Positions 1-64,000 of a stretch of 64,000 bases of DNA are shown one piece after another. The stretch covers positions 42,415,883 to 42,479,882 of the forward strand of contig OZ024879.1 in NCBI GenBank assembly GCA_964017185.1. Reading direction: 5' to 3'. The translations under genes were made by a program, and so were the position numbers. The first letter of the stretch is position 1. The number at the start of each line of letters is the position of its first letter. This DNA comes from Rugalucina vietnamica. Taxonomy: Eukaryota > Mollusca > Bivalvia > Lucinida > Lucinidae. The notes under the pieces are model-generated. The model made no database searches, was not told the origin of the DNA, and saw only the letters and a program-made list of their open reading frames with translations.

Positions 1-11
1 CATTTCAAAAT

Positions 12-245
12 TTACCACCTTGTGGGAAAACCAACAATGTGGTTTTTGAACAGGTCCGACACAAACCGGTCTGTTCAAGCACAGAAAAAAGACAGAATCT
101 TGAAATTTCGGATTTAAGTAGAAAAGGAATTGTACTATCCTAGTAGCGAAAACAAAGGCGCTGATCAGCTTCGCGGTTACCGCGAAGCTGATCTGCGTCT
201 TTGTTTTCGCCTATGCAGATTGTTGGTTTTCCCATCAGGCGGCTC
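12..245. mobile_element. MITE family 1, copy a (diverged left end)
   Basis: Terminal inverted repeats of the family have the form GAGCCGCCTCRTGGGAAAAC. The right end here (GGCGGCTC at 238-245) is intact and the left end has decayed. Inside lies a second, perfect palindrome built on GCTGATCAGCTTCGCGG/CCGCGAAGCTGATC, flanked by GCGAAAACAAAG and CTTTGTTTTCGC. No coding capacity; non-autonomous DNA transposon by structure. Confidence 0.8.
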
Positions 246-568
246 AAATGTATGTAAAAAATTAAGTAAACCAAAAATGTCTACAAGGTCGATGTTGCAC
301 CTGCATCGGGTAGGAAGAATATAGGTCAAGGGATCAAGGTGCATACTTGAAGAGTATTTCAAGGACAATCACAATGCAATGTTTCATGCTAACAGCTATA
401 ACTGCTATAGTGAAATACGTTTAATTTCTAGACTCTGTGCCACTAGGCATGAATTTGATAAAATCTAGGAAATACATGTATATGCTTCACCACTGCACCA
501 GTCCGCTCCATTTAAGGAATATCATGTGAAAATCTAGATCAGACAGGACAGAAATACTGACTTCATAT

Positions 569-801
569 GAGCCGTGTCATGAAAAAACCAACATTGTGGG
601 TTTGAATAGGTCCGATACAAACCGGTTTGTGTAGTCACAGAAGATAGCCAGTGGCTAGAAATTTTGGTTTCAGAAAGTGGAGGAATTGTACTATCTGTGT
701 AGCGAAAACAAAGGCGCTGATCAGCTTCGCAATTACAATGCAGCTGATCTGCGCCTTTGTTTTCACACATGCAGAATGTTGGTTTTCTCATGACGCGGCT
801 T
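569..801. mobile_element. MITE family 1, copy b
   Basis: Starts GAGCCGTGTCATG and ends CATGACGCGGCT, with the family's nested internal palindrome. The flanks TTCATAT and TACATAT may be a worn target duplication. Confidence 0.8.
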
Positions 802-1254
802 ACATATTTTGACACTCTGTTGGCTGACCCTTCAAATTATGTCTGATGGGACATGGCGCTGTGCAAACTGGAACATGGAAAAATGAAATAATAAGCATGC
901 AATCTTACCTTTTAATCAATGCAAAATATAGATCATCTCGTTATGTTTGAATAGTCACATTCTATGAGATATATTATGTAAACTAAATATTTCATGTTCA
1001 CTTTGTAGACAATATACCAAATTATGCAATAGAGAGTTCATCTCTGAATCAGCTGCTAGTATTCCAAAGCTTAATTCTAATCAACTATCATTTGAATCAT
1101 CTATTATAAAATACTATTTATAAGTCACAAATATCCTCACATCCTAAGTTCAGTTTGACGGTTTGAAGCGCATTTTTCAAGCACTATCAAACAGAACAAG
1201 CACAATTCCAAACTCATTATGAGTAATCATAGAAGTGTTTCTTTGAGATTTCGG
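802..1254. other. Unassigned AT-rich spacer
   Basis: No open frame, repeat family or structure that I can recognise between MITE copy b and the DUF6589-type pseudogene. Confidence 0.5.
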
Positions 1255-3019
1255 TCATGCTCCTTCCCAACCAGTTTCTGCAATGTTTCCCTCTATTCTT
1301 ACTCTGAAATCCTCCATGTCCATATCTCGTAACTGGTTTGCTTCTATCGTTCGGTATGCAGAGTGAGCTCTACCAGGGATGGTGGCAAATACCTGTCTTG
1401 TCTTGAATTGTCTCACCAAGGCATATATGTCTCCTGATACATCCGCAAACGTATGTTTTCCAGAATCCTGATCACTTTGGAGGTGCTGTCATAATTTTTC
1501 AGGATACTTTCTGTTTTCATGGCACTGCGACTTACTCTTGAAATTGTTTTCTGTGTGAATACTCCCCTATAACTGTGGGCTTCTTCTTAAAATGTTTTGT
1601 TGCAGTGCTCGATGTCTAAGTCGTTAGGATGATTGCTGTCACTTATGATTAACTACCCAGTTCCAGATGAGTGTGCGCAAGCCTTTCACTGAGCAGCACC
1701 TTAGATTGTAAAATGGTCTCGAGCATACCATATGCATATTTTGTGCATTTGAAACGTTTATAGTACAGATACATGATTGAGTCAAGACGTAACATCCGTT
1801 CTCCATTTCCCAGCTTGATTACATCGTCATGGTCCAATTTCAACAACCCAAAAGTTAAAGCAGTCTTTGAATAATTCAGGATGTCGTCACTATTATCATC
1901 TAGCTTATTTGTACTCCTTTTACATATTTCTTAATTTGGGTCACTGTTTATGGTTTACAGGCAGAATTTTCCTCGTGGTTTCTTAATGAATTGATCAGTT
2001 TGTATTCCTTACCACATTTCTGACATACAACCAGTCTCAGGGATTGTCGGTAGATCCGTGTCGATGAATGAATGAACAACACATGTAGCTTCTGACATAA
2101 TGTATTCCAGCATTTGTTTGATGTCACCTATATCTGCATCATATGTGTTCTGTTTGGGCGTCCCGTCCAGTGAATCAATACCAAAGTGTTGCATTTACTA
2201 TATAAGCTTTATTAAACTTATCAACAAGTTCTGAACTGGTATAGTAATTGCTGACAGGATCTTCTGACACATTCATTGCATTTATCGTATTTCTGGCTGC
2301 ATAAAGTGTCCCTGTATCTTTGGACGATGCTGTACTATACAGAACTTTCCATATAACCTGGAATTTGAGACAAACGATGTAAAACTGATTGTATTTATTT
2401 TATTTATCTCTAGTAACAAAGCCATAAACTGACATGTGCATAATTTTAATCAATTTGCTTTTGTCAGACAGTACCGGTCTAATTTGCACATATTTAGTCA
2501 TGACTGCAGGTTTAAGTCACACCAGGCTATGTCATTTTCAATAGAGAGGATCATCCATGAAAATGAACTGGTATAATAGTATGGAAGTACTATAATTTGT
2601 TAATCCATAATTATTTACATATTTCACAATTGAATATCTTTGTGAAGATGAGATTCTAAAGAGCTGATGATTTTGAGCTGAATTTACATTATGATCAGAA
2701 AATGTATCAGTAATGTGCATAAGTTACAGGTACCTGTAGAAACTCTGCCTGATTGCTGATTGTGGAACTCTTCCATTATTGGCACCAAACCTTCCAATCT
2801 CTTAGATGGAGTTCGACCATTCCGCTATGCCGACTGAGCCTGTTTGTGGCGCTCAAACGTTAAGTAATCGCCTCCACTGAGTATTTTCACTGGCTGTTTC
2901 TGCCATTCGTCGTCCTCACGTGTCCCGGGGACATACTTATGTATAAAGGTACAAAAATCCGTCATGTCCTCATTAAACTGTTCGATCTTCTGAAGAACGC
3001 CCTTATTAACCTGAAACAT
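1255..3019 (-). pseudogene. DUF6589-type gene, decayed
   Basis: Read on the minus strand, conceptual translation gives collinear pieces of the DUF6589 family, a metazoan family often found in many mobile-like copies, of unknown biochemical role. At 3019-2735 there is GGDYLTFERHK followed, after an in-frame TAG, by RLEGLVPIMEEFH. At 2363-2007 comes VIWKVLYSTASSKDTGTLYA and, after a one-base shift, FGIDSLDGTPKQNTYDADI. A C2H2-like segment (VCQKCGKEYKLINSLRNHE) needs another shift near 2030. At 1890-1490 comes LTFGLLKLDHDDVIKLGNG, then KYAYGMLETILQSKVLLSER. The C-terminal piece (1480-1255) ends ANQLRDMDMEDFRVRIEGN with stop TGA at 1257-1255. A splice-like acceptor (CAAATTCCAG) precedes the 2363 segment and a donor-like GTACCTGT follows the first. 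At least one stop and two frameshifts make function unlikely. The family assignment is from memory of its motifs. Confidence 0.65.
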
Positions 3020-3237
3020 AGGATTTCATAATTACAAGTATATTAATGTTTTTGCGCGGTACAGTTTTACATGTATTTATAATCTATGAGCAAATCGTTA
3101 AATAAGTAAGTGATGCATAACGTGTACCCACAACAGAAAAATATCAATATCAATCATTTTGGCTCGCCTGTACGAAGTACAGGAAGAGCTATTGCAATCG
3201 ACCCGGCATCGGCGTAAGCATAGGTGTTGCTCAAATG

Positions 3238-3655
3238 TTAAAAAGGTACAAGTAGGCAACGATCAGGAAAAGGCTCAATCAGAAAAAGATTCCCACTGCA
3301 AAAAAATTTAACTAACAATCAGGTACTTATATTATGAAAACATCGTAAGCCAAATGAGCAGCCATTTTCCCAATAGGTGGCCACTCAGTTACCCAAACTT
3401 AACTAAAGATATGATAACATACATAAGGCGCCAACAGCACAAATAAATTAAACATCAAGACATAAACAATAAGAGCCACCACAAAAATATTGCCTTGGAA
3501 CGATCAGTAATATACAATTACTGGCGGGCTTAAACCGGTATTACAGTTACTAAACCTCACCCGTAGCGTCTGCAGTGGTTCACAACTTTTAGTTAGTTGT
3601 TCGGTCCTCGTGATGAATCTCTAACTAGTCAATGAATCCTCATGGACAAACAAAA
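3238..3655 (-). mobile_element. Naiad 3' end fragment (N1)
   Basis: Minus-strand copy of the 3' untranslated region of the full Naiad at 18007-18640. It keeps the end signature (GATCAGGAAAAGG...TCAATCAGAAAAAG in plus orientation), the CAGTAATTGTATATTACTG hairpin region and the ACCGGTTTAAGCCCGCC block. It interrupts the left terminal repeat of the 3160-5209 element. Confidence 0.8.
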
Positions 3656-4424
3656 AACCTGAGTTGAGGTCAAGGTCACAGACTCTGAAATTTTATGTTA
3701 AGATTTTGGGTTAAAGTCTATATGTCTTGAATATGTAGATGGATCAAGTTGATACTTTGCATGTTGGTAGATGCCAGAAAGGACATCGAATTTACCGGAA
3801 GGGACCTATATTTTTTATCCCAGGCCAATTTAATTGTGTTTGTGTTTGCAAATGGTGTAGACTGATGTGAAAAGAAGCTACATCAAAAAATCTGCAGTAT
3901 CTGAGCTATTTTATATCTATCAGAAACTCGATAGTCGCGGAAGGGGGGGGTTGCAACGGGTCTCTTATTCTACCTAATACTAAATACTGGGTCATTCTGC
4001 TAAATCGAATAAGAATAGATGAATAGTTCATTGTTTAAAGGGGAAATTAGAGACACATACAGCCACGGTCATCGAGAAAAACGAGTGCAGCAGACTATGT
4101 CACATCAAGGTTTGTCTCCGGTATGTATCGAGATCGGTATTGCTGCTGTCGTAGAGATATGTTGGTATTATTACCATATTTTGTGCCTATCCAATGTCTT
4201 GTCTGAAAACCACAAATATAGGAACATCAAAATGAATCAAAAGCATGACGTATTAATGTTTATTGTACATTTATTAACATGGTCAGACAGTAGTACATGT
4301 ACACACAAAACGAGCACATTTGCTTTTCGCTGTTTATAGATAGTGCCTTTAATCGAATCTTCCTGTTTTTAGCTGAGCAGATCGGTTTGGATCTCATTGG
4401 TCGGAGAGAATCATTTAATTTTAT

Positions 4425-4795
4425 GTATAAAACAAATGGTGTCGTCCGCTGCAACAATACCATCCTCACCAAATATATTGTCAATTAGCACATACTTGTC
4501 AGACTTGGTATCGGCATCGTCTGTCAGTTTTTGTTTTGCGTTCTAAACCAGGTGACAGGTACAAAGGGCGTGACTTGCTTCTGGGAAGGCCGTTTTAATT
4601 GTGTTCACCATAGCTTTCTCATCACAAGACCTTTCGAGTGGCAATCAATTAGTTCCATTTTCAAGTGACTGAAGAACTGGTAATAGGAATCGAAGTCACT
4701 ATTATCATGGATATATACTGGTCCAAAAAAGATAGGTGATTTATCCGTCCTTGTACGCGTCACAGTCAATTGCTTGTAACAAGTTTGTAACATGC
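4425..4795 (-). pseudogene. MULE-like transposase fragment
   Basis: Minus-strand translation gives SPIFFGPVYIH, YYQFFSHLKMEL, then (after a one-base shift) CDEKAMVNTIKTAFPEASHA, LCTCHL, an in-frame TAG, and NAKQKLTDDADTKSDKYVLI, DNIFGEDGIVAADDTICF. I recognise the pattern (FGP..IH...Y..FFSHL, then DEKAM..AI..AFP, then C..HL..N...KL) from MULE/transposase-like proteins abundant in molluscs. Neither the N-terminal catalytic part nor a zinc-binding tail is visible. The TAG and frame change show it is dead. The same motif order occurs in the pseudogene at 21086-22375, so they are likely distant relatives. Confidence 0.55.
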
Positions 4796-4820
4796 ATATT
4801 CACATCTTTCGAAATTTTAA

Positions 4821-5128
4821 CACAAATTTTCCAAGTCCATGACCTTGACCTCAAGGTCCCCCAGGGTGGGCCATGATGGTACTGCATGAAACTTGAGACC
4901 AATATGTACAACCATGCAAAGTATCAACTTAATTCATCAATACGTTCAAGAGATATAGACTTATAAAAACTTTAACACAAAATTTCTTAGTCCGTGACCT
5001 TGACCTCAAGGTCACCTAGGGTGGGTCATAATGGTACTGCATAAAACTTCAGATCAATATCTTCTCACATGCAAAGTATCAACTTGAACCATCATCATGT
5101 GCAAGAGATATAGACTTATAAAAACTTT
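4821..5128. repeat. Tandem repeat, about 153-bp unit x2, with AGGTCA-type palindromes
   Basis: Two units begin AACACAAATTTTCCAAGTCC and AACACAAAATTTCTTAGTCC. Each has TGACCTTGACCTCAAGGTC near its start, and each continues with a GTGGGYCATRATGGTACTGCAT segment and GCAAAGTATCAACTT. An inverted, partial third copy lies at 3660-3790 (TTGAGGTCAAGGTCACAGAC). Confidence 0.75.
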
Positions 5129-5212
5129 AACCAAAAACTTTAACATTTGAGCAACGCGAACGCCGAGGTGATTGCAATAGCTCTTCCTGTACTTTCTCAC
5201 AGGCGAGCTAAA

Positions 5213-5487
5213 CAGCGAGATGGGGAAAAAGTAAAATGACAATTGGGTACTTATACTAAGAAAACAAAACGTAAGCCGAGTGGTCAACTATTTCCCAATA
5301 GGCAGCCATTCAGATGCCCGAACTAAACAAAAAACAATGAAAACATACGTAAGGTTCAAATAGCTTTAAAAGTCTACTCCAGAACATAAAACAAATAGAA
5401 CCACAACAGAAGTATCGCCTAAGAACGATCAGTAATATAAAATTAATTGGGGGGCTTAAATCGATTTACAGGGTCCTAACTTCAAAG
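5213..5487 (-). mobile_element. Naiad 3' end fragment (N2, diverged)
   Basis: Minus-strand fragment of the Naiad 3' region with the conserved hairpin block (AACGATCAGTAATATAAAATTA) and a TTAAATCGATTTA palindrome. It abuts the right end of the 3160-5209 element. Confidence 0.7.
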
Positions 5488-5660
5488 ACAAAGCGTTTTT
5501 GAAGCTGCAAGCAGTTAGTAAGTGAAGCGGGTCTAAAGCGTTTCAGTATCTGCTGCATTAGCTTTCCTTTTTGATTTTTACTTTGCTGACAAAAGACTTT
5601 GTCTACCTCTAACTTGATGTCATTTTTCAGTTCCTCACGTTTAACAGCTTCAACATCGAT
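5466..5660 (-). other. Unrecognised coding-like ORF fragment
   Basis: An open frame on the minus strand encodes about 64 residues, including EAVKREELKNDIKLEVDKVF and KGKLMQQILKRFRPASL, ending in TAA at 5468-5466 inside the edge of a Naiad fragment. The charged, helical composition suggests a coding remnant, but I do not recognise the family and see no start or splice sites. Confidence 0.25.
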
Positions 5661-5895
5661 TCAGTCATCTGACTACTGGTAAACCGCTCTGGTTTGAGCC
5701 TGCCCAGAAAAAACGATTTCAAGTCGAACCATCAATACCTATAAGCCTGATTGGCTTAGTTGGGAGGTCATATTTTTAGAGCACTTTTTGACATCCTATA
5801 TTAAAAGTCCCATAAAGTGGAGGCTTCGTCCCGACATGACCATATCTGTTGACTGGGGCGTTAAGCATCAATTCAAACGAACAAACAAATAAGGG
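5655..5895 (+). repeat. Interspersed retroposon R3, copy a
   Basis: R3 consensus order: TGATTACTGGTTAACCGCTC, GGTCTGAGCCTGCCCAGG, a TTCAAGTCAAACCATCCAT segment, TGTCATGACATCCTAATTTT, TCCCATAAAATGGAGGCAAC, GTTGACTGGGACGTTAAGCA, then (CAAA)n. The A-rich simple tail suggests a retroposon (SINE or LINE 3' end). No RNA polymerase III boxes are evident. Confidence 0.7.
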
Positions 5896-5916
5896 ATTCA
5901 GTCACTTTTTGTCTGC

Positions 5917-6310
5917 CTGTTTGTTTGTTTGTTTGTTTGTTGTTTAACGACGCATCAACCCTGATGGGTCATTAGCGTCTAACAAGGTAAAACGATAAAA
6001 GTGTATTGAAATCATATTAAAATGTAACACTTAGTAAGATATAAATGTCGTTGTAAAGAAACGATATATGAAATAATAACATTGATGGTTAAAAATTTAT
6101 AATTTATAAAACAGATTTACTTGTCTAAGAAATGATAAAATGATTCCAACGGGTACATCTTTAAACAATTCTCTCAAGTTATTAGCTTGAAAACAGGAAA
6201 CTCGCTCCGCAGCAAAGTCAGTGCATTCCAAAAGAAAGTGTTTAACTGTAAATGGTGTATCACAGCCAATGCATTTGGGTTGATCTTCTCGCTCTAATAA
6301 GTGGGATTTT
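5917..6310 (-). mobile_element. I-group LINE 3' end fragment
   Basis: Minus-strand copy of the 3' end of the LINE at 23332-29158. It has the (TTTG)n tail at 5920-5940, the AACGACGCATCAACCCTGAT 3' untranslated block, and the last codons, which read CIGCDTPFTVKHFLLECTDF. The remainder of the element is missing: a 5'-truncated insertion. Confidence 0.9.
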
Positions 6311-6549
6311 GTCTGCCTGGCATAGCCTTGAAAAATATCAGGAAATCTGTTGAAAAATATCAGCAAATCTGTTGACCGGATGCTATACTCGCCATAGTTT
6401 CTCACCTCCTCTGCTGCAATATATGGTCCACTTTTCGCCCGGTAAATTTGCCTATATCAGATTTCTCCAACATGAAAGTTCTTTGCCTATCAGTAAAGAC
6501 GTTACTTTTGTGGCTCTTTTAGGGCCCATCCAAGATTTAAGTGGCTTGC

Positions 6550-6606
6550 CCATGCAAGCATAGCTAATCTGCGGCTTGGGAATGTTGGTTTTCTGATGCA
6601 GCGGCT
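6550..6606. mobile_element. MITE family 1, right-end fragment
   Basis: Ends GTTGGTTTTCTGATGCAGCGGCTC, matching the right terminus of the family. Only a degenerate stub of the rest remains. Confidence 0.5.
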
Positions 6607-6721
6607 CGTTTATAGGTACAGAAAAGAGAGACACATTTGAAATGTAATCTGGTAATTGAAGGCTCCTTTTAAATGAAATGCATGTAGCAAGAGAACGACC
6701 TAAGGTATTAAATAGAATCAA

Positions 6722-6830
6722 CTGATTATTGGCTTAGTTTAGTTGGGTGGTTATAACTTCGAGCATTTTTTGTATTTTATGACATCCTAATTTTGGGTAA
6801 AAATCCCATAAAATTAATTGAGGCAACGTC
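6722..6830 (+). repeat. R3 retroposon, partial
   Basis: Contains the TTATGACATCCTAATTTTGG and ATCCCATAAAATTAATTGAGG segments of R3. Neither end is complete. Confidence 0.55.
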
Positions 6831-6926
6831 TGTTGGAATAAATATTCTAATAAACCAAATGCCACACGCTTCTGAAACACGTCCGAAAAATCAAAAGGCG
6901 CAATACTCATGACGTCAACGTCACTT

Positions 6927-7560
6927 AAAGCTATTCGTTTTAGTTGGTTGGGGTTGGAGCTTCTTGTCTGTTGCTTGGCCAACCGAGGTCCAACTGGTGT
7001 TTTTCTTTTGCTCCGGAGTTAGTAAGTTATTCGGCGCCCATGGATCTCCATCGAAGGGCAGCTTCTTCAATCTGTGAGTCCTGGTTTTTGATTCATCAGG
7101 ATGTTTATAATAAATTATTCCTTTGTTCTTGATGATTCATTGACTAGTTAGGGATTCACCACGAGGACCAAAAAACTAGCTAAATGTTATGACACACTGC
7201 AGAAGCTGACGGTGAGGTTATGGCCATGTAAAACCGGTTTAAGCCCGCCAGTAATTTTGTGTTACTGAACGTTCCAAGGCGATACTTCTGTGGTGGTTCT
7301 TTTTGTTTTATGTCTTTGTGTTTAAAATGTTTTTTTTTTTTTTGCTGTTGACGTCTTGTGTATGTTTTCATAGTTAAGTTTAGGTAACTGAGTGGCCACC
7401 TATTGGAAAAATAGCTGCTCATTCGGCTTACGGTATGTTTTCATGGATAAGTACGGTACCTGATTGTTAATTTAGTTTTTCCCAACTCGGTTTTTGGAGT
7501 GGGAATCTTTTTCTGATTGCGCCTTTTCCTGATCTTTGCCAACTTGCACCTTCTAGCATG
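6927..7560 (+). mobile_element. Naiad 3' end fragment (N3)
   Basis: Begins at the position equivalent to the stop codon of the full Naiad (TAAAGCTATTCGTTTTAG) and runs to the CCTTTTCCTGATCTTTGCC end. It contains AAACCGGTTT (7231-7240) and the hairpin CAGTAAT/GTTACTG (7249-7267). A 5'-truncated copy with no coding sequence. Confidence 0.85.
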
Positions 7561-7810
7561 TATATAAAAGACGAAATACATTTTCAAAAGGTAATTACGA
7601 AGTTTAAAGTGAACCTGTAAAATGCTCTCCTACTACACTGCTCCCTATTCCGACAAAAATATATTTTTATATATATTTTCTTTCAGGAAAAAGAAGTATT
7701 AAAACAAACTGCTATAAACATAACAACTACAAGAGAAAAAAAATCAACAATAACAGCTGGTGTACATAACATTTCATTCAGGGGAAGATAAAACGCTTAA
7801 TATACGAATA

Positions 7811-7990
7811 TCACACGCCCTTATGGTCAAGTTCTGGATCGCTGTCTTGGGGTAGCAGGTTGTCCGTCTCTCGGGTACTAAAGCGGTATAATGGAGTCGA
7901 CCTTGCTGCCGCGGCCTGGCGTCTCCTATCCTCAGCGGCAGCGTTCCGAGCGGCTTGGCGCTGAATTTTTTCAGGCGATACAAAACTGTA
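7811..7990 (-). other. Possible terminal exon, family unknown
   Basis: Minus strand: an acceptor-like CCTGCATCTACAG precedes a frame encoding about 59 residues, including EKIQRQAARNAAAEDRRRQA and STPLYRFSTRETDNLLPQDS, ending in TGA at 7813-7811. The Arg/Ala-rich helix and acidic tail look coding, but I cannot name the family. A second minus frame is also open to 7774, so frame choice rests on composition. Confidence 0.3.
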
Positions 7991-8112
7991 GATGCAGGTT
8001 AAGATTGGCATCTCTTTGGTGGCCAGTCAACATGTGGCTTTGTCTGTAAGTACGGCGGGTGTCCGAGTGTAGTATGCGTCAATGGCTTTCTGTCTGCTTT
8101 CGGTAAGCGAGC

Positions 8113-8118
8113 TTTATT
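8113..8118 (-). promoter_or_regulatory. Poly(A) signal AATAAA
   Basis: AATAAA on the minus strand, 13 bases past the stop codon of the C2H2 exon, the expected position for the end of that transcript. Confidence 0.45.
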
Positions 8119-8130
8119 GGTTGGTATGTA

Positions 8131-8362
8131 TTAACTATTAGGTATTGTCATTGGAGTGATGCTAAGACGATGTTTCCTTTTCATGTGCTGTTGGGCATCT
8201 CCCTTCCGTCCGAAAACCTTTTGACAGCATTCACACCGATACAGGGTAACAACAGGCTCGTGAAACTTCTTCCAGTGAAAGACTAACTGTTTGTGGCAAG
8301 TAAACATCCGAGGACGGGGCAACCCATGCCTTCGGGGGAAATGTAGAAACGTATCAGACATC
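8131..8362 (-). CDS. C2H2 zinc-finger protein, terminal exon (partial)
   Basis: Minus strand, after an acceptor-like TTTTTTTTCAG, about 77 codons run to TAA at 8133-8131. A clear C2H2 finger is visible: YRCECCQKVFGRKGDAQQHM then KRKH (Cys-X2-Cys-X12-His-X4-His). Before it a partial, finger-like CHKQLVFHWKKFH lacks one cysteine. An ATG coincides with the first exon base, so either a downstream start or a continuing frame is possible. An AATAAA follows shortly after the stop. Single fingers with a KRKH end often belong to nucleic-acid-binding proteins, but function cannot be inferred. Upstream exons were not found. The neighbouring minus-strand SWIM-type pseudogene (8955-10360) could be a separate gene or an older 5' part. 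Confidence 0.45.
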
Positions 8363-8954
8363 TGAAAAAAAACAATGCACCCCCAACCAAAAATAAAAAA
8401 AAATTGAAGCAATGTTCAGACACCAGTTTTTATTTATTTATTTTTTTCTGAAGTTGTATATTTTACGTAGGTTGTTCGGAAAGTTCGTGTAATTATGTAA
8501 TATCTCTCATAATTTACATAAAGGTTTGATCTCTTCGAATCAGTTAAACATTCAAAGGGAGATAATATGTTCAATTTCGGGTAATGAACCCTCATCGGTA
8601 GCCCTATTTAAACCGGCAACGCAACGAAAGCCAGACTATTGTACTGTAATTTCGAAAATTCTAAATCAAAGGCACATTCCTAAACGGGGTCAAATAATTT
8701 AAACATTTCTTATAAGTATGTTTCCAAGCCTGAGTGTTTGAACACTCTGAATATCTTTACTGATCTTATTGGACCTAAATGAAAATATAATAAGTTGCTC
8801 ATTTATTAGCAGTTATCACATCGGCATATCTATTAGCGTTGATGGGGGCAGCTTCAAAGATTGGGAACCTATCTGATAACACAGTCCAGGAAAGAGGACA
8901 GACTAGGGTGAAATCTTGCTCAGTCCTGTCAAGAAGTATTCTATTGCTGTCTCA

Positions 8955-9626
8955 CTTACAAAATCTTCTCCTGCTCTTCGAGGTTCAAAATTCAGTTTCA
9001 TGGTCTGGAGTCTGAATTCGCTAAGCGATTGTCACTACGAATATCTATCTTCTTTATTTTCTTTGGCTGAACTTGTTGATATTTTAGATCGTTCCATTTT
9101 GAGCTTTTTTCAGTGCAAGGTGGTTTGTTGTGTTCATTTGAGATCGCCAATTCAACCTTATACAAAACAGAAGTTACGTGGTTGCATGTTGCCCATACCC
9201 AGCTGTACAACAACACCATGCTGTTAATGTCTGACCAGATGCTTTTGCGGCAATCCATATCTCCCTTGGTATGTCCCTGACACTTTGTGAAGGTGTTACT
9301 CTCGCTCGTAATAGTATTATTCCATTAAGTTCAGGGTCTACAACACACTCAATACAGATCACAAATCCACTTTTGAAATACGAATATGCTTTTTGAGTTT
9401 GAAATTTTCCAATCTTGTCAGAACCGAGTTCACGGTTGTCTAAAAGATGTTTCAAAGTATTTAAAGATGTTTCCTAAATCTACAAGCGGCCATTGTGATG
9501 CAGTTTTTTCCAGTCGCTTTCTTGGTAAAGTTTAGGATCGTTAAGGTCGTGTTTCTTCAGCCTGTTATTATATTCATCACGAAGTTTAGCTTGTAGTTCC
9601 TTATCTGATATTCTGATTGTAATCTA
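8955..9626 (-). pseudogene. SWIM-type zinc-finger gene remnant
   Basis: Minus strand. From 9626: ISDKELQAKLRDEYNNRLKK, LNDPKLYQESDW, then after a frame change LVDLGNIFKYFET. After further codons comes VTPSQSVRDIPREIWIAAKA, then a SWIM-like cluster, WCCCTAGYGQ, followed in another frame by CNHVTSVLYKVELAI and PPCTEKSSKWND. This order (short helical lead, CxC...CxH cluster, then a C...P..W motif) matches the SWIM-containing part of metazoan proteins that often carry a YqaJ-like nuclease downstream. No nuclease part is visible here. A good donor-like GTAAGTG occurs after FEPRRAGEDF near 8955. At least three frame changes show decay, although some could be short introns. Confidence 0.5.
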
Positions 9627-10252
9627 CAAAAACCGAGGTGGGAAAAAACTAAATTAACAATTAGGGCCCAGTTGTTCAAAATTAACAACATCGTTAGTTA
9701 AAGATTCGTTAAATTTTCAAACATGACTATTACAAATACACTGTTATTTTTGTTGAAAAATATGTGAGAATCCTTTGCTACACTGTTATTTTTTGTTGTA
9801 AAATGTGAGAATCCTTTGCATTGCAAAGGATTCTCACATTTTTTTCAACAAAAATAACAGTGTATTTGCTTATGTAGTCGGCATTTTCTTAACGAGTTGA
9901 GGTCTTAACGATGACGTTAAGCTAAAGACGTTTTGAACAACTGGCTCCAGGTACTTATACCATGAAAACATATCTTAAGCCGAATTTGCAGCTATTTTCC
10001 CAATAGGTGGCCACTCAGTTACCTAAACTTAACTAAAATATGATAACATACATAAGGCGCCAACAACACAAAAAAATTAAACACAAAGACATAAAACAAT
10101 AAGAACCACCACAGAACGATCAGTAATATAAAATTACTGCCGGGCTTAACTCGATTTTACATGGCCATAACCTGACCCTCATCGTCTGCTGTGGTTCACA
10201 ACATTTAGTTAGTTGTTCTGTCCTCGTGGTGAATCTCTAGCTAGCCATCACG
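9627..10252 (-). mobile_element. Naiad 3' end fragment (N4) holding a nested MITE
   Basis: Minus-strand Naiad 3' region (AAAACCGAGGTGGGAAAAAAC at one end, GGTGAATCTCTAGCTAG at the other). It is split after AACAATT by the element at 9667-9950, and the Naiad sequence resumes at AGGTACTTATACCATG. The order of insertion is therefore Naiad first, MITE second. Confidence 0.8.
9667..9950. mobile_element. MITE with GGGCCCAGTTGTTCAAAA-type termini and internal palindrome
   Basis: Left end GGGCCCAGTTGTTCAAAA, right end TTTTGAACAACTGGCTCC. The interior is almost wholly palindromic: ACACTGTTATTTTTTGTTG... paired with ...CAACAAAAATAACAGTGT around GCATTGC near 9820. Part of the arm is repeated once more at 9738-9780. 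No coding sequence. Confidence 0.8.
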
Positions 10253-10258
10253 TGTCTG

Positions 10259-10378
10259 TTCTGTGCCGTTAGATTCTTCATTCATGATTTCTTTCACTTT
10301 TGATATGCAGTTATCAAGTTCTTCATCACAAAATTGTTTATAAGAGTTGCTCTGGGCCATTATGTTGCCTATTTTGAC
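10259..10378 (-). pseudogene. Possible first coding exon of the SWIM-type gene
   Basis: Minus strand ATG followed by MAQSNSYKQFCDEELDNCIS, KVKEIMNEES and a stop after TRDG, where the Naiad fragment begins. The short acidic N terminus and the fact that the next coding-like piece on this strand (9626) lies just beyond the Naiad insertion suggest a 5' exon cut from its gene. Inference from position only. Confidence 0.3.
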
Positions 10379-10379
10379 A

Positions 10380-11042
10380 TATACAAATACTTAAAATTTC
10401 GTGTATACTGTGACCTTTTGGGCATCAAAAAGCCAATTGATGACTTTGAATTGACTGAAAGCATACACATATCGGCCTAATTCTTACCTTATAAAGACGC
10501 CGTATAAAGGACACCTCAGATGGACAACCCCCGGATTCCATTTGAAAGCATAGACACACTCTGTCTGTGTGTTTTAGAACAAATGAGAAACGCATTCACA
10601 CCTGGATACAGGTATTACACGAAATCATTTACCTCAAATAAGGAGACAGGGTTGGCATGAAGTTACCCACTCGGGCTTACTAAACCATAAAACCCGGGTT
10701 TACACGTGTTAGGCTTACTCGGGGTTGGGCAATAACTTTATATTGCCTGCTTTGGGTTTTATAAAATTTTGCTTATGTACATTGTAAAATATAAATGATT
10801 CAATATATTGAATAATTTATCAAAATAGTGAGCAGCATCCTGTTTCTTTTTAGCTGATTTTGAAGGCATGTCACTTTGGACAGTCACACGTTCTGTTTAA
10901 ACAACAACTACTTTAGCCTGTGTGTTTTAAAGTAAGAAATAGAGGGACCACGATGGACCTTCAGAAGTTGATAAGGTATTGATTATGAAGTTTTATAAAA
11001 TAAAGAAGTTAACAGTTGCAAATTGACCTGGATGAATAGCTT
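10380..11042. other. Unassigned region
   Basis: AT-rich sequence with no repeat family, splice-bounded exon or long frame that I can support. Confidence 0.4.
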
Positions 11043-11270
11043 TTAGGTTGTTTCGCCGCCAGAGCTATTTTCATAGTTGTAAGGAATCTCAATCAAAATT
11101 CGGCTATTGCAACCACTTACGTTTTTTGTAAGTAAAGCGGCAACACTTTTTAAATGTATATCCCTCCACCAACCAAAGTTTTTGTCTGACCCAACTTCCA
11201 CATTCTCTCCCTGAAACATGTAATCCCTGTTGAGCACCGCAGTGATACTGTTGATGTCGTTGGAACTCTA
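11043..11270 (-). other. Exon-like ORF, family unknown
   Basis: Minus strand: acceptor-like ACTTTTTAG, then an open frame of about 75 codons containing SSNDINSITAVLNRDYMFQG, GSDKNFGWWRDIHLKSVAAL and NSRILIEIPYNYENSSG, ending in TAG. Composition looks like a globular protein, but I do not recognise it and see no partner exons. Confidence 0.3.
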
Positions 11271-11350
11271 AAAAGTGGTTATATTTGAAGCACTTTTTGG
11301 ATGTCACGACGTCCTTAGTTTTCGTTGCAAGTCGCCTAAAATGGAGGAAC
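11268..11350 (+). repeat. R3 retroposon, short internal fragment
   Basis: Carries the GGTTATATTTGAAGCACTTTT and GGATGTCACGACGTCC segments of R3 only. Confidence 0.5.
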
Positions 11351-11439
11351 GTCCGATGTTTGACCTCATGTAGGTTTTCAGAAGTCGGAGAATACTAATA
11401 CTCCTTTCACACTCACAGCTCGTAATTGAGAATCTTTTG

Positions 11440-11735
11440 GATGTCATGACATTCTAATTTTTTGGTCTGCCCAGGAAAAGTGGTTCAAGTCAAACCATCC
11501 ATCATATAAACTTTAGTGTCTTGCTTTAATGGTTGTATTTTTCAAGCTCTTTTTGAATGTCATGACATCCTAGTTTTGAGTAAATGTCCCATAAAATGGA
11601 GGCGACGTCCCGACATGATCATAGTTGTTGACTGGGATATTAAGCAACAATTCAAACAAACAAACAAAAATAAATTTAGGTCACAGTCCCATAAAATGGA
11701 GGAAACGTTACGACATGACCGTAGCTGTTCAATTC
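11440..11735 (+). repeat. R3 retroposon, copy c, with a repeated internal segment
   Basis: Complete R3 order ending (CAAA)n near 11665. A second partial unit (GTCCCATAAAATGGAGGAAAC, GACATGACCGTAGCTGTTCA) follows directly. Confidence 0.7.
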
Positions 11736-12169
11736 AAACTCAAAATTAAAACTGTATTAATGTCAAACGTCTTATTACACTGGCTAAGTTACCTTGATAC
11801 ACCGCACAAAATCTTCTTGGATTGTGTCTGGAATAAATGTAAAATGAAAGGAAAATATTAAATGTATCTTGAGTTTATCTCATGTACACATTAAATGATT
11901 TTCTTTATCGAACGGTATATCATTTTTGTCTAAATGTGAAGTTACTTAGTATAAGGCAAATCTTAAATACATGTATTTGACTGATTATGCAACCTACATT
12001 ATAGTGGTAGATAAATACATACCGTTTTAGATTGCAAAATGAAAAATTTTAATTAAAATATTGAACAAATCTACACTAACAATTTAATACAAACCAAGGC
12101 AAAAAATCAAATTTATTTTTTTATGAATTTCATTTACCTAGTCATATCAACATATCTGAGAATCACTGC

Positions 12170-12370
12170 TAGTTGTTCTTGATTTTGTCTTAATTGATTC
12201 TTTAAGTCCACGTCAACAGTTATGGTAATGTCGGGACGTTGCCTCCATTTTATGGGACTTGTACTCAAAATTAGGACGTCATGACATCCAAAAAGTGCTT
12301 CAAATATAACCACCCAACTAAGCCAAAGTGGACTTTAACCACTTTCCCTGGGCAGGCTCAGACGTAAATG
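12170..12370 (-). repeat. R3 retroposon, copy d
   Basis: Reverse-oriented R3: GGTAATGTCGGGACGTTGCC, TTATGGGACTTGTACTC, GACGTCATGACATCC, then CCCTGGGCAGGCTCAGAC. Confidence 0.7.
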
Positions 12371-12371
12371 C

Positions 12372-12690
12372 CATGCTAATGATTTCAGTTTGGATAGCCT
12401 TTGATATGTTAGTTGAATTCTTAAGAGCTCTCAAGGGTCACATCACCACCATTGTATCTGTTCTTTAACAATGCTTTGGAGTTCCCGGTGTTCTTCACTG
12501 TTACATTTTCTAATCTGTCAGTGTCATCATTCCCTCTCATTGGAATATTCTGCTTTCCACATAATAACAGTCTTTACTATTGCTTCCAGTGTCTTAATGT
12601 TCTTTCTCTCTTCTCCTTTATTTCAAACCACAATTTTGTACTTCATTAACACTTGTAAACGGGCTTTCCTGTACTATATTTCATAAAGAA
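12372..12690 (-). pseudogene. hAT/TTF-type zinc-finger protein fragment
   Basis: Minus-strand translation over changing frames gives a collinear series: LEAIVKTVI, CGKQNIPMRGND, LENVTVKNTGNSKALLKNRY, NGGDVTLESS. This resembles the segment following the TTF-type finger of hAT-derived (ZMYM1-like) proteins, which typically reads CG.Q.IPLRG, then GNF.ALL..R, then LE. Several shifts are needed, so it is a decayed piece. The N-terminal finger and the C-terminal dimerisation region are not found nearby. Confidence 0.4.
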
Positions 12691-12839
12691 ATCACGTTTT
12701 AATAAACAATGACCATGCATTTTGTAACCCGTTTCCGGTTTCTTTGTTGTACTGGTATCTCAGGATTTGTGTCCTTCGTTCAGTCTATGTTCATCCAACC
12801 AATCTGTAGGCCCTTTCACCAGCTGCCCTTTACACTTTA

Positions 12840-13010
12840 TGCCCCTAGACTGAGTGGCCATCTGATTACTGGTTAAACGCTCAGAAGGTCTGAGCCTACC
12901 CTGGAAAGTGGTTCAACTCAAACATCCATACATATAAACCTTTATGGCTTACTTTGGTGGTAATATTTGAAGCATTGTTTGGGTGTCATGACATCAAAAC
13001 AATTGCTTAA
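12840..13010 (+). repeat. R3 retroposon, copy e (3' truncated)
   Basis: Starts CATCTGATTACTGGTTAAAC and runs through CTGAGCCTACCCTGGAAAG to GGGTGTCATGACATC. The tail is missing. Confidence 0.65.
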
Positions 13011-13209
13011 AGGTGGAAACGGCATTGATCTGGCAATTAACCAGTCAGTATCTCCTGTTTCCGAAATGGGACGAAAGTTTCCTCCACCCTGATATTATGG
13101 TGATAACGCTTGGCTCATCTAAGGTATTTAACGGCTGGTAATTCCACCAATCACAAACACAGCATCTTTTTATTGTAATACCCTAGACTGAGTTTTAAAA
13201 AGAATAAAT

Positions 13210-13444
13210 GAGCCTGTGCATGAGAAAATCAACAGTTTGGGTTTCCGACCAGGTCTGGCACAAACCAGGCTGTACAGTCACAGAATAAAGCTAGAAGCTT
13301 GAAACTTTAGATATAAGTAGTAGAGGAATTGTACTATCCGTTTGGCGAAAACAAAGACGCTGATCAGCTTTGCAGTTGTTGCACATCTGATCTGCGTCTT
13401 TGTTTTCGCATATGCAAATTGTTTGTTTTCTCATGCGAAAGCTC
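13210..13444. mobile_element. MITE family 1, copy c
   Basis: Left GAGCCTGTGCATGAGAAAAT, right TTTTCTCATGCGAAAGCTC, with a diverged internal palindrome. Confidence 0.75.
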
Positions 13445-13567
13445 AAAAAGCAGACCCATGTAATAGCAGCCAGCATGCAGTACAGCATACTGGGCACCAT
13501 TGCCAGTCGGTTTCGATGGTAAATCAGACCCATCGTTCGGAAACCACCCATATTTAGATTTCTGGCG

Positions 13568-13686
13568 AAAGTTGCATAACGCGAGCGCTACGTAGCGCTT
13601 TGTAGATGGCTCCCGACGTCACGATGACGTCATTTTGTGCAGACGCATACAAGCAACAAAGCGCTACGTAGCGCTCGCATTATGCA
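13568..13686. mobile_element. Short foldback element with CGAGCGCTACGTAGCGCT arms
   Basis: About 33-bp arms: GTTGCATAACGCGAGCGCTA... and its complement ...TAGCGCTCGCATTATGCAAC. Each arm contains a self-complementary AGCGCTACGTAGCGCT. The 50-bp centre has GACGTCACGATGACGTC. No coding capacity. Confidence 0.8.
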
Positions 13687-13914
13687 ACTCAGCCCAGATT
13701 TACCCAGGTTTCACCGAGACAAACTAATTATAGCCCTGCTTATATTCCATTACTATACGAAGATCTTGGCACCTCTCTGACATGACTGATTTAGTTTCTT
13801 CGACACAGTGTTTTGTTCCTCCGGAATGAAAATCAAAGCGCATTTAAGGCAATTTCCAACCTTAATCTTGGGCCTCGCGCATTGGGGCCTAGGAGAAGTA
13901 GATGGGCTGATTGT

Positions 13915-14150
13915 GCCTGCCTCCAGACCATCTGATTACTGGTTAACCGCACAAGTCTGAGCCTGCCCAGGAAAAGTGGTTTAGTCAAACCATCCATACA
14001 TGCCTTATTGGTTTGCTTGGGTGATATTTATGAAGCACTCATTTTGAGTGTCATGAAAACCTAATGTTGAGAGAAAATCCCATAAAATGGGGGCAACGTT
14101 CCAAAATTGAACATTGCTGTTGACTGGGACGTAAAGCATCAATTCAAACA
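13915..14150 (+). repeat. R3 retroposon, copy f
   Basis: Full R3 order from CCATCTGATTACTGGTTAAC to TCAATTCAAACAAAA. Confidence 0.7.
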
Positions 14151-14202
14151 AAATACCTTGATCTTGAAATTTCTATCGAATATCTTATACGCTCTTGAAT
14201 TA

Positions 14203-14410
14203 GAGCCGCCGCATCAGAAAACCAACAATCTGCATATGCGAAAACGAATTCGCAGACCAGCTTCTCAGAAACCTTTGTTATCGCTACACGGATAGTACAC
14301 TTCTTCTAAGTATATCCAAAATTTCAAGTCTCTAGCCTGCTGTTGTGACTTTACAAGTTGATTTATGTCAAACCTGGTCGAAAACTACATTATTGGTTTT
14401 CCATTGGCTC
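14203..14410. mobile_element. MITE family 1, copy d (internal deletion)
   Basis: Left GAGCCGCCGCATCAGAAAAC, right GTTTTCCATTGGCTC. Half of the internal palindrome is missing, giving a 208-bp element. Confidence 0.75.
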
Positions 14411-14952
14411 ATTTTAGAGTTGGTGCCAGCCTATGGAGTGCAAAAAACTGTTCCCCAGATCTTGGTTAAAAGAGTCCAAAGGCCTACGCCTTGATCTCAT
14501 TGATAATGAGTCAGTTGCTATCTCATAATCGGCAGTGGCATCAATTTTCATTTGATCCGAGCATCCAAGCTTTTTTCTGACTATTTTATAGGCTGTCGAT
14601 TTGTTGAGACCTGTTGCCTCAATCACTTTTTGTCATAGCTTGTCAATGCTGAAATATAATTTGCCTCTATGCTTCTCAAGCTTGAAGTAAAGATAGGTGT
14701 TAAAATATTTCTTCAACGCTTATCTTAAAACTTTGCATTTTGAAAAGGCCAACTGTCACGAGTAGTTTTCAATGATACTTGTAAAAAAGATTAGGAATTA
14801 CATTAACTCCCCTTAGGTTGCATGCCGCGTCTACTGTACGGATTCCTCATTCAACTAACAATTTTCAAAATTTATTACCTACTGTAAGGGTGACACCTCT
14901 TAATTTATTTTCGGCATCTACTGTTAATCTACACGGAGCTTCTAATTCTAAT

Positions 14953-17900
14953 ATGTTTCGTAATAATCTTCAGATTAGGTTATCTTCACTCAAATCACCA
15001 ATTTTACGTAAATATATTAATCCGTTCAAGAGACCTGGAATGTACCCTAGTATTTCTAAGTGCAATGCCAAGAAGTGCAACTGTTGCAATCATTTATGCT
15101 TTAAGACTACTATCACTTCATCTGTGAATGGTAGGACATTTTCAGTGGTTAATGATTCTGATTTAGACTGAAAATCAATGGATCTTGTATATGTTCTTAC
15201 TTGAAATACAAACAATTGTAGGATGCAATATGTTGGACAAACTTGTCGAACTTTGCAAAAACGATTTGGTGAGCACTATCGTAGAATCAGAAAGCCCAAA
15301 AATAATGATACCTTTCTGTACCAGCATTTTAAGCGCACTGGTCATTCTCCCAATGATGTTAAAGTTCAACCAGTGGAGAAAATCTCATATGATGAAAATT
15401 CTTCAGTTAGATTCAAAAACATTAAACGATTTGAAACTGAACTTAAATGGATAAAATTACTGCAAACACCCTTTCCACTGGGATTTAACGACAACATTTA
15501 CCATGAAGGCAATATTTCCAAAATGCCCGATTTTGATGTACTTACACTTTCGGACTCTCGTAAACGTAAATCTAGATCTCATGGTATACGGAAAAAGGGT
15601 AATGACAAACGTAAACGGTGTGCTGCATTGAAATTGAACATTTCTCTTAATGATTTAGCTGTTAAACTAAGGATTCACGGTCGACATCCAATGCTGTCGT
15701 ATCTTAGTTCTCTACCTATTGCTGCATTACGTTCCTTGGACACAGAGGCTAATAGATTTTACGATAGAAATCATCAAATGTATGACGCTGCACTGTTAAC
15801 AAGATGTTATACTCAGCATGCTCTTCGTCCATTTATCGATTCCGAATCTAATCACATTAGAAGTTTTATTAAAATTCCTTTCATCAATAAAGGAATTGAC
15901 TTTATTGATTTACCAAGCATATTCCAGGATAAATCAGTGATACAGTCTATACCTACCTACTTCCAAAATTCAGAACCTCCTATTATTTGTTACAAATATA
16001 ACAAACCAATCAGAAATACAATTTTTAATTTCAATAAACTTGTTTCTGATCTTGATATCCATGCTAATACTCCTAAGTCTTGAGATTGTAAAGATTCAAA
16101 ATATGTTTATCAACCCGCTGGACATATTGTTACTGGAAATTTAAAAATAATTTCGGATTCTAGAATTCGCAAAATTGTTTCTAAAGGTCCGAAATATAGA
16201 TTCCCTTCCTACATTAATTTCGACAAATGTAGAGAGGAGATTTCATCTGCATTAAATGATTTCGGTTATCGATGGTGTAAACGAGAGGGTGTTGAGGATA
16301 ATGCTCTTAAAGAATGGAAAAGAAGTATCTTCACTTTTGTGGATAAACGTATTAAGTTTAATTCACAAAATACTAATCTTTTACCTCCTAAACCCAAATC
16401 GTCATTTAGGCATTTGAAGCAGGGTATCCAAGAATTTCATAGAAAGTATGTCTTGGTTCCGGCAGATAAAGCCGCAAACAATGTTGTTGTCGTTTGTAGG
16501 CTTCACTACGTTAACACCTTAAAACAGGAGCTTGATGGTACCAGGGCTTATCTGGAGACATATACTGATGAGGTGTCTGTAGTTAATGCCCACTTAAACG
16601 ATTTACCTGTTAAGTTTTCTGTTTGTGTCAATGAAGGCCAAGACAAACTTCCTACGATGTATTGGTTACCTAAGCTTCACAAAAGACCATACAAAGCTAG
16701 ATTTATTGCAAATTCTAGCTCTTGTACTACCACTGAACTTTCTAAATTATTAACTTCCTGTCTTACTGCTATCAAATCTCATGTTATAAGATACTGTGAG
16801 ACAGTGTATGAAACTTCAAATAAAAATTGGTTTTGGTCAATTAAAAATTCTGGTGAGGTGCTCAGTAAATTGAAGTGTAGAGGGTTCCGTGCGACAAGCT
16901 TGTCTACATATGATTTTTCTACTCTGTATACAACATTACCACATAATCTAATTAAAGAAAAACTTCTGGATTTGATAGAGTGGACCTTCAAAAGGGCATT
17001 AAAAAACTATGGTTCACTTTATTTGGCATGTAATGACAGAAAGGCTTTTTTCACTTCCTCTGACCAAAGTCGGTATACACTTTGGTCATGTCAGAATGTA
17101 TGCGACGCCTTATCCTATCTCCTTGATAATATTTATATTAGATTTGGGACCAAGTTATACAGACAAATTGTTGGAATTCCGATGGATACAAATTGCGCAC
17201 CTCTCTTGGCTGATTTATTTTTATACTGCTACGAAAGAGATTTCATGGATTGTCTTATCCATGATAATCAAGCTGATGTTATCGAGGCTTTTAATTCCAC
17301 ATCTAGGTACCTCGATGACCTTTTGAACATTGACAACCCTTATTTTGAAGGTATGGTCAATCAAATTTATCCACCTGAACTTCAGTTGAACAAAGCCAAT
17401 ATCTCAGATACTGAAGCCCCCTTTTTAGATCTACATCTTTCTGTTGCAAATGGATTTGTTTCTTCTAAAATTTATGACAAGCGCGATGACTTTGATTTTG
17501 ATATAGTAAATTTTCCTTTTTTGGATGGTGACGTTCCTCGTCGTGCTTCTTATGGTGTATACATTTCGCAACTTATTAGGTTTGCTCGAGTCTGCAATCA
17601 TGTTACAGACTTCAACGCTCGAAATAAATGTTTAACGGCAAAACTTCTCCAACAGGGCTATCGGTATCATAAACTTCGAAAAACATTTTCTAAATTTTAT
17701 CGTAGACAATATGAATTGATTTCCAAATATAATGTTGGGTTAAAGACGCTTTTAAGTGAGGGCCTTTCGGAACCTGAATTTTATGGTGACTTGGTTTACA
17801 AATTTAAGAAACTTAAAGGAATTAATGATTTTTCTTTTCAGTTCAGAAAAATCATAACACGTTACAAACGTATAGGTTATAACTTGAATGTTATGCGACA

Positions 17901-18006
17901 GTCTGCATGCTTAGTTTTTAACCCAATCATGGTTGATAACTATGCTGCCTTCTTTAATTGCACGCCGGTACGTCGGGCGTCAGACTCTATGATGGCCCCG
18001 ACATAA
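14953..18006 (+). CDS. Naiad polyprotein: GIY-YIG endonuclease plus reverse transcriptase, with three in-frame UGA codons
   Basis: Read from the first in-frame ATG (14953), the frame has 1017 codons interrupted only by UGA codons 73, 84 and 377. Residues 37-45 hold a cysteine cluster (KCNAKKCNCC). UGA 73 and UGA 84 bracket the GIY-YIG core (VYVLT near 79-83, then YVGQT at 93-97), at positions that are cysteines in related PLE endonucleases. UGA 377 sits in U-D-C, replacing the first cysteine of the CxC linker motif. The RT begins around residue 490 (VPADKAANNVVVVC), has LPKLHKRPYKARFI near 572, motif A TYDFSTLYTTLP with Asp 654, motif B GIPMDTNCAPLLADLF, and motif C YLDD at 786-789. All segments lie in the same frame, with no other stops or frameshifts. 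Literature on Naiads reports clam selenoprotein versions with several selenocysteines, so I read the UGAs as Sec. Ordinary nonsense mutation is the alternative. The nuclease and RT would act in target-primed insertion. Confidence 0.8.
15169..15171 (+). other. In-frame UGA, candidate selenocysteine 1
   Basis: Context DLD-UGA-KSMDLVYVLT. In related endonucleases a cysteine precedes the VVYLL-type strand by about six residues. Confidence 0.65.
15202..15204 (+). other. In-frame UGA, candidate selenocysteine 2
   Basis: Context VYVLT-UGA-NTNNCRMQYVG. The canonical pattern here is VY.L.C..C..QYVG, so the codon replaces the first cysteine of the pair. Confidence 0.7.
16081..16083 (+). other. In-frame UGA, candidate selenocysteine 3 (CxC linker)
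   Basis: Context TPKS-UGA-DCKDSKYVY. Reading UGA as Sec gives U-D-C, equivalent to the CxC motif of N-terminal-endonuclease PLEs. The frame is then open for 640 codons. Confidence 0.7.
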
Positions 18007-18640
18007 AGCTATTCATTTTAGTAGGTTGGGGCCGGAGCTTCTTGTCTGTTGCTTGGCCCACCGGGGTCCAACTGGTGTTTTTCTTTTGCTCCGGAGTTAG
18101 TAGGTTATTCGGCGCCCAGGGATCTCCATCGTCGGGCAGCTTACTCAGTCTGTGAGTCCTGGTTTTTGATTCATCAGGATGTTTATCATGATTTATTTGT
18201 TTGTTCTTGATGATTCATTGACTAGTTAGAGATTCACCACGAGGACCGAATAACTAACTAAATGTTATGAACCACTGCAGAAGCTGAGGGTGAGGTTATG
18301 GCCATGTAAAACCGGTTTAAGCCCGCCAGTAACTTTGTGTTACTGATCGTTCCAAGTCGATACTTCTGTGGTGGTTCTTTTCGTTTTATGTCTTGGTGTT
18401 TGAAAAATTTTTTGTGCTGTTGGCGCCTTATGTATGTTTTCATATTTTTAGTTAAGTTAAGGTAACTGAGTGGCCACCTATTGGGAAAATAGCTGCTCAT
18501 TCGGCTTACGATATGTTTCATGGTATAAGTACCTGATTGTTGGTTTGGTTTTTTTTCCCACCTCGGTTTTTGGAGTGGGAATCTTTTTCTGATTGCGCCT
18601 TTTCCTGATCTTTGCCTACTTGTACCTTTTTGTACCTTCT
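18007..18640 (+). promoter_or_regulatory. Naiad 3' untranslated region with conserved RNA structures
   Basis: The region shared by the truncated copies contains a palindrome AAACCGGTTT (18309-18318), a hairpin CAGTAAC-TTTGT-GTTACTG (18327-18345), and a longer imperfect hairpin around CTATT-GGGAA-AATAG at about 18477-18492. I could not draw a canonical SECIS (paired RUGA/NGAN core with apical AA). A weak possibility places GTGA at 18289 against TGA at 18343, but the intervening bases do not pair well. Confidence 0.55.
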
Positions 18641-18874
18641 TGTACAGAAGTTATACAGATGTGTGTATGTGGTTATGTAAGAAAATTTTAAGAACGGAGC
18701 GCTTCAGTGCATTCATACTGATAAAATAAAGTAAAATAAATTAAGTACAGGTCCGTGTTTCAGATATACAAAAGATCTTTGGAAACACCTGTTCCATTAC
18801 TAAGAGCGGTAGCGTGGGAATATGGGTCCGCGCCCTTTGGGGCATTATGAAGAAAGTACTTGTGCCTCCAGACA

Positions 18875-19110
18875 AAGCTTATACGCTACTGACTGACTAC
18901 TGGCTAACCGCTCAGGTCTGAGCCTGCCCAGCATTTATGGTTCAACCCAAACCATTCATACATATACGCTATATTGGTTTAGTTTGGTGGTTATGTATTT
19001 GAAACATTTTTGGATGTAGTGGCATCCTAATTTGGATACAAGTCCCATAAAATGAAGTCCACGTCCAGACATGACCAGACTTAAAGCATCAAAACCAACA
19101 AACAAAACAA
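18875..19110 (+). repeat. R3 retroposon, copy g
   Basis: R3 segments ACTGGCTAACCGCTCAGGTC, CTGAGCCTGCCCAGCA, GTCCCATAAAATGAAGTCC and the CAAACAAAAC tail. Confidence 0.7.
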
Positions 19111-19599
19111 TCATTTCGGATGACATCCCCGGTATTTTATAAATGTCACATAAAATTGAAGCATTGAAAACACCTGTTCCTTTATTAAGGGTGGTCACGT
19201 GGGAATATGCGTCCCAGCCCTTTGGGTCTAAAATGCGACCCAGCCCTTTAGTTTTCTACCAAAAATCTCATATTTTTGAAATTTATCCAAAATGCGTTTT
19301 AGACAAAAAGTATCGACATTTCGATTATCAAAACAGTTTTGCAGTTGAATGAGCCAGTAAGAGCGGTGAATGACAGATTTGGATAGAATATTGAGCAGAG
19401 ATAACTTTAATTTCAAGGGTGTTCCACCGTTTCTGCAAGCCTGCGAGAAGGGTGTTCCACCGTTTCTCCAAGCCTGCGAGAAGCGCTTCCAGGCAATGCG
19501 AAAGTTTGCACAGGGATGGTTCTGCTACATATCTATTGATTAATTTTGATAGAGAGAATTACACCATTTGCAATGAAACCAAAATAAGTTCAATATCCC

Positions 19600-19603
<4 letters not shown>

Positions 19604-19670
<67 letters not shown>
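19604..19670. repeat. Poly(T) run, 67 bases
   Basis: Uninterrupted T homopolymer. On the minus strand it would be a poly(A) run, but no retroposon body is obvious beside it. Confidence 0.9.
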
Positions 19671-19735
19671 CTAAGTATACACTTTATAACAAAAATATGT
19701 TTTTTATGATAGTACAAAATAATCTTTATCATGAG

Positions 19736-20002
19736 AAAAAGGTACAAGTAGGCAAAGATCAGGAAAAGGCGCAATCAGAAAAAAGATTCCCACTCCAAAA
19801 AACCGAGGTGGGAAAAAACCAAACTAACAATCAGGTACTTATACCATGAAAATATATCGTAAGCCGAATGAGCAGCTATTTTCCCAATAGTTGGCCACTC
19901 AGTTACCTAAACTTAACTAAAAATATGAAAACATACATAAGGCACCAACAGCACAAAAAATTTAAACACCAAGACATAAAACAAAAAGAACCACCACAGA
20001 AT
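19736..20002 (-). mobile_element. Naiad 3' end fragment (N6)
   Basis: Minus-strand end region from GGTACAAGTAGGCAAAGATC to AAAGAACCACCACAGAA. It is truncated before the hairpin block. Confidence 0.8.
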
Positions 20003-20112
20003 ATAGTTTGAATATAACCACCATATAGTTTGCTTATGCAGAGAAACGAAGGTGTTGATCAGATACAAATGTTATAATAGTCCGTATAAATTCTCCACAC
20101 CTCTACTGCATA

Positions 20113-20405
20113 CATATCATCAGGAAAACATGTCCATGTAATGTATACCCCCTTATACCCCACTTTTGTATAGCAAAACTGGGGTTTGCAGGGGTTTACC
20201 TATTTTTCTTATTTTTGCCCCAAAACATAGATTGTGGGTACTCGTTAGAACCGCCTATTGTGGGTACTCGTTAGAACCGCCTCGTCGAGGCGGTTCTAAC
20301 GTGTACCCACAATCAATGTTTTGAGCGAAATATCAAAAATGCTCTACTGAAAATTTCAATTTTTACAGCTGAAACGGTATGTTGCATGGGCAAGTTTTCG
20401 TTATG
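20113..20405. mobile_element. MITE family 2, copy a
   Basis: Ends of the type CATNACGAAAACWTGYCCRTG inverted at both sides. The centre is a palindrome, GGTACTCGTTAGAACCGCCT...AGGCGGTTCTAACGTGTACC, flanked by CAAAACATAGATTGTG and its complement. Here the left palindrome arm is partly repeated (GTGGGTACTCGTTAGAACCG twice). No coding sequence. Confidence 0.8.
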
Positions 20406-21085
20406 TAAATTTGAAATTTCACGCTGCTTGTCATTGTTGCAGGCCCATCAAAGTTGTGTCTGACCTTGTTGAAAGGCCCACAGGGTGGAAAGGCCCACAG
20501 GCAGGTGTTGTTATTTTTTAATTTATTTACATGACACAACTCGTATTACATTAAATCAAGTCAGGCGTCAAGTTTTGTTGGGTTTGGTCTACCTATAATA
20601 GTTTCATGACATCCAAAATATGGCATGAAATTGATACCTAAATATTAAAAGTTGATATGTGAGTGCAAGAATATAAGATAGGAATAAAACCGTTAAAACT
20701 AGTTAGCTGAGAAAATAGTGTTGTGTGTCTCAACAATGTTTTAACAGTGTCTTATTTATAAACGCATAATAATTACACTGCCTGTTATCAACTTTGAATT
20801 AGAATATCCATCACACACATTACTCGTTGAAGACAATAGCACATATTCTATGAGTTTTCAAGTTATTTGACTTAGTAAGGGAATTTGTCACTGTCTTATA
20901 ATTTTTCACCAGCTTCTGCTCATTTGGAACCTCAAAACTAACATCATGCGTTTAAACGGTTGTTCTCTTTTTCTTCTTGTCTAGCAAAAGTTCCTAAAAG
21001 AACATTGCTTCGTTTGATTTTGCCCTCCACATATGTATGTAATTGCAAAAATTTATGTCCATATCAATAATTTCCTGAACCATAG

Positions 21086-22375
21086 TTACAATGCTGCTTT
21101 TTTATCCAGGAACTGACATTTTCCATCATCAGACAAGGTTTCAATAAGCTCAGGAATTTTCATATGTTTCCAGTCTATGTCCATCTTCAACAGAGCTTTC
21201 AAGGACTCGCAGCATTGTTTGTCCATAAAGGTCCAATTTTCTCTTGCCGTCTGTATCATTTTTGACTTCATGGATGATTCAAAATACTTTATGAATTCTT
21301 CATACTGGGTGTATTGCGTCTTTAAATCCTTCCTGCTGATTCAAAGGCAAATGTATAATTTGTATCAGCAAGTCCACCTGGACCGAAAATTTCATTCACA
21401 ATCATTTTCCTTCTTTTTTCATCTATCTTGTCTTTCTGAATGAAAAAGAAGCTTAAGTCTTTCATATGCTTTGTGCACAGCTATCTCTGTGATTCTGTAA
21501 TTAAAGCATCTATCCAGTGCCTTGATGAGAGCTTTCTCATCATCAGCCCCAATTTTAAAGCCTGCTACTTTAAGCTCTGTTTCAGCAATGTAGTCACCTA
21601 ATATAGCCCCCACATGAGAAAAAAAGTAATTGTTTGTTCAGAATGATGCATCTCGGTTCATAAACATTGGTTCGAAAAAGATTGAGAAGAAGCTTCCGTA
21701 ACGCAGTGGTTATGTCACTCGCTGTGTGATCGCCTTGTAAACCAGGGGACGCAGGTTTGATCCCGGTCTTCTCCAATCTGTCGGATGAGACTATAAACCG
21801 AGGTTCCGTTTCCATATGACCTTAGCCGTTGGTGGGACGTTAAACCGTGAATCAACCAACCAACCTAAAAAGGTTGATCGGCTTTTGGTTTTATTTTTTT
21901 TTTCAGAACTCTTCGATTAGTGTAGGGAAAGCAAGTAACAAATGTTGCGCCAAGATTAAATGTCCGGTCAATACCTACAACATGTCCTAAGTTGTAGGTG
22001 CGTGGTCTTTTGTTGACCTTACTTCCTGAACAAATGTATGTTCTCTGAGACACTTGAAGCATAAGCTAAGTTCCCATTAGTCACATTGGAGGTATTTTTC
22101 TTTCCTTTTTGCTTTATAATCTCTGATAGCTGATTTATGGTCCTCTTTTTGAAGGTCTCTGAATATTTTTCTCATTTTGACATTATGCTGAATTTTTCTG
22201 TCACCTTCTGCTTGGTTTTGGGGGACATTATTACATATTGTTTGTCGTTTATTTTAGTCCGCCTTTGGAAAGACATAATATTTGGATAATACCCAAAATA
22301 TTTAAAATACAGCAATGTTACATTTTGGATGACATGGCAACATATGCGTATTTCGCTGTCTGGCTTAGGCATCAT
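21086..22375 (-). pseudogene. MULE-like transposase-type gene, decayed (copy A)
   Basis: Minus strand. Pieces in order: INDKQYVIMSPKTKQKVTEK (near 22270), ETFKKRTINQLSEIIKQKG (near 22120), then after a SINE insertion LKVAGFKIGADDEKALIKAL and RITEIAVHKAYERLKLLFHS (21613-21430). After a one-base shift come DEKRRKMIVNEIFGPGGLAD and TNYTFAFESAG; after another shift KTQYTQYEEFIKYFESSMKS, ENWTFMDKQCCESLKALLKM and KIPELIETLSDDGKCQFLDK, with a stop near 21086. The DEKAL and IFG.GGLAD motifs match the order seen in the 4425-4795 remnant, which suggests the same superfamily. The same gene, with the same broad damage, occurs in copy B. Confidence 0.45.
21690..21870 (+). mobile_element. tRNA-derived SINE, family S1 (copy A)
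   Basis: The 5' part resembles a tRNA: an A-box-like AACGCAGTGGTTA, then a B-box-like GGTTTGATCCC (GGTTCGATCCC in copy B). The 3' part ends GGTGGGACGTTAAACCGTG and the simple tail CAACCAACCAACC. Tail and body are typical of molluscan SINEs. It sits inside the transposase-type pseudogene. Confidence 0.8.
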
Positions 22376-22636
22376 GGGCTTGATTTGAAACGCTTAGTAG
22401 CGGGAAGCGCTGGGCGCTCTTTCACGCGTCCAAATCTTTATTTCAAGGAATTGTGCTTCAGACATGACAAGGTTCGAACAGTGTTTTGTAGTGAACGCTT
22501 AAGTCTTTCCCCTTGACGAAGATGGAATATCTAGTCGGTCATAGTTCTATGAGCAAATATAAGACAGCAATGTTTTCAAATGTGAGTGGCCAAAATCTAA
22601 GTTGGTCATTCAATCGGGTCCTTATAATGTACAGAC

Positions 22637-22760
22637 CGGTGTTGATAGCGTAATGATTAGAATTTCCGCTTCGGAGGCGGGAGGTCGTGTGTACGATCCC
22701 GTGTCATACCAAAGGCGTTAAAAATGGTACCAGGGCTACATTGCTTGGCGATGTCTAATA
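22637..22760 (+). mobile_element. tRNA-derived SINE, family S2 (copy A)
   Basis: tRNA-like start GATAGCGTAATGATTAGAAT and a B-box-like GTGTACGATCCC, followed by AAAGGCGTTAAAAATGG and CTTGGCGATGTCTAATAAAA. A close relative of the lophotrochozoan SINEs that share a GGCRTTAAAAATGG segment. Present at the same place in copy B. Confidence 0.7.
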
Positions 22761-23319
22761 AAATATGAAATAATCAATGTCTGTATTCACTGGAGGACCG
22801 TATGGAAGACTGGCATTTGAGTCAACTACCATCCTCATAAAATATAGATTATTATTAGTATTATTCTTCAGGTTTATGCAAAAAAAGTATCGGTGTAAAT
22901 TTTGTTTAAACATTTGGAATTCTTCCTCACTTTGTAAGCGCCACACGTTGACCTTCGAAAAGAACAATTTCTATATCCAGGGAGCTTTCTATCAACTCCT
23001 AAAGACATGTTTGATCTCTGCAGGGAAGCTCTGGCGATTAAACAGTAATCAGATGGGCAGTCAGTAGTTCGTACTGTAAGCTCTGTCGTCGGTCCTGGTG
23101 GCAAGCGCAATCCAAGAACCAGAGGATTGATGTTACTTACACGGGCACAACATCCTATAATCCTTTGTCCAACCTTACGCTTGAAGAACCAGGCAACAAT
23201 ATACGCTGCTGTGTCTACCTTTAGTATCATACTATATCAAACAAAAGTACCGTTTGGCGTTGATATGACGAGACTGAATGCGACCTCTGAGAATCCATGG
23301 AGCGTGTGCATGTACTTCT

Positions 23320-23331
23320 ATTTCATATTTC
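23320..23331 (+). repeat. Target-site duplication, left (LINE)
   Basis: ATTTCATATTTC, repeated at 29899-29910. Copy B has the single, uninterrupted site (TATTTTATATTCCC near 43175). Confidence 0.9.
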
Positions 23332-23982
23332 GGCCCGTACCGGACCCGGATTAGAATAGGCCGGTCGCTCCCTCATGCGGAACCGTAAAACCCGGTCAAA
23401 AGAGGTGCCACCTGTTTGCCGTGGGTGGATACCCGTAAGCCGGAGAAGAGGATCCTGGAGGTTGAGGGACAGGCCAGAGATCTTCACCTGTCTCAACACG
23501 CCTCTTTGGCCTCGGATTCGGTGTAAACGGGAGGCCGTGGAGGCTCGACACGGTCAGTCGGCTGCCATGCCTTGCCCTGAGATCTCTTCTTCCTTCTAAC
23601 TTTTTCAGTATCGAATGATACGCAACCGTGTTCCAAATTTCTTCATTTAATCATCCTTTTCCCTATATCTCAGAAGGCGGTGGTTTAAGGGTCAATCGAC
23701 GGGCTTGTTTTTCGGTATTTCTGGGTTACTTGGGTCTAGGTTGAGAGGCAGGGTGGGTACAACGTCTGAATGTTATTTCGGTTTTCTTTATTAGACATCT
23801 GACTTAATATTCATTTGTTGTTAAAGCTTGGGTAGTCTGAAGTACTTTGAAATCTTGCACGGCGAGTATGACGGGTATGTAGCTTTGGCGCTGGAAACTG
23901 GAGAGCCGTTTCCGTATAGCGTCCCCTTGTAGGGCTCCAAGGAGGGTGAAGCGCATAGCCGTCGAGACTTAAAACTAAAAAA

Positions 23983-25206
23983 ATGGATTCAATTGCACAC
24001 AAACGACAACGACCGGACTCCGACGACGATATAGACGCTTCGACACTGTTTAGAGCACAAGAAAATTTTCCAAAGTTTATTATTATTGAGTCAACAAACA
24101 AAGAAACACAAGTTACATCACTGTCACCTTTCGTTATTGAGAAACAAATTGAATCTATGATAGGCACACCAAAATCTGTGAAGAAATTAAAAAACGGAAC
24201 ATTGTTAGTAGAAACAACAAGGAAAATGCAAACAGATATTCTTTTAAAATCAAAAAAGTTCTTCAATCTACCAGTAGAGGTTAAACCACACAAAACTCTA
24301 AATTCTTCCAAAGGCATAATCAGAGACAGAAATCTCAAAGGAGAATCGGAAAAGAACATACTCGAGTACTTGGAAAATCAAGGTGTTACAGCAGTAAAAC
24401 GCTTCACAGTTAAAAAAGGACAAGACACAATCAACATGAATACTCTTCTTTTAACATTTGACTCAGTTGTACCACCTAAATCTCTGAAAATCTTTTATCA
24501 AATTATTCCTGTCGATCTGTACATACCAAATCCTTTGAGATGCTTTAACTGTCAGAAATTTGGACACCATGAGGACAAATGCCCAGTTGACCCCGGGTCA
24601 GTCTGTGAAAGATGTGGTATGGGAAACCATGACCATCATACAAATCACTGCAAAAACCCCACAAAATGTGTCAACTGTGGCGGAGCGCATCTATCACGGT
24701 CAAATGAATGCGAAACATGGAAGAAGGAAAAAGAAATCATGCGATTGAAGATAACAAAGAACTTGACATATCTTGAAGCTCGAAAACAACTTGAACAGAA
24801 GCCTGAATTTAGTTTCTCACATATAGTCAAATCACTTGCTGCCAAACCAGAAACCAAAACAGCTGCTACACAATACAGTGTCGAAGACTGTAAGATTACA
24901 GAGAGTTCAAAAGTTCTCATTGCGAGGAAACCAAACAGAAACAATAATTCTCAAAATCAGAACGTAACATCAAGCAAATCTCTGTCAGAACAAGCCAAAG
25001 TTAGTTCAAAACCAAACCAACCGAGTACAAACGCAAAACCACATTCTGCATCCAGTAGGGTGCAGAAGGGATCAGATGATCCCGTCCAACAGTATAACAA
25101 ATTTGGAGCTCTGGCTAATGACGATGCCATGGAGATGGACGAGGTTGCCTCGCGCCCTGGTTCCCGTGGCCATCGTCCTCGGTCACCAATCACAGCTCCA
25201 AAGTAA
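23983..25206 (+). CDS. LINE ORF1: nucleic-acid-binding Gag-like protein
   Basis: A 407-residue protein starting MDSIAHKRQRPDSDDD. It binds RNA in the LINE ribonucleoprotein. Residues about 30-170 form an RRM-like segment seen in I- and Jockey-group ORF1 proteins. Three zinc knuckles follow, beginning near residue 187: CFNCQKFGHHEDKC (CX2CX4HX4C), CERCGMGNHDHHTNHC (CX2CX4HX6C) and CVNCGGAHLSRSNEC (CX2CX3HX6C). The C-terminal 130 residues are polar (Lys, Ser, Gln, Asn rich) and end in RPRSPITAPK. The stop (TAA) lies 62 bp before ORF2, which is in another frame, so ORF2 is probably translated by reinitiation. No frameshift or internal stop. Confidence 0.9.
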   Translation: MDSIAHKRQRPDSDDDIDASTLFRAQENFPKFIIIESTNKETQVTSLSPFVIEKQIESMIGTPKSVKKLKNGTLLVETTRKMQTDILLKSKKFFNLPVEVKPHKTLNSSKGIIRDRNLKGESEKNILEYLENQGVTAVKRFTVKKGQDTINMNTLLLTFDSVVPPKSLKIFYQIIPVDLYIPNPLRCFNCQKFGHHEDKCPVDPGSVCERCGMGNHDHHTNHCKNPTKCVNCGGAHLSRSNECETWKKEKEIMRLKITKNLTYLEARKQLEQKPEFSFSHIVKSLAAKPETKTAATQYSVEDCKITESSKVLIARKPNRNNNSQNQNVTSSKSLSEQAKVSSKPNQPSTNAKPHSASSRVQKGSDDPVQQYNKFGALANDDAMEMDEVASRPGSRGHRPRSPITAPK

Positions 25207-25268
25207 AAGTTTCCAGTCTACATTTAAACAAAAGGTCACGCATTTAAATCTCCTCTCTAAATTATTTA

Positions 25269-28200
25269 ATGGGTAGCAAATATAAAATAATAGAATGGAA
25301 CTGTCGAGGTGTAAAACCACGTTTTGAAGAACTACTACTTCTTTTGTCACTACTTAGACCTTCTGTTTTCTGTCTTCAAGAAACTTTCCTCAAACCTAAT
25401 GACAAGTTTACTTTGAAAGGCTTTAATATTTACAATCACATACACTTGGATTGTCTACGAGCATCTGGTGGAAGCTCTTTACTTGTCCATTCAACATTAC
25501 CACAACGTCAAATTAAACTTAAAACGGATCTACAAGCGGTAGCTGTTTCTGTTACACTCGAGAAAGAGATAACTTTCTGCTCAGTCTATATCCCTCCCTC
25601 TTATCTTTTAAAATCTGAACAACTTACTTCTTTACTTCAACAGCTTCCTTCACCCTATATGTTGGTAGGTGACTTCAATGGTCACAATGTGCTTTGGGGT
25701 TGTAATGACAATGATCCCAGAGGAGAATTAATCGAGGATTTCATCACGAAAAACGACATTTGTTTGATGAATGATAAATCTAACACTTATCTAGATTCTG
25801 GTAAAGGCACATTCTCATCCCTTGATCTTTCACTCTGTCACCCCTCTCTCTATCTTGACTATGACTGGTCTGTTTGTGAAGATCAACGTGGATCTGACCA
25901 CTTTCCAATTTTGATTGAAAGCGTTCAGACTCATGATGAAGCCCATAATCCCAAATGGAAATTGAATAAAGCAGATTGGGATTTATTTCATACTTTATGT
26001 AATGAGTCCCTTACTGATACTTTTCTCTCTGATTCTTCTGATCCTATAACTGACTTCACCTCTTCTTTAATAAATATATCTGAGAAATGTATCCCCAAAA
26101 CCTCGACGAACCCAAAGAAAAGTAACCCATGGTATAATGACGATTGTAAAGAAGCTATCAAACAACGGAAAGACACTTTGTCGAAGTTCTGCAAGTTCCC
26201 AACGCATGAAAATTTAAATAGTTATAGGAATTCTAGAGCAAAAGCCCGTCGGACTATAAAGTCTGCAAAACGCAAATCATGGAGAACATATGTTTCGAAT
26301 TTGAATTATAAAACACCGATTAAAAAGGTTTGGGACATGGTTAGGAAAATATCCGGAAAATCTAAATCTGCTCCTCTTCACCATCTTAATTACAATTTCA
26401 ACAATGCGAACGAAACAGCTTCCACAAAACAAGATATAGCAGATACTTTGGCATCACAATTTTGTTCAAATTCCTCAACCAGCCATTACTCGGAGGAATT
26501 TCAAAAATACAAGAAACTACAGGAAAAGACTAAGTTAAACTTTAAGTCCTCAAATAATGAAGAATACAATACTCCTTTTAATTTGGATGAACTAAAAGAC
26601 GCCATCAGTAAAGCCCATGATACAGCAACAGGTCCCGACGAAGTTCACTATCAAATGTTAAAACATCTTCCACCAAAATCACTTCTTGCTCTCTTAGATA
26701 TATTTAATGATATGTGGGAAACTGGAAAGTTTCCCGAAAGTTGGGAACTAGCCACTATAATACCAATTCCTAAACCTGGAAAAGACCATGCAGAACCTAA
26801 CAGCTATAGACCGATAGCACTTACAAGTTGTCTTTGCAAAACTTTAGAGAGAATGATAAATGTAAGACTTGTTTGGTACTTAGAAAGTAATAACCGAATA
26901 TCTCCTGTTCAGTCGGGCTTCCGTTCTGAACGAAGTACCAACGACAATCTAGTAAGACTGGAAACCTTTATTCGTGATGCCTTTGTTGCAAAAGAGCATG
27001 TTGTTGCTGTGTTTTTCGACTTGGAAAAAGCTTATGATACCACCTGGAGACATGGTATTATGCGAGATCTACATGATCTCGGAATACGAGGCAGATTAGC
27101 TACATTTATCGAAAATTTCCTTGCGGATCGTTGGATCCAGGTTCGTGTTGGATCGACTTTATCCGAAAAGTTCGACCAAGCACAGGGTGTCCCACAAGGG
27201 AGCATCTTGTCTACAACATTGTTCAATATTAAGATAAATAGCATAATGGATTGCTTGGATCCTAAAACAGATGGATCATTATATGTAGATGATTTCTGTA
27301 TGTGTTACAGGTCAAAAAGTATGAGAACTATCGAAAGGCACTTACAGCAGTGCATCAACAGAATAGAAAACTGGGCCTCACATAATGGTTTCAAATTTTC
27401 CAAGTCGAAAACTCAATGTTTACATTTTTGTCAACTACGGAAAGTACACAATGATCCCGAACTTTATTTATATGGTTCTCTTATTCCAGTAGTTGAAGAT
27501 TTTAAATTTCTTGGAGTTCTTTTTGATCGTAAACTTTCTTTCATTCCACATATCAAGTATTTAAAAGCCAAATGCCTGAAAGCGTTGAACTTACTGAAAG
27601 AATTATCACACACAGACTGGGGTGCTGATCGCACTGTCCTTCTCCAGCTATACCGTTCCCTCATTCGTTCAAAATTAGATTATGGATCCATCGTATATGG
27701 ATCGGCAAGACCATCATATATCAGTTCTCTTGACACAGTGCATCATCAAGGCCTAAGATTAGCTCTGGGTGCTTTTCGAACATCACCTGTACAAAGCCTC
27801 TATGTCGAGGCTGAAGAGCCATCTCTATATTTACGACGAGAGAAACTTGCCCTACAGTACGCCATTAGAATTGCTGCTAATCCATCAAATCCAGTTCATA
27901 AGGTGTCTTTTCCGCCATATATTTCTGAAGAAGTCGTACAGCTTTACGAAAGTAAACCAAAGGCTATCCGGTCCTTTGGTTTACGGGTTGCACCACTTTT
28001 AGAATCAGCAAACATCCAAAAAGATAAAATAGAAGAACATTTTGTTTCCGAAATACCATCATGGTGCATTAGAAAACCAGAAGTTAATTTGACTCTACAT
28101 ACAAGGAAAAAATCCGACTCAAATCCACACCTTCTAAAAGAAAGTTTTCATCAACTACAATCTCAATTTATTGACTATCAGTGTATTTATACTGATGGTT

Positions 28201-28979
28201 CAAAAGAAGAAAACAAAGTTGGTTGTGCTACTTTTACAAACGGCAATTGCAAAACATTACGTTTACCTGATGGCTCTTCAATTTTCACAGCGGAAGCTAA
28301 AGCTATAGACTTAGCTTTAGACTTCATAAATGAAAGTAACTTAAAGGACAAATTTATTATTTTTTCTGACTCTTTGTCAGTTCTACAGGCCTTAAACCAT
28401 ACATCATCCAAAAACCCTCAAATACAAAAACTATTAATAAAACATCATACCATCTCGGAATTGAAAACAATTATCTATTGCTGGGTTCCCAGTCATATAG
28501 GTATATATGGAAATGAGAAAGTTGATAAGAACGCTAAAGAATCGTTAAATCTAGAAGAAACCGTTTTTAAAATTCCTTATGTCAATTTTAAACCTTTTAT
28601 TAACGAGTACATCTCTGAAAAATGGCAAACAATCTGGAACGGAGCGAAGTTTGATAAATTGAGGGAAGTAGAACCGATCGTTAAACGACCAAAAGCAATT
28701 CATAAACTTTCGAGACGAGAAGAAATCGTTCTTGCTCGTCTCCGAATTGGTCATACAAGAATAACACATTCCCACTTATTAAAGCGAGAAGATGAACCTA
28801 AATGCATTGGCTGTGATACACCATTCACAGTTAAACACTTTCTTTTAGAATGCACTGACTTTACAGCAGAGCGAATTTCTTGTTTTCAAGCTAATAACTT
28901 GAAAGAATTGTTCAAAGATGTACCCGTTGGAAAGATTTTATCATTTCTTACACAAGTAAATCTGTTTTATAAAATATAA
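25269..28979 (+). CDS. LINE ORF2: AP endonuclease, reverse transcriptase, RNase H
   Basis: A 1236-residue protein. The apurinic-type endonuclease shows EWNCRG (residues 9-14), QETF near 38, VGDFNGHN and SDHFPIL. The reverse transcriptase shows NSYRPIALTSCLCKTLERM, QSGFRSERSTNDNL, FFDLEKAYDT (catalytic Asp), QGVPQGSILSTTLFN and YVDD (residues 672-675; most relatives have YADD). RNase H follows with YTDGSKEE, FTAEAKAIDLAL, FSDSLSVLQAL and WVPSHIGIYGNEKVDKNA, so all acidic positions are present. The C terminus has CIGCDTPFTVKHFLLEC, a Cys-His motif (CX2CX7HX4C) common in this group. It should nick the target, prime synthesis from it and remove RNA. No lesions are visible in the frame. Confidence 0.92.
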   Translation: MGSKYKIIEWNCRGVKPRFEELLLLLSLLRPSVFCLQETFLKPNDKFTLKGFNIYNHIHLDCLRASGGSSLLVHSTLPQRQIKLKTDLQAVAVSVTLEKEITFCSVYIPPSYLLKSEQLTSLLQQLPSPYMLVGDFNGHNVLWGCNDNDPRGELIEDFITKNDICLMNDKSNTYLDSGKGTFSSLDLSLCHPSLYLDYDWSVCEDQRGSDHFPILIESVQTHDEAHNPKWKLNKADWDLFHTLCNESLTDTFLSDSSDPITDFTSSLINISEKCIPKTSTNPKKSNPWYNDDCKEAIKQRKDTLSKFCKFPTHENLNSYRNSRAKARRTIKSAKRKSWRTYVSNLNYKTPIKKVWDMVRKISGKSKSAPLHHLNYNFNNANETASTKQDIADTLASQFCSNSSTSHYSEEFQKYKKLQEKTKLNFKSSNNEEYNTPFNLDELKDAISKAHDTATGPDEVHYQMLKHLPPKSLLALLDIFNDMWETGKFPESWELATIIPIPKPGKDHAEPNSYRPIALTSCLCKTLERMINVRLVWYLESNNRISPVQSGFRSERSTNDNLVRLETFIRDAFVAKEHVVAVFFDLEKAYDTTWRHGIMRDLHDLGIRGRLATFIENFLADRWIQVRVGSTLSEKFDQAQGVPQGSILSTTLFNIKINSIMDCLDPKTDGSLYVDDFCMCYRSKSMRTIERHLQQCINRIENWASHNGFKFSKSKTQCLHFCQLRKVHNDPELYLYGSLIPVVEDFKFLGVLFDRKLSFIPHIKYLKAKCLKALNLLKELSHTDWGADRTVLLQLYRSLIRSKLDYGSIVYGSARPSYISSLDTVHHQGLRLALGAFRTSPVQSLYVEAEEPSLYLRREKLALQYAIRIAANPSNPVHKVSFPPYISEEVVQLYESKPKAIRSFGLRVAPLLESANIQKDKIEEHFVSEIPSWCIRKPEVNLTLHTRKKSDSNPHLLKESFHQLQSQFIDYQCIYTDGSKEENKVGCATFTNGNCKTLRLPDGSSIFTAEAKAIDLALDFINESNLKDKFIIFSDSLSVLQALNHTSSKNPQIQKLLIKHHTISELKTIIYCWVPSHIGIYGNEKVDKNAKESLNLEETVFKIPYVNFKPFINEYISEKWQTIWNGAKFDKLREVEPIVKRPKAIHKLSRREEIVLARLRIGHTRITHSHLLKREDEPKCIGCDTPFTVKHFLLECTDFTAERISCFQANNLKELFKDVPVGKILSFLTQVNLFYKI

Positions 28980-29131
28980 TTTTTAAATCACCAATCTTAT
29001 TATTTCATATATCGTTTCTTTACAACGACATTTATATCTTACTTAGTGTTACTTTTTAATACGAGTTCAATATGTTTTAACGTTTTACCTTGTTAGACGC
29101 TAATGACCCATCAGGGTTGATGCGTCGTTAA

Positions 29132-29158
29132 ACAACAAACAAACAAACAAACAAACAA
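29132..29158 (+). repeat. LINE simple tail (AACA)n
   Basis: AAACAACAAACAAACAAAC-type run that closes the full-length LINE, directly followed by the start of the second, truncated unit. Confidence 0.85.
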
Positions 29159-29896
29159 TTTTCTGACTCTATGTCAGTTCTACAGGCCTTAAACCATACA
29201 TCATCCAGAAATCCTCAAATACAAAAACTATTTATAAAACATCATACCATCTCGGAATTGAAAACAATTATCTATTGCTGGGTTCCCAGTCATATAGGTA
29301 TATATGGAAATGAGAAAGTTGATAACGCTAAAGAATCGTTAAATCTAGAAGAAACCGTTTTTAAAATTCCTTATGTCAATTTTAAACCTTTTATTAACGA
29401 GTACATCTCTGACAAATGGAAACAATCTGGAACGGAGCGAAGTTTGATAAATTGAGGGAAGTCGAACCGATCGTTAAACGACCAAAAGCAATTCATAAAC
29501 TTTCGAGACGAGAAGAAATCGTTCTTGCTCGTCTCCAAATTGGTCATACAAGAATAACACATTCCCACTTATTAAAGCGAGAAGATGAACCTAAATGCAT
29601 TGGCTGTGATACACCATTCACAGTTAAACACTTTCTTTTAGAATGCACTGACTTTGCAGCAGAGCGAATTTCTTGTTTTCAAGCAAATAACTTGAAAGAA
29701 TTGTTCAAAGATGTACCCGTTGGAAAGATTTTATCATTTCTTAGACAAGTAAATCTGTTTTATAAAATATAATTTTTAAATCACCAATCTTATTATTTCA
29801 TTTATCGTTTCTTTACAATACGACTTTACCTTGTTAGACGCTAATGACCCATCAGGGTTGATGCGTCGTTAAACAACAAACAAACAAACAAACAAA
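29159..29896 (+). mobile_element. 5'-truncated LINE unit in tandem
   Basis: Begins inside the RNase H region (TTTTCTGACTCTATGTCAG, matching 28363 onward) and runs to its own (CAAA)n tail. Relative to the first unit it lost three bases (GATAACGCT for GATAAGAACGCT), one base in AAATGGAAACAATC (a frameshift at about 29418), and about 55 bp of 3' untranslated region. Both units lie within one pair of target duplications. Confidence 0.9.
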
Positions 29897-29898
29897 CT

Positions 29899-29910
29899 AT
29901 TTCATATTTC
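29899..29910 (+). repeat. Target-site duplication, right (LINE)
   Basis: ATTTCATATTTC, identical to 23320-23331. CT before each copy may extend it to 14 bp. Confidence 0.9.
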
Positions 29911-30239
29911 CCTTTGACTGTTTTAGCTGATTTGATCCAAATGTTAAGAATTGTAGGGTACCTGTCGTTAATTTAGGAAACTCTGGGGCTTCCTCATTAG
30001 AATCTTGCACCGTCCATTTCCCTCTGCTTGAAGATATGCCCCTTTGCACGCTGCAAAAGAGGGAAAATCTCTTCTCCTCTGACTTTATGAGCATAGCTAT
30101 TGCAAAGATCAAGTAAGGTCCATCCGTAGTGACCAAGGATGGTCTGAAAGCATTCATTGCAGCCGTTACGATTCTAGTAAGTGGGCCATTTATGTCCAAA
30201 AAGTCATGCTGTATGATTTTGTACAAGAAAAACCATTTT

Positions 30240-30980
30240 TCATTCCGCCAGGATACGCCTCAACAGTCCAGTGTACCTAAGACTTATTTGCTTCCTCACC
30301 GTGCCTTGCTGAAGAAATGATGGCATTTTGGTTTCTTTAAAACTATCTATGACGTCACGAAATCCTCTATCGACTATACAGACATCACTTTGTAGCCTGT
30401 CAGTCAGATCGCCATTTAAATTCAAAATATGCCGTGATTCCGGCACCTTTGTTTTTCCGTCTGCGTAGTAAGGGACAATGCTGTCAAGGACATCGCCATT
30501 AGGGAAAAAATGGACATACACTTCAAAAGTAGGCGATGCTTTTGACCAGAATATGTGTGACGACATATGAAGTAATTGCTACTCTTTTCAAAATAATAAT
30601 ATGTACCATCCCAAACTATGCATATTCTGTCACTAAATAAGACAGATGAGTATGCAGTCATTTGTTGTAAATATGCCTTCTGTCGAGATATATGAATATG
30701 AGCACGTCCAAGATATGATGACACAAAATGTGCGTCCAAATCAGATGCGTTGGACCTGAATGCCATTGTATCCATGTGGCGACCATTTTGTTACAACGAT
30801 AGCCCTGTTCTCAATTTGTCCCAAAATATCAACAACGCAGTACTTCTGTCTGGACAACAATATTTTGTTGTAGTGTTGAAACAGGCCAAAATACGGATTG
30901 TATCTTTGTTCACGCTGTGCAGATTAATCTGTGAAATGGGGTCATTAAAATCCAGGGAAAATGGTATTTTCATTTAACAG
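30240..30980 (-). pseudogene. DDE_Tnp_4-type transposase, decayed (copy A)
   Basis: Minus strand. In order: ALLIFWDKLRTGLSL (near 30830), FVSSYLGRAHI, SDRICIVWDGTYYYFEKSSN then YFICRHTYSGQKHRLLLKCM, after a frame change LDSIVPYYADGK, then DRLQSDVCIVDRGFRDVIDS and FKETKMPSFL. The family pattern is I..DGTY.Y..KS.....R.TYS..KHR.L.K, then GPY.ADGKN, then D...VDRGFRD; the conserved acidic residues appear here as D of DGTY and D of VDRGFRD. At least two shifts separate the pieces. The downstream catalytic Glu region is not seen. Copy B (43555-44301) carries the same gene. Confidence 0.6.
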
Positions 30981-30999
30981 TACATTTCGACAAATTCCT

Positions 31000-31690
31000 A
31001 ATAAGTTGAGAAGTTTGTTCACAACTTTGGAATGTTTCTGCATTTTCTGCGTTGCTGTTCCAGTCGACAGAATCAGATAAATGATTTCCTACAAGATGGT
31101 TGTAACACATTACAGTTACAGCGGCAGTTACTAAATAAAAATTAAAAATGAGATCATTTAAGAGCAGTGAAGGTATTAATGAGAATGGGGGTGGGTCATA
31201 CCATTGTTTCGGCTACTTAAGCCTCGTCAGTGACCCTTCTGATTTGGCATCATGGAGCCAAAGTAAATTATAGTATTTTTGCAAATTTTAACAGGATAGT
31301 CGATATAAAGACTGGTATTATCTTAATGGAACCAAATATTTTAAACATTGGCTAGAAAAATAATCATAACATGAAATGAAACAACCAATTTTGTTGAAAT
31401 ATGTTAGGATGGAAAATTTATCCAAAATAGATACTGAAACTTCCGGCATATCCCCGGGCATTTTGGCATCAGAAAAGGATAATGATAAAATAATTATCTT
31501 TTTCATGAAATCTAAAATGTATAATTACTGTTTGTCCTCTAGAGCGTACCGCATTTAATTTCTAGTAAAATACATAAAATTTGAACGTTTCCATTTCACG
31601 CAATTATACAGACATCAGGTTCTGACCAGGCACTGTTAATTCCAATAAAACATAACGAATTGCGAAAGGTGATATTTAATGTAGCACTAG
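31000..31690. other. Block A 3' part, unassigned
   Basis: Conserved with 44330-44930 in copy B but with no frame I recognise. Possibly the 5' part of the transposase gene or transposon end sequence. Confidence 0.4.
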
Positions 31691-31710
31691 AATAATACCT
31701 CATAATTAAT

Positions 31711-31945
31711 GAGCCGCATCGTGAGAAAACCGGATTTTTGCCTATGCGAAAACAAAGGCGCAGATCAGCTTCGCAGTAACTGCGAAGCTGATCAGTGCCT
31801 TTGTTTTCGCTACACGGATAGTACAGTTCCTCTTCTTCTCAAATTCGAAATTTCAAGCTTCTAGTCTGCTTCTGTGACTGTACAGGCCGGTTTGTGTTGA
31901 ACCTGGTCGGAAACCCCGAAGACCGGTTTTCTCACGTCGCGGCCC
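31711..31945. mobile_element. MITE family 1, copy e
   Basis: Left GAGCCGCATCGTGAGAAAAC, right TTTTCTCACGTCGCGGCCC, with the perfect internal palindrome. Copy B has no insertion at the equivalent place (near 44940), which dates this MITE after the block duplication. Confidence 0.85.
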
Positions 31946-32397
31946 ATTTAATCTGACAATGTAACGTAATAACCTGGTCGAAAACCACAACTTATGTTTT
32001 CTCGCTACACAACTGATACATGTATTAAATTTGTAAAATAGAAATAAAACAGTAATGCAAATGCAAATTATGCAGATCATCTGTGCAAAAACAGCACAGC
32101 TTATCAACGCCAATTATACAATTATTATCAAATTCTTCTAGCTGTGCCAGCGGATAATATTCTACGCTGTAGTTTTCAAAACTTTCATCCTCAAAAGTCA
32201 AGGTCTCTGCTGAGGCTGCACTGAACAAAAGTAAAAACGCTACACCTAAATTTTCAGGTGTACACTTAGAAAAAAAATCTCATACAGTTTCGGCCTTCAG
32301 CTATCATAGCAGAAAAATTCCAACCATGTCAGACTGCAACAAATGGTTGTCTCGGAAAACATACCTTCTGTATTTTCTGTCAAATCAGCCACTTCTG

Positions 32398-33235
32398 CAA
32401 AAAGGTACAAGTAGGCAAAGATCAGGAAAAGGCGCAATCAGAAAAAGACTCCCACTCCAAAAACCGAGGCGGGAAAAAACCAAACTAACAATCAGGTACT
32501 TATACCTTGAAACATATCGTAAGCCGAATGAGCAGCTATTTTCCCAATAGGTGGCCACTCAGTTACCTTAACGTAACTAAAAATATGAAAACATACATAA
32601 GGTGCCAACAGCACAAAAAATTTTAAACACCAAGACATAAAACAAAAAGAACCACCACAGAAGTATCGACTTGGAACGATCAGTAACACAAAGTTACTGG
32701 CTGGCTTAAACCGGTTTTACAGGTACCTAACCTCACCCTCAGATTCTGCAGTGGTTCATAACATTTAGTTAGTTCTTCGGTCCTCGTGGTGAATCTCTAA
32801 CTAGTCAATGAATCATCAAGAACAAACAAATAAACATCCTGATGAATCAAAAACCAGGACTCACAGATTGAGTAAGCTGCCCGACGATGGAGATCCCTGG
32901 GCGCCGAATAACCTACTAACTCCGGAGCAAAAGAAAAACACCAGTTGGACCCTGGTGGGCCAAGCATCAGACAAGAAGCTCCGGTCCCAACCAACTAAAA
33001 TGAATAGCTTTATGTCGGGGCCATCATAGAGTCTGACGCCCGACCCACCGGCGTGCAATTAAAGAAGGCAGCATAGTTATCAACCATGATTGGGTTAAAA
33101 ACTAAGCATGCAGACTGTCGCATAACATTCAGGTTATAATCTATACGTCTGTAACGTGTTATGATTTTTCTGAACTGAAATGAAAAATCATTAATTCCAT
33201 TAAGTTTCTTAAATTTGTAAACCAAGTCACCAACA
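32398..33235 (-). mobile_element. Naiad 3' fragment including the end of the ORF (N7)
   Basis: Minus-strand copy covering the whole 3' untranslated region and the last 71 codons (33010-33225: GINDFSFQFRKIITRYRRID, LVFNPIMVDNYAAFFNCTPV, SDSMMAPT), nearly identical to the full element. Its high identity suggests recent activity of the family. Confidence 0.9.
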
Positions 33236-33279
33236 CTGTTCCAACAAAAAGAAACAAGTATTCATGGGGAAACCATTGC

Positions 33280-34288
33280 TCACCTAAGAACCTGACTGCT
33301 GTCTATTTGAATCTGCTGTAAGAGAAATATCTTCCATGCTTTTCTATGGTATCGTTCACTGGCAGCTTTCTTGCAAAGAACAATGTCTGCAAGCTGATAC
33401 TCGCTCACTTGTTTTTTCTTGTCAAATTGTTTTGTATGTTTTCTCAGTGCCATCATCTTATATCTAATGTTTATACAATACATACACACACACACACACA
33501 GTACTCTCTGTGTTTGGTTGACATTTTTCTCACAAACTTTGGACGTAGGGAGGCAAATTTTCCAAAGCTAACTATTTTTCCTTTTTCTCGTACATATTTA
33601 AGATATGCGGCTGGCACTGACATTTGCATGAGATAGCCCGGTCCTTTCTTCGTTGCATAACATTTATGGGGAACAGCCCGCGAAATATCAGTTGTAATAT
33701 AAAAGCTTTGAATTTTCTGTTCATTTACATTTGATCGTCTTTTGCTCCTCAATATTTTACCAAGAATATCTTTTGCACAATTTCTAGTGTTTGGTATCTT
33801 CTTATTGTGGACATTTTTTCTGTCTCATCTCTTTTTTTTTTTTATTTCTTTTCCTCATTTTTTTCTTCTTCGCTTTTCGTTCTCTGTCTTTCCTTCTCTC
33901 CCAAGCTCTCTTCTGTGGGGTCATTTTTGATCTTTAAAGAGCCTTCATTTTTCTGTAATATTCCCTCTTCTCTTTTGAGCTTGTTCTTGTTAGGGTCTTT
34001 GTACCATATTGTTTTTGTAGTAGGTAATTTACCACCCATTAGCTGCCTTTTCTGTTCTAGATAACGTTTTGCTTATTCCTTTGGTTTTCAAGATGTTTTT
34101 TTATGCTTTTCTATTGACATGTCAGAAGTATGTCTTTTTGACAGTTCCTTTTTCACGGTATCTCTCCTGGTTTTGTTTGCCACTTTCTTTTTTTCTAAAC
34201 ACAGTTTGTACTGTTCTGGATTTTGTTCTTTCAGTTGCCTTCTGTATACTGTAGATCTTCTTGGTGTAGACTCTTTTATTTTTGCCAT
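33280..34288 (-). pseudogene. Metazoan orphan-family gene fragment (SRAVPHK...GYLMQ...LRPKFV)
   Basis: Minus strand. From 34288: RSTVYRRQLKEQNPEQYKLC and LEKKKVANKTRRDTVKKELS. Then a Lys/Glu-rich stretch (34039-33842), then RSKRRSNVNEQKIQSFYITT, DISRAVPHKCYATKKGPGYL, SFGKFASLRPKFVRKMSTKH and REYC. Then a (TG)n run shifts the frame and the protein continues MYCINIRYKMMALRKHTKQF, VSEYQLADIVLCKKAASERY. I recognise this order (short basic coiled lead, FY..DDISR, ATKKGP, FSKF..LRPK.V) from an uncharacterised, multi-copy metazoan family, but cannot name its role. The dinucleotide expansion at 33481-33500 breaks the frame. A Naiad fragment follows about 45 bp further on and may have removed the 3' end. 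Confidence 0.5.
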
Positions 34289-34699
34289 TTCCTAAAACAA
34301 TGTATTTATTTAGTGCTATATGGGACTTTGACTTTGCTAGCAAACAATGGTGCTTAATGGTTAAATAAATATTCTAAATGGAAAAGAAGCTCTAAAAGGC
34401 TTCAGAAACATTGTAAAAAAGAAGTCATAACTCGTATGGGCAATGGCTTCTTTTTTCACTAAGATTTCCACTGTCACTATAATTTAGAATGGAATGAACG
34501 CAAACCGAAGTTTGAAGTCATTTGAACCTACAGTGACACGAGTTCCGAAACGGAACTGTAGCTCTTCTGAAGTAATGCCTGGTCTGCAAATTAAAGTGGT
34601 AGGGTAGGGTAGGATGGAGACGTTCCACGAGCTACATCTTATGGTATTTATATATCTCAGCTTATTCGATATGCTAGGGTATGTTCTCATGATGACGAT

Positions 34700-35710
34700 T
34701 TCAACTCAAGAAACTAGAACTTAACGGCAAAACTTCTTAATCAGAGTTATCGGTATCACAAACTCCTAAACGCATTTTCAAAATTTTGTAGACGTCACTC
34801 TGATTTGGTTTCTAAATTCAACATGGGACTTAGGTCTCTTCTATTGGGCAGGCCTGTCGGAACCTTAATTTTATGGTGACTTAAAAGTATAAATTCCATA
34901 TAATCATGGGTCAGAAAGAATTTCTCTGATCAATTCAGGAAAGTAGTAAGTCGTTATAAAAGAATAGGATACGATATGAATATTATAAGACAAACTGCAT
35001 GCATGGTGGTTAACCCATTCACGGTTAACAACTTTGCTTGGCTCTTTAATTGCATGCCGGTGGGTCGGGATTCCGACTAAATAATGGTTCAGCCCTAAAT
35101 CTTATATGTATGTTGGCCTTGACCTGATGCTCCGTCTTTGGTCGGGACCGCCGGGGTTTTATTGTCTGATTTCTGTTGCTCTGGCTATGAGATTGGTTGT
35201 TGAGTACTTGTCTCTGTTATTGTCAGTACAATCTGTTTCGTGTGTTCACTGATTTTTATCATTGATGAGTTGAAGTCCTTCATGTGAACCGAACAAATTC
35301 TATGTTAACAGATGTCATGGCGGAACTGATGGTGAGGTTGCGGCCGCGTGAAACCAGGTTTAAACCCACCAGTAATTTATTACTGACCGTTCCAAGTCTG
35401 TGGTTCTGCTGTTTTCTTTCACTTGTTTGTTCGCCATATTTGTTTGTTTAGCCTGAATGTAAATTTTGTTTGGGTTCCCTGTGGACACCTGCTGGGAAAG
35501 AGCTGTCCGCTTGACTTCTCACTTGTGCTCGTCTTGGTTACTGTGGAGATTCTGTGCCTGTCCCTTTCGCGCATGTGTTTGGGATAGGAAGTGGGATTTG
35601 ATTGTATCGATTCCTAAGCTTCACCGTTTTTACTTTGAACCGGACCTGACCATTTTTGGAATGAACTATCATAATGTACCAAATATCTTTCTGTCAGCTA
35701 TATTTCAATA
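34700..35710 (+). mobile_element. Diverged Naiad fragment, second subfamily (N8)
   Basis: The plus strand matches the end of the Naiad ORF at roughly 70 percent by eye (TTAACGGCAAAACTTCTTAA, TATCGGTATCACAAACTCC, then a tail reading AACTTTGCTTGGCTCTTTAA), with several frame breaks. The 3' untranslated region shares GGTGAGGTTGCGGCCGCGTG, AAACCAGGTTT and the hairpin CAGTAAT/ATTACTG at 35370-35385. Confidence 0.75.
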
Positions 35711-36709
35711 GCAACGGCGATTCGGTCATTTTAATGACGGTCGCCACGCCTTTGCCGTCAAAACCATATATCTGGACTGTTTGTGTCATTTAAACATGCT
35801 CAACGGCGCTTAGTTCAACATTTCTTGTGCCGATTTGGTCTTGAAAAGACGTTTTGGGGCTGAATTATCACAGAGGGCAAAGGAGATGTATTCTGTTGCT
35901 ACCGATTATGTTTCGACTTTCGATTATGTTGACAGACAGCGAGAAATCATATTTTCTTCGAAAACAGTCATCTTTTTACCTCAATCCCTTCGATGTCAGC
36001 AAACAGGAAGTAGTTTAGAGCGCAGCGCCTACCGGTGATCTTTGGGGGAACAAGGGAGACAATCAAAACGTACCAGAAATTTCGCGACTGTAAACAAGCA
36101 AATCTGACAGCATTTACAGTCGCTTCTAAGAAAATACACTGTAAAAAAATATCATCTGTCAAAAATAATTTTAAATTAATTCCATTGTCTCCCTTCTTCT
36201 TAATCTTCGTATCGATCAAAGTATTAGTTAGTGGGCATATTGTAAAATTGGACTGGACTTTGTTTTCGCGATCGGCAAGTCACCGTCAGCAGCTTTGACA
36301 GAGCTACCATATTTATCATATCTTTGTAGCAATGTTAAATAATTCTCAAATTTAGACAAACCTTTAGATATTTTGGGTTGCAAACACTAAATTTATGTTC
36401 CCTTTGGTTTAGGATTATTTTAAAACATAAAATTTGCCACACAGAGGAAAATAAATTATTTTTAAATTTCATGGTATTTTCCTCAAACATGTCGTCTGTC
36501 ATAGATTCCATCAAATAAATGGCTTATAAAATGTGATTTTTTCCTCGGTTTCAAATTTATTGAAGTCAGTTGTGGTGCTATGTGAAAATATGTATAAATC
36601 AGAACACAGGATGATTTCAAAATTTACCAGAAATCTATATGTATCATAGATTAAAAAGCAATGAAAATTTGACAGAAATGTGACAAAAGCAACTTTGCTT
36701 AAATGGAAG
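35711..36709. other. Unassigned region
   Basis: No recognisable gene or repeat. The short GC-richer stretch at 35710-36060 (ACGGTCGCCACGCCTTTGCC) has a 67-codon plus frame of ordinary composition that I would not call. Confidence 0.4.
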
Positions 36710-37165
36710 TTGTCACACTCATATTACATTAGATCAAGCCAGGCGTCAAGTTTTGTTGGGTTCGGTCTACCTGCAATAGTTTCATGGCATCCAAAATATA
36801 ACATGAAATTGATGCCTAAATATAAAAAGTTGATATGTGAGTGCAAGAATACAAGATAGGAATAAAATCGTTAAAACTAGTTAGCTGAGAAAATAGTGTT
36901 GTGTGTCTCAACAATGTTTTAGCAGTGTCTTATTCATAAACTCGTATTACACTGCCTGTTATCACTCTTGAATTAGAATGAATATTCATCAAACACATGA
37001 CTCGTAGGAGATACACGAATCAAGCATATTACGTATGCACATATTCCATGAGTTTTCAAGTTATTTGACTGACTTAGTACGGGAATTTTTCACTGTCTTA
37101 GTCCTTCTGTCACTTTTGTCCAAGATTTCTCGCTAGCTTCTGCTCATTTGGAACCTCAAAACTAA

Positions 37166-37428
37166 CCATAACGAAAACACGTTCATGTAATAGACAGAAC
37201 ATGTTTTGGTTGTAAAAATGAAAATTTTCACTAGAAACGTTTTGATATTTTTCTTATTTATGCTCAAAACATATATTGTGGGTACAGTGTAACCACAATC
37301 GATGTTTTGAGCAAATCTATGTTTCAGAGCAAAAGTAAGAAAAATAGGTATACCCCTGCATACCCCAGTTTTGCTATATAAAAGTGGGGTTTAAGGGGGT
37401 ATACTTTTCACAAACATGTATTCCTGGT
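37166..37428. mobile_element. MITE family 2, copy b (in block B only)
   Basis: Begins CATAACGAAAACACGTTCAT and ends AACATGTATTCCTGGTGA. In block A the flanks join directly (AAACTAACATCATGCGTTT near 20945), so this is a clean post-duplication insertion. The central palindrome is shortened. Confidence 0.85.
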
Positions 37429-37617
37429 GATTATGCGTTTTAACAGTAATACTCGTTCTCGTTCTCTTCTTGTCTAGCAAAAGTTTGACCATTGCTTCAT
37501 TTGATTTTGCCCTCAATATATGTATGTAAATGAAATAATTAATGCCCATATCGATAATTTCCTGAACTATACAATGCTGTTTTTAATCCAGGAACTGACA
37601 TTTTCCATCATCAGAAC

Positions 37618-37722
37618 TCAGGAATTTTCGTCGGTTTCCAGTCTATGTCCATCTTCAAGGACTCGCAAGCATTGTTTGTCCATGAAGGTCCAATTTTCTC
37701 TTGCCGTCTGTATCTGTTCATT

Positions 37723-37775
<53 letters not shown>

Positions 37776-37886
37776 ACTTCATGGATGATTCAAAATACTT
37801 TATGAACTCTTCATACTGGGTGTATTGCGTCTTTAAATCCTTGCTGCTGATTCTAAGGCACATGTATAATTTGTATCAGCAAGTCC
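37618..37886 (-). pseudogene. MULE-like transposase-type gene, decayed (copy B, 3' part)
   Basis: Minus-strand SSKDLKTQYTQYEEFIKYFE and RENWTFMDKQC, as in copy A. It is separated by the foldback element from its 5' part at 41331-42300 and also split by a poly(A) tract on this strand. Confidence 0.45.
37725..37774. repeat. Poly(T) run, 50 bases, inside a pseudogene
   Basis: Copy A has only CATTTTTGAC at this place, so the run arose (or was introduced in assembly) within block B. Confidence 0.9.
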
Positions 37887-38452
37887 ATTTCAACGCTATG
37901 GCTAAGAAAGAAAATGGCGGATAGTGAAACACATTTACAGGTTTGTTGTTGTTTTACAGTTTCATTTCCCGGTTATCAATGATGACGGCTACTGTCTTGG
38001 CGGCGCGGGACCCACAAATGAGTCACAAACTTACGTTCGATGGCACGATGTCGCCAGCTGCAGCCAGTAAAAGTGTAACCTCGACAAAGTGGAGACACTG
38101 AACCACGAAATCTCATGATTTTTCATGAAATACTGTTTTTCTCTGATATCATACACTGTCTTGTACTTTATACATATGCAAATGATAAATCGGACGCCTT
38201 TGAGCACGATTCATGAAAAGAATGACATTGAAGGGGCCCTAGCGTGTGTCAGTACTTGAAGTTTCATTACAACGCTATTGGCTAAGGAAATGGAAACAAC
38301 GTAGTGGCTAAGACCCCAGAGTTGCTCGGGGAGAAAATGATATAATATGGTCGTAAGTCTCGTAAGTGTCTGTCTCAAAGTAGGTTTTGAGGTCTAAATT
38401 ATAGTTCAAACATGGTTTTTAGAGCTTTGTTAAATCGTTTGAATTTCGTTTT

Positions 38453-38628
38453 CCACATAAACCGGACTGCGCAGCGACAGAATATGGCTAGAAGCATGAC
38501 ATTTTGTATTTAGAAAGGAGAGGGAATGTACTATTCGTAAAGTCTGATCAGCTTCGCGGTTACCGCGAGGTTGATCTTCGCCTTCGTTTTTGCATATGCA
38601 TATTGTTGGTTTTCTCACGATTTGGCTC
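38453..38628. mobile_element. MITE family 1, copy f (left end missing)
   Basis: Contains the internal palindrome (GATCAGCTTCGCGGTTACCG) and the right end TTTTCTCACGATTTGGCTC. It abuts the inner end of the left foldback arm. Confidence 0.7.
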
Positions 38629-38759
38629 ATTATTATTATGTTGTATGCGTTATAAATTTCAAAAATCAGTTTCGCAGCCAAAAAAGCCAAAGAATTTGAA
38701 TAAGTTGTTTAAAAAAATCGAAGCAACCTGGGCCATTTTAAACACAACATAACTGGGCC

Positions 38760-39238
38760 ACAACGTGAGGAAAAGTACCGTCGGACAATTTTAAGTATTA
38801 GAAAAACAATGTTACTTTGAATGGTATAATGTTTCTAGAATATGTTAGTCTTTATTTGGCTGGGTTATTCAACTTAGTTTGTGAGTTATGACCAATTTAC
38901 TATATGAACCCTACAGACGTCATTGTCCTGAAAAATGACGTCAAAGTTGCGTAATGCATTTCTGCATGTTAGCAGTGCCTTCAAAACTCGATGCATTTGC
39001 TTAAAATTGTTTAAGCATGGATCCGAATCTCTAGTTAAGATTGAAGCATATCATCATTGCAGTCAATCCGTCGAAATTATTTTGTGTATGTTATGACGAT
39101 GTGGTTGCTATGGTTACCGTTTAACGATAGATATAGGAAAATTATGTATATTATGGGCTAAAACAAGGGCAGATAACTCCAAATATTGAAAATAAAATTG
39201 TTGCATAACTCATTCATTTGGTAGCCCGGTGTTCAAAG
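38760..39238. other. Foldback interior, unassigned
   Basis: No repeat family or reading frame recognised. Confidence 0.4.
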
Positions 39239-39239
39239 G

Positions 39240-39530
39240 TTACAATTACAAGGCGATACTTCTGTGGTGGTTCTTTTTGTTTTATGTCTTGGTGTTTAAA
39301 AAAATTTTGTGCTCTTGGCGTCTTATGTATGTTTTCATATTTTTAATTAAGTTAAGGTAACTGAGTGGCCACCTATTGGGAAAATAGCTGCTCATTCGGC
39401 TTACGATATGTTTCATGGTATAAGTGCCTGATTGTTAGTTTGGTTTTTTCCCACCTCGGTTTTTGGAGTGGGAATCTCTTTCTGATTGCGCCTTTTCCTG
39501 ATCTTTGCCTACTTGTACCTTTTTATTTCT
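39240..39530 (+). mobile_element. Naiad 3' end fragment (N9)
   Basis: Plus-strand, from AAGGCGATACTTCTGTGGTG to GATCTTTGCCTACTTGTACC. It is truncated just after the hairpin block and lies in the foldback interior. Confidence 0.85.
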
Positions 39531-39794
39531 AAAACATGGAATAGATGATTTTTCCACTTTTTTGCCTCTTTCTACTAGTAATGTCAGTATGTCCGAAGGT
39601 ACATTTTGTCACGTTGAGGTTCAACTATGAACGGAGAAGCACAAAATAGAACTCTTCACAATAGGTGATGGTAAAGTTACAGATCCCTCCATGTCCCGTC
39701 AGAAAGAAGGAGTGTGCTTCCAAAGAAATAAAAGGGTAGTTCTTTAAGATAGTATGTATTGTTGTCACATACTGAGTTTTCTTATCTGACTAGA

Positions 39795-39897
39795 TGTGTT
39801 GGACATGCACTGGCTGCTTCTTTTTCTATTACATGCATTTTGACATTGTGTTGGACATGCACTGGGTGCTTCTTTTTCTATTACATGCATTTTGACA
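39795..39897 (+). repeat. Tandem duplication, about 50-bp unit x2
   Basis: TTGGACATGCACTGGCTGCT...TGCATTTTGACATTG is repeated head to tail with one base changed (GGCTGC to GGGTGC). Confidence 0.85.
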
Positions 39898-39904
39898 TTA
39901 AATA

Positions 39905-40290
39905 GTTTTTGGCATTAAATGTTATGAACTACTGCAGAAGCTGAGGGTGAGGTTATGATCATGTAAAATCGATTTAAGCCCGCCAGTGATTTTATATTAC
40001 TGATTGTTCCAAGGCGATACTTCTGTTGTGGTTCTTTCTGTTTTATGTCTTGGTGTTGAATTTTTGAGCAGTTAGCACCTTATGTGCGTTTTCAATATTT
40101 TTAGTTAAGTTTGAGTGGCTGAGTGGCCACCTATTGGGAAAATGACTGCCCATTCGTCTTACATTATGTTTTCTTAGTATAAGTACCTTATTGTAAATTT
40201 AGTTTTTTCCCACCTCGGTGTTTGGAGTGGGAATTATTTTCTGCTTGCTCCATTTCCTGATCGTTACCTACTTTTACTAATTACTCTTTC
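39905..40290 (+). mobile_element. Naiad 3' end fragment (N10, diverged)
   Basis: Carries the compensated palindrome AAATCGATTT (39966-39975) and hairpin CAGTGAT-TTTAT-ATTACTG (39984-40002), followed by the common 3' end. Confidence 0.85.
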
Positions 40291-40713
40291 CTGCTCCTCC
40301 TGTACGTCAATAACGGTAAATCACTGCCACTGTTCGCGACGGATGTTTTTTTCGAGGGGGGAGGGGTCGACGGGATTTCCAGTTGGAATTAAACAATTTT
40401 GAAAAAAAAAATGGTCTATTTCCCCAATCATTGATCGCATTGTGATGTCCTAAATCCCCTCGTGGGTCATCAATTTCGCTGCATATTTTCATGTACAATT
40501 TCCTAGTAAAGCATCCAATTAACCATCCCTGGGTCATGGTACTCTGTCTAATTCCGAGGAATTGGGATAAATTTGTTGTATAACCGTCCCCCCCACCCCC
40601 ACCCCAAAGAAAAACATTGATAGGCGCGTAAATACGATATATTTGTTTTTTAATTTCACTAACAATAATTTCACTAACGAATAATAATAATAATAATTTT
40701 TAATTTCACTAAC
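40291..40713. other. Foldback interior, low-complexity parts
   Basis: Includes a C-rich run (CCCCCCCACCCCCACCCC at 40587-40605) and an (ATA)n stretch at 40679-40700. Nothing coding is visible. Confidence 0.5.
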
Positions 40714-41330
40714 GAAGGTCTAAACCATGTTTGAAAAATGATTTAGACCTCAAAACCTACTTTGAGAAAGACACAAGTCTACAAGTCTAACAACCATATT
40801 ATAATATTTTCTCCCCGAGAAACTCTGGGGTCTTAGCCACTACTTTGTTTCAGGTTCCTTAGCCAATAGCGTTGTAATGAAACTTCAAGTACTGACACAC
40901 GCTGGGGCCCCTTCAATGTCATTTTTTTCATGAATCGTGCTCAAAGGCGTCCGATTTATCATTTGCATATGTATAAACTACAAGACAGCGTACGATATCA
41001 TAGAAAAACAGAAATTCATGAACAATCATGAGATTTCGTGGTTTAGTGTCTCCACTTTGTCGAGGTTACTCTTTTACTGGCTGCAGCTGGCGACATCGTG
41101 CCATCGAACGTAAGTTTGTGACTCATTTGTGGGTCCCGCGCCGTCAAGACAGTAGCCGTCATCATTGATAACAGAAAAATGAAACTGTAAAACAACAACA
41201 AACCTGCAAATGTGTTTCACTATCCGCCATTTTCTTTCTTAGCCATAGCGTTGAAATTGCCAGCCTATACGTTCGTGCCTTAGCCAGTACGTTTACGTTT
41301 ACCAGTGTGATCTTATGTTTCTGAATGAAA

Positions 41331-42300
41331 AAGAAGCTTAAATTGTCTTTCATATGCTTTGTGCACAGATATCTCTGTGATTCTCTAATTAAAGCATCTA
41401 TCCAGTGCCTTGGTGAGAGATTTCTCATCATCAGCCCCCAATTTTAAAGCCTGCTACTTTAAGCTCTGTTTCAGCAATGTAGTCACCTAATATAGCCCTC
41501 ACTTGAGAAAAAAAAGTAATTGTTTGTTCAGAATGATGCATCTCGGTACATAAAAATTGGTTCGAAAAAGATTGAGAAGAAGCTTCCGTGACGCAGTGGT
41601 TATGTCACTCGCTGTGTGATCGCCTTGTAAACCAGGGGACGCAGGTTCGATCCCGGTCTTCTCCAATCTGTCGGATGAGACTATAAACCGAGGTTCCGTT
41701 TCCATATGACCTTAGCCGTTGGTGGGACGTTAAACCGTGAATCAACCAACCAACCTAAAAAAGGTTGGTCGGCTTTTGGTATTATTTTTTCAGAACTCTT
41801 CGATTAGTGTATGGAAAGCAAGTAACAAATGTTGCGCCAAGATTAAATGTCCGGTCAATACCTACAACATGTCCTAAGTTGTAGGTGCGTGGTCTTTTGT
41901 TGACCTTACTTCCTGAACAAATGTATGTTCTCTAAGACACTTGAAGCATAAGCTAAGTTCCCATTAGTCACATTTATAATCTCTGATAGATGGTCCTCTT
42001 TTTGAAGGCCTTTGAATATTGTTCTCATTTTGACATTATGCTGAATTTTTCTGTCACCTTCTGCTTGGTTTTGGGGACATTATTACATATTGTTTGTCGT
42101 TTATTTTAGTCCGCCTTTGGAAAGACATAATATTTGGATTATACCCAAAATATTTAAAATACAGCAATGTTACATTTTGGATGACATGGCATCAAATGCG
42201 TATTTCGCTGTCTGGCTTAGGCATCATGGGCACGATTTGAAACGCTTAGTAGCGGGAAGCGCTGGGCGCTCTTTCACGCGTCCAAATCTTTATTTCAACG
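41331..42300 (-). pseudogene. MULE-like transposase-type gene, decayed (copy B, 5' part)
   Basis: Same minus-strand pieces as copy A (AETELKVAGFKIG; ALIRESQRYLCTKHMKDN at 41340-41395; INDKQYVIMSPK near 42100), with different damage. The segment RYLCTKHMKDN supplies the Cys/His of the C..HL.DN motif that is scrambled in copy A, which supports the family call. Confidence 0.5.
41578..41760 (+). mobile_element. tRNA-derived SINE S1 (copy B)
   Basis: As in copy A, but with the intact B-box-like GGTTCGATCCC and A-box-like GACGCAGTGGTTA. Tail CAACCAACC. Confidence 0.85.
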
Positions 42301-42484
42301 AATTGTGCTTCAGACATGACAAGGTTCGAACAGTGTTTTGTAGTGAACGCTTAAGTCTTTCCCCTTGACGAAGATGGAATATGTAGTCGGTCATAGTTCT
42401 ATGAGCAAATATAAGACAGCAATGTTTTTAAATTTGAGTGGCCAAAATCTAAGTTGGTCATTCAGTCGGGTCTCAATAGCGTAC

Positions 42485-42612
42485 AGACCGGTGCTGATAG
42501 CGTAATGATTAGAATTTCCGCTTCGGGGGCGGGAGGTCGTGTGTACGATCCCGGGCCGTGTCATACCAAAGGCGTTAAAAATGGTACCAGGGCTACATTG
42601 CTTGGCGATGTC
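42485..42612 (+). mobile_element. tRNA-derived SINE S2 (copy B)
   Basis: Same element and position as 22637-22760, with GATCCCGGGCC in the box B region. Confidence 0.7.
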
Positions 42613-43554
42613 TAATAAGATATGAAAATGCAGATAATAATCAATGTCTGTATTCACTGGAGGACCGTATGGAAGACTGGCATTTGAGTCAATTACCTTA
42701 TCCTCATAAAATATAGATTATTATTAGTATTATTCTTCAGCTTTATGCAAAAAAGTATCGGTGTAAATTTTGTTTAAACATTTGGAATTCTGCCTCACTC
42801 GTTGACCTTCGAAAAGAACAATTTCTATATCCAGGGAGCTTTCTATCAACTCCTAAAGACATGTTTGATCTCTGCAGGGAAGCTCTGGGGTTTAAACTGT
42901 AATCAGATGGGCAGGCAGTAGTTCGTGCTGTAAACTTTGTCGTCGGTCCGGATGGCAAGCGCAACCCAAGAACCAGAGGATGGATGTTACATGGGCACAA
43001 CATCCTATAAGCCTCTGTCCAACCTTACAATGGAAGAACCAGGCAACAATATACGCTGCTTTCTCTACCCTTAGTATCATACTGTATCCAACAAAAGTAC
43101 CGTTTGGCGTTGATATGACGAGACTGAATGCGACCTCTGAGAATCCCTGGTGTTTGTGCTTGTTCTTCTATTTTATATTCCCATTTGACTGTTTCAGCTG
43201 ATAGGATCCAAGTGCTAAGCTGTCGTTAATTTAGGAAACACTGGGGCTGCTTCTTTAGAATCTAGCACCGTCCATTTCCCTCTGCTTGAGAGTGTGCCCC
43301 TTTTAACGATGCAAAAGAGCGAGTTTCTCATTCCTCTGACTTTATAAGCATAGCTATTGCAAAGATCAGGTAAGGCTCATCCGTAGTGACCAAGGATGGT
43401 CTGAAAGCATTCATTGCAGCCGTTACGATTCTATTAAGTGGACCATTTATGTCCAAAAAGTCATGCTGTATGAGAAAAGCCATTTTTTCATTCTACCAGG
43501 ATACGCCTTAACAGTCCATTGTACCTTAGTGACAATCAGTGACTGATTTGCTTC

Positions 43555-44301
43555 CTAGGTTAAATGTTGGGCCTTGCTTTGCTGAAGAAATGATGGCATT
43601 TTGGTTTCTTTAAAACTATCTATTACGTCACGAAATCCTCTATCGACTATACAGACATCACCTTGTAGCCTGTCAGTCAGATCGCCATTTAAATTTAAAA
43701 TATGGCGTGTGATTCCGGCACCATTGTTTTTTCCGTCTGCGTAGTAAGGGACAATGCTGTCAAGGACATAGCCATTAGGGAAACAATGGACATACACTTC
43801 AAAAGTGGGCGATGCTTTTGACCAGAAAATGTGTGACGACCTAAAAAGTAACTGATACTCTTCTCAATACAATTATATGTACCATCCCAAACTATGCACA
43901 TTCTGTCACTAAATAAGACAGATGAGTATGCAGTCGTGTGTTGTAAATATGCCTTCTGTCGAGATATATGAATATGAGCACGTCCAAGTTATGATGACAC
44001 AAAATGTGCGTCCAAATCAGATGCGTTGGACCTGAATGCCCTTGAAACCATGTTGCGACCATTTTGTTACAACGATAATCCTGTTCTCAATTTGTGCCAA
44101 AATATCAACAACGCAGTACTTTTGTCTAGACAACAATAATTTGCTGTAGTGTGGAGACAGTCCAACATACGATGGAATTGTACCTTTGTTCACTCTGTGC
44201 ACATTAATCTGTGAAGTGGGGGTCATTAACATCCATTGAAGATGGTCTTCATTTGTCAGTACATTTCGACAAATTGCTAATAAGTTGAGAAGCTTGTTCA
44301 C
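43555..44301 (-). pseudogene. DDE_Tnp_4-type transposase, decayed (copy B)
   Basis: Minus-strand pieces: YVGLSPHYSKLLLSRQKYCV, MCIVWDGTYNCIEKSISYFL then GRHTFSGQKHRPLLKCMS, LDSIVPYYADGKNNGAGITR, DRLQGDVCIVDRGFRDVIDS. Copy B preserves GKNNGAG where copy A has lost it, and vice versa elsewhere, so both decayed independently from a common sequence. Confidence 0.6.
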
Positions 44302-45077
44302 AACGGGAATGTTTCTACATTTTCCACGTTGCTGTTCCAGTCAGCAGAATCAGATAAATTGTTTCCTACAAGATGGCTGTAACACATTACGGTTACTGCG
44401 GCTTCCGCTACTAAATAAAAATTAAAAATGAGATCCTTTAGTGGAGATATTAATGAGAAAGGGGATAGGCCATACCATTGATTCGGCTAGTTAAGCCTCG
44501 TCAGTTACCCTTCTAGTTTGGCAACATGGAGCCAAAGTAAATTATAGTATTCTTGATAATTTTAAAATTTTAAAAGGATAGTCGATATAAAGACTGGTAT
44601 TATCTTAGTGGAACCAAATATTTTAAACATTGGCTAGAAAAAAAATCTTAACATGAAATGAAACAACCAATTGTGTATAAATATGTTTATCAAAATAGGT
44701 ACTGAAACTTCCTGACAACCCCGGGCATTTTGGCATCAGAAAAGGAAATTGACACAAAAATTCTCTTTTTCGTGAAATCTAAAATATACCATTACCATTA
44801 CATGTTTTAAAATTTGAAAATTTCACGCAATTACTATATACAGTGATGAGTTTCTGGCAAGGTACTATTAATTCCAATAAAACATAACGAATTGCAAATG
44901 GTCATATTTAATGTAGCACTAGAATTATAACTGATAAATTAATCTAACAACGTAACATCGTGAACAGCTTTGTTATCGCTTGTGCACAGTTTTGTTTGGC
45001 TGTTGACAAGGGATTCGCTACCAGTCAGCAGAAGGGTAAAATTTTGGGAGAGCGGTTCTGGCGATCGCTTCGTAGCC

Positions 45078-45145
45078 ATTACGAAAACATGCCCATGTAA
45101 TAAACAGATTTTTCTGAAGTTGAAAAAATTGAAAATATTCATTAA
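45078..45145. mobile_element. MITE family 2, end fragment
   Basis: CATTACGAAAACATGCCCATGTA and TGAAAATATTCATT match one terminus of the family. The rest is absent. Confidence 0.55.
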
Positions 45146-45189
45146 ATTGTTTTTATTTCTGTACTGTATATAAACCTTAATTGTTGACT

Positions 45190-45325
45190 TGGGTTAATTG
45201 TATTTTTAAACGCATTACGAATGTCATGACATCCTAATGATTAATGGAAGTCCCATGAAATGCAGGCAACGTCCTGACATTACCATTATTATTGACTGGG
45301 ACGTAAAGCCACAAACCTTATCAGC
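45190..45325 (+). repeat. R3 retroposon, 3' part
   Basis: TGTCATGACATCCTAATGAT, GTCCCATGAAATGCAGGCAA and TTGACTGGGACGTAAAGCC. Confidence 0.6.
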
Positions 45326-45397
45326 CAGCCAGAAGCGGATTATAATTGCACATTTATCTGACTTAGAAGAAAGTATTGTCATTGCCAAACTATATAC

Positions 45398-45631
45398 GAG
45401 CCGCCTCATGGGAAAACCAACAATCTACATATGCGAAAACAAAGACGTAGATCAGCTTCGCGGTATCCGCGAAGCTGATCAGCGCCTCAGTTTTCGCTAC
45501 ACGGATAGTACAGTCCCTCTTCTTCTTAAATCCGAATGTTCAAGCTTCTGGCCTGCGTTTGTGATTGTATAGCCTGATTTGTGTCGGACCTGTTCGAAAC
45601 CCACATTGTTTGTTTTCCCATGAGGCGGCTC
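45398..45631. mobile_element. MITE family 1, copy g
   Basis: Left GAGCCGCCTCATGGGAAAAC and right GTTTTCCCATGAGGCGGCTC are perfect complements. Internal palindrome intact. Confidence 0.9.
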
Positions 45632-46009
45632 AATTACTACATTTCAAAAATAATTGCTTGTCGAAGGCAATGGAAGAGGAGAAAGGATTAAAATAATCCG
45701 ATGCTACCCAAGAAAGGAATTGATTTAATTTATATTATTGCTACCCGGAAGTTTTATTTGATAAGACAAAAGGTTAAGGTTTATATGTCGGTATTAAAGC
45801 TAACCATGAGAAATAGCCCCTTCAACTATATAACACATTGTTATTATTGCTGCTGAAAGTTTGTTTTATTTGTATTTGCATACATGGTTATTGTGTAGCC
45901 AAAAGCGGTGTTTTAATATATAAACTAGTCACTGCTTGCATATTTATACTCTTCCATAGACTTTCCGTGTAATGTCGCAAACTGATACTTTTTGAACACC
46001 TGAACAATT

Positions 46010-46243
46010 GAGCCGCTCCATGGGAAAACCAACAATCTGCATAGGCGAAAACAAAGGCGCAGATCAGCTTCGCGGTAACCGCGAAGCTGATCAGCGCCTT
46101 TGTTTTCGCTACTAGGATAGTACAATTCCTCCTCTACTTCACTCCAAAATTTCAAGCTTCTATCCTGCTTCTGTAGCTGTACTGGCCGGCTTGTGTGGGA
46201 CCTGTTCGGAAACCATATTGTTGGTTTTCCTACGAGGCGGCTC
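46010..46243. mobile_element. MITE family 1, copy h
   Basis: Left GAGCCGCTCCATGGGAAAAC, right GTTTTCCTACGAGGCGGCTC. Internal palindrome intact. Confidence 0.9.
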
Positions 46244-46310
46244 AATCGATAGACATCTTAAGAAACCCACAATAACAGCGGTTTGATTACAAATAACCCC
46301 TTGCCCTATA

Positions 46311-46588
46311 ACATCACGAAAGCATGTCCGTGTAATGTATACCCCGTTGAACACCACTTTTATATAGCAAAACTGGGGTATGCATTGGTATACCTATTTT
46401 TCTTATTTTTGCTCCAAAAGATAGATTGTGGGTACTCGTTAGAACCGCCTCGGCGAGGCGGTCCTAACGTGTACCCACAATCTATGTTTTGAGGAAAAAT
46501 AAGAAAAATATTAAAAATTATCTACTGAAAATTTCCTTTTTCACTACTTAAAAATCTCTGTTTATTGTATGGGCAAGTTTTCGTAATG
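46311..46588. mobile_element. MITE family 2, copy c
   Basis: CATCACGAAAGCATGTCCGTG at the left and GGGCAAGTTTTCGTAATG at the right. Central palindrome GTTAGAACCGCCTCGGCGAG/GCGGTCCTAACG. Confidence 0.85.
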
Positions 46589-46696
46589 GTTTCTGGTAGT
46601 ATCGTGAACTGACTGGTTGCATTACGCACTACATATCACGTTTTTCGCGAGAAAAAGAGAGTGAATTATTAATTTGACGTAGGTACAGCGTTTGTC

Positions 46697-46697
<1 letters not shown>

Positions 46698-46746
<49 letters not shown>
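46698..46746. repeat. Poly(T) run, 49 bases
   Basis: Third long T homopolymer in the window; no neighbouring retroposon body recognised. Confidence 0.9.
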
Positions 46747-46751
<5 letters not shown>

Positions 46752-47033
46752 TTTAACAATGTTTATTGTTTTAATTTAATGTATTGATTATTGTGCTTAC
46801 GGAGATGGCATTTGCATGTTTTTCGTTTTTGTTTTGTTTTTGTTCATTTTTTTCCTCTAGAAGTTCCGGGGAGCAGCACAATATTTAATTTACATGTAGT
46901 TTAAGCAAATATGTGCCTACTTAACTATTTCTGCTACATAGCATTTTGGCTACATGGTATTTTGGCTACATGGTTATATAAACCGCTCAAGAATGAAAGT
47001 TATTACCTTAATTAATCTTGATTAAAACAATAT

Positions 47034-47281
47034 GACCCGCCGCATGGGAAAACCAACAATCTGCATAGGCGAAAACAAATGCGCAGATCAGCTCCGTAGT
47101 TACTTCAGCTTCGCAGTAACTACAAAGCTGTTCAGCGCCTTTGTTTTCGCTACACTAATAGTACAATCCCTCTTCTTAAATCCGAAATATAAAGCGTCTT
47201 GCCTTCTTCTGTGACTGCACAGGCCGGTTTGTATCAGACCTGGTCGGAACCCAGATTGTTGGTTTTCTCACGCACATGCTC
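47034..47281. mobile_element. MITE family 1, copy i
   Basis: Left GACCCGCCGCATGGGAAAAC, right GGTTTTCTCACGCACATGCTC. ATAT flanks both sides (a possible 4-bp target duplication). The internal palindrome has an added arm segment (TCAGCTCCGTAGTTACT). Confidence 0.8.
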
Positions 47282-47377
47282 ATATACTATCGTGCTACGA
47301 TTACAATGATAGATCATGATAGACAGTGCCAACAACGGTTTTAAACAAATCCTAGCTATATGAAAACTAGCTTTGTA

Positions 47378-47528
47378 TTGGTTGGCTGGTTGGTTAATTT
47401 GGTGTCTAAAGTCCCACCAAGTACTAAGGTCATATGGAGACAGGACCTCGGTTTATAGTCTCATCCGACAGACTGGAGAAGCCCGGGATCGATTCTGCGA
47501 CATACCCTCTGCGCCACGGAGGCTTCTA
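47378..47528 (-). mobile_element. tRNA-derived SINE S1, reverse copy
   Basis: Reverse-oriented: GGTTGGCTGGTTGG tail, then ACCTCGGTTTATAGTCTCAT, then GGGATCGATTC (box B complement) and CTGCGCCACGGAGG. Confidence 0.75.
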
Positions 47529-47598
47529 GCTTTGTATTGGACCGTGTTGAAGGCACTGGCGTATGGGTCGTATGAGTAGATGATATTGTATTTGTAGG

Positions 47599-47662
47599 AT
47601 GAATACCAAGGTGGCCCCGGCTGATGAAATAGATGTAAAGAAGACAGAGAAAAAAGAAAAAG
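47599..47662 (+). CDS. Small Lys/Glu-rich protein, exon 1
   Basis: ATG at 47599 opens 21 codons (MNTKVAPADEIDVKKTEKKE and K) and one base of the next. A donor, AAAG|GTAACG, starts the intron at 47663. An in-frame TGA at 47581 supports this ATG as the start, although TTTGTAG just before it could also be an acceptor with a 5' untranslated exon upstream. Splicing to 50471 keeps phase exactly (1 + 2 bases), and both exons encode the same Lys/Glu-rich style, which is the main support for joining them. Confidence 0.5.
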
Positions 47663-47959
47663 GTAACGGTTTTACTAAATGCTTTTACCTAAATGTAGAG
47701 CATCTGATTCAAATTGAGAATGTAACCCTACCGGACTCGCGTTGTGTAATTAGGCAAAATGCATTTACTTTTCGTCGTACCAGTTGCATACCCAGTAAGT
47801 AATTGCTCCACCCCGAATGTTGACCTGGAGTTCTGCTTTCGGGTGTGCCAGGTGGTTTTTCTCGGAGCTCTCCCGTTTTAGCCCACCTACTGATTGGCCC
47901 GTCTCATATGAGCTGGATAATCTTGAAAGGTACGTAAAACTGTATTGAAATATACTCTA

Positions 47960-48043
47960 TGCAAACAGTACTTTCTGGAGAAATTTTCCAAATTTACAGC
48001 TGAAAAAAGTCTCTGTATATTGCATGGGCAAGTTTTCGTAATG
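47960..48043. mobile_element. MITE family 2, right-end fragment
   Basis: Ends TATTGCATGGGCAAGTTTTCGTAATG, preceded by TTTACAGCTGAAAAAAGTC. No left half. Confidence 0.6.
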
Positions 48044-48424
48044 AAGCATCCAAGACAGCGCTCCTTTGTATTGAGGTATTCGGTAATGCTATTTTGGGAA
48101 AACTTAATGAGATTATAACAATGAAGGATTATTTTACACAAATGAATGAGCTACCCAAGATAATTCAATAGTTTACGACAACAATGTATTGGTAACATGA
48201 TATTTTAGATCTATTAATATACAAAACAATATGTTAAAACGCAACGAATATTGAAGTTGTTTTAATCTTAAATATTCAATTATCTTCCACATGCTAACCT
48301 CATTTACCATTGGTTAAATGATTTAATTTCCGCATATTCATTATTTAAATAATACAACACAATTAAAACAGAATTGACGTGCGCTGTGGCATGTAGACTT
48401 ATTAAAATACCCATGACGTCATCC

Positions 48425-48490
48425 TTTTATAAAAACTGTCCATTATTTTTCGGGAATGGACAGTTTAGTGTCCATTATTTTTCGCATGAG
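48425..48490. repeat. Small palindrome GTCCATTATTTTTCG...CGGGAATGGAC
   Basis: CTGTCCATTATTTTTCGGGA, then AATGGACAG and a second TGTCCATTATTTTTCG. It shares the CATTATTTTTC core with the larger palindrome at 49262-49368. Confidence 0.55.
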
Positions 48491-49261
48491 CACAAAAGTC
48501 ATGGTCACCAATGAAGTGTTCATTTTCCCTTTGCTGCACCCCAAAATAATATGTTCGCTATGTTCAAAGACATTAAATTTTGTGCAGGCTGATTGGAAGC
48601 TTTTCTAGCAAATGGTTTAGAATCTACCTAATATTAAATACAATTTCTTCCTAGTATTTGAAATCCTTTGCGATGAAATAGTCGGTATCATAAATTCCCC
48701 AAAACGTTATATCCAACGAATCATCGCATATTTCTGTATGAAAAAGGTTCTTGCTCCCTGGCTTCATTGTTAGAAGGTTATGGTTAGTGTGAGGTGAATG
48801 AGAAACCTGGCAGTAGGAACAGACTTCACAGAGTTATTTACGACCAGCTGTTTCCCCCCAAAACAGTCAGGCATTATAATGGTCCTCTGTCTTTCGAGCA
48901 TGGAGATTAGCCCTTTACAGATCCATGTATGCTGACTCATCGATTAACACACATTATGTATTTATACAAAATCATAATTAAATGGTATTGAACATAGACA
49001 CTACGTTTAACGACATGTAAAAAGGGAAACTACTGTGAATGCTCTATTTGTACATGGATGCACGAGAAAGTGTTAACATCGTTCACAGTTAGTTTCCTCG
49101 TTATGTCCGTGGGATAGTTTGACCAACATATCATGTCGCGAGAAAAGAAAATTAAGCGGAAATATGTTGTGCAAGGTCTGGTCAACCGGCTTGCTGTCTA
49201 AAGATTAAACGCGCTTGTTATAACGAAACAAAGGCGCCAGTGTATGGTGTATTTTAAGTCG

Positions 49262-49368
49262 GAGAAAGTCCTCGTAAGTATCCATTCCTGAAAAATAATG
49301 AATCCTCGGCCGCTTCGGGGCCTCGGATCCATTATTTTTCAGGAATGGATACTTACTCGGACTTTCTC
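49262..49368. mobile_element. 107-bp near-perfect palindrome (MITE-like)
   Basis: GAGAAAGTCCTCGTAAGTAT through TCCATTCCTGAAAAATAATG is mirrored by CATTATTTTTCAGGAATGGA and ATACTTACTCGGACTTTCTC. The centre CCTCGGCCGCTTCGGGGCC can form a stable tip. Confidence 0.8.
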
Positions 49369-49462
49369 CTATACGTAACGACGTCCTAATATTAAATAAC
49401 TTTTTTTCTAAGTGTGAAGGTTGAGAATATAAGCTTATTACGTTCTGACTGACTGACTACCT

Positions 49463-49669
49463 GAGCCGCCCCGTGGAAAAACCAACAATGTGGTTTCCGA
49501 ACAGGTCCGACACAAACTGGCCTGTACAAACACAGAAAAGAGCTAGAAGCTTGAAACTTCAGATTTAAGTAGAAGAGGAATTATACTATCCGAGTAGCGA
49601 AAACAAAGGCGCTGATCTGCGCCTTTGTTTTCGCATATGCAGATTGTTGGTTTTCCCATGAGGCGGCTT
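49463..49669. mobile_element. MITE family 1, copy j (internal deletion)
   Basis: Left GAGCCGCCCCGTGGAAAAAC, right GTTTTCCCATGAGGCGGCT. The internal palindrome is reduced to GGCGCTGATCTGCGCC. Confidence 0.85.
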
Positions 49670-49677
49670 GTTAACCA

Positions 49678-49890
49678 CGACAAAGGGTCCGAGCCTGACC
49701 AGGAAAAGTGGATTAGTCAAACCATACATACATATACTATAAGCGTTTTTGTTTACTTGAATGGTTGTATTTTGAAGCACATTTTGGATGTAATGACATC
49801 ATTATGCTAGACAAAAGTCCCATAGAATGGAGACAGCATTCCGACATACCCATAGTTGTTGACGTTGACGTAAAGCACCATATCAAACAA
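49678..49890 (+). repeat. R3 retroposon, copy i
   Basis: CTGACCAGGAAAAGTGG, ATGTAATGACATCATTATGC, GTCCCATAGAATGGAGACAG and a CAAACAAAA tail. Confidence 0.65.
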
Positions 49891-50009
49891 AATCATTCTT
49901 TTTATAATAGTTGAGAGAAACATCAGCGAATAGATCTCCGCTTAGTAAAGTTCAATATTGTTCTACACTGGGGCTATGAAAAGCAGATATGCTGCATGAG
50001 CCTTCATTA

Positions 50010-50312
50010 CAAGAAGACAATGATCAGGAAAAGGCGCAATCAGAAAGAAATTCCCACTCCAAAAACCGAGGTGTGAAAAACTAAACTGACAATTAGCTAT
50101 TACGGTTAGAAGACATATCGTAAGCCTAGCGAGCAGCTATTTCCCAATAGGCGGCCACTAAGTTACCCGAACTTAAATGAAATATGAAAACGTACAAAAG
50201 GTTCAAACAGTACAAAAATTCTAGTCCAAAACATAAAACAAATAGAACCACAACAGAAATATCGCCTTGGAACGACCAGTAATATAAAATTACTGAGGAG
50301 GAGGGCGCTTCT
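50010..50312 (-). mobile_element. Naiad 3' end fragment (N11, diverged)
   Basis: Minus-strand end region with CAGTAATATAAAATTACTG intact. It ends where GGAGGAGGGCGCTTC begins. Confidence 0.75.
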
Positions 50313-50470
50313 ATAGTGGCTCTTGAATACACAAAAATAAACAAGCAATAAAACATCGTGTTAAGAAATATAAAACATTGGTACCAACGTATAGCAGGAT
50401 GAGCAGCTACTGCAGTAAGGTGGATTTTAACAACAATTATTTTATGTAAATTTCATTTTACAATTTTTAG

Positions 50471-50823
50471 AAAAGAATGAGGTCAAAGAGGACGAAAAGG
50501 AAAACACAGACAAAGGTGATGACAAAGAAAAGAAGGAAATACTTTCAAAGAAAGACCAGAAATCGGCATTGAAGGCACTGAAATCGGGAGCTAAATTAGC
50601 TGAGAAAGTCATCGATTCTGACCTCACTGATAACCTCGAATGCATAGAATCAATACCGGGCGGCGAATATCTGTGCTGCCTGTGTAAAATTCTCAAAAGT
50701 GCGAAGAAAATGAAAGATGCAAAAGATAAGATGGATAAAGCGAAGAAAGAAGATACTGAAAAGAAAAAGAAGGAAGACAAAAAACCTGATGATGCAAAAT
50801 CGGATTCTTCAGATAGCGATTAA
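50471..50823 (+). CDS. Small Lys/Glu-rich protein, exon 2 (C-terminal)
   Basis: After the acceptor TTACAATTTTTAG the frame continues for 117 residues to TAA at 50821. The order is an acidic-basic stretch (KNEVKEDEKENTDKGDDKEK), a more globular centre (KALKSGAKLAEKVIDSDLTD, LECIESIPGGEYLCCLCKIL) and a Lys-rich tail (KMKDAKDKMDKAKKEDTEKK) ending in KSDSSDSD. With exon 1 the protein is about 138 residues: highly charged, no signal peptide, one short hydrophobic Cys-rich patch (YLCCLCKIL). I do not recognise a family. The charged tail suggests a nucleic-acid- or chromatin-associated protein, but that is only a guess. An AATAAA appears 570 bp downstream (51391). Without homology this is the best, not a certain, host gene. 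Confidence 0.5.
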
Positions 50824-51500
50824 ATTTGGTTTATATACAGTATTAAAAGAACTAAAACATAATATAACTTGTTCAATGTTTAAAACTATTTTTAGATTAA
50901 AATGATTTACTGAGTTCCACGGCCAACGCAACATTATTTACATGTATATCTTCCATCACTTCTGAGAAAACTGATGCGTGTCTATTGACCAATGTGCCCA
51001 TCTTTTAAATCGTTCAATCATGTGAAACCTTTCGTACCCAATCAGCATCAAAATGACCTGAAAATGTTTCTGTCTTATCAAAATTTTTAATCCAAGATTT
51101 TAGCGCGCATAAGCAGGAACTTGCATCGGGGTACAAATGTGCATTTTCCGCGCCTCGCGCAAGCGGGCTCGTGATTTTTTTTTTCGAAATGGTGCAGACA
51201 GTTGTAACCCTGGAAGATCGCCCGATGAGTAATTTGCAATGCGGAGACCTATGGCTTAACGCCACAAACCTCTTTTTAGGTTGGGTAGCCATAAATTCCA
51301 TGTATAAAGCGCTCAACGTCACATAGTCACGTCTTCGACGTCATTGCATGTGCCAACCATATATTTTGTTTTACAGACCTAGCCTTTTTGAATAAAATGT
51401 GTTGCGACAAGTCGAAAGTTTCAAATGAATCACATGAAACCACAAAAATATATTCACGTATAACTGACGAGTTGCGGTAGCTGTGGAATTCAGTATATTT
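50824..51500. other. Putative 3' untranslated region and unassigned spacer
   Basis: No further exon seen. AATAAA at 51391-51396 could end the upstream transcript. Confidence 0.35.
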
Positions 51501-51507
51501 TGGTAGT

Positions 51508-52108
51508 CAAAATAACGGAGTGGCTATTACCAGTCAACTGTCAGTAGCCACATTGTCCTACATATACATGTACATTAACTAGAGGACGAATTGCTGATTT
51601 CTGCGTTAAGATTTAGTCATGTATACTCTCAATATTTTAAGTCATTCTTTCTCTCCTGCTTTGCAATACGAGCTGCTGCCAATTCACGAGTCGTGATCTA
51701 ATTTCTGGTAACCCCCGAACGGTTTTTACAGGGACAGTGTAGTTGGTATAGCAGAACACCCGGACATGAGATCAGCTGTTAACCGTGGTTAACAATGCAT
51801 CTATTCAAACGACAAACATTAATTCGAATTTCAGCCTGGCCGTCATCTGACTGGAGTTAAGCCGAAATCCATGAGGACTGGGTTCCGTCATTGGAGGCTG
51901 AATGAATTTGTCACATTATCTTAATGGTGAAAAGGATATAAGAGCCTAAAGACAAAACACTTTTCAAGCAATAATAAAATTTCAAGTCTGACTGTAAATA
52001 GTCATTTTAACGTTTTTTGGCTAGTGACAGTTGACTGGTAATAGCCATTTTAACGTTTTTTGGCTACTGACAGTTGACTGGTAATAGCCATTTTAACGTT
52101 TTTTGTTT
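51508..52108. mobile_element. Foldback element with tandemly repeated right arm
   Basis: Left arm AGTGGCTATTACCAGTCAAC, TGTCAGTAGCCAC. The right arm holds its complement TGGCTACTGACAGTTGACTG, GTAATAGCCATTTTAACG repeated about 2.5 times at 51990-52108 (46-bp period). The 440-bp interior has no frame. Confidence 0.7.
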
Positions 52109-52399
52109 TTTTTTTTTAAGCGAAAATCTCTCGACGCAGGCTTGCGTTTAATTGAAAAAAAAAGTTTAGTTTGTTTGATTTATTGTTTTACGTCACAGTC
52201 AGCAGCTATGGTCATGTCGAGAAGTAAGCTGTTGAAAGGAACGTAAAGCAATAACAATTAAAATTCCTTTTTGCAATAAAACGCAAGTCTGCGCAAGTCT
52301 AGAGATGTTCGTTTTTTTGTGACGAGTTCTTGAGGGGTTTAAAACGCAGCTCCAATCTGAACCATTTACACACATGTTGGACAGTTTTCACATTTCAAT

Positions 52400-52679
52400 G
52401 CAATCATCAGGAAAACATGTCCGTGCAATGAATACCCCCTTAAACCCACGTCTATATAGAAAAACTGGGGTTTGCAGGGTATACCTATTTTTCTTATTTT
52501 TGCTCAAAAACATAGATTGTTGGTACGCGTTGGAACCGCCTCGGCAAGGCGGTTCTTACGTGTACCCACAATCTACGTTTTGAGCAAAAATAAGAAAAAT
52601 ATCTTTTTTTTTCTGATGAAATTTTCAATTTTTACAGATGAAAAATCTCAATATATTGCATGGACAAGTTTTCGTAATG
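52400..52679. mobile_element. MITE family 2, copy d
   Basis: CATCAGGAAAACATGTCCGTG to GGACAAGTTTTCGTAATG. Central GTTGGAACCGCCTCGGCAAG/GCGGTTCTTACG palindrome. Confidence 0.85.
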
Positions 52680-52843
52680 TATATGCCAGGGTTTATGAAT
52701 ATATTTGCCGTACATGTAAAAGTTGTATTAACAACATGATATTTTATAATAAATCCGTCCATTTTGAATTTTGTCTCATGCATTACTATTGTTTAATTTG
52801 ATAACTTTAAGGATGCATATCCTCTCTTTACTAAAGATCATTT

Positions 52844-53077
52844 GAGCCGCCGCATGGGAAAACCAACAATCTGCATAGGCGAAAACAAAGGCGCAGATCG
52901 GCTTCGCAGTAACTGCGAAGCTGAACAGCGCCTTTGTTTTCGCTACTCGGATTGTACAATGCTTCTTCTTTCTAAATCCAAAATTTCCAGCCTCTAGCAA
53001 TCTTCTGTGACTGTACAGGCCGGTTTGTGTCTGACCTGTTCAAAAACTATATTGTTGGTTTTCCCACGAGGCGGCTC
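52844..53077. mobile_element. MITE family 1, copy k
   Basis: Left GAGCCGCCGCATGGGAAAAC, right GTTTTCCCACGAGGCGGCTC, flanked by ATTT on both sides. The site is empty in unit 2 (AAAGATCATGTATTCCACAC near 55075). Confidence 0.9.
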
Positions 53078-53221
53078 ATTTATTTCAGAAAACCACACCT
53101 GGAAGGAACTAATATAATACATGTATAGACATTAAGTAAAAGAGGTCGGCGAGTTGACCACAACATTAAAAGTCCACGTACTTGAAACTCATGCTAGAGA
53201 TTCTAAACGCGCATAGAAAAT

Positions 53222-53318
53222 GATTTGTTTGTTTGATTTGTTGTTTAACGCTCCAGTCAACATCTATGGTCATATTGGGACATTTTTATCCATTTTATGG
53301 GAAGTTTTACCAAACATG
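53222..53318 (-). repeat. R3 retroposon, fragment
   Basis: GTTTAACGCTCCAGTCAACA, TGGTCATATTGGGACATTT and ATTTTATGGGAAGTTTTACC, reverse-oriented. The same fragment is at 59965-60115. Confidence 0.6.
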
Positions 53319-53412
53319 GGAGTCGCTTTTTTGTGACGAGTTCTTGACGGGTTTAAAACGCAGCTCCAATTTGAACCATTTACACACATGTTGGACAGTT
53401 TTCACATTTCAA

Positions 53413-53572
53413 TGCAACCATCAGGAAAACATGTCCTTGCAATGAATACCCCCTTAAACCCCACGTCTATATAGAAAAACTGGGGTTTGCAGGGGTATAC
53501 CTATTTTTCTTATTTTTGCTCAAAAACATAGATTGTTGGTACGCGTTAGAACCGTCTCGGCGAGGCAATATA
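53413..53572. mobile_element. MITE family 2, copy e, left half (interrupted)
   Basis: Runs to the centre of the palindrome (AACCGTCTCGGCGAGGC). The right half resumes at 54834-54918 after the OTU element. Against unit 1, about 44 bp of the MITE centre are missing at the insertion point. Confidence 0.8.
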
Positions 53573-53740
53573 TTTCAATATGGCTACCTGAGTTTGACTG
53601 AAAGTATGTAAAGTTTGCAAAAAGTTAAAAGTTTCCTCTGAAGAAGGCGGTAAAAGGCCGAAACGTTAGGAAAAAAGAGTGCTTCTAATAAACACAATAC
53701 TTTATATTGTTTTTCCTTAGAAGAAACCTCAGAATTACAG
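53573..53740 (+). repeat. OTU element, left direct repeat (pseudo-LTR)
   Basis: 168 bp nearly identical to 54665-54833, including the last coding codons (TTTCAATATGGCTACCTGAG), an AATAAA (53687) and CTGAAGAAGGCGG...GGCCGAAAC. This is the arrangement expected for the 3' end of a preceding tandem copy. Confidence 0.8.
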
Positions 53741-53788
53741 TGAATATTCATGGCGCTCCTAAATGGGATGTAAGCAAGTCTCAAGAAG

Positions 53789-54694
53789 ATGGTGAAGAAG
53801 AAGGTGAGACTCAGTTCACATATCCATTTCTTAGAGAAATGTTATAAACAATCACTAATTCCAAAAGGGTTCAGTTGGAAATGGAGGTTAAATCTTGATG
53901 TAGATGAGACTTTTATTAAGAAAATTGAAAACATTAAAAGGGATGCCTCTCTAAAACTGATGGAGATTAGTCTTAAAGCATACCAAGAAAAACTGAGTGA
54001 GTGCATAGACCAAATAGAGTCAATCCAAAACAATGACAGTATTAACCACTGCGACGAATCGACACATGAAATTAGTCAAATGGCTGACGCAGACAGGAAA
54101 TGCAAAGCTAGGAAGTTAAAGAAATTACAAGATACAGCCGTTTTGAACGAGCCGTACTCTGCAGTTAGCACACAATGTGACAACAAGGTTTTCAAGGAGT
54201 ACAGGGTCAAAGGGGACGGCAACTGCTTCTACCTCTGTCTGAGCAAGTATCTCTATGGTGAAGAAACAAAACACACTCAGATCAGGAATAATATTGTAAA
54301 TTACATGGATCAAAACAGACATCTATACTCCCAATATGTAGACGGGAATATGGAAGACCACTTGCTAGTGCAAAGAAGTACAGATGGACAGTCTTCATCG
54401 TATGCCACAGAAGCAGAATTATTTGCAGCTGCAGACAGATACAGACTAAATGTATTGGTTAAAAGTTCAGTACAGAAGGATTCAGGTTGGAATGAACACA
54501 AGCCCACGGTTAAGGGAAGAGGTTGCAGGGAGATAAGGTTACTACATAAGAATGAACATTTTAACCTGCTGGAGGTGTCAGGGAAAGAGGAAATGCAAAT
54601 TGAAGAAAAAACAGAGACAAGGGTTAGGTTAGGAGGTAGGGAAGCAGATGTGCAGAAGATTGGATTTTCAATATGGCTACCTGAGTTTGACTGA
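53789..54694 (+). CDS. OTU-domain cysteine protease ORF of a repeat-flanked element
   Basis: A 301-residue protein; an in-frame TAA just upstream (near 53768) supports ATG 53789. Residues 10-75 hold HIHFLEKCYKQSLIPKGFSW and a helical stretch SLKLMEISLKAYQEKLSECI, similar to what I recall from N-terminal parts of Penelope-like polyproteins. The OTU domain covers about 135-265: KGDGNCFYLCLSKYL with Asp 143 and catalytic Cys 146, ATEAELFAAADRYRLNVLV near 205-225, and LLHKNEHFNLLEV with His 257. OTU enzymes cleave ubiquitin chains; the cluster here is complete, so activity is plausible. The last codons (FSIWLPEFD) are shared with the left repeat. No reverse transcriptase is present. A non-autonomous element or captured host OTU gene are the two readings. 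Confidence 0.75.
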   Translation: MVKKKVRLSSHIHFLEKCYKQSLIPKGFSWKWRLNLDVDETFIKKIENIKRDASLKLMEISLKAYQEKLSECIDQIESIQNNDSINHCDESTHEISQMADADRKCKARKLKKLQDTAVLNEPYSAVSTQCDNKVFKEYRVKGDGNCFYLCLSKYLYGEETKHTQIRNNIVNYMDQNRHLYSQYVDGNMEDHLLVQRSTDGQSSSYATEAELFAAADRYRLNVLVKSSVQKDSGWNEHKPTVKGRGCREIRLLHKNEHFNLLEVSGKEEMQIEEKTETRVRLGGREADVQKIGFSIWLPEFD

Positions 54695-54833
54695 AAGTAT
54701 GGAAAGTTTGCAAAAAGTTAAAAGTTTCCTCTGAAGAAGGCGGTAAAAGGCCGAAACGTTAGGAAAAAAGAGTGCTTCTAATAAACACAAGACTTTATAT
54801 TGTTCTTCCTTAGAAGAAACCTTAGAATTACAG
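54665..54833 (+). repeat. OTU element, right direct repeat
   Basis: 169 bp, the element's own 3' end, with AATAAA at 54780-54785. Confidence 0.8.
54731..54760 (+). other. Hammerhead-like or PLE-type terminal motif
   Basis: CTGAAGAAGGCGGTAAAAGG then CCGAAAC: a CUGANGA-type half, a GGC/GCC stem and CGAAAC. An extra A before the stem departs from the hammerhead consensus. Also at 53638-53664. Confidence 0.35.
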
Positions 54834-54918
54834 AAAAATATCATTTTTTTCTGATGAAATTTTCAATTTTTACAGGTAAAAATCTCAATATATTGCATGG
54901 ACAAGTTTTCGTAATGTA
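54834..54918. mobile_element. MITE family 2, copy e, right half
   Basis: AAAAATATCATTTTTTTCTG to GGACAAGTTTTCGTAATG, continuing the copy that starts at 53413. Confidence 0.8.
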
Positions 54919-55163
54919 TATGCCAGGGTTTATGAATATATTTGCCGTACATGTAAAAGTTGTATTAACAACATGATATTTTATAATAAAATCCGTCCAT
55001 TTTGAATTTTGTCTCACGCATTACTATTGTTTAATTTGATAACTTTAAGGATGCATATCTACGTTCTTTAATAAAGATCATGTATTCCACACCTGGAAGG
55101 AACTAATATACTGATATAGGCATTAAGTAAAAGAAGTCGGCGAGATGACAACAACATTAAAAG

Positions 55164-55481
55164 TCCACGTACGAGGTATGGCAGGAAAGTTCGTAGACAC
55201 TACAGCTATCAGAAAAAGTAACGCGTTGTTGAAGAAGCGTTTTGCATAATTTCAAGCAGCAATATCTTATGAGTATATTTTAGAAATTTTGTGCAATTTG
55301 AAGTAATAACACGCTTGGTATGTCCACGTACGAGGTATGGCAGGAAAGTTCGTAGACACTACAGCTATCAGAAAAAGTAACGCGTTGTTGAAGAAGCGTT
55401 TTGCATAATTTCAAGCAGCAATATCTTATGAGTATATTTTAGAAATTTTGTGCAATTTGAAGTAATAACACGCTTGGTATG
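55164..55481 (+). repeat. 159-bp tandem duplication spanning the left end of the mariner-like element
   Basis: 55164-55322 and 55323-55481 are identical by eye. The unit includes nine bases of flank (TCCACGTAC) plus 150 bases of element, so the duplication followed insertion. Confidence 0.9.
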
Positions 55482-56318
55482 ACCACTTTTCTGCTTGAGG
55501 GTAGGGCCGTGTGGGGCAGGTGTCAAAACGTGATAAAATGTGACGATTTTCACATTCTATTTTGGCTGTGAAACGGCACGGAAGTGTGCTGTAACGTTAA
55601 AATATTTTGATCCTGAAAGAATGTTCAATCAACAACGTGTCCTTGGCGGCAGTACAGTTTGATATTTGTGAATAAAATTTCAGACGCAGTCCAAAAAAAT
55701 CGTTTGAAAAAATGACGTAATTTTGACGTCGGAGAACAGCCGATGACCATAAAATTGTGTGTTTTTGTTAAAGAAATCGCCAACAAACACGATGAAAATT
55801 ATACAAACAACAACATAAAAGCTATCAGCTTGTCGGTCACTAGTTAACAAGTGGCAGAGTTGATTTTTGGATGCTCGGTAGATCATCTAAGATGATAAAC
55901 GGCGGCGGAAGGGCACTTGTCTTACATTCTCAGCAAATGAAAATGGTTTCATATGTTAAACCGGTCATCAGAGAACTTGAGGACAGTTGGCATAGATCTA
56001 CATTTGACAGCTGGACACACATAATAAAATTGTACCGATATCCAAGGACCCTATGTGGAATAACTCTGAAACATCGGTTAAATTTGGTATAAATATGTAT
56101 AAAGCACTGACAGCAATAAACTTCAAGTAACGTCACTGAGTCGTTGACCCTTGCCCCGCTCCCGGTTAGGGAGGTGCACATAAAAGGCTGTAGAAGATGT
56201 CGTGTTGGCCAGATTTTCATACAATTTGGTCTATTTGCTTATGAAATATTTTTGCAAACCCAGATATATTCATTTTGACTGAATTTCTTTTCTTGTTGAA
56301 AATACTAATGGTGTCTAC

Positions 56319-56322
56319 GAAC
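56319..56322 (+). repeat. Target-site duplication GAAC, left
   Basis: GAAC before the first LTR-derived base; matched at 59906-59909. Confidence 0.85.
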
Positions 56323-56440
56323 TGTAGTAAAATTGGGTTCTTACCCTCTAAGGTGGCCTTGTAACTGTGTTTCTCTGGTAATAGCACACGGCAGAAGGCG
56401 AGCACAGAGGTTTCCTGCCCGCTGTATATTCTGTGTGCAC
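56321..56440 (-). repeat. Extra partial LTR copy
   Basis: The outermost 116 bp of the LTR (plus AC) are repeated head to tail directly outside the 3' LTR, a local tandem duplication. Confidence 0.85.
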
Positions 56441-56646
56441 TGTAGTAAAATTGGGTTCTTACCCTCTAAGGTGGCCTTGTAACTGTGTTTCTCTGGTAAT
56501 AGCACACGGCAGAAGGCGAGCACAGAGGTTTCCTGCCCGCTGTATATTCTGTGTGCTTCAGGTTCTATTCTCCATATATGACTATTCGCACGGACATCAT
56601 ACGGATCAGGTCTTCTCATCCCCGGGAGAAGTGTACCATTTCCACA
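56441..56646 (-). repeat. 3' LTR, 206 bp
   Basis: On the minus strand it begins TGTGGAAATGGTACACTTCT and ends CCCAATTTTACTACA; same sequence as 59700-59905. Confidence 0.92.
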
Positions 56647-56668
56647 CTTTCCCCCCTTTTCTTCTTCT
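56647..56668 (-). other. Polypurine tract
   Basis: AAGAAGAAAAGGGGGGAAAG on the minus strand directly before the TG of the 3' LTR. Confidence 0.85.
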
Positions 56669-56739
56669 GCTTTCGTTAGTATTCTAGTCCTATTCAGATA
56701 TGTCCTAACAGTCTCTTGAGAATTTTTCACAAACATGTA

Positions 56740-56945
56740 GGGTTAATCCAATAAGCAGGTTAATCCAATAAGCACATAATATAGAATGTCCAGATTGTTT
56801 CACAAACATGTAGGGGGTGCAGGTTAATCCAATGAGCACACAATATCGAATAACTAGATTGTCTCTTACAGTCAGTCACCAGTGTAGGGGTGCAAGTTAA
56901 TCCAATGAGCACACAATATCGAATATCCAATTTGTTTCTTCTTGC
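56740..56945 (-). repeat. Tandem repeats in the 3' region of the LTR element
   Basis: Three imperfect units containing GTTAATCCAATRAGCAC and ACACAATATCGAAT, about 60-75 bp apart. The Gag ORF ends inside the first on the minus strand. Confidence 0.75.
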
Positions 56946-59038
56946 AGTTCTGTTTCTCGGACTTCCTTGTCCTTGAGGCAGGATACTCGCAGAGATGCTG
57001 AATGGAATGTATCTGCAAACTTTTGATCTAACCAAGTTTCATGTTCCTCGGATGTACATGTTTTGATAGCCTTGGAATGTGGTGTTGAGTCCCCAAATAA
57101 CCGGATGTACATCCCATCTATAAACTGTTCGCAGCTGGCTAAACTGTCTGCCTCATCCTCAGCTCGGATGCCCCTGGTCTCGAGGCTATCCCACCAGAAC
57201 TCTTGTTTTTCGGAGTTTGACTCCTGACTGTGAGTGAGAACAGAGATTGGCTCCCGGCTTCCTTGATGTAAATCTGGTGCCCCACTTGTAGTAGCAGCTA
57301 GACTCACGGGCAATACAGTGTTGCTTGTCTCGGAGAATAACAGCTGTAGCGAGCTGTCTTCTCCATTTTCACTCCATTCAAAATCTTCTTCTGACCATTC
57401 ACCATACTCGGGTAGCAACCTTGAAGATTCTCCTTTAGGAGTTGACGTGAATAGAGGCTGATCACATAAACTATCTAGCCAGTCTGCATGCTCCTCCAAA
57501 CTTCGTATGCCGTGTCCAGCTTCCTGGGAACTTCCTCTGGTCTCGGAGCTCTGCTCCTGTTTTAAATGACCATTTCCTGAACTTCCTGGTCTCCCTGTTT
57601 CAGTTGGGTGAGTGCCTGGCAATGTTGTGTGAGGGTCATGCAGTGCTTTTGAGCTTTGGGCATGCTTTGAAGTGTGTAGTTTTGGGTCATGCAATGTGGG
57701 TTTCTTGAGGTCATGCAATACTGAAGCTTCTTGTTCTGATATACGTTGCTTCGAGAACTGTGAGTCAACTAATTCTGTGATATGTTTGAACATGCTCTCA
57801 AGGCTTGCCATTCTATTGCTCAGGCATGATTGACCCTCTTGCTTTATTACATTGTCTGCATCCAATATAACATCATCTGTTGGTTCTATCTTGCTAGAAC
57901 CTCTGTATCTGACATACCTTTGTCTTTGCATTGGCTTAGACTCTTCAGCTTCACCAATGTAGATATGGCTGTCATTTGATACTTCTATGTTTTTCCTTTG
58001 GCAGACGTTCTCAACATTTGACATGGTGTCTGTGTCAATAGACTGATTTCTCAAAAATGAGCTATGCAGAGTTTGAGGAGTATCACAGTAGCTGTATCTC
58101 TCTGTCCCACCAAATGACTCACAAGATGAGCTAGAATGAGGCTCTTGGAACATGTTCGGTGAGAGGGGATTATGCTTGTATGTGTGCATGTGAGAAGGTG
58201 TTGAATATGTCAAATATGAACTTTGGCAGGTTTTCACTGGAGACATGACTCCATGTGAATAATACAATTTCATAAAATCTTCCATTTTGTTGAGTAAATC
58301 ATAGTATGGCAGCTCAGGTTCTTGTTGGTTGACAGAATGGAAGTATTCTGCAGCTTTGCCTTCCAAGACATAGCCCATGTAAGTCTTGCATTCTTGGGAA
58401 GACCACTGCTTGTCTCGGGCATAATTGAGAAATTTCCTGTAAAATTCTGCCCAGGAAGATGATTGGCTGAAATGCAGTGATTTTGGCAGCACAGTCTGTT
58501 CAGTGTTTTGCATTGCTGCCTGTCTCAAATACTGGACTGACCTTTTCTCAGACTCGGTCTGTCCCTGCATTTCGTAATTCTGGATCTGAAACCTCTTATC
58601 TAGAACTGGATACTCGGTTGAACATGACAGACTTTGACAATGCTGTTCAACCACAGACTGATTGCAATAAGGTTCCATCTTAACACCAGATGATAATGGT
58701 GCTATTGAACTTGCTTGCTGTAACTGTTCAGACGAGTACATACCCAGCTGTCTCGGAGCCTGGCTCCAGCTTGTATTGTTGGCCAAGTACGGGTGCTGTA
58801 AAGAGACCGGTAAATGCATGGCACCCTCTTGTGGACAGTACCCATTTGTGGGTTGTCTAAGTCCCAGATTGTTGACAGGGTAAGGCATGTGCCCCATGGG
58901 TGAGGCATACCCCATTGGTGAGAACCTCTCACTCTCTCCCCCACTTTGTATAAAAGAACTTAAAGAAGTGGACTCGGGGGAGCACCTTGTTGCATTCCAT
59001 GGATTGACAGAGCCAAAATGTTGGTGTTGATATGCCAT
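56897..59038 (-). CDS. Gag-like protein of the LTR element
   Basis: A 713-residue uninterrupted ORF, starting MAYQHQHFGSVNPWNATRC. The first 190 residues are Gln/Ser/Pro-rich and probably disordered. Residues about 195-260 form a retrotransposon Gag core: SSSWAEFYRKFLNYARDKQW, ECKTYMGYVLEGKAAEYFHS, LPYYDLLNKMEDFMKLYYSH, matching the W..F...F..YA..K.WS....Y....L.GKA.EYF pattern of Ty3-type Gag. The C-terminal 450 residues are acidic and low complexity (including a LHDP repeat near 430-460), with no CCHC knuckle. It would assemble particles around its own RNA. A long intact frame in an element with no polymerase suggests the protein is selected or the insertion is recent. A host gene is unlikely, given LTRs and target duplication. 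Confidence 0.8.
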   Translation of the reverse strand: MAYQHQHFGSVNPWNATRCSPESTSLSSFIQSGGESERFSPMGYASPMGHMPYPVNNLGLRQPTNGYCPQEGAMHLPVSLQHPYLANNTSWSQAPRQLGMYSSEQLQQASSIAPLSSGVKMEPYCNQSVVEQHCQSLSCSTEYPVLDKRFQIQNYEMQGQTESEKRSVQYLRQAAMQNTEQTVLPKSLHFSQSSSWAEFYRKFLNYARDKQWSSQECKTYMGYVLEGKAAEYFHSVNQQEPELPYYDLLNKMEDFMKLYYSHGVMSPVKTCQSSYLTYSTPSHMHTYKHNPLSPNMFQEPHSSSSCESFGGTERYSYCDTPQTLHSSFLRNQSIDTDTMSNVENVCQRKNIEVSNDSHIYIGEAEESKPMQRQRYVRYRGSSKIEPTDDVILDADNVIKQEGQSCLSNRMASLESMFKHITELVDSQFSKQRISEQEASVLHDLKKPTLHDPKLHTSKHAQSSKALHDPHTTLPGTHPTETGRPGSSGNGHLKQEQSSETRGSSQEAGHGIRSLEEHADWLDSLCDQPLFTSTPKGESSRLLPEYGEWSEEDFEWSENGEDSSLQLLFSETSNTVLPVSLAATTSGAPDLHQGSREPISVLTHSQESNSEKQEFWWDSLETRGIRAEDEADSLASCEQFIDGMYIRLFGDSTPHSKAIKTCTSEEHETWLDQKFADTFHSASLRVSCLKDKEVRETELQEETNWIFDIVCSLD

Positions 59039-59687
59039 TTTGACTGCTTTGGCTGGAGCTTGTGGTTAGCACTCAGAAATTTGTTCCACGGTGCAATGTC
59101 AAAAAATCAAAATTTATCATATTCAAAAGTACAAGCCAAAATTTAAGAATTTAGAAAAATCAAGAAAAATATCCAAAGCTTCTTCTAAATTTATTTTCAA
59201 AGAAAATGTGCAAAATTTGCAACAATTTATGATTATATTTCCAAAACCATGAAAAATCAATACAACCATTGGATATCACGTTTGTCTGTGCAAAATCCCT
59301 GTGCAAAACAATCGGTCTTTATCCCCTTGTATGTCTTTCTCTCAAGGTCAAAGAAATTTTCTAAGTTTAAATTCTTTTTATGAATAACTTGCTTGGCTTG
59401 TGAAAATTAGCTGTATAATTTTGTAGCCTGAAATGATGAAAAATTTGTGTGCTTTTTAGAATAGGCTAAATTTTGCCAAAGGTGAAAACATTAAAAATAT
59501 GCAAAAATACAAAAATATGAAGTTTCCACAATCTGCATTTAATCTGCACCTGAATATCACGGTCCGATTCCCGTAGACTTCCTCAATACGCTGAATGGCC
59601 GGTCTTTATTCCCCTGCAAATAAACTCAGATCACGAAAACTAATGACAATTCCAAATTTCCAGAAATTCACAGGTTACCGAGTTTTG

Positions 59688-59698
59688 CCTCGTCGCCA
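59688..59698 (-). other. Primer-binding site, tRNA-Ser type
   Basis: Minus strand TGGCGACGAGG, one base after the 5' LTR. It is complementary to the CCTCGTCGCCA 3' end of a serine tRNA with a GACGAGG acceptor strand. Confidence 0.8.
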
Positions 59699-59699
59699 C

Positions 59700-59905
59700 T
59701 GTAGTAAAATTGGGTTCTTACCCTCTAAGGTGGCCTTGTAACTGTGTTTCTCTGGTAATAGCACACGGCAGAAGGCGAGCACAGAGGTTTCCTGCCCGCT
59801 GTATATTCTGTGTGCTTCAGGTTCTATTCTCCATATATGACTATTCGCACGGACATCATACGGATCAGGTCTTCTCATCCCCGGGAGAAGTGTACCATTT
59901 CCACA
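59700..59905 (-). repeat. 5' LTR, 206 bp
   Basis: Identical by eye to the 3' LTR. TG...CA ends, GAAC target duplication directly outside. Confidence 0.92.
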
Positions 59906-59964
59906 GAACTTTCCTGCCATACCTCGTACTTGAAATTCATACTAGAGATTCTAAACGCGCGTAG

Positions 59965-60115
59965 AAAATGATCTGTTTGTTTGATTTTTGTTTAACGTCC
60001 CAGTCAACATCTATGGTCACATTGGGACATTTTTTATCCATTTTATGGGAAGTTTTACCAAACATGGGAGTCATGACATCCAAAATATGCTTTGAATGTA
60101 ACCACCCAAGCATAG
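59965..60115 (-). repeat. R3 retroposon, copy j
   Basis: Reverse-oriented: GTTTAACGTCCCAGTCAACA, TTTATGGGAAGTTTTACC, GTCATGACATCCAAAATATG. Confidence 0.7.
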
Positions 60116-60234
60116 AACTAAGTATCTGCATACGTCGTGTTTTAACTCATTTGGGGTCTTGGTTTTTCATTCATCTCTTTTCCGCCAAAGGGGATCGGGT
60201 GTTAATATAGACCCCCACCCAAGGCCATCGGGGT

Positions 60235-60510
60235 CCTGAGAAACAGATAGGCTGCTTGTGCCTCCAGGCAAAGCTGATTTAAATACTGACGGACAATCTG
60301 ATAAGTTGGAATGTCCGAGCCTATCCAGAAAATGTGGCTGGCGTCAAACCAACGATGCATTTAAGTCTTAGTGGTTTGCTTGGGCGGTTATATTTTCTAA
60401 CACATTTTGAATGTCATGACATCCTATTATTGGATAAAAGTCCAATAAAATGTAGGCACCATCCCGACTTGACCATAGCTATTGATTGGGATGTAAGCAA
60501 CAAATCAAAC
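60235..60510 (+). repeat. R3 retroposon, copy k, with 5' extension
   Basis: Starts further upstream than most copies (GATAGGCTGCTTGTGCCTCC, CAGGCAAAGCTGATTTAAA) and ends CAACAAATCAAACAAAC. Confidence 0.7.
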
Positions 60511-61189
60511 AAACAGCCACAAATCGAACAACAACTCTTTCCCGCTTGGTATATAATAGGATTCGCATTTCCTGATGGGTGACCAAATGGATATTTAGGC
60601 CTCCGTCCAAGGTGTCTTCTCGGGCCTAATCTACAAACGACGTTGCAAAAAGTGCTTAGTCATATCAATGTTGCTGAAGTCGATACACTTCGTCCCTAAT
60701 AGAGCACTGCCTGGAGAAGTACTTACTATACAAAGTTGGAACAGAGCTAGTAATCTTGTTCTACATGCTTCTGGTTTTAATTTATTTAGTGCCTTGGTTG
60801 TTGATGTCTTTCCCGCCTGGTGAGTTGTATTAGTTGGTCTGATCGACTCATTTACATGCATTACTATTTTTGTTTTCGGTTTTTCATAGTTTCGACAAAG
60901 AACCCGGTCAACAATGGGATGAGATATGCTTTTGTAATCCGCTGGCCTGGTTCATTAAAATTATACATACTATATGCACTTTGTTTGCCTTTCCTTATAT
61001 TCTATGTTATGGACTTGCAGGTTGTTATTTACTAGTAATTAACCTTTCCGGTCTATTTCTCAGCCATCACCAAAACGTGCCCATGCAATGCATGGATTTT
61101 TCTTACATCTGAATTTTTTCATCAAAGTATAAACTTACTGAGCACTATGTTTAAACATTTCATTTTGTTTAACAGTTTACGCTTGTGAA

Positions 61190-61235
61190 ACCCAAATGAC
61201 CCATCAGGGTTCACCATAAAACAAACAAACAAAAT
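61190..61235 (+). mobile_element. I-group LINE 3' terminus, minimal fragment
   Basis: AAATGACCCATCAGGGTTCA followed by AAACAAACAAACAAAA, the last bases of the LINE 3' untranslated region and its tail. Confidence 0.6.
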
Positions 61236-61479
61236 ATAGATTATTGGTACATGTTAGATAAAATACGAACTTAAGATGATTTGGAATCATTGAATACATT
61301 CAATGGGAAACAGTATGAGTGATATTATGCAATTTTGTGTTATGGACCCTCATTTGTGACACGTATAAACCGGAACAAAAAGCCATAAATTCGTGCTGCA
61401 ATTTCGAGAATTTACACAAGGGTTGTCTCAAAAGAAGACGGGTCCCCGTCCATTAGGGCCTAAAGAAAAGGGTTGGCTA

Positions 61480-61735
61480 CTTGTGCCTCCAGGCAAAGCT
61501 TGTGCACTACTGATAACCCGCTCAGGTCTGAGCCTGCCCAGGAACAATGGTTCAAGTCAAACCATTCATACGTATAAGCCGTTTTGTGGCTTAGTTGGAT
61601 GGTTAATCTAAAACACTTGTTGGATGTAATGACATCCTGATTTTGGGTAAAAGTCTTTTAAAATGGAGGTAACGATCCGACATGACCTTAGCTCTTGACT
61701 GGGAAGTATAAAAGCATCAATTCAAACAAACCATC
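61480..61735 (+). repeat. R3 retroposon, copy l
   Basis: GGCTACTTGTGCCTCCAGGC, CTCAGGTCTGAGCCTGCCC, GATGTAATGACATCCTGATT and a TCAAACAAACC tail. Confidence 0.7.
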
Positions 61736-61847
61736 AATAGACTACAAATTTCTAAACAATGCCAAATTAATCGGTATTTAGAATACGAGTATGTCGCTAA
61801 ATGTGTATGTTTTGAACGTGGTAATCCTTGTGCAAGGTATATGAACC

Positions 61848-61892
61848 TTCGCATGAGAAGACCAACAATGTGGGGTTCGGACCAGGTCATCT
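61848..61892. mobile_element. MITE family 1, left-end fragment
   Basis: CGCATGAGAAGACCAACAATG, GGGTTCGGACCAGGTC. The rest is absent. Confidence 0.5.
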
Positions 61893-62366
61893 GCAAAGAG
61901 AAACACTTGTAGAAAAATAACAATGAAAGTACAGTCGATTCATAGATGCATGGTAATAAGGCTCGAAGATGAGTCGATTTTCTTTGTTTTTAATGGTTTC
62001 CAATGCGCTATTTTTTTAAGAGTTCCTTCTTTGATATCAAGTTGGTTGAAAGCATTTGTGTTTAAATGGAACGTTTTGTAGATGATTGCTTGTGGAAAAT
62101 GTACCAGAATTCGATCTTGGTATATCTACGTTCAACGCGGCCCAGAAACACTATGTTGTCCGAAAGTAAAGGTCGACCATGTATGTAAAGATAACTGAAA
62201 TTTATATTATATCTCCGATAATTGTAATTCCAGTATATTGTTGCAAATACATTTTATGTTCTGAAATCGCATTTAATCTAAGGTCAAGTGAACTTTAGAA
62301 AAGTATATAACTGATTTTGAACCAATTATGAAAATAAATGCTGATGCTTGGTCTGCCGGGATAAAT
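61893..62366. other. Unassigned spacer
   Basis: No repeat family or reading frame recognised. Confidence 0.4.
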
Positions 62367-62600
62367 GAGCCGCCTCGTGGGAAAACCAACAATCTGCATA
62401 TGCGAAAACAAAGGCGCAGATCAGCTTCGCGGTAACCGCGAAGCTGATCAGCGCCTTTGTTTTCGCTACTCGGATAGTCCAATTCCTCCTCTACTTAACT
62501 CCAAACTTTCAAGCTTCTAGTTCTGTTCTGTGACTGTACAGCCCGATTTGTGTCGGACCTGTTCGGAAACCACATTGTTGGTTTTCCCACGAGGCGGCTA
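62367..62600. mobile_element. MITE family 1, copy l
   Basis: Left GAGCCGCCTCGTGGGAAAAC, right GTTTTCCCACGAGGCGGCT, with the perfect internal palindrome (GATCAGCTTCGCGGTAACCG). The best-preserved copy. Confidence 0.92.
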
Positions 62601-63150
62601 AAATATTAATGAGTCTACGACGTGCTCAGTGATGCGAAAAAGTCACACTTTGTTCCACGCAATAGTCACACTATTCTCTCGAGGGAGACATGAACGAATA
62701 CGTTAACCCAGTGCTGACGAATGAACTTGCCCATCATTATCAATTGGGTAAGACCACTATCCTTTTTAGGGGAATCAGGATTTATTTTTTGAATTTACAT
62801 TCCATTTTCGATGCAATTCCTTAAAACAAATAGTACAGCCCCAGATGGGACACCGTGTTCTGTGGCGTCACATCTGGGACTAAACTGTTTGCCTAAGTCC
62901 CACAAAATGGACGCAAGGCCTATATGAGCTAATGAAAAAATTATATTAAAAAAAAAATTGCGTTTGAAAAAGACAGTCGTGTCTTCCATAGATGTTGTTT
63001 TATGCTATTCACTTGTGAATAATTAGAGACGTTTCTTTAAGAAATAATGGAATAAGAATGCCTTATTATTGACACAGCGATTCTTGAAAACCGCAGTATG
63101 CATGAAATTTTTGTTTAAGAAATAAAGGAATTTGGATAAAATACGAATTT
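62601..63150. other. Unassigned spacer
   Basis: Only a short R3-like phrase (AGTCCCACAAAATGGACG at 62896) is seen. Confidence 0.4.
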
Positions 63151-63152
63151 GT

Positions 63153-63405
63153 CATTACGAAAACTTACCCATGTAATATGCAGTCTGAGAGATATTTTAA
63201 GTTGTAAAAATTGAAAAAAAAAAATCTATGGAAAATGTTTGACATTTTTCCTATTTTTGCTCAAAACAGAGATGACGAGCATCCACAATCTATGTTTTGG
63301 AGCAAAAATAAGAAAAATAGGTATACCCCTGCATACCCCAGCTTTACTTTATAAAAGTGGGGTTTAAGGGGATATTCATTTGACGGACATGTTTACCTAA
63401 TGACA
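63153..63405. mobile_element. MITE family 2, copy f (short centre)
   Basis: CATTACGAAAACTTACCCATG at the left. The central palindrome is degraded to GATGACGAGCATCCAC. Confidence 0.8.
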
Positions 63406-63509
63406 CAAAGCATTTCGATGTCAACAGTATTCATAGACCATTGATAAGACTTTTTAGATCACTTTTAAAATAGACGCTAACATGTTACTGCAATAGAATA
63501 TATTCGCAG

Positions 63510-63790
63510 TACGAAAACTCACTCATGCATTTATATACATATAGAGGATTTTTTTTTCTTTTGCTTTGAAAGCGAAAAATCGGTAGAAAATTTTGATTTT
63601 TTTTATTTGCTCAGAACAATGATTGTGGGTACACGTTAGAACCGCCTTGGCGAGGCGGTTCTAACGAGTACCCACAATCTATGTTTTGGATCAAAAATAA
63701 GAAAAATATGTATACCCTTGTACACCCCAGTTTTACCATATAAATTTGGTGCTAAATAGGTTATACTTTTCATGGACATGTTTTCCTGAC
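63510..63790. mobile_element. MITE family 2, copy g
   Basis: Left AGTACGAAAACTCACTCATG. Central GTTAGAACCGCCTTGGCGAG/GCGGTTCTAACG palindrome. Right ACATGTTTTCCTGACG. Sits about 100 bp from copy f in the same orientation. Confidence 0.85.
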
Positions 63791-64000
63791 GGTACCTTCC
63801 AATGGCGGTCATGAAAGTAAGAGCATGTACCTTCATCGTACTAACAACACTATTGCTGTGCAGAACACAAAATACAGGGACAGAAATGACACCACCAAAA
63901 TCACTTTTGTTTCTCAAAAATGCAAAGTGGAAAGCAAAAATTGCCTCGGAATGTTTCCGACAAATTAGTGGTATAACGATCGACAGCTGCATGAAGGAAT

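Follow-up and report, generated by a model that had tools for sequence, protein, structure and literature searches.

Penelope-like retroelements whose endonuclease lies at the N-terminus, ahead of the reverse transcriptase (RT), reportedly make up the group called Naiads. These elements are further recognized by a CxC motif in the linker, a CCHH set in the endonuclease, tandem copies or pseudo-LTRs, the lack of a canonical hammerhead ribozyme, an insertion-in-fingers domain of the RT, and a microsatellite insertion bias. Naiads of spiders and clams are said to have become selenoproteins with several selenocysteine (Sec) residues, and mobile elements that depend on Sec are rare. A limited literature search returned no paper pairing Naiad or Penelope-like elements with selenoproteins or selenocysteine. 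Here, we describe a family of such elements in the clam Rugalucina vietnamica, starting from one copy in a 64,000-nucleotide stretch of contig OZ024879.1 (the window). It is highly probable, in our view, that the single protein of this family is a selenoprotein with three Sec residues, produced by host decoding of UGA codons 73, 84, and 377 with one SECIS element straddling the stop codon. The family resembles the selenoprotein Naiads of clams and spiders in having an N-terminal GIY-YIG endonuclease followed by the RT, tandem copies, and several UGAs that would be read as Sec, a likeness drawn from the general description of those elements and not position by position.

The open reading frame occupies positions 14953..18006 of the forward strand, on which the features below also lie unless stated otherwise. 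As the earlier note had claimed, and as both frame reading and copy comparison confirmed, it comprises 1017 codons interrupted by three in-frame TGA codons, at codon 73 (15169..15171), codon 84 (15202..15204), and codon 377 (16081..16083), with neither TAA nor TAG before the terminal TAA at 18004-18006. A blastn search with the unit of a tandem locus (L006) placed the surrounding element at about 14784..18634 (14784-18048 at 99.2% identity and 17981-18634 at 98.0%), truncated at its 5' end by approximately 380 nt relative to that unit. The N-terminal 165 amino acids (P0002), with cysteine placed at the UGA codons, matched the GIY-YIG endonuclease family PF01541 over codons 78-137 (15184..15363; 27.6 bits, cut-off 22.6); a Pfam scan of the full-length protein gave nothing above the cut-off, GIY-YIG included. 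Codons 32-178 aligned with the endonuclease of L067, a canonical Penelope-like element of the same genome (E 2e-11), and codons 500-914 (16450..17694) aligned with its RT in a tblastn comparison (E 2e-13), with the motifs YDFSTLYT at codon 653 and RYLDDL at codon 785. The endonuclease thus precedes the RT in one open reading frame, the opposite of the order in L067 and in a second canonical element, L068. Copies of the family stand head-to-tail at a spacing of 4226 nt (e.g., C11:53183930, 53188156, and 53192382), and no canonical hammerhead ribozyme was found in 20 loci (L001-L020 of 30 full-length loci), where only the SECIS_1 model reached its gathering score. Because the endonuclease and RT are permuted, the copies are arranged head-to-tail, and hammerhead matches are lacking, we assign the element to the Naiads; on the group's usual definition, it fits a Naiad-type Penelope-like retroelement whose copies are very abundant.

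The two canonical elements, L067 (C14:2316200-2320450) and L068 (C13:41585000-41589250), have C-terminal endonucleases and long open frames, with tandem matches at a spacing of about 3.9 kb. Within the window, further 3'-end pieces of the Naiad family lie at 3239-3657, 5210-5484, 6923-7552, 9948-10247, 19736-20001, 32399-33232, 39246-39529, 39916-40277, and 50008-50295, with 77-98% identity to the tandem unit, a range that points to activity of the family over a long time. The window also holds, at 23959-28979 on the forward strand, a non-LTR retrotransposon whose first long open frame has 415 codons and CCHC-like knuckles recognized by eye and whose second has 1243 codons and Pfam matches to endonuclease and RT. 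An open frame at 53774-54694 (forward strand) matches an OTU-like cysteine protease (33.3 bits, cut-off 23.3), and a 722-codon open frame at 56897-59065 on the reverse strand has no Pfam match at E <= 0.001.

The residues expected at the UGA codons were assessed by aligning the endonuclease with 16 GIY-YIG sequences of the same genome, several of which belong to the same families, leaving approximately 6-7 independent lineages. Column 73 is cysteine in 13 of the 16 (the others being L071 with Gln, L082 with Ser, and L081, which is rearranged and has a stop there), and columns 84 and 89 are cysteine in 15 of 16; column 125 is histidine in 15 of 16, column 131 in only 6 of 16, and columns 37, 42, and 45 are cysteine in 14, 14, and 15. 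L071, which we take by eye to resemble a host SLX1-type gene, is without these endonuclease cysteines. The proposal that the UGAs occupy cysteine positions of the family therefore held for codons 73 and 84, judged against other Penelope-like and GIY-YIG sequences, while for codon 377 it relies on the CxC reported for the linker of Naiads in general; the U-D-C at codons 377-379 equals CxC only if Sec is counted as cysteine. The description of the first two UGAs as flanking the GIY-YIG core needed correction: the GIY-like motif VYV covers codons 79-81 (VYVLT at 79) and the YIG-like YVG codons 93-95 (YVGQT at 93), so codon 84 lies between them, within the module, whereas codon 73 precedes codon 84 by 11 residues. 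The CCHH set of the endonuclease is present as U84, C89, H125, and H131, with putative Sec in place of the first cysteine. U84 would thus open the C/C/H/H set 84/89/125/131, and U73 appears to group with cysteines 37, 42, and 45. In each of the three clusters (37/42/45/73, 84/89 with histidines 125/131, and 377/379), a single cysteine gives way to predicted Sec, and the residues of these clusters may be ligands of zinc or another metal. The protein has 32 Cys/Sec positions, three of them UGA, and random placement would put all three on conserved or motif positions with P ~0.01, counting 8 of the 32 as such, two of which (the CxC) come from the general motif; within the endonuclease alone (nine positions, six conserved), the corresponding probability of 0.42 is no evidence.

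The three TGA codons are a property of the family and not the decay of a single copy. In our first whole-genome search, 45 copies were scored out of 33,543 first-look candidates, and every one was full length; 44 carried exactly three TGA codons and one carried four. A set of 30 full-length loci, picked by similarity (protein score), was fetched; it includes the window copy and represents 24 distinct coding sequences. All 30 had TGA at codons 73, 84, and 377, without any further stop in the frame. Queries bearing cysteine at the relevant codons gave the same picture: both endonuclease TGAs were present in 148 of 150 scored matches to a 78-aa query (1,483 candidates), and the linker TGA was present in 149 of 150 scored matches to an 80-aa query (2,152 candidates). 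The three exceptions, CGA (Arg) at codon 73, TTA (Leu) at 84, and TCA (Ser) at 377, are ordinary decay. No cysteine-coding copy occurred among the 150 endonuclease and 150 linker matches scored, although, with cysteine-bearing queries, a copy differing only in its cysteine codons would have come out on top. The UGAs are thus kept across the copies scored without UAA or UAG at the same codons, a comparison proposed in the earlier note, and the observations that would have spoken for chance nonsense mutations, namely cysteine codons in other copies and no SECIS in any of them, were sought and neither was made among those copies. Chance nonsense was accordingly judged unlikely, given the same three TGAs across copies and the SECIS at the end of the frame. 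Since the copies are young and closely related, the shared TGAs mostly reflect what was carried by the lineage that spread and do not amount to many independent tests. A cysteine-type Naiad in the same genome, sought from a divergent piece in the window (described below), yielded only similarity in a 3'UTR segment, with no open reading frame at the two places read. Relatives were not confirmed among viral contigs (5 and 36 stretches fitting a pattern) or contigs of prokaryote genomes (150 stretches), and solved structures gave a single match at E 0.36, with no relative found.

The youth of most copies leaves room for a different origin of the shared stops, in which the lineage is dead, the UGAs are its nonsense mutations, and an intact relative copies its RNA in trans. 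Such stops could all be inherited from one master, and tandem and truncated copies are indeed common. We nonetheless consider this very improbable, as no cysteine-coding copy appeared among the scored matches, all three stops are UGA, a SECIS lies exactly at the end of the frame, and purifying selection is seen in the codons that separate and follow the UGAs. The selection test used 30 loci (28 distinct) chosen by codons 57-134 only, some of which overlap the first set of 30, against an expectation of about 2.9 nonsynonymous variants per synonymous one. Among variants shared by more than one copy, 21 were synonymous and nine nonsynonymous in codons 135-376 (P 4e-7), and 21 and five in codons 378-634 (P 6e-9); for single-copy variants, the corresponding ratios were 28:43 and 34:26. 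Variants in codons 1-56 (shared 2:0, P ~0.06; single 7:8, P ~0.05) were too few to prove selection. Of these 30 loci, 25 extend to codon 377, all with TGA there, and one additional nonsense codon was seen, at codon 159 in L036. The full-length set gave 107 synonymous versus 50 nonsynonymous variants among loci picked by protein score. These counts show that purifying selection has maintained codons lying between and beyond the UGAs. Live copies are predicted to make the full-length protein. The window copy itself differs from the majority by four synonymous and 13 nonsynonymous codon changes, a near-neutral pattern, and is probably a dead member of a recently live family. As it is both 5'-truncated and drifting, the selenoprotein claim concerns the family and not this copy.

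The element required for Sec decoding was found at the end of the frame. A SECIS covering 17981..18048 matched the Rfam model SECIS_1 at 37.0 bits (gathering score 35; E 1.1e-4 in the 8 kb searched), with its AUGA core at 17989, an AAA loop, GA on the 3' side, and the stop codon at 18004-18006 inside it. Its 52-nt core folded better than all of 200 shuffled sequences (z -3.1). The earlier note had expected a SECIS in 18007-18900; a SECIS is present, but it starts before the stop codon and overlaps the end of the frame, so that its 5' arm and its core AUGA are coding sequence. The element reached the Rfam cut-off in all 20 loci tested of the 30 full-length ones; the one in L011 is displaced 292 nt downstream, beyond a junction that cuts the SECIS at that locus's own frame end. 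Across the whole 64-kb window, only one other SECIS match was found at E <= 0.05, at 32968-33035 (34.2 bits, just below the cut-off), at the 3' end of a second copy of the family on the reverse strand (32399..33232). Like animal selenoprotein genes, the family thus combines in-frame UGA codons with a SECIS_1-type SECIS; ordinary animal SECIS elements sit in the 3'UTR, whereas here coding sequence forms the 5' arm and the element encloses the stop codon, and the product is a polymerase and nuclease rather than a redox enzyme.

The host genome carries genes for the tRNA that would decode these codons. Two tRNA-Sec genes scored 79 and 71.2 bits against an Rfam cut-off of 47, with 22 weaker matches below it, and ARAGORN called both tRNA-Sec(UCA); at least 16 further SECIS matches scored at least 39.3 bits among the 150 scored of 42,234 candidates. 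On this basis, we propose that the SECIS-reading machinery of the host and tRNA-Sec(UCA) would decode UGA 73, 84, and 377 as Sec, that the single SECIS on the mRNA would serve all three, and that translation would end at UAA 1018. Sec 73 and Sec 84 would then take the place of cysteines that are conserved in the GIY-YIG endonuclease, with the third Sec in the linker U-D-C. Read-through of the UGAs by a near-cognate tRNA, encoding a residue other than Sec, would likewise leave the frame uninterrupted and subject to selection. We give it hardly any credence, given the SECIS and the tRNA-Sec genes and the cysteines found in relatives at columns 73 and 84; moreover, a C directly after UGA favors read-through, and the bases following UGA 73, 84, and 377 are A, A, and G. 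The Sec reading is therefore supported for the family, Sec insertion itself being a prediction.

Two further accounts are compatible with three-Sec decoding; one concerns the purpose of the Sec residues and the other their origin. Several UGAs in one message are expected to lower the yield of full-length product, and here a single SECIS serves three of them, two of which come before codon 85. Sec decoding could therefore act mainly as attenuation, in which codon 73 or 84 halts the majority of ribosomes, so that the element limits its own protein and its activity follows the selenium supply with no special chemistry of Sec. This account does not require the UGAs to fall on conserved or motif cysteines, the placement noted above as improbable by chance, and we regard it as possible but on the unlikely side. 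A near-neutral ratchet, in which one-step changes from TGC or TGT to TGA are tolerated at a few cysteines once a SECIS is present, would suit the small share of UGA among the Cys/Sec positions (3 of 32) and the single step that the change takes. The location of the UGAs at conserved positions and the lack of any reversion to cysteine among the three exceptions speak weakly against it; we hold it as a tentative, minority view. If the clusters carrying the predicted Sec residues are metal sites, they could form zinc-selenolate sites, with endonuclease activity or stability tuned by redox state or selenium, a coding and stop-containing SECIS that gates translation, and retrotransposition that depends on selenium, a chain that we consider speculative and rather improbable.

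A divergent, decayed Naiad 3' end at 34612..35132 (forward strand, 57% protein identity) bears on the age of the SECIS arrangement. Its alignment to the window copy is gap-free from the final codons as far as the SECIS loop, and it carries a degenerate SECIS-like stretch at the same place, with AUAA replacing AUGA and CUGAU on the far side. This stretch was not recognized by Rfam, and its core folded no better than shuffled sequences (z 0.38). The shared layout no more than hints that the overlap of SECIS and stop codon predates the split between the two. The part of the 3'UTR that matches the UTR of the divergent copy across the genome, at 18266..18384, contains a palindromic octamer at 18298-18305 that covaries among aligned copies. 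Of 74 aligned copies, a number that includes some double counts from overlapping loci, 72 had a perfectly palindromic octamer; eight distinct forms occurred, six of them palindromic. In a hand-picked alignment from which the non-palindromic copy at 5484-5376 was missing, the figure was 15 of 16. Its central four bases vary from GGCC to GATC or GTAC with self-complementarity kept, and a hairpin cannot account for an octamer whose center changes and yet stays self-complementary. Pairing of two RNA molecules (dimerization) or binding of a protein dimer to the DNA palindrome could explain this pattern. Next to the octamer, AAACCGGTTT also occurs as AAATCGATTT. RNAalifold on the segment gave a covariation term of 0.1, with changes on both sides in 2 of 26 pairs, so that covariation support for the fold it proposes is weak. 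A twister ribozyme in the 3'UTR was considered from twister-P1 matches of 20.8 bits (18314-18378, forward strand) and 24.4 bits (32648-32712, reverse strand), far below the cut-off of 67.2; as the divergent copy has no twister match at E <= 1, the matches are probably due to chance and this reading was dropped.

Naiads with several Sec residues are reportedly known already, and the present family adds structural detail and a test bed. The details in question are the overlap of SECIS and stop codon, the single predicted Sec in each cysteine cluster, and the covarying palindrome in the 3'UTR, which we describe without claiming that they are absent from print. With both endonuclease UGAs kept in at least 148 copies, the family is a natural experiment on why Sec would occupy what look like structural cysteines, and the same copies bear on whether selenium supply limits a transposon. 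The canonical elements L067 and L068 have a homologous RT and endonuclease with cysteine at columns 73, 84, and 89 and histidine at column 125; they differ in having the endonuclease after the RT, cysteine instead of Sec, and no UGA in the frames read. Such cysteine-bearing Penelope-like elements, covering two of the three positions in the same genome, offer a ready comparison, and the SECIS that overlaps the stop codon is compact and would be an easy subject for reporter assays.
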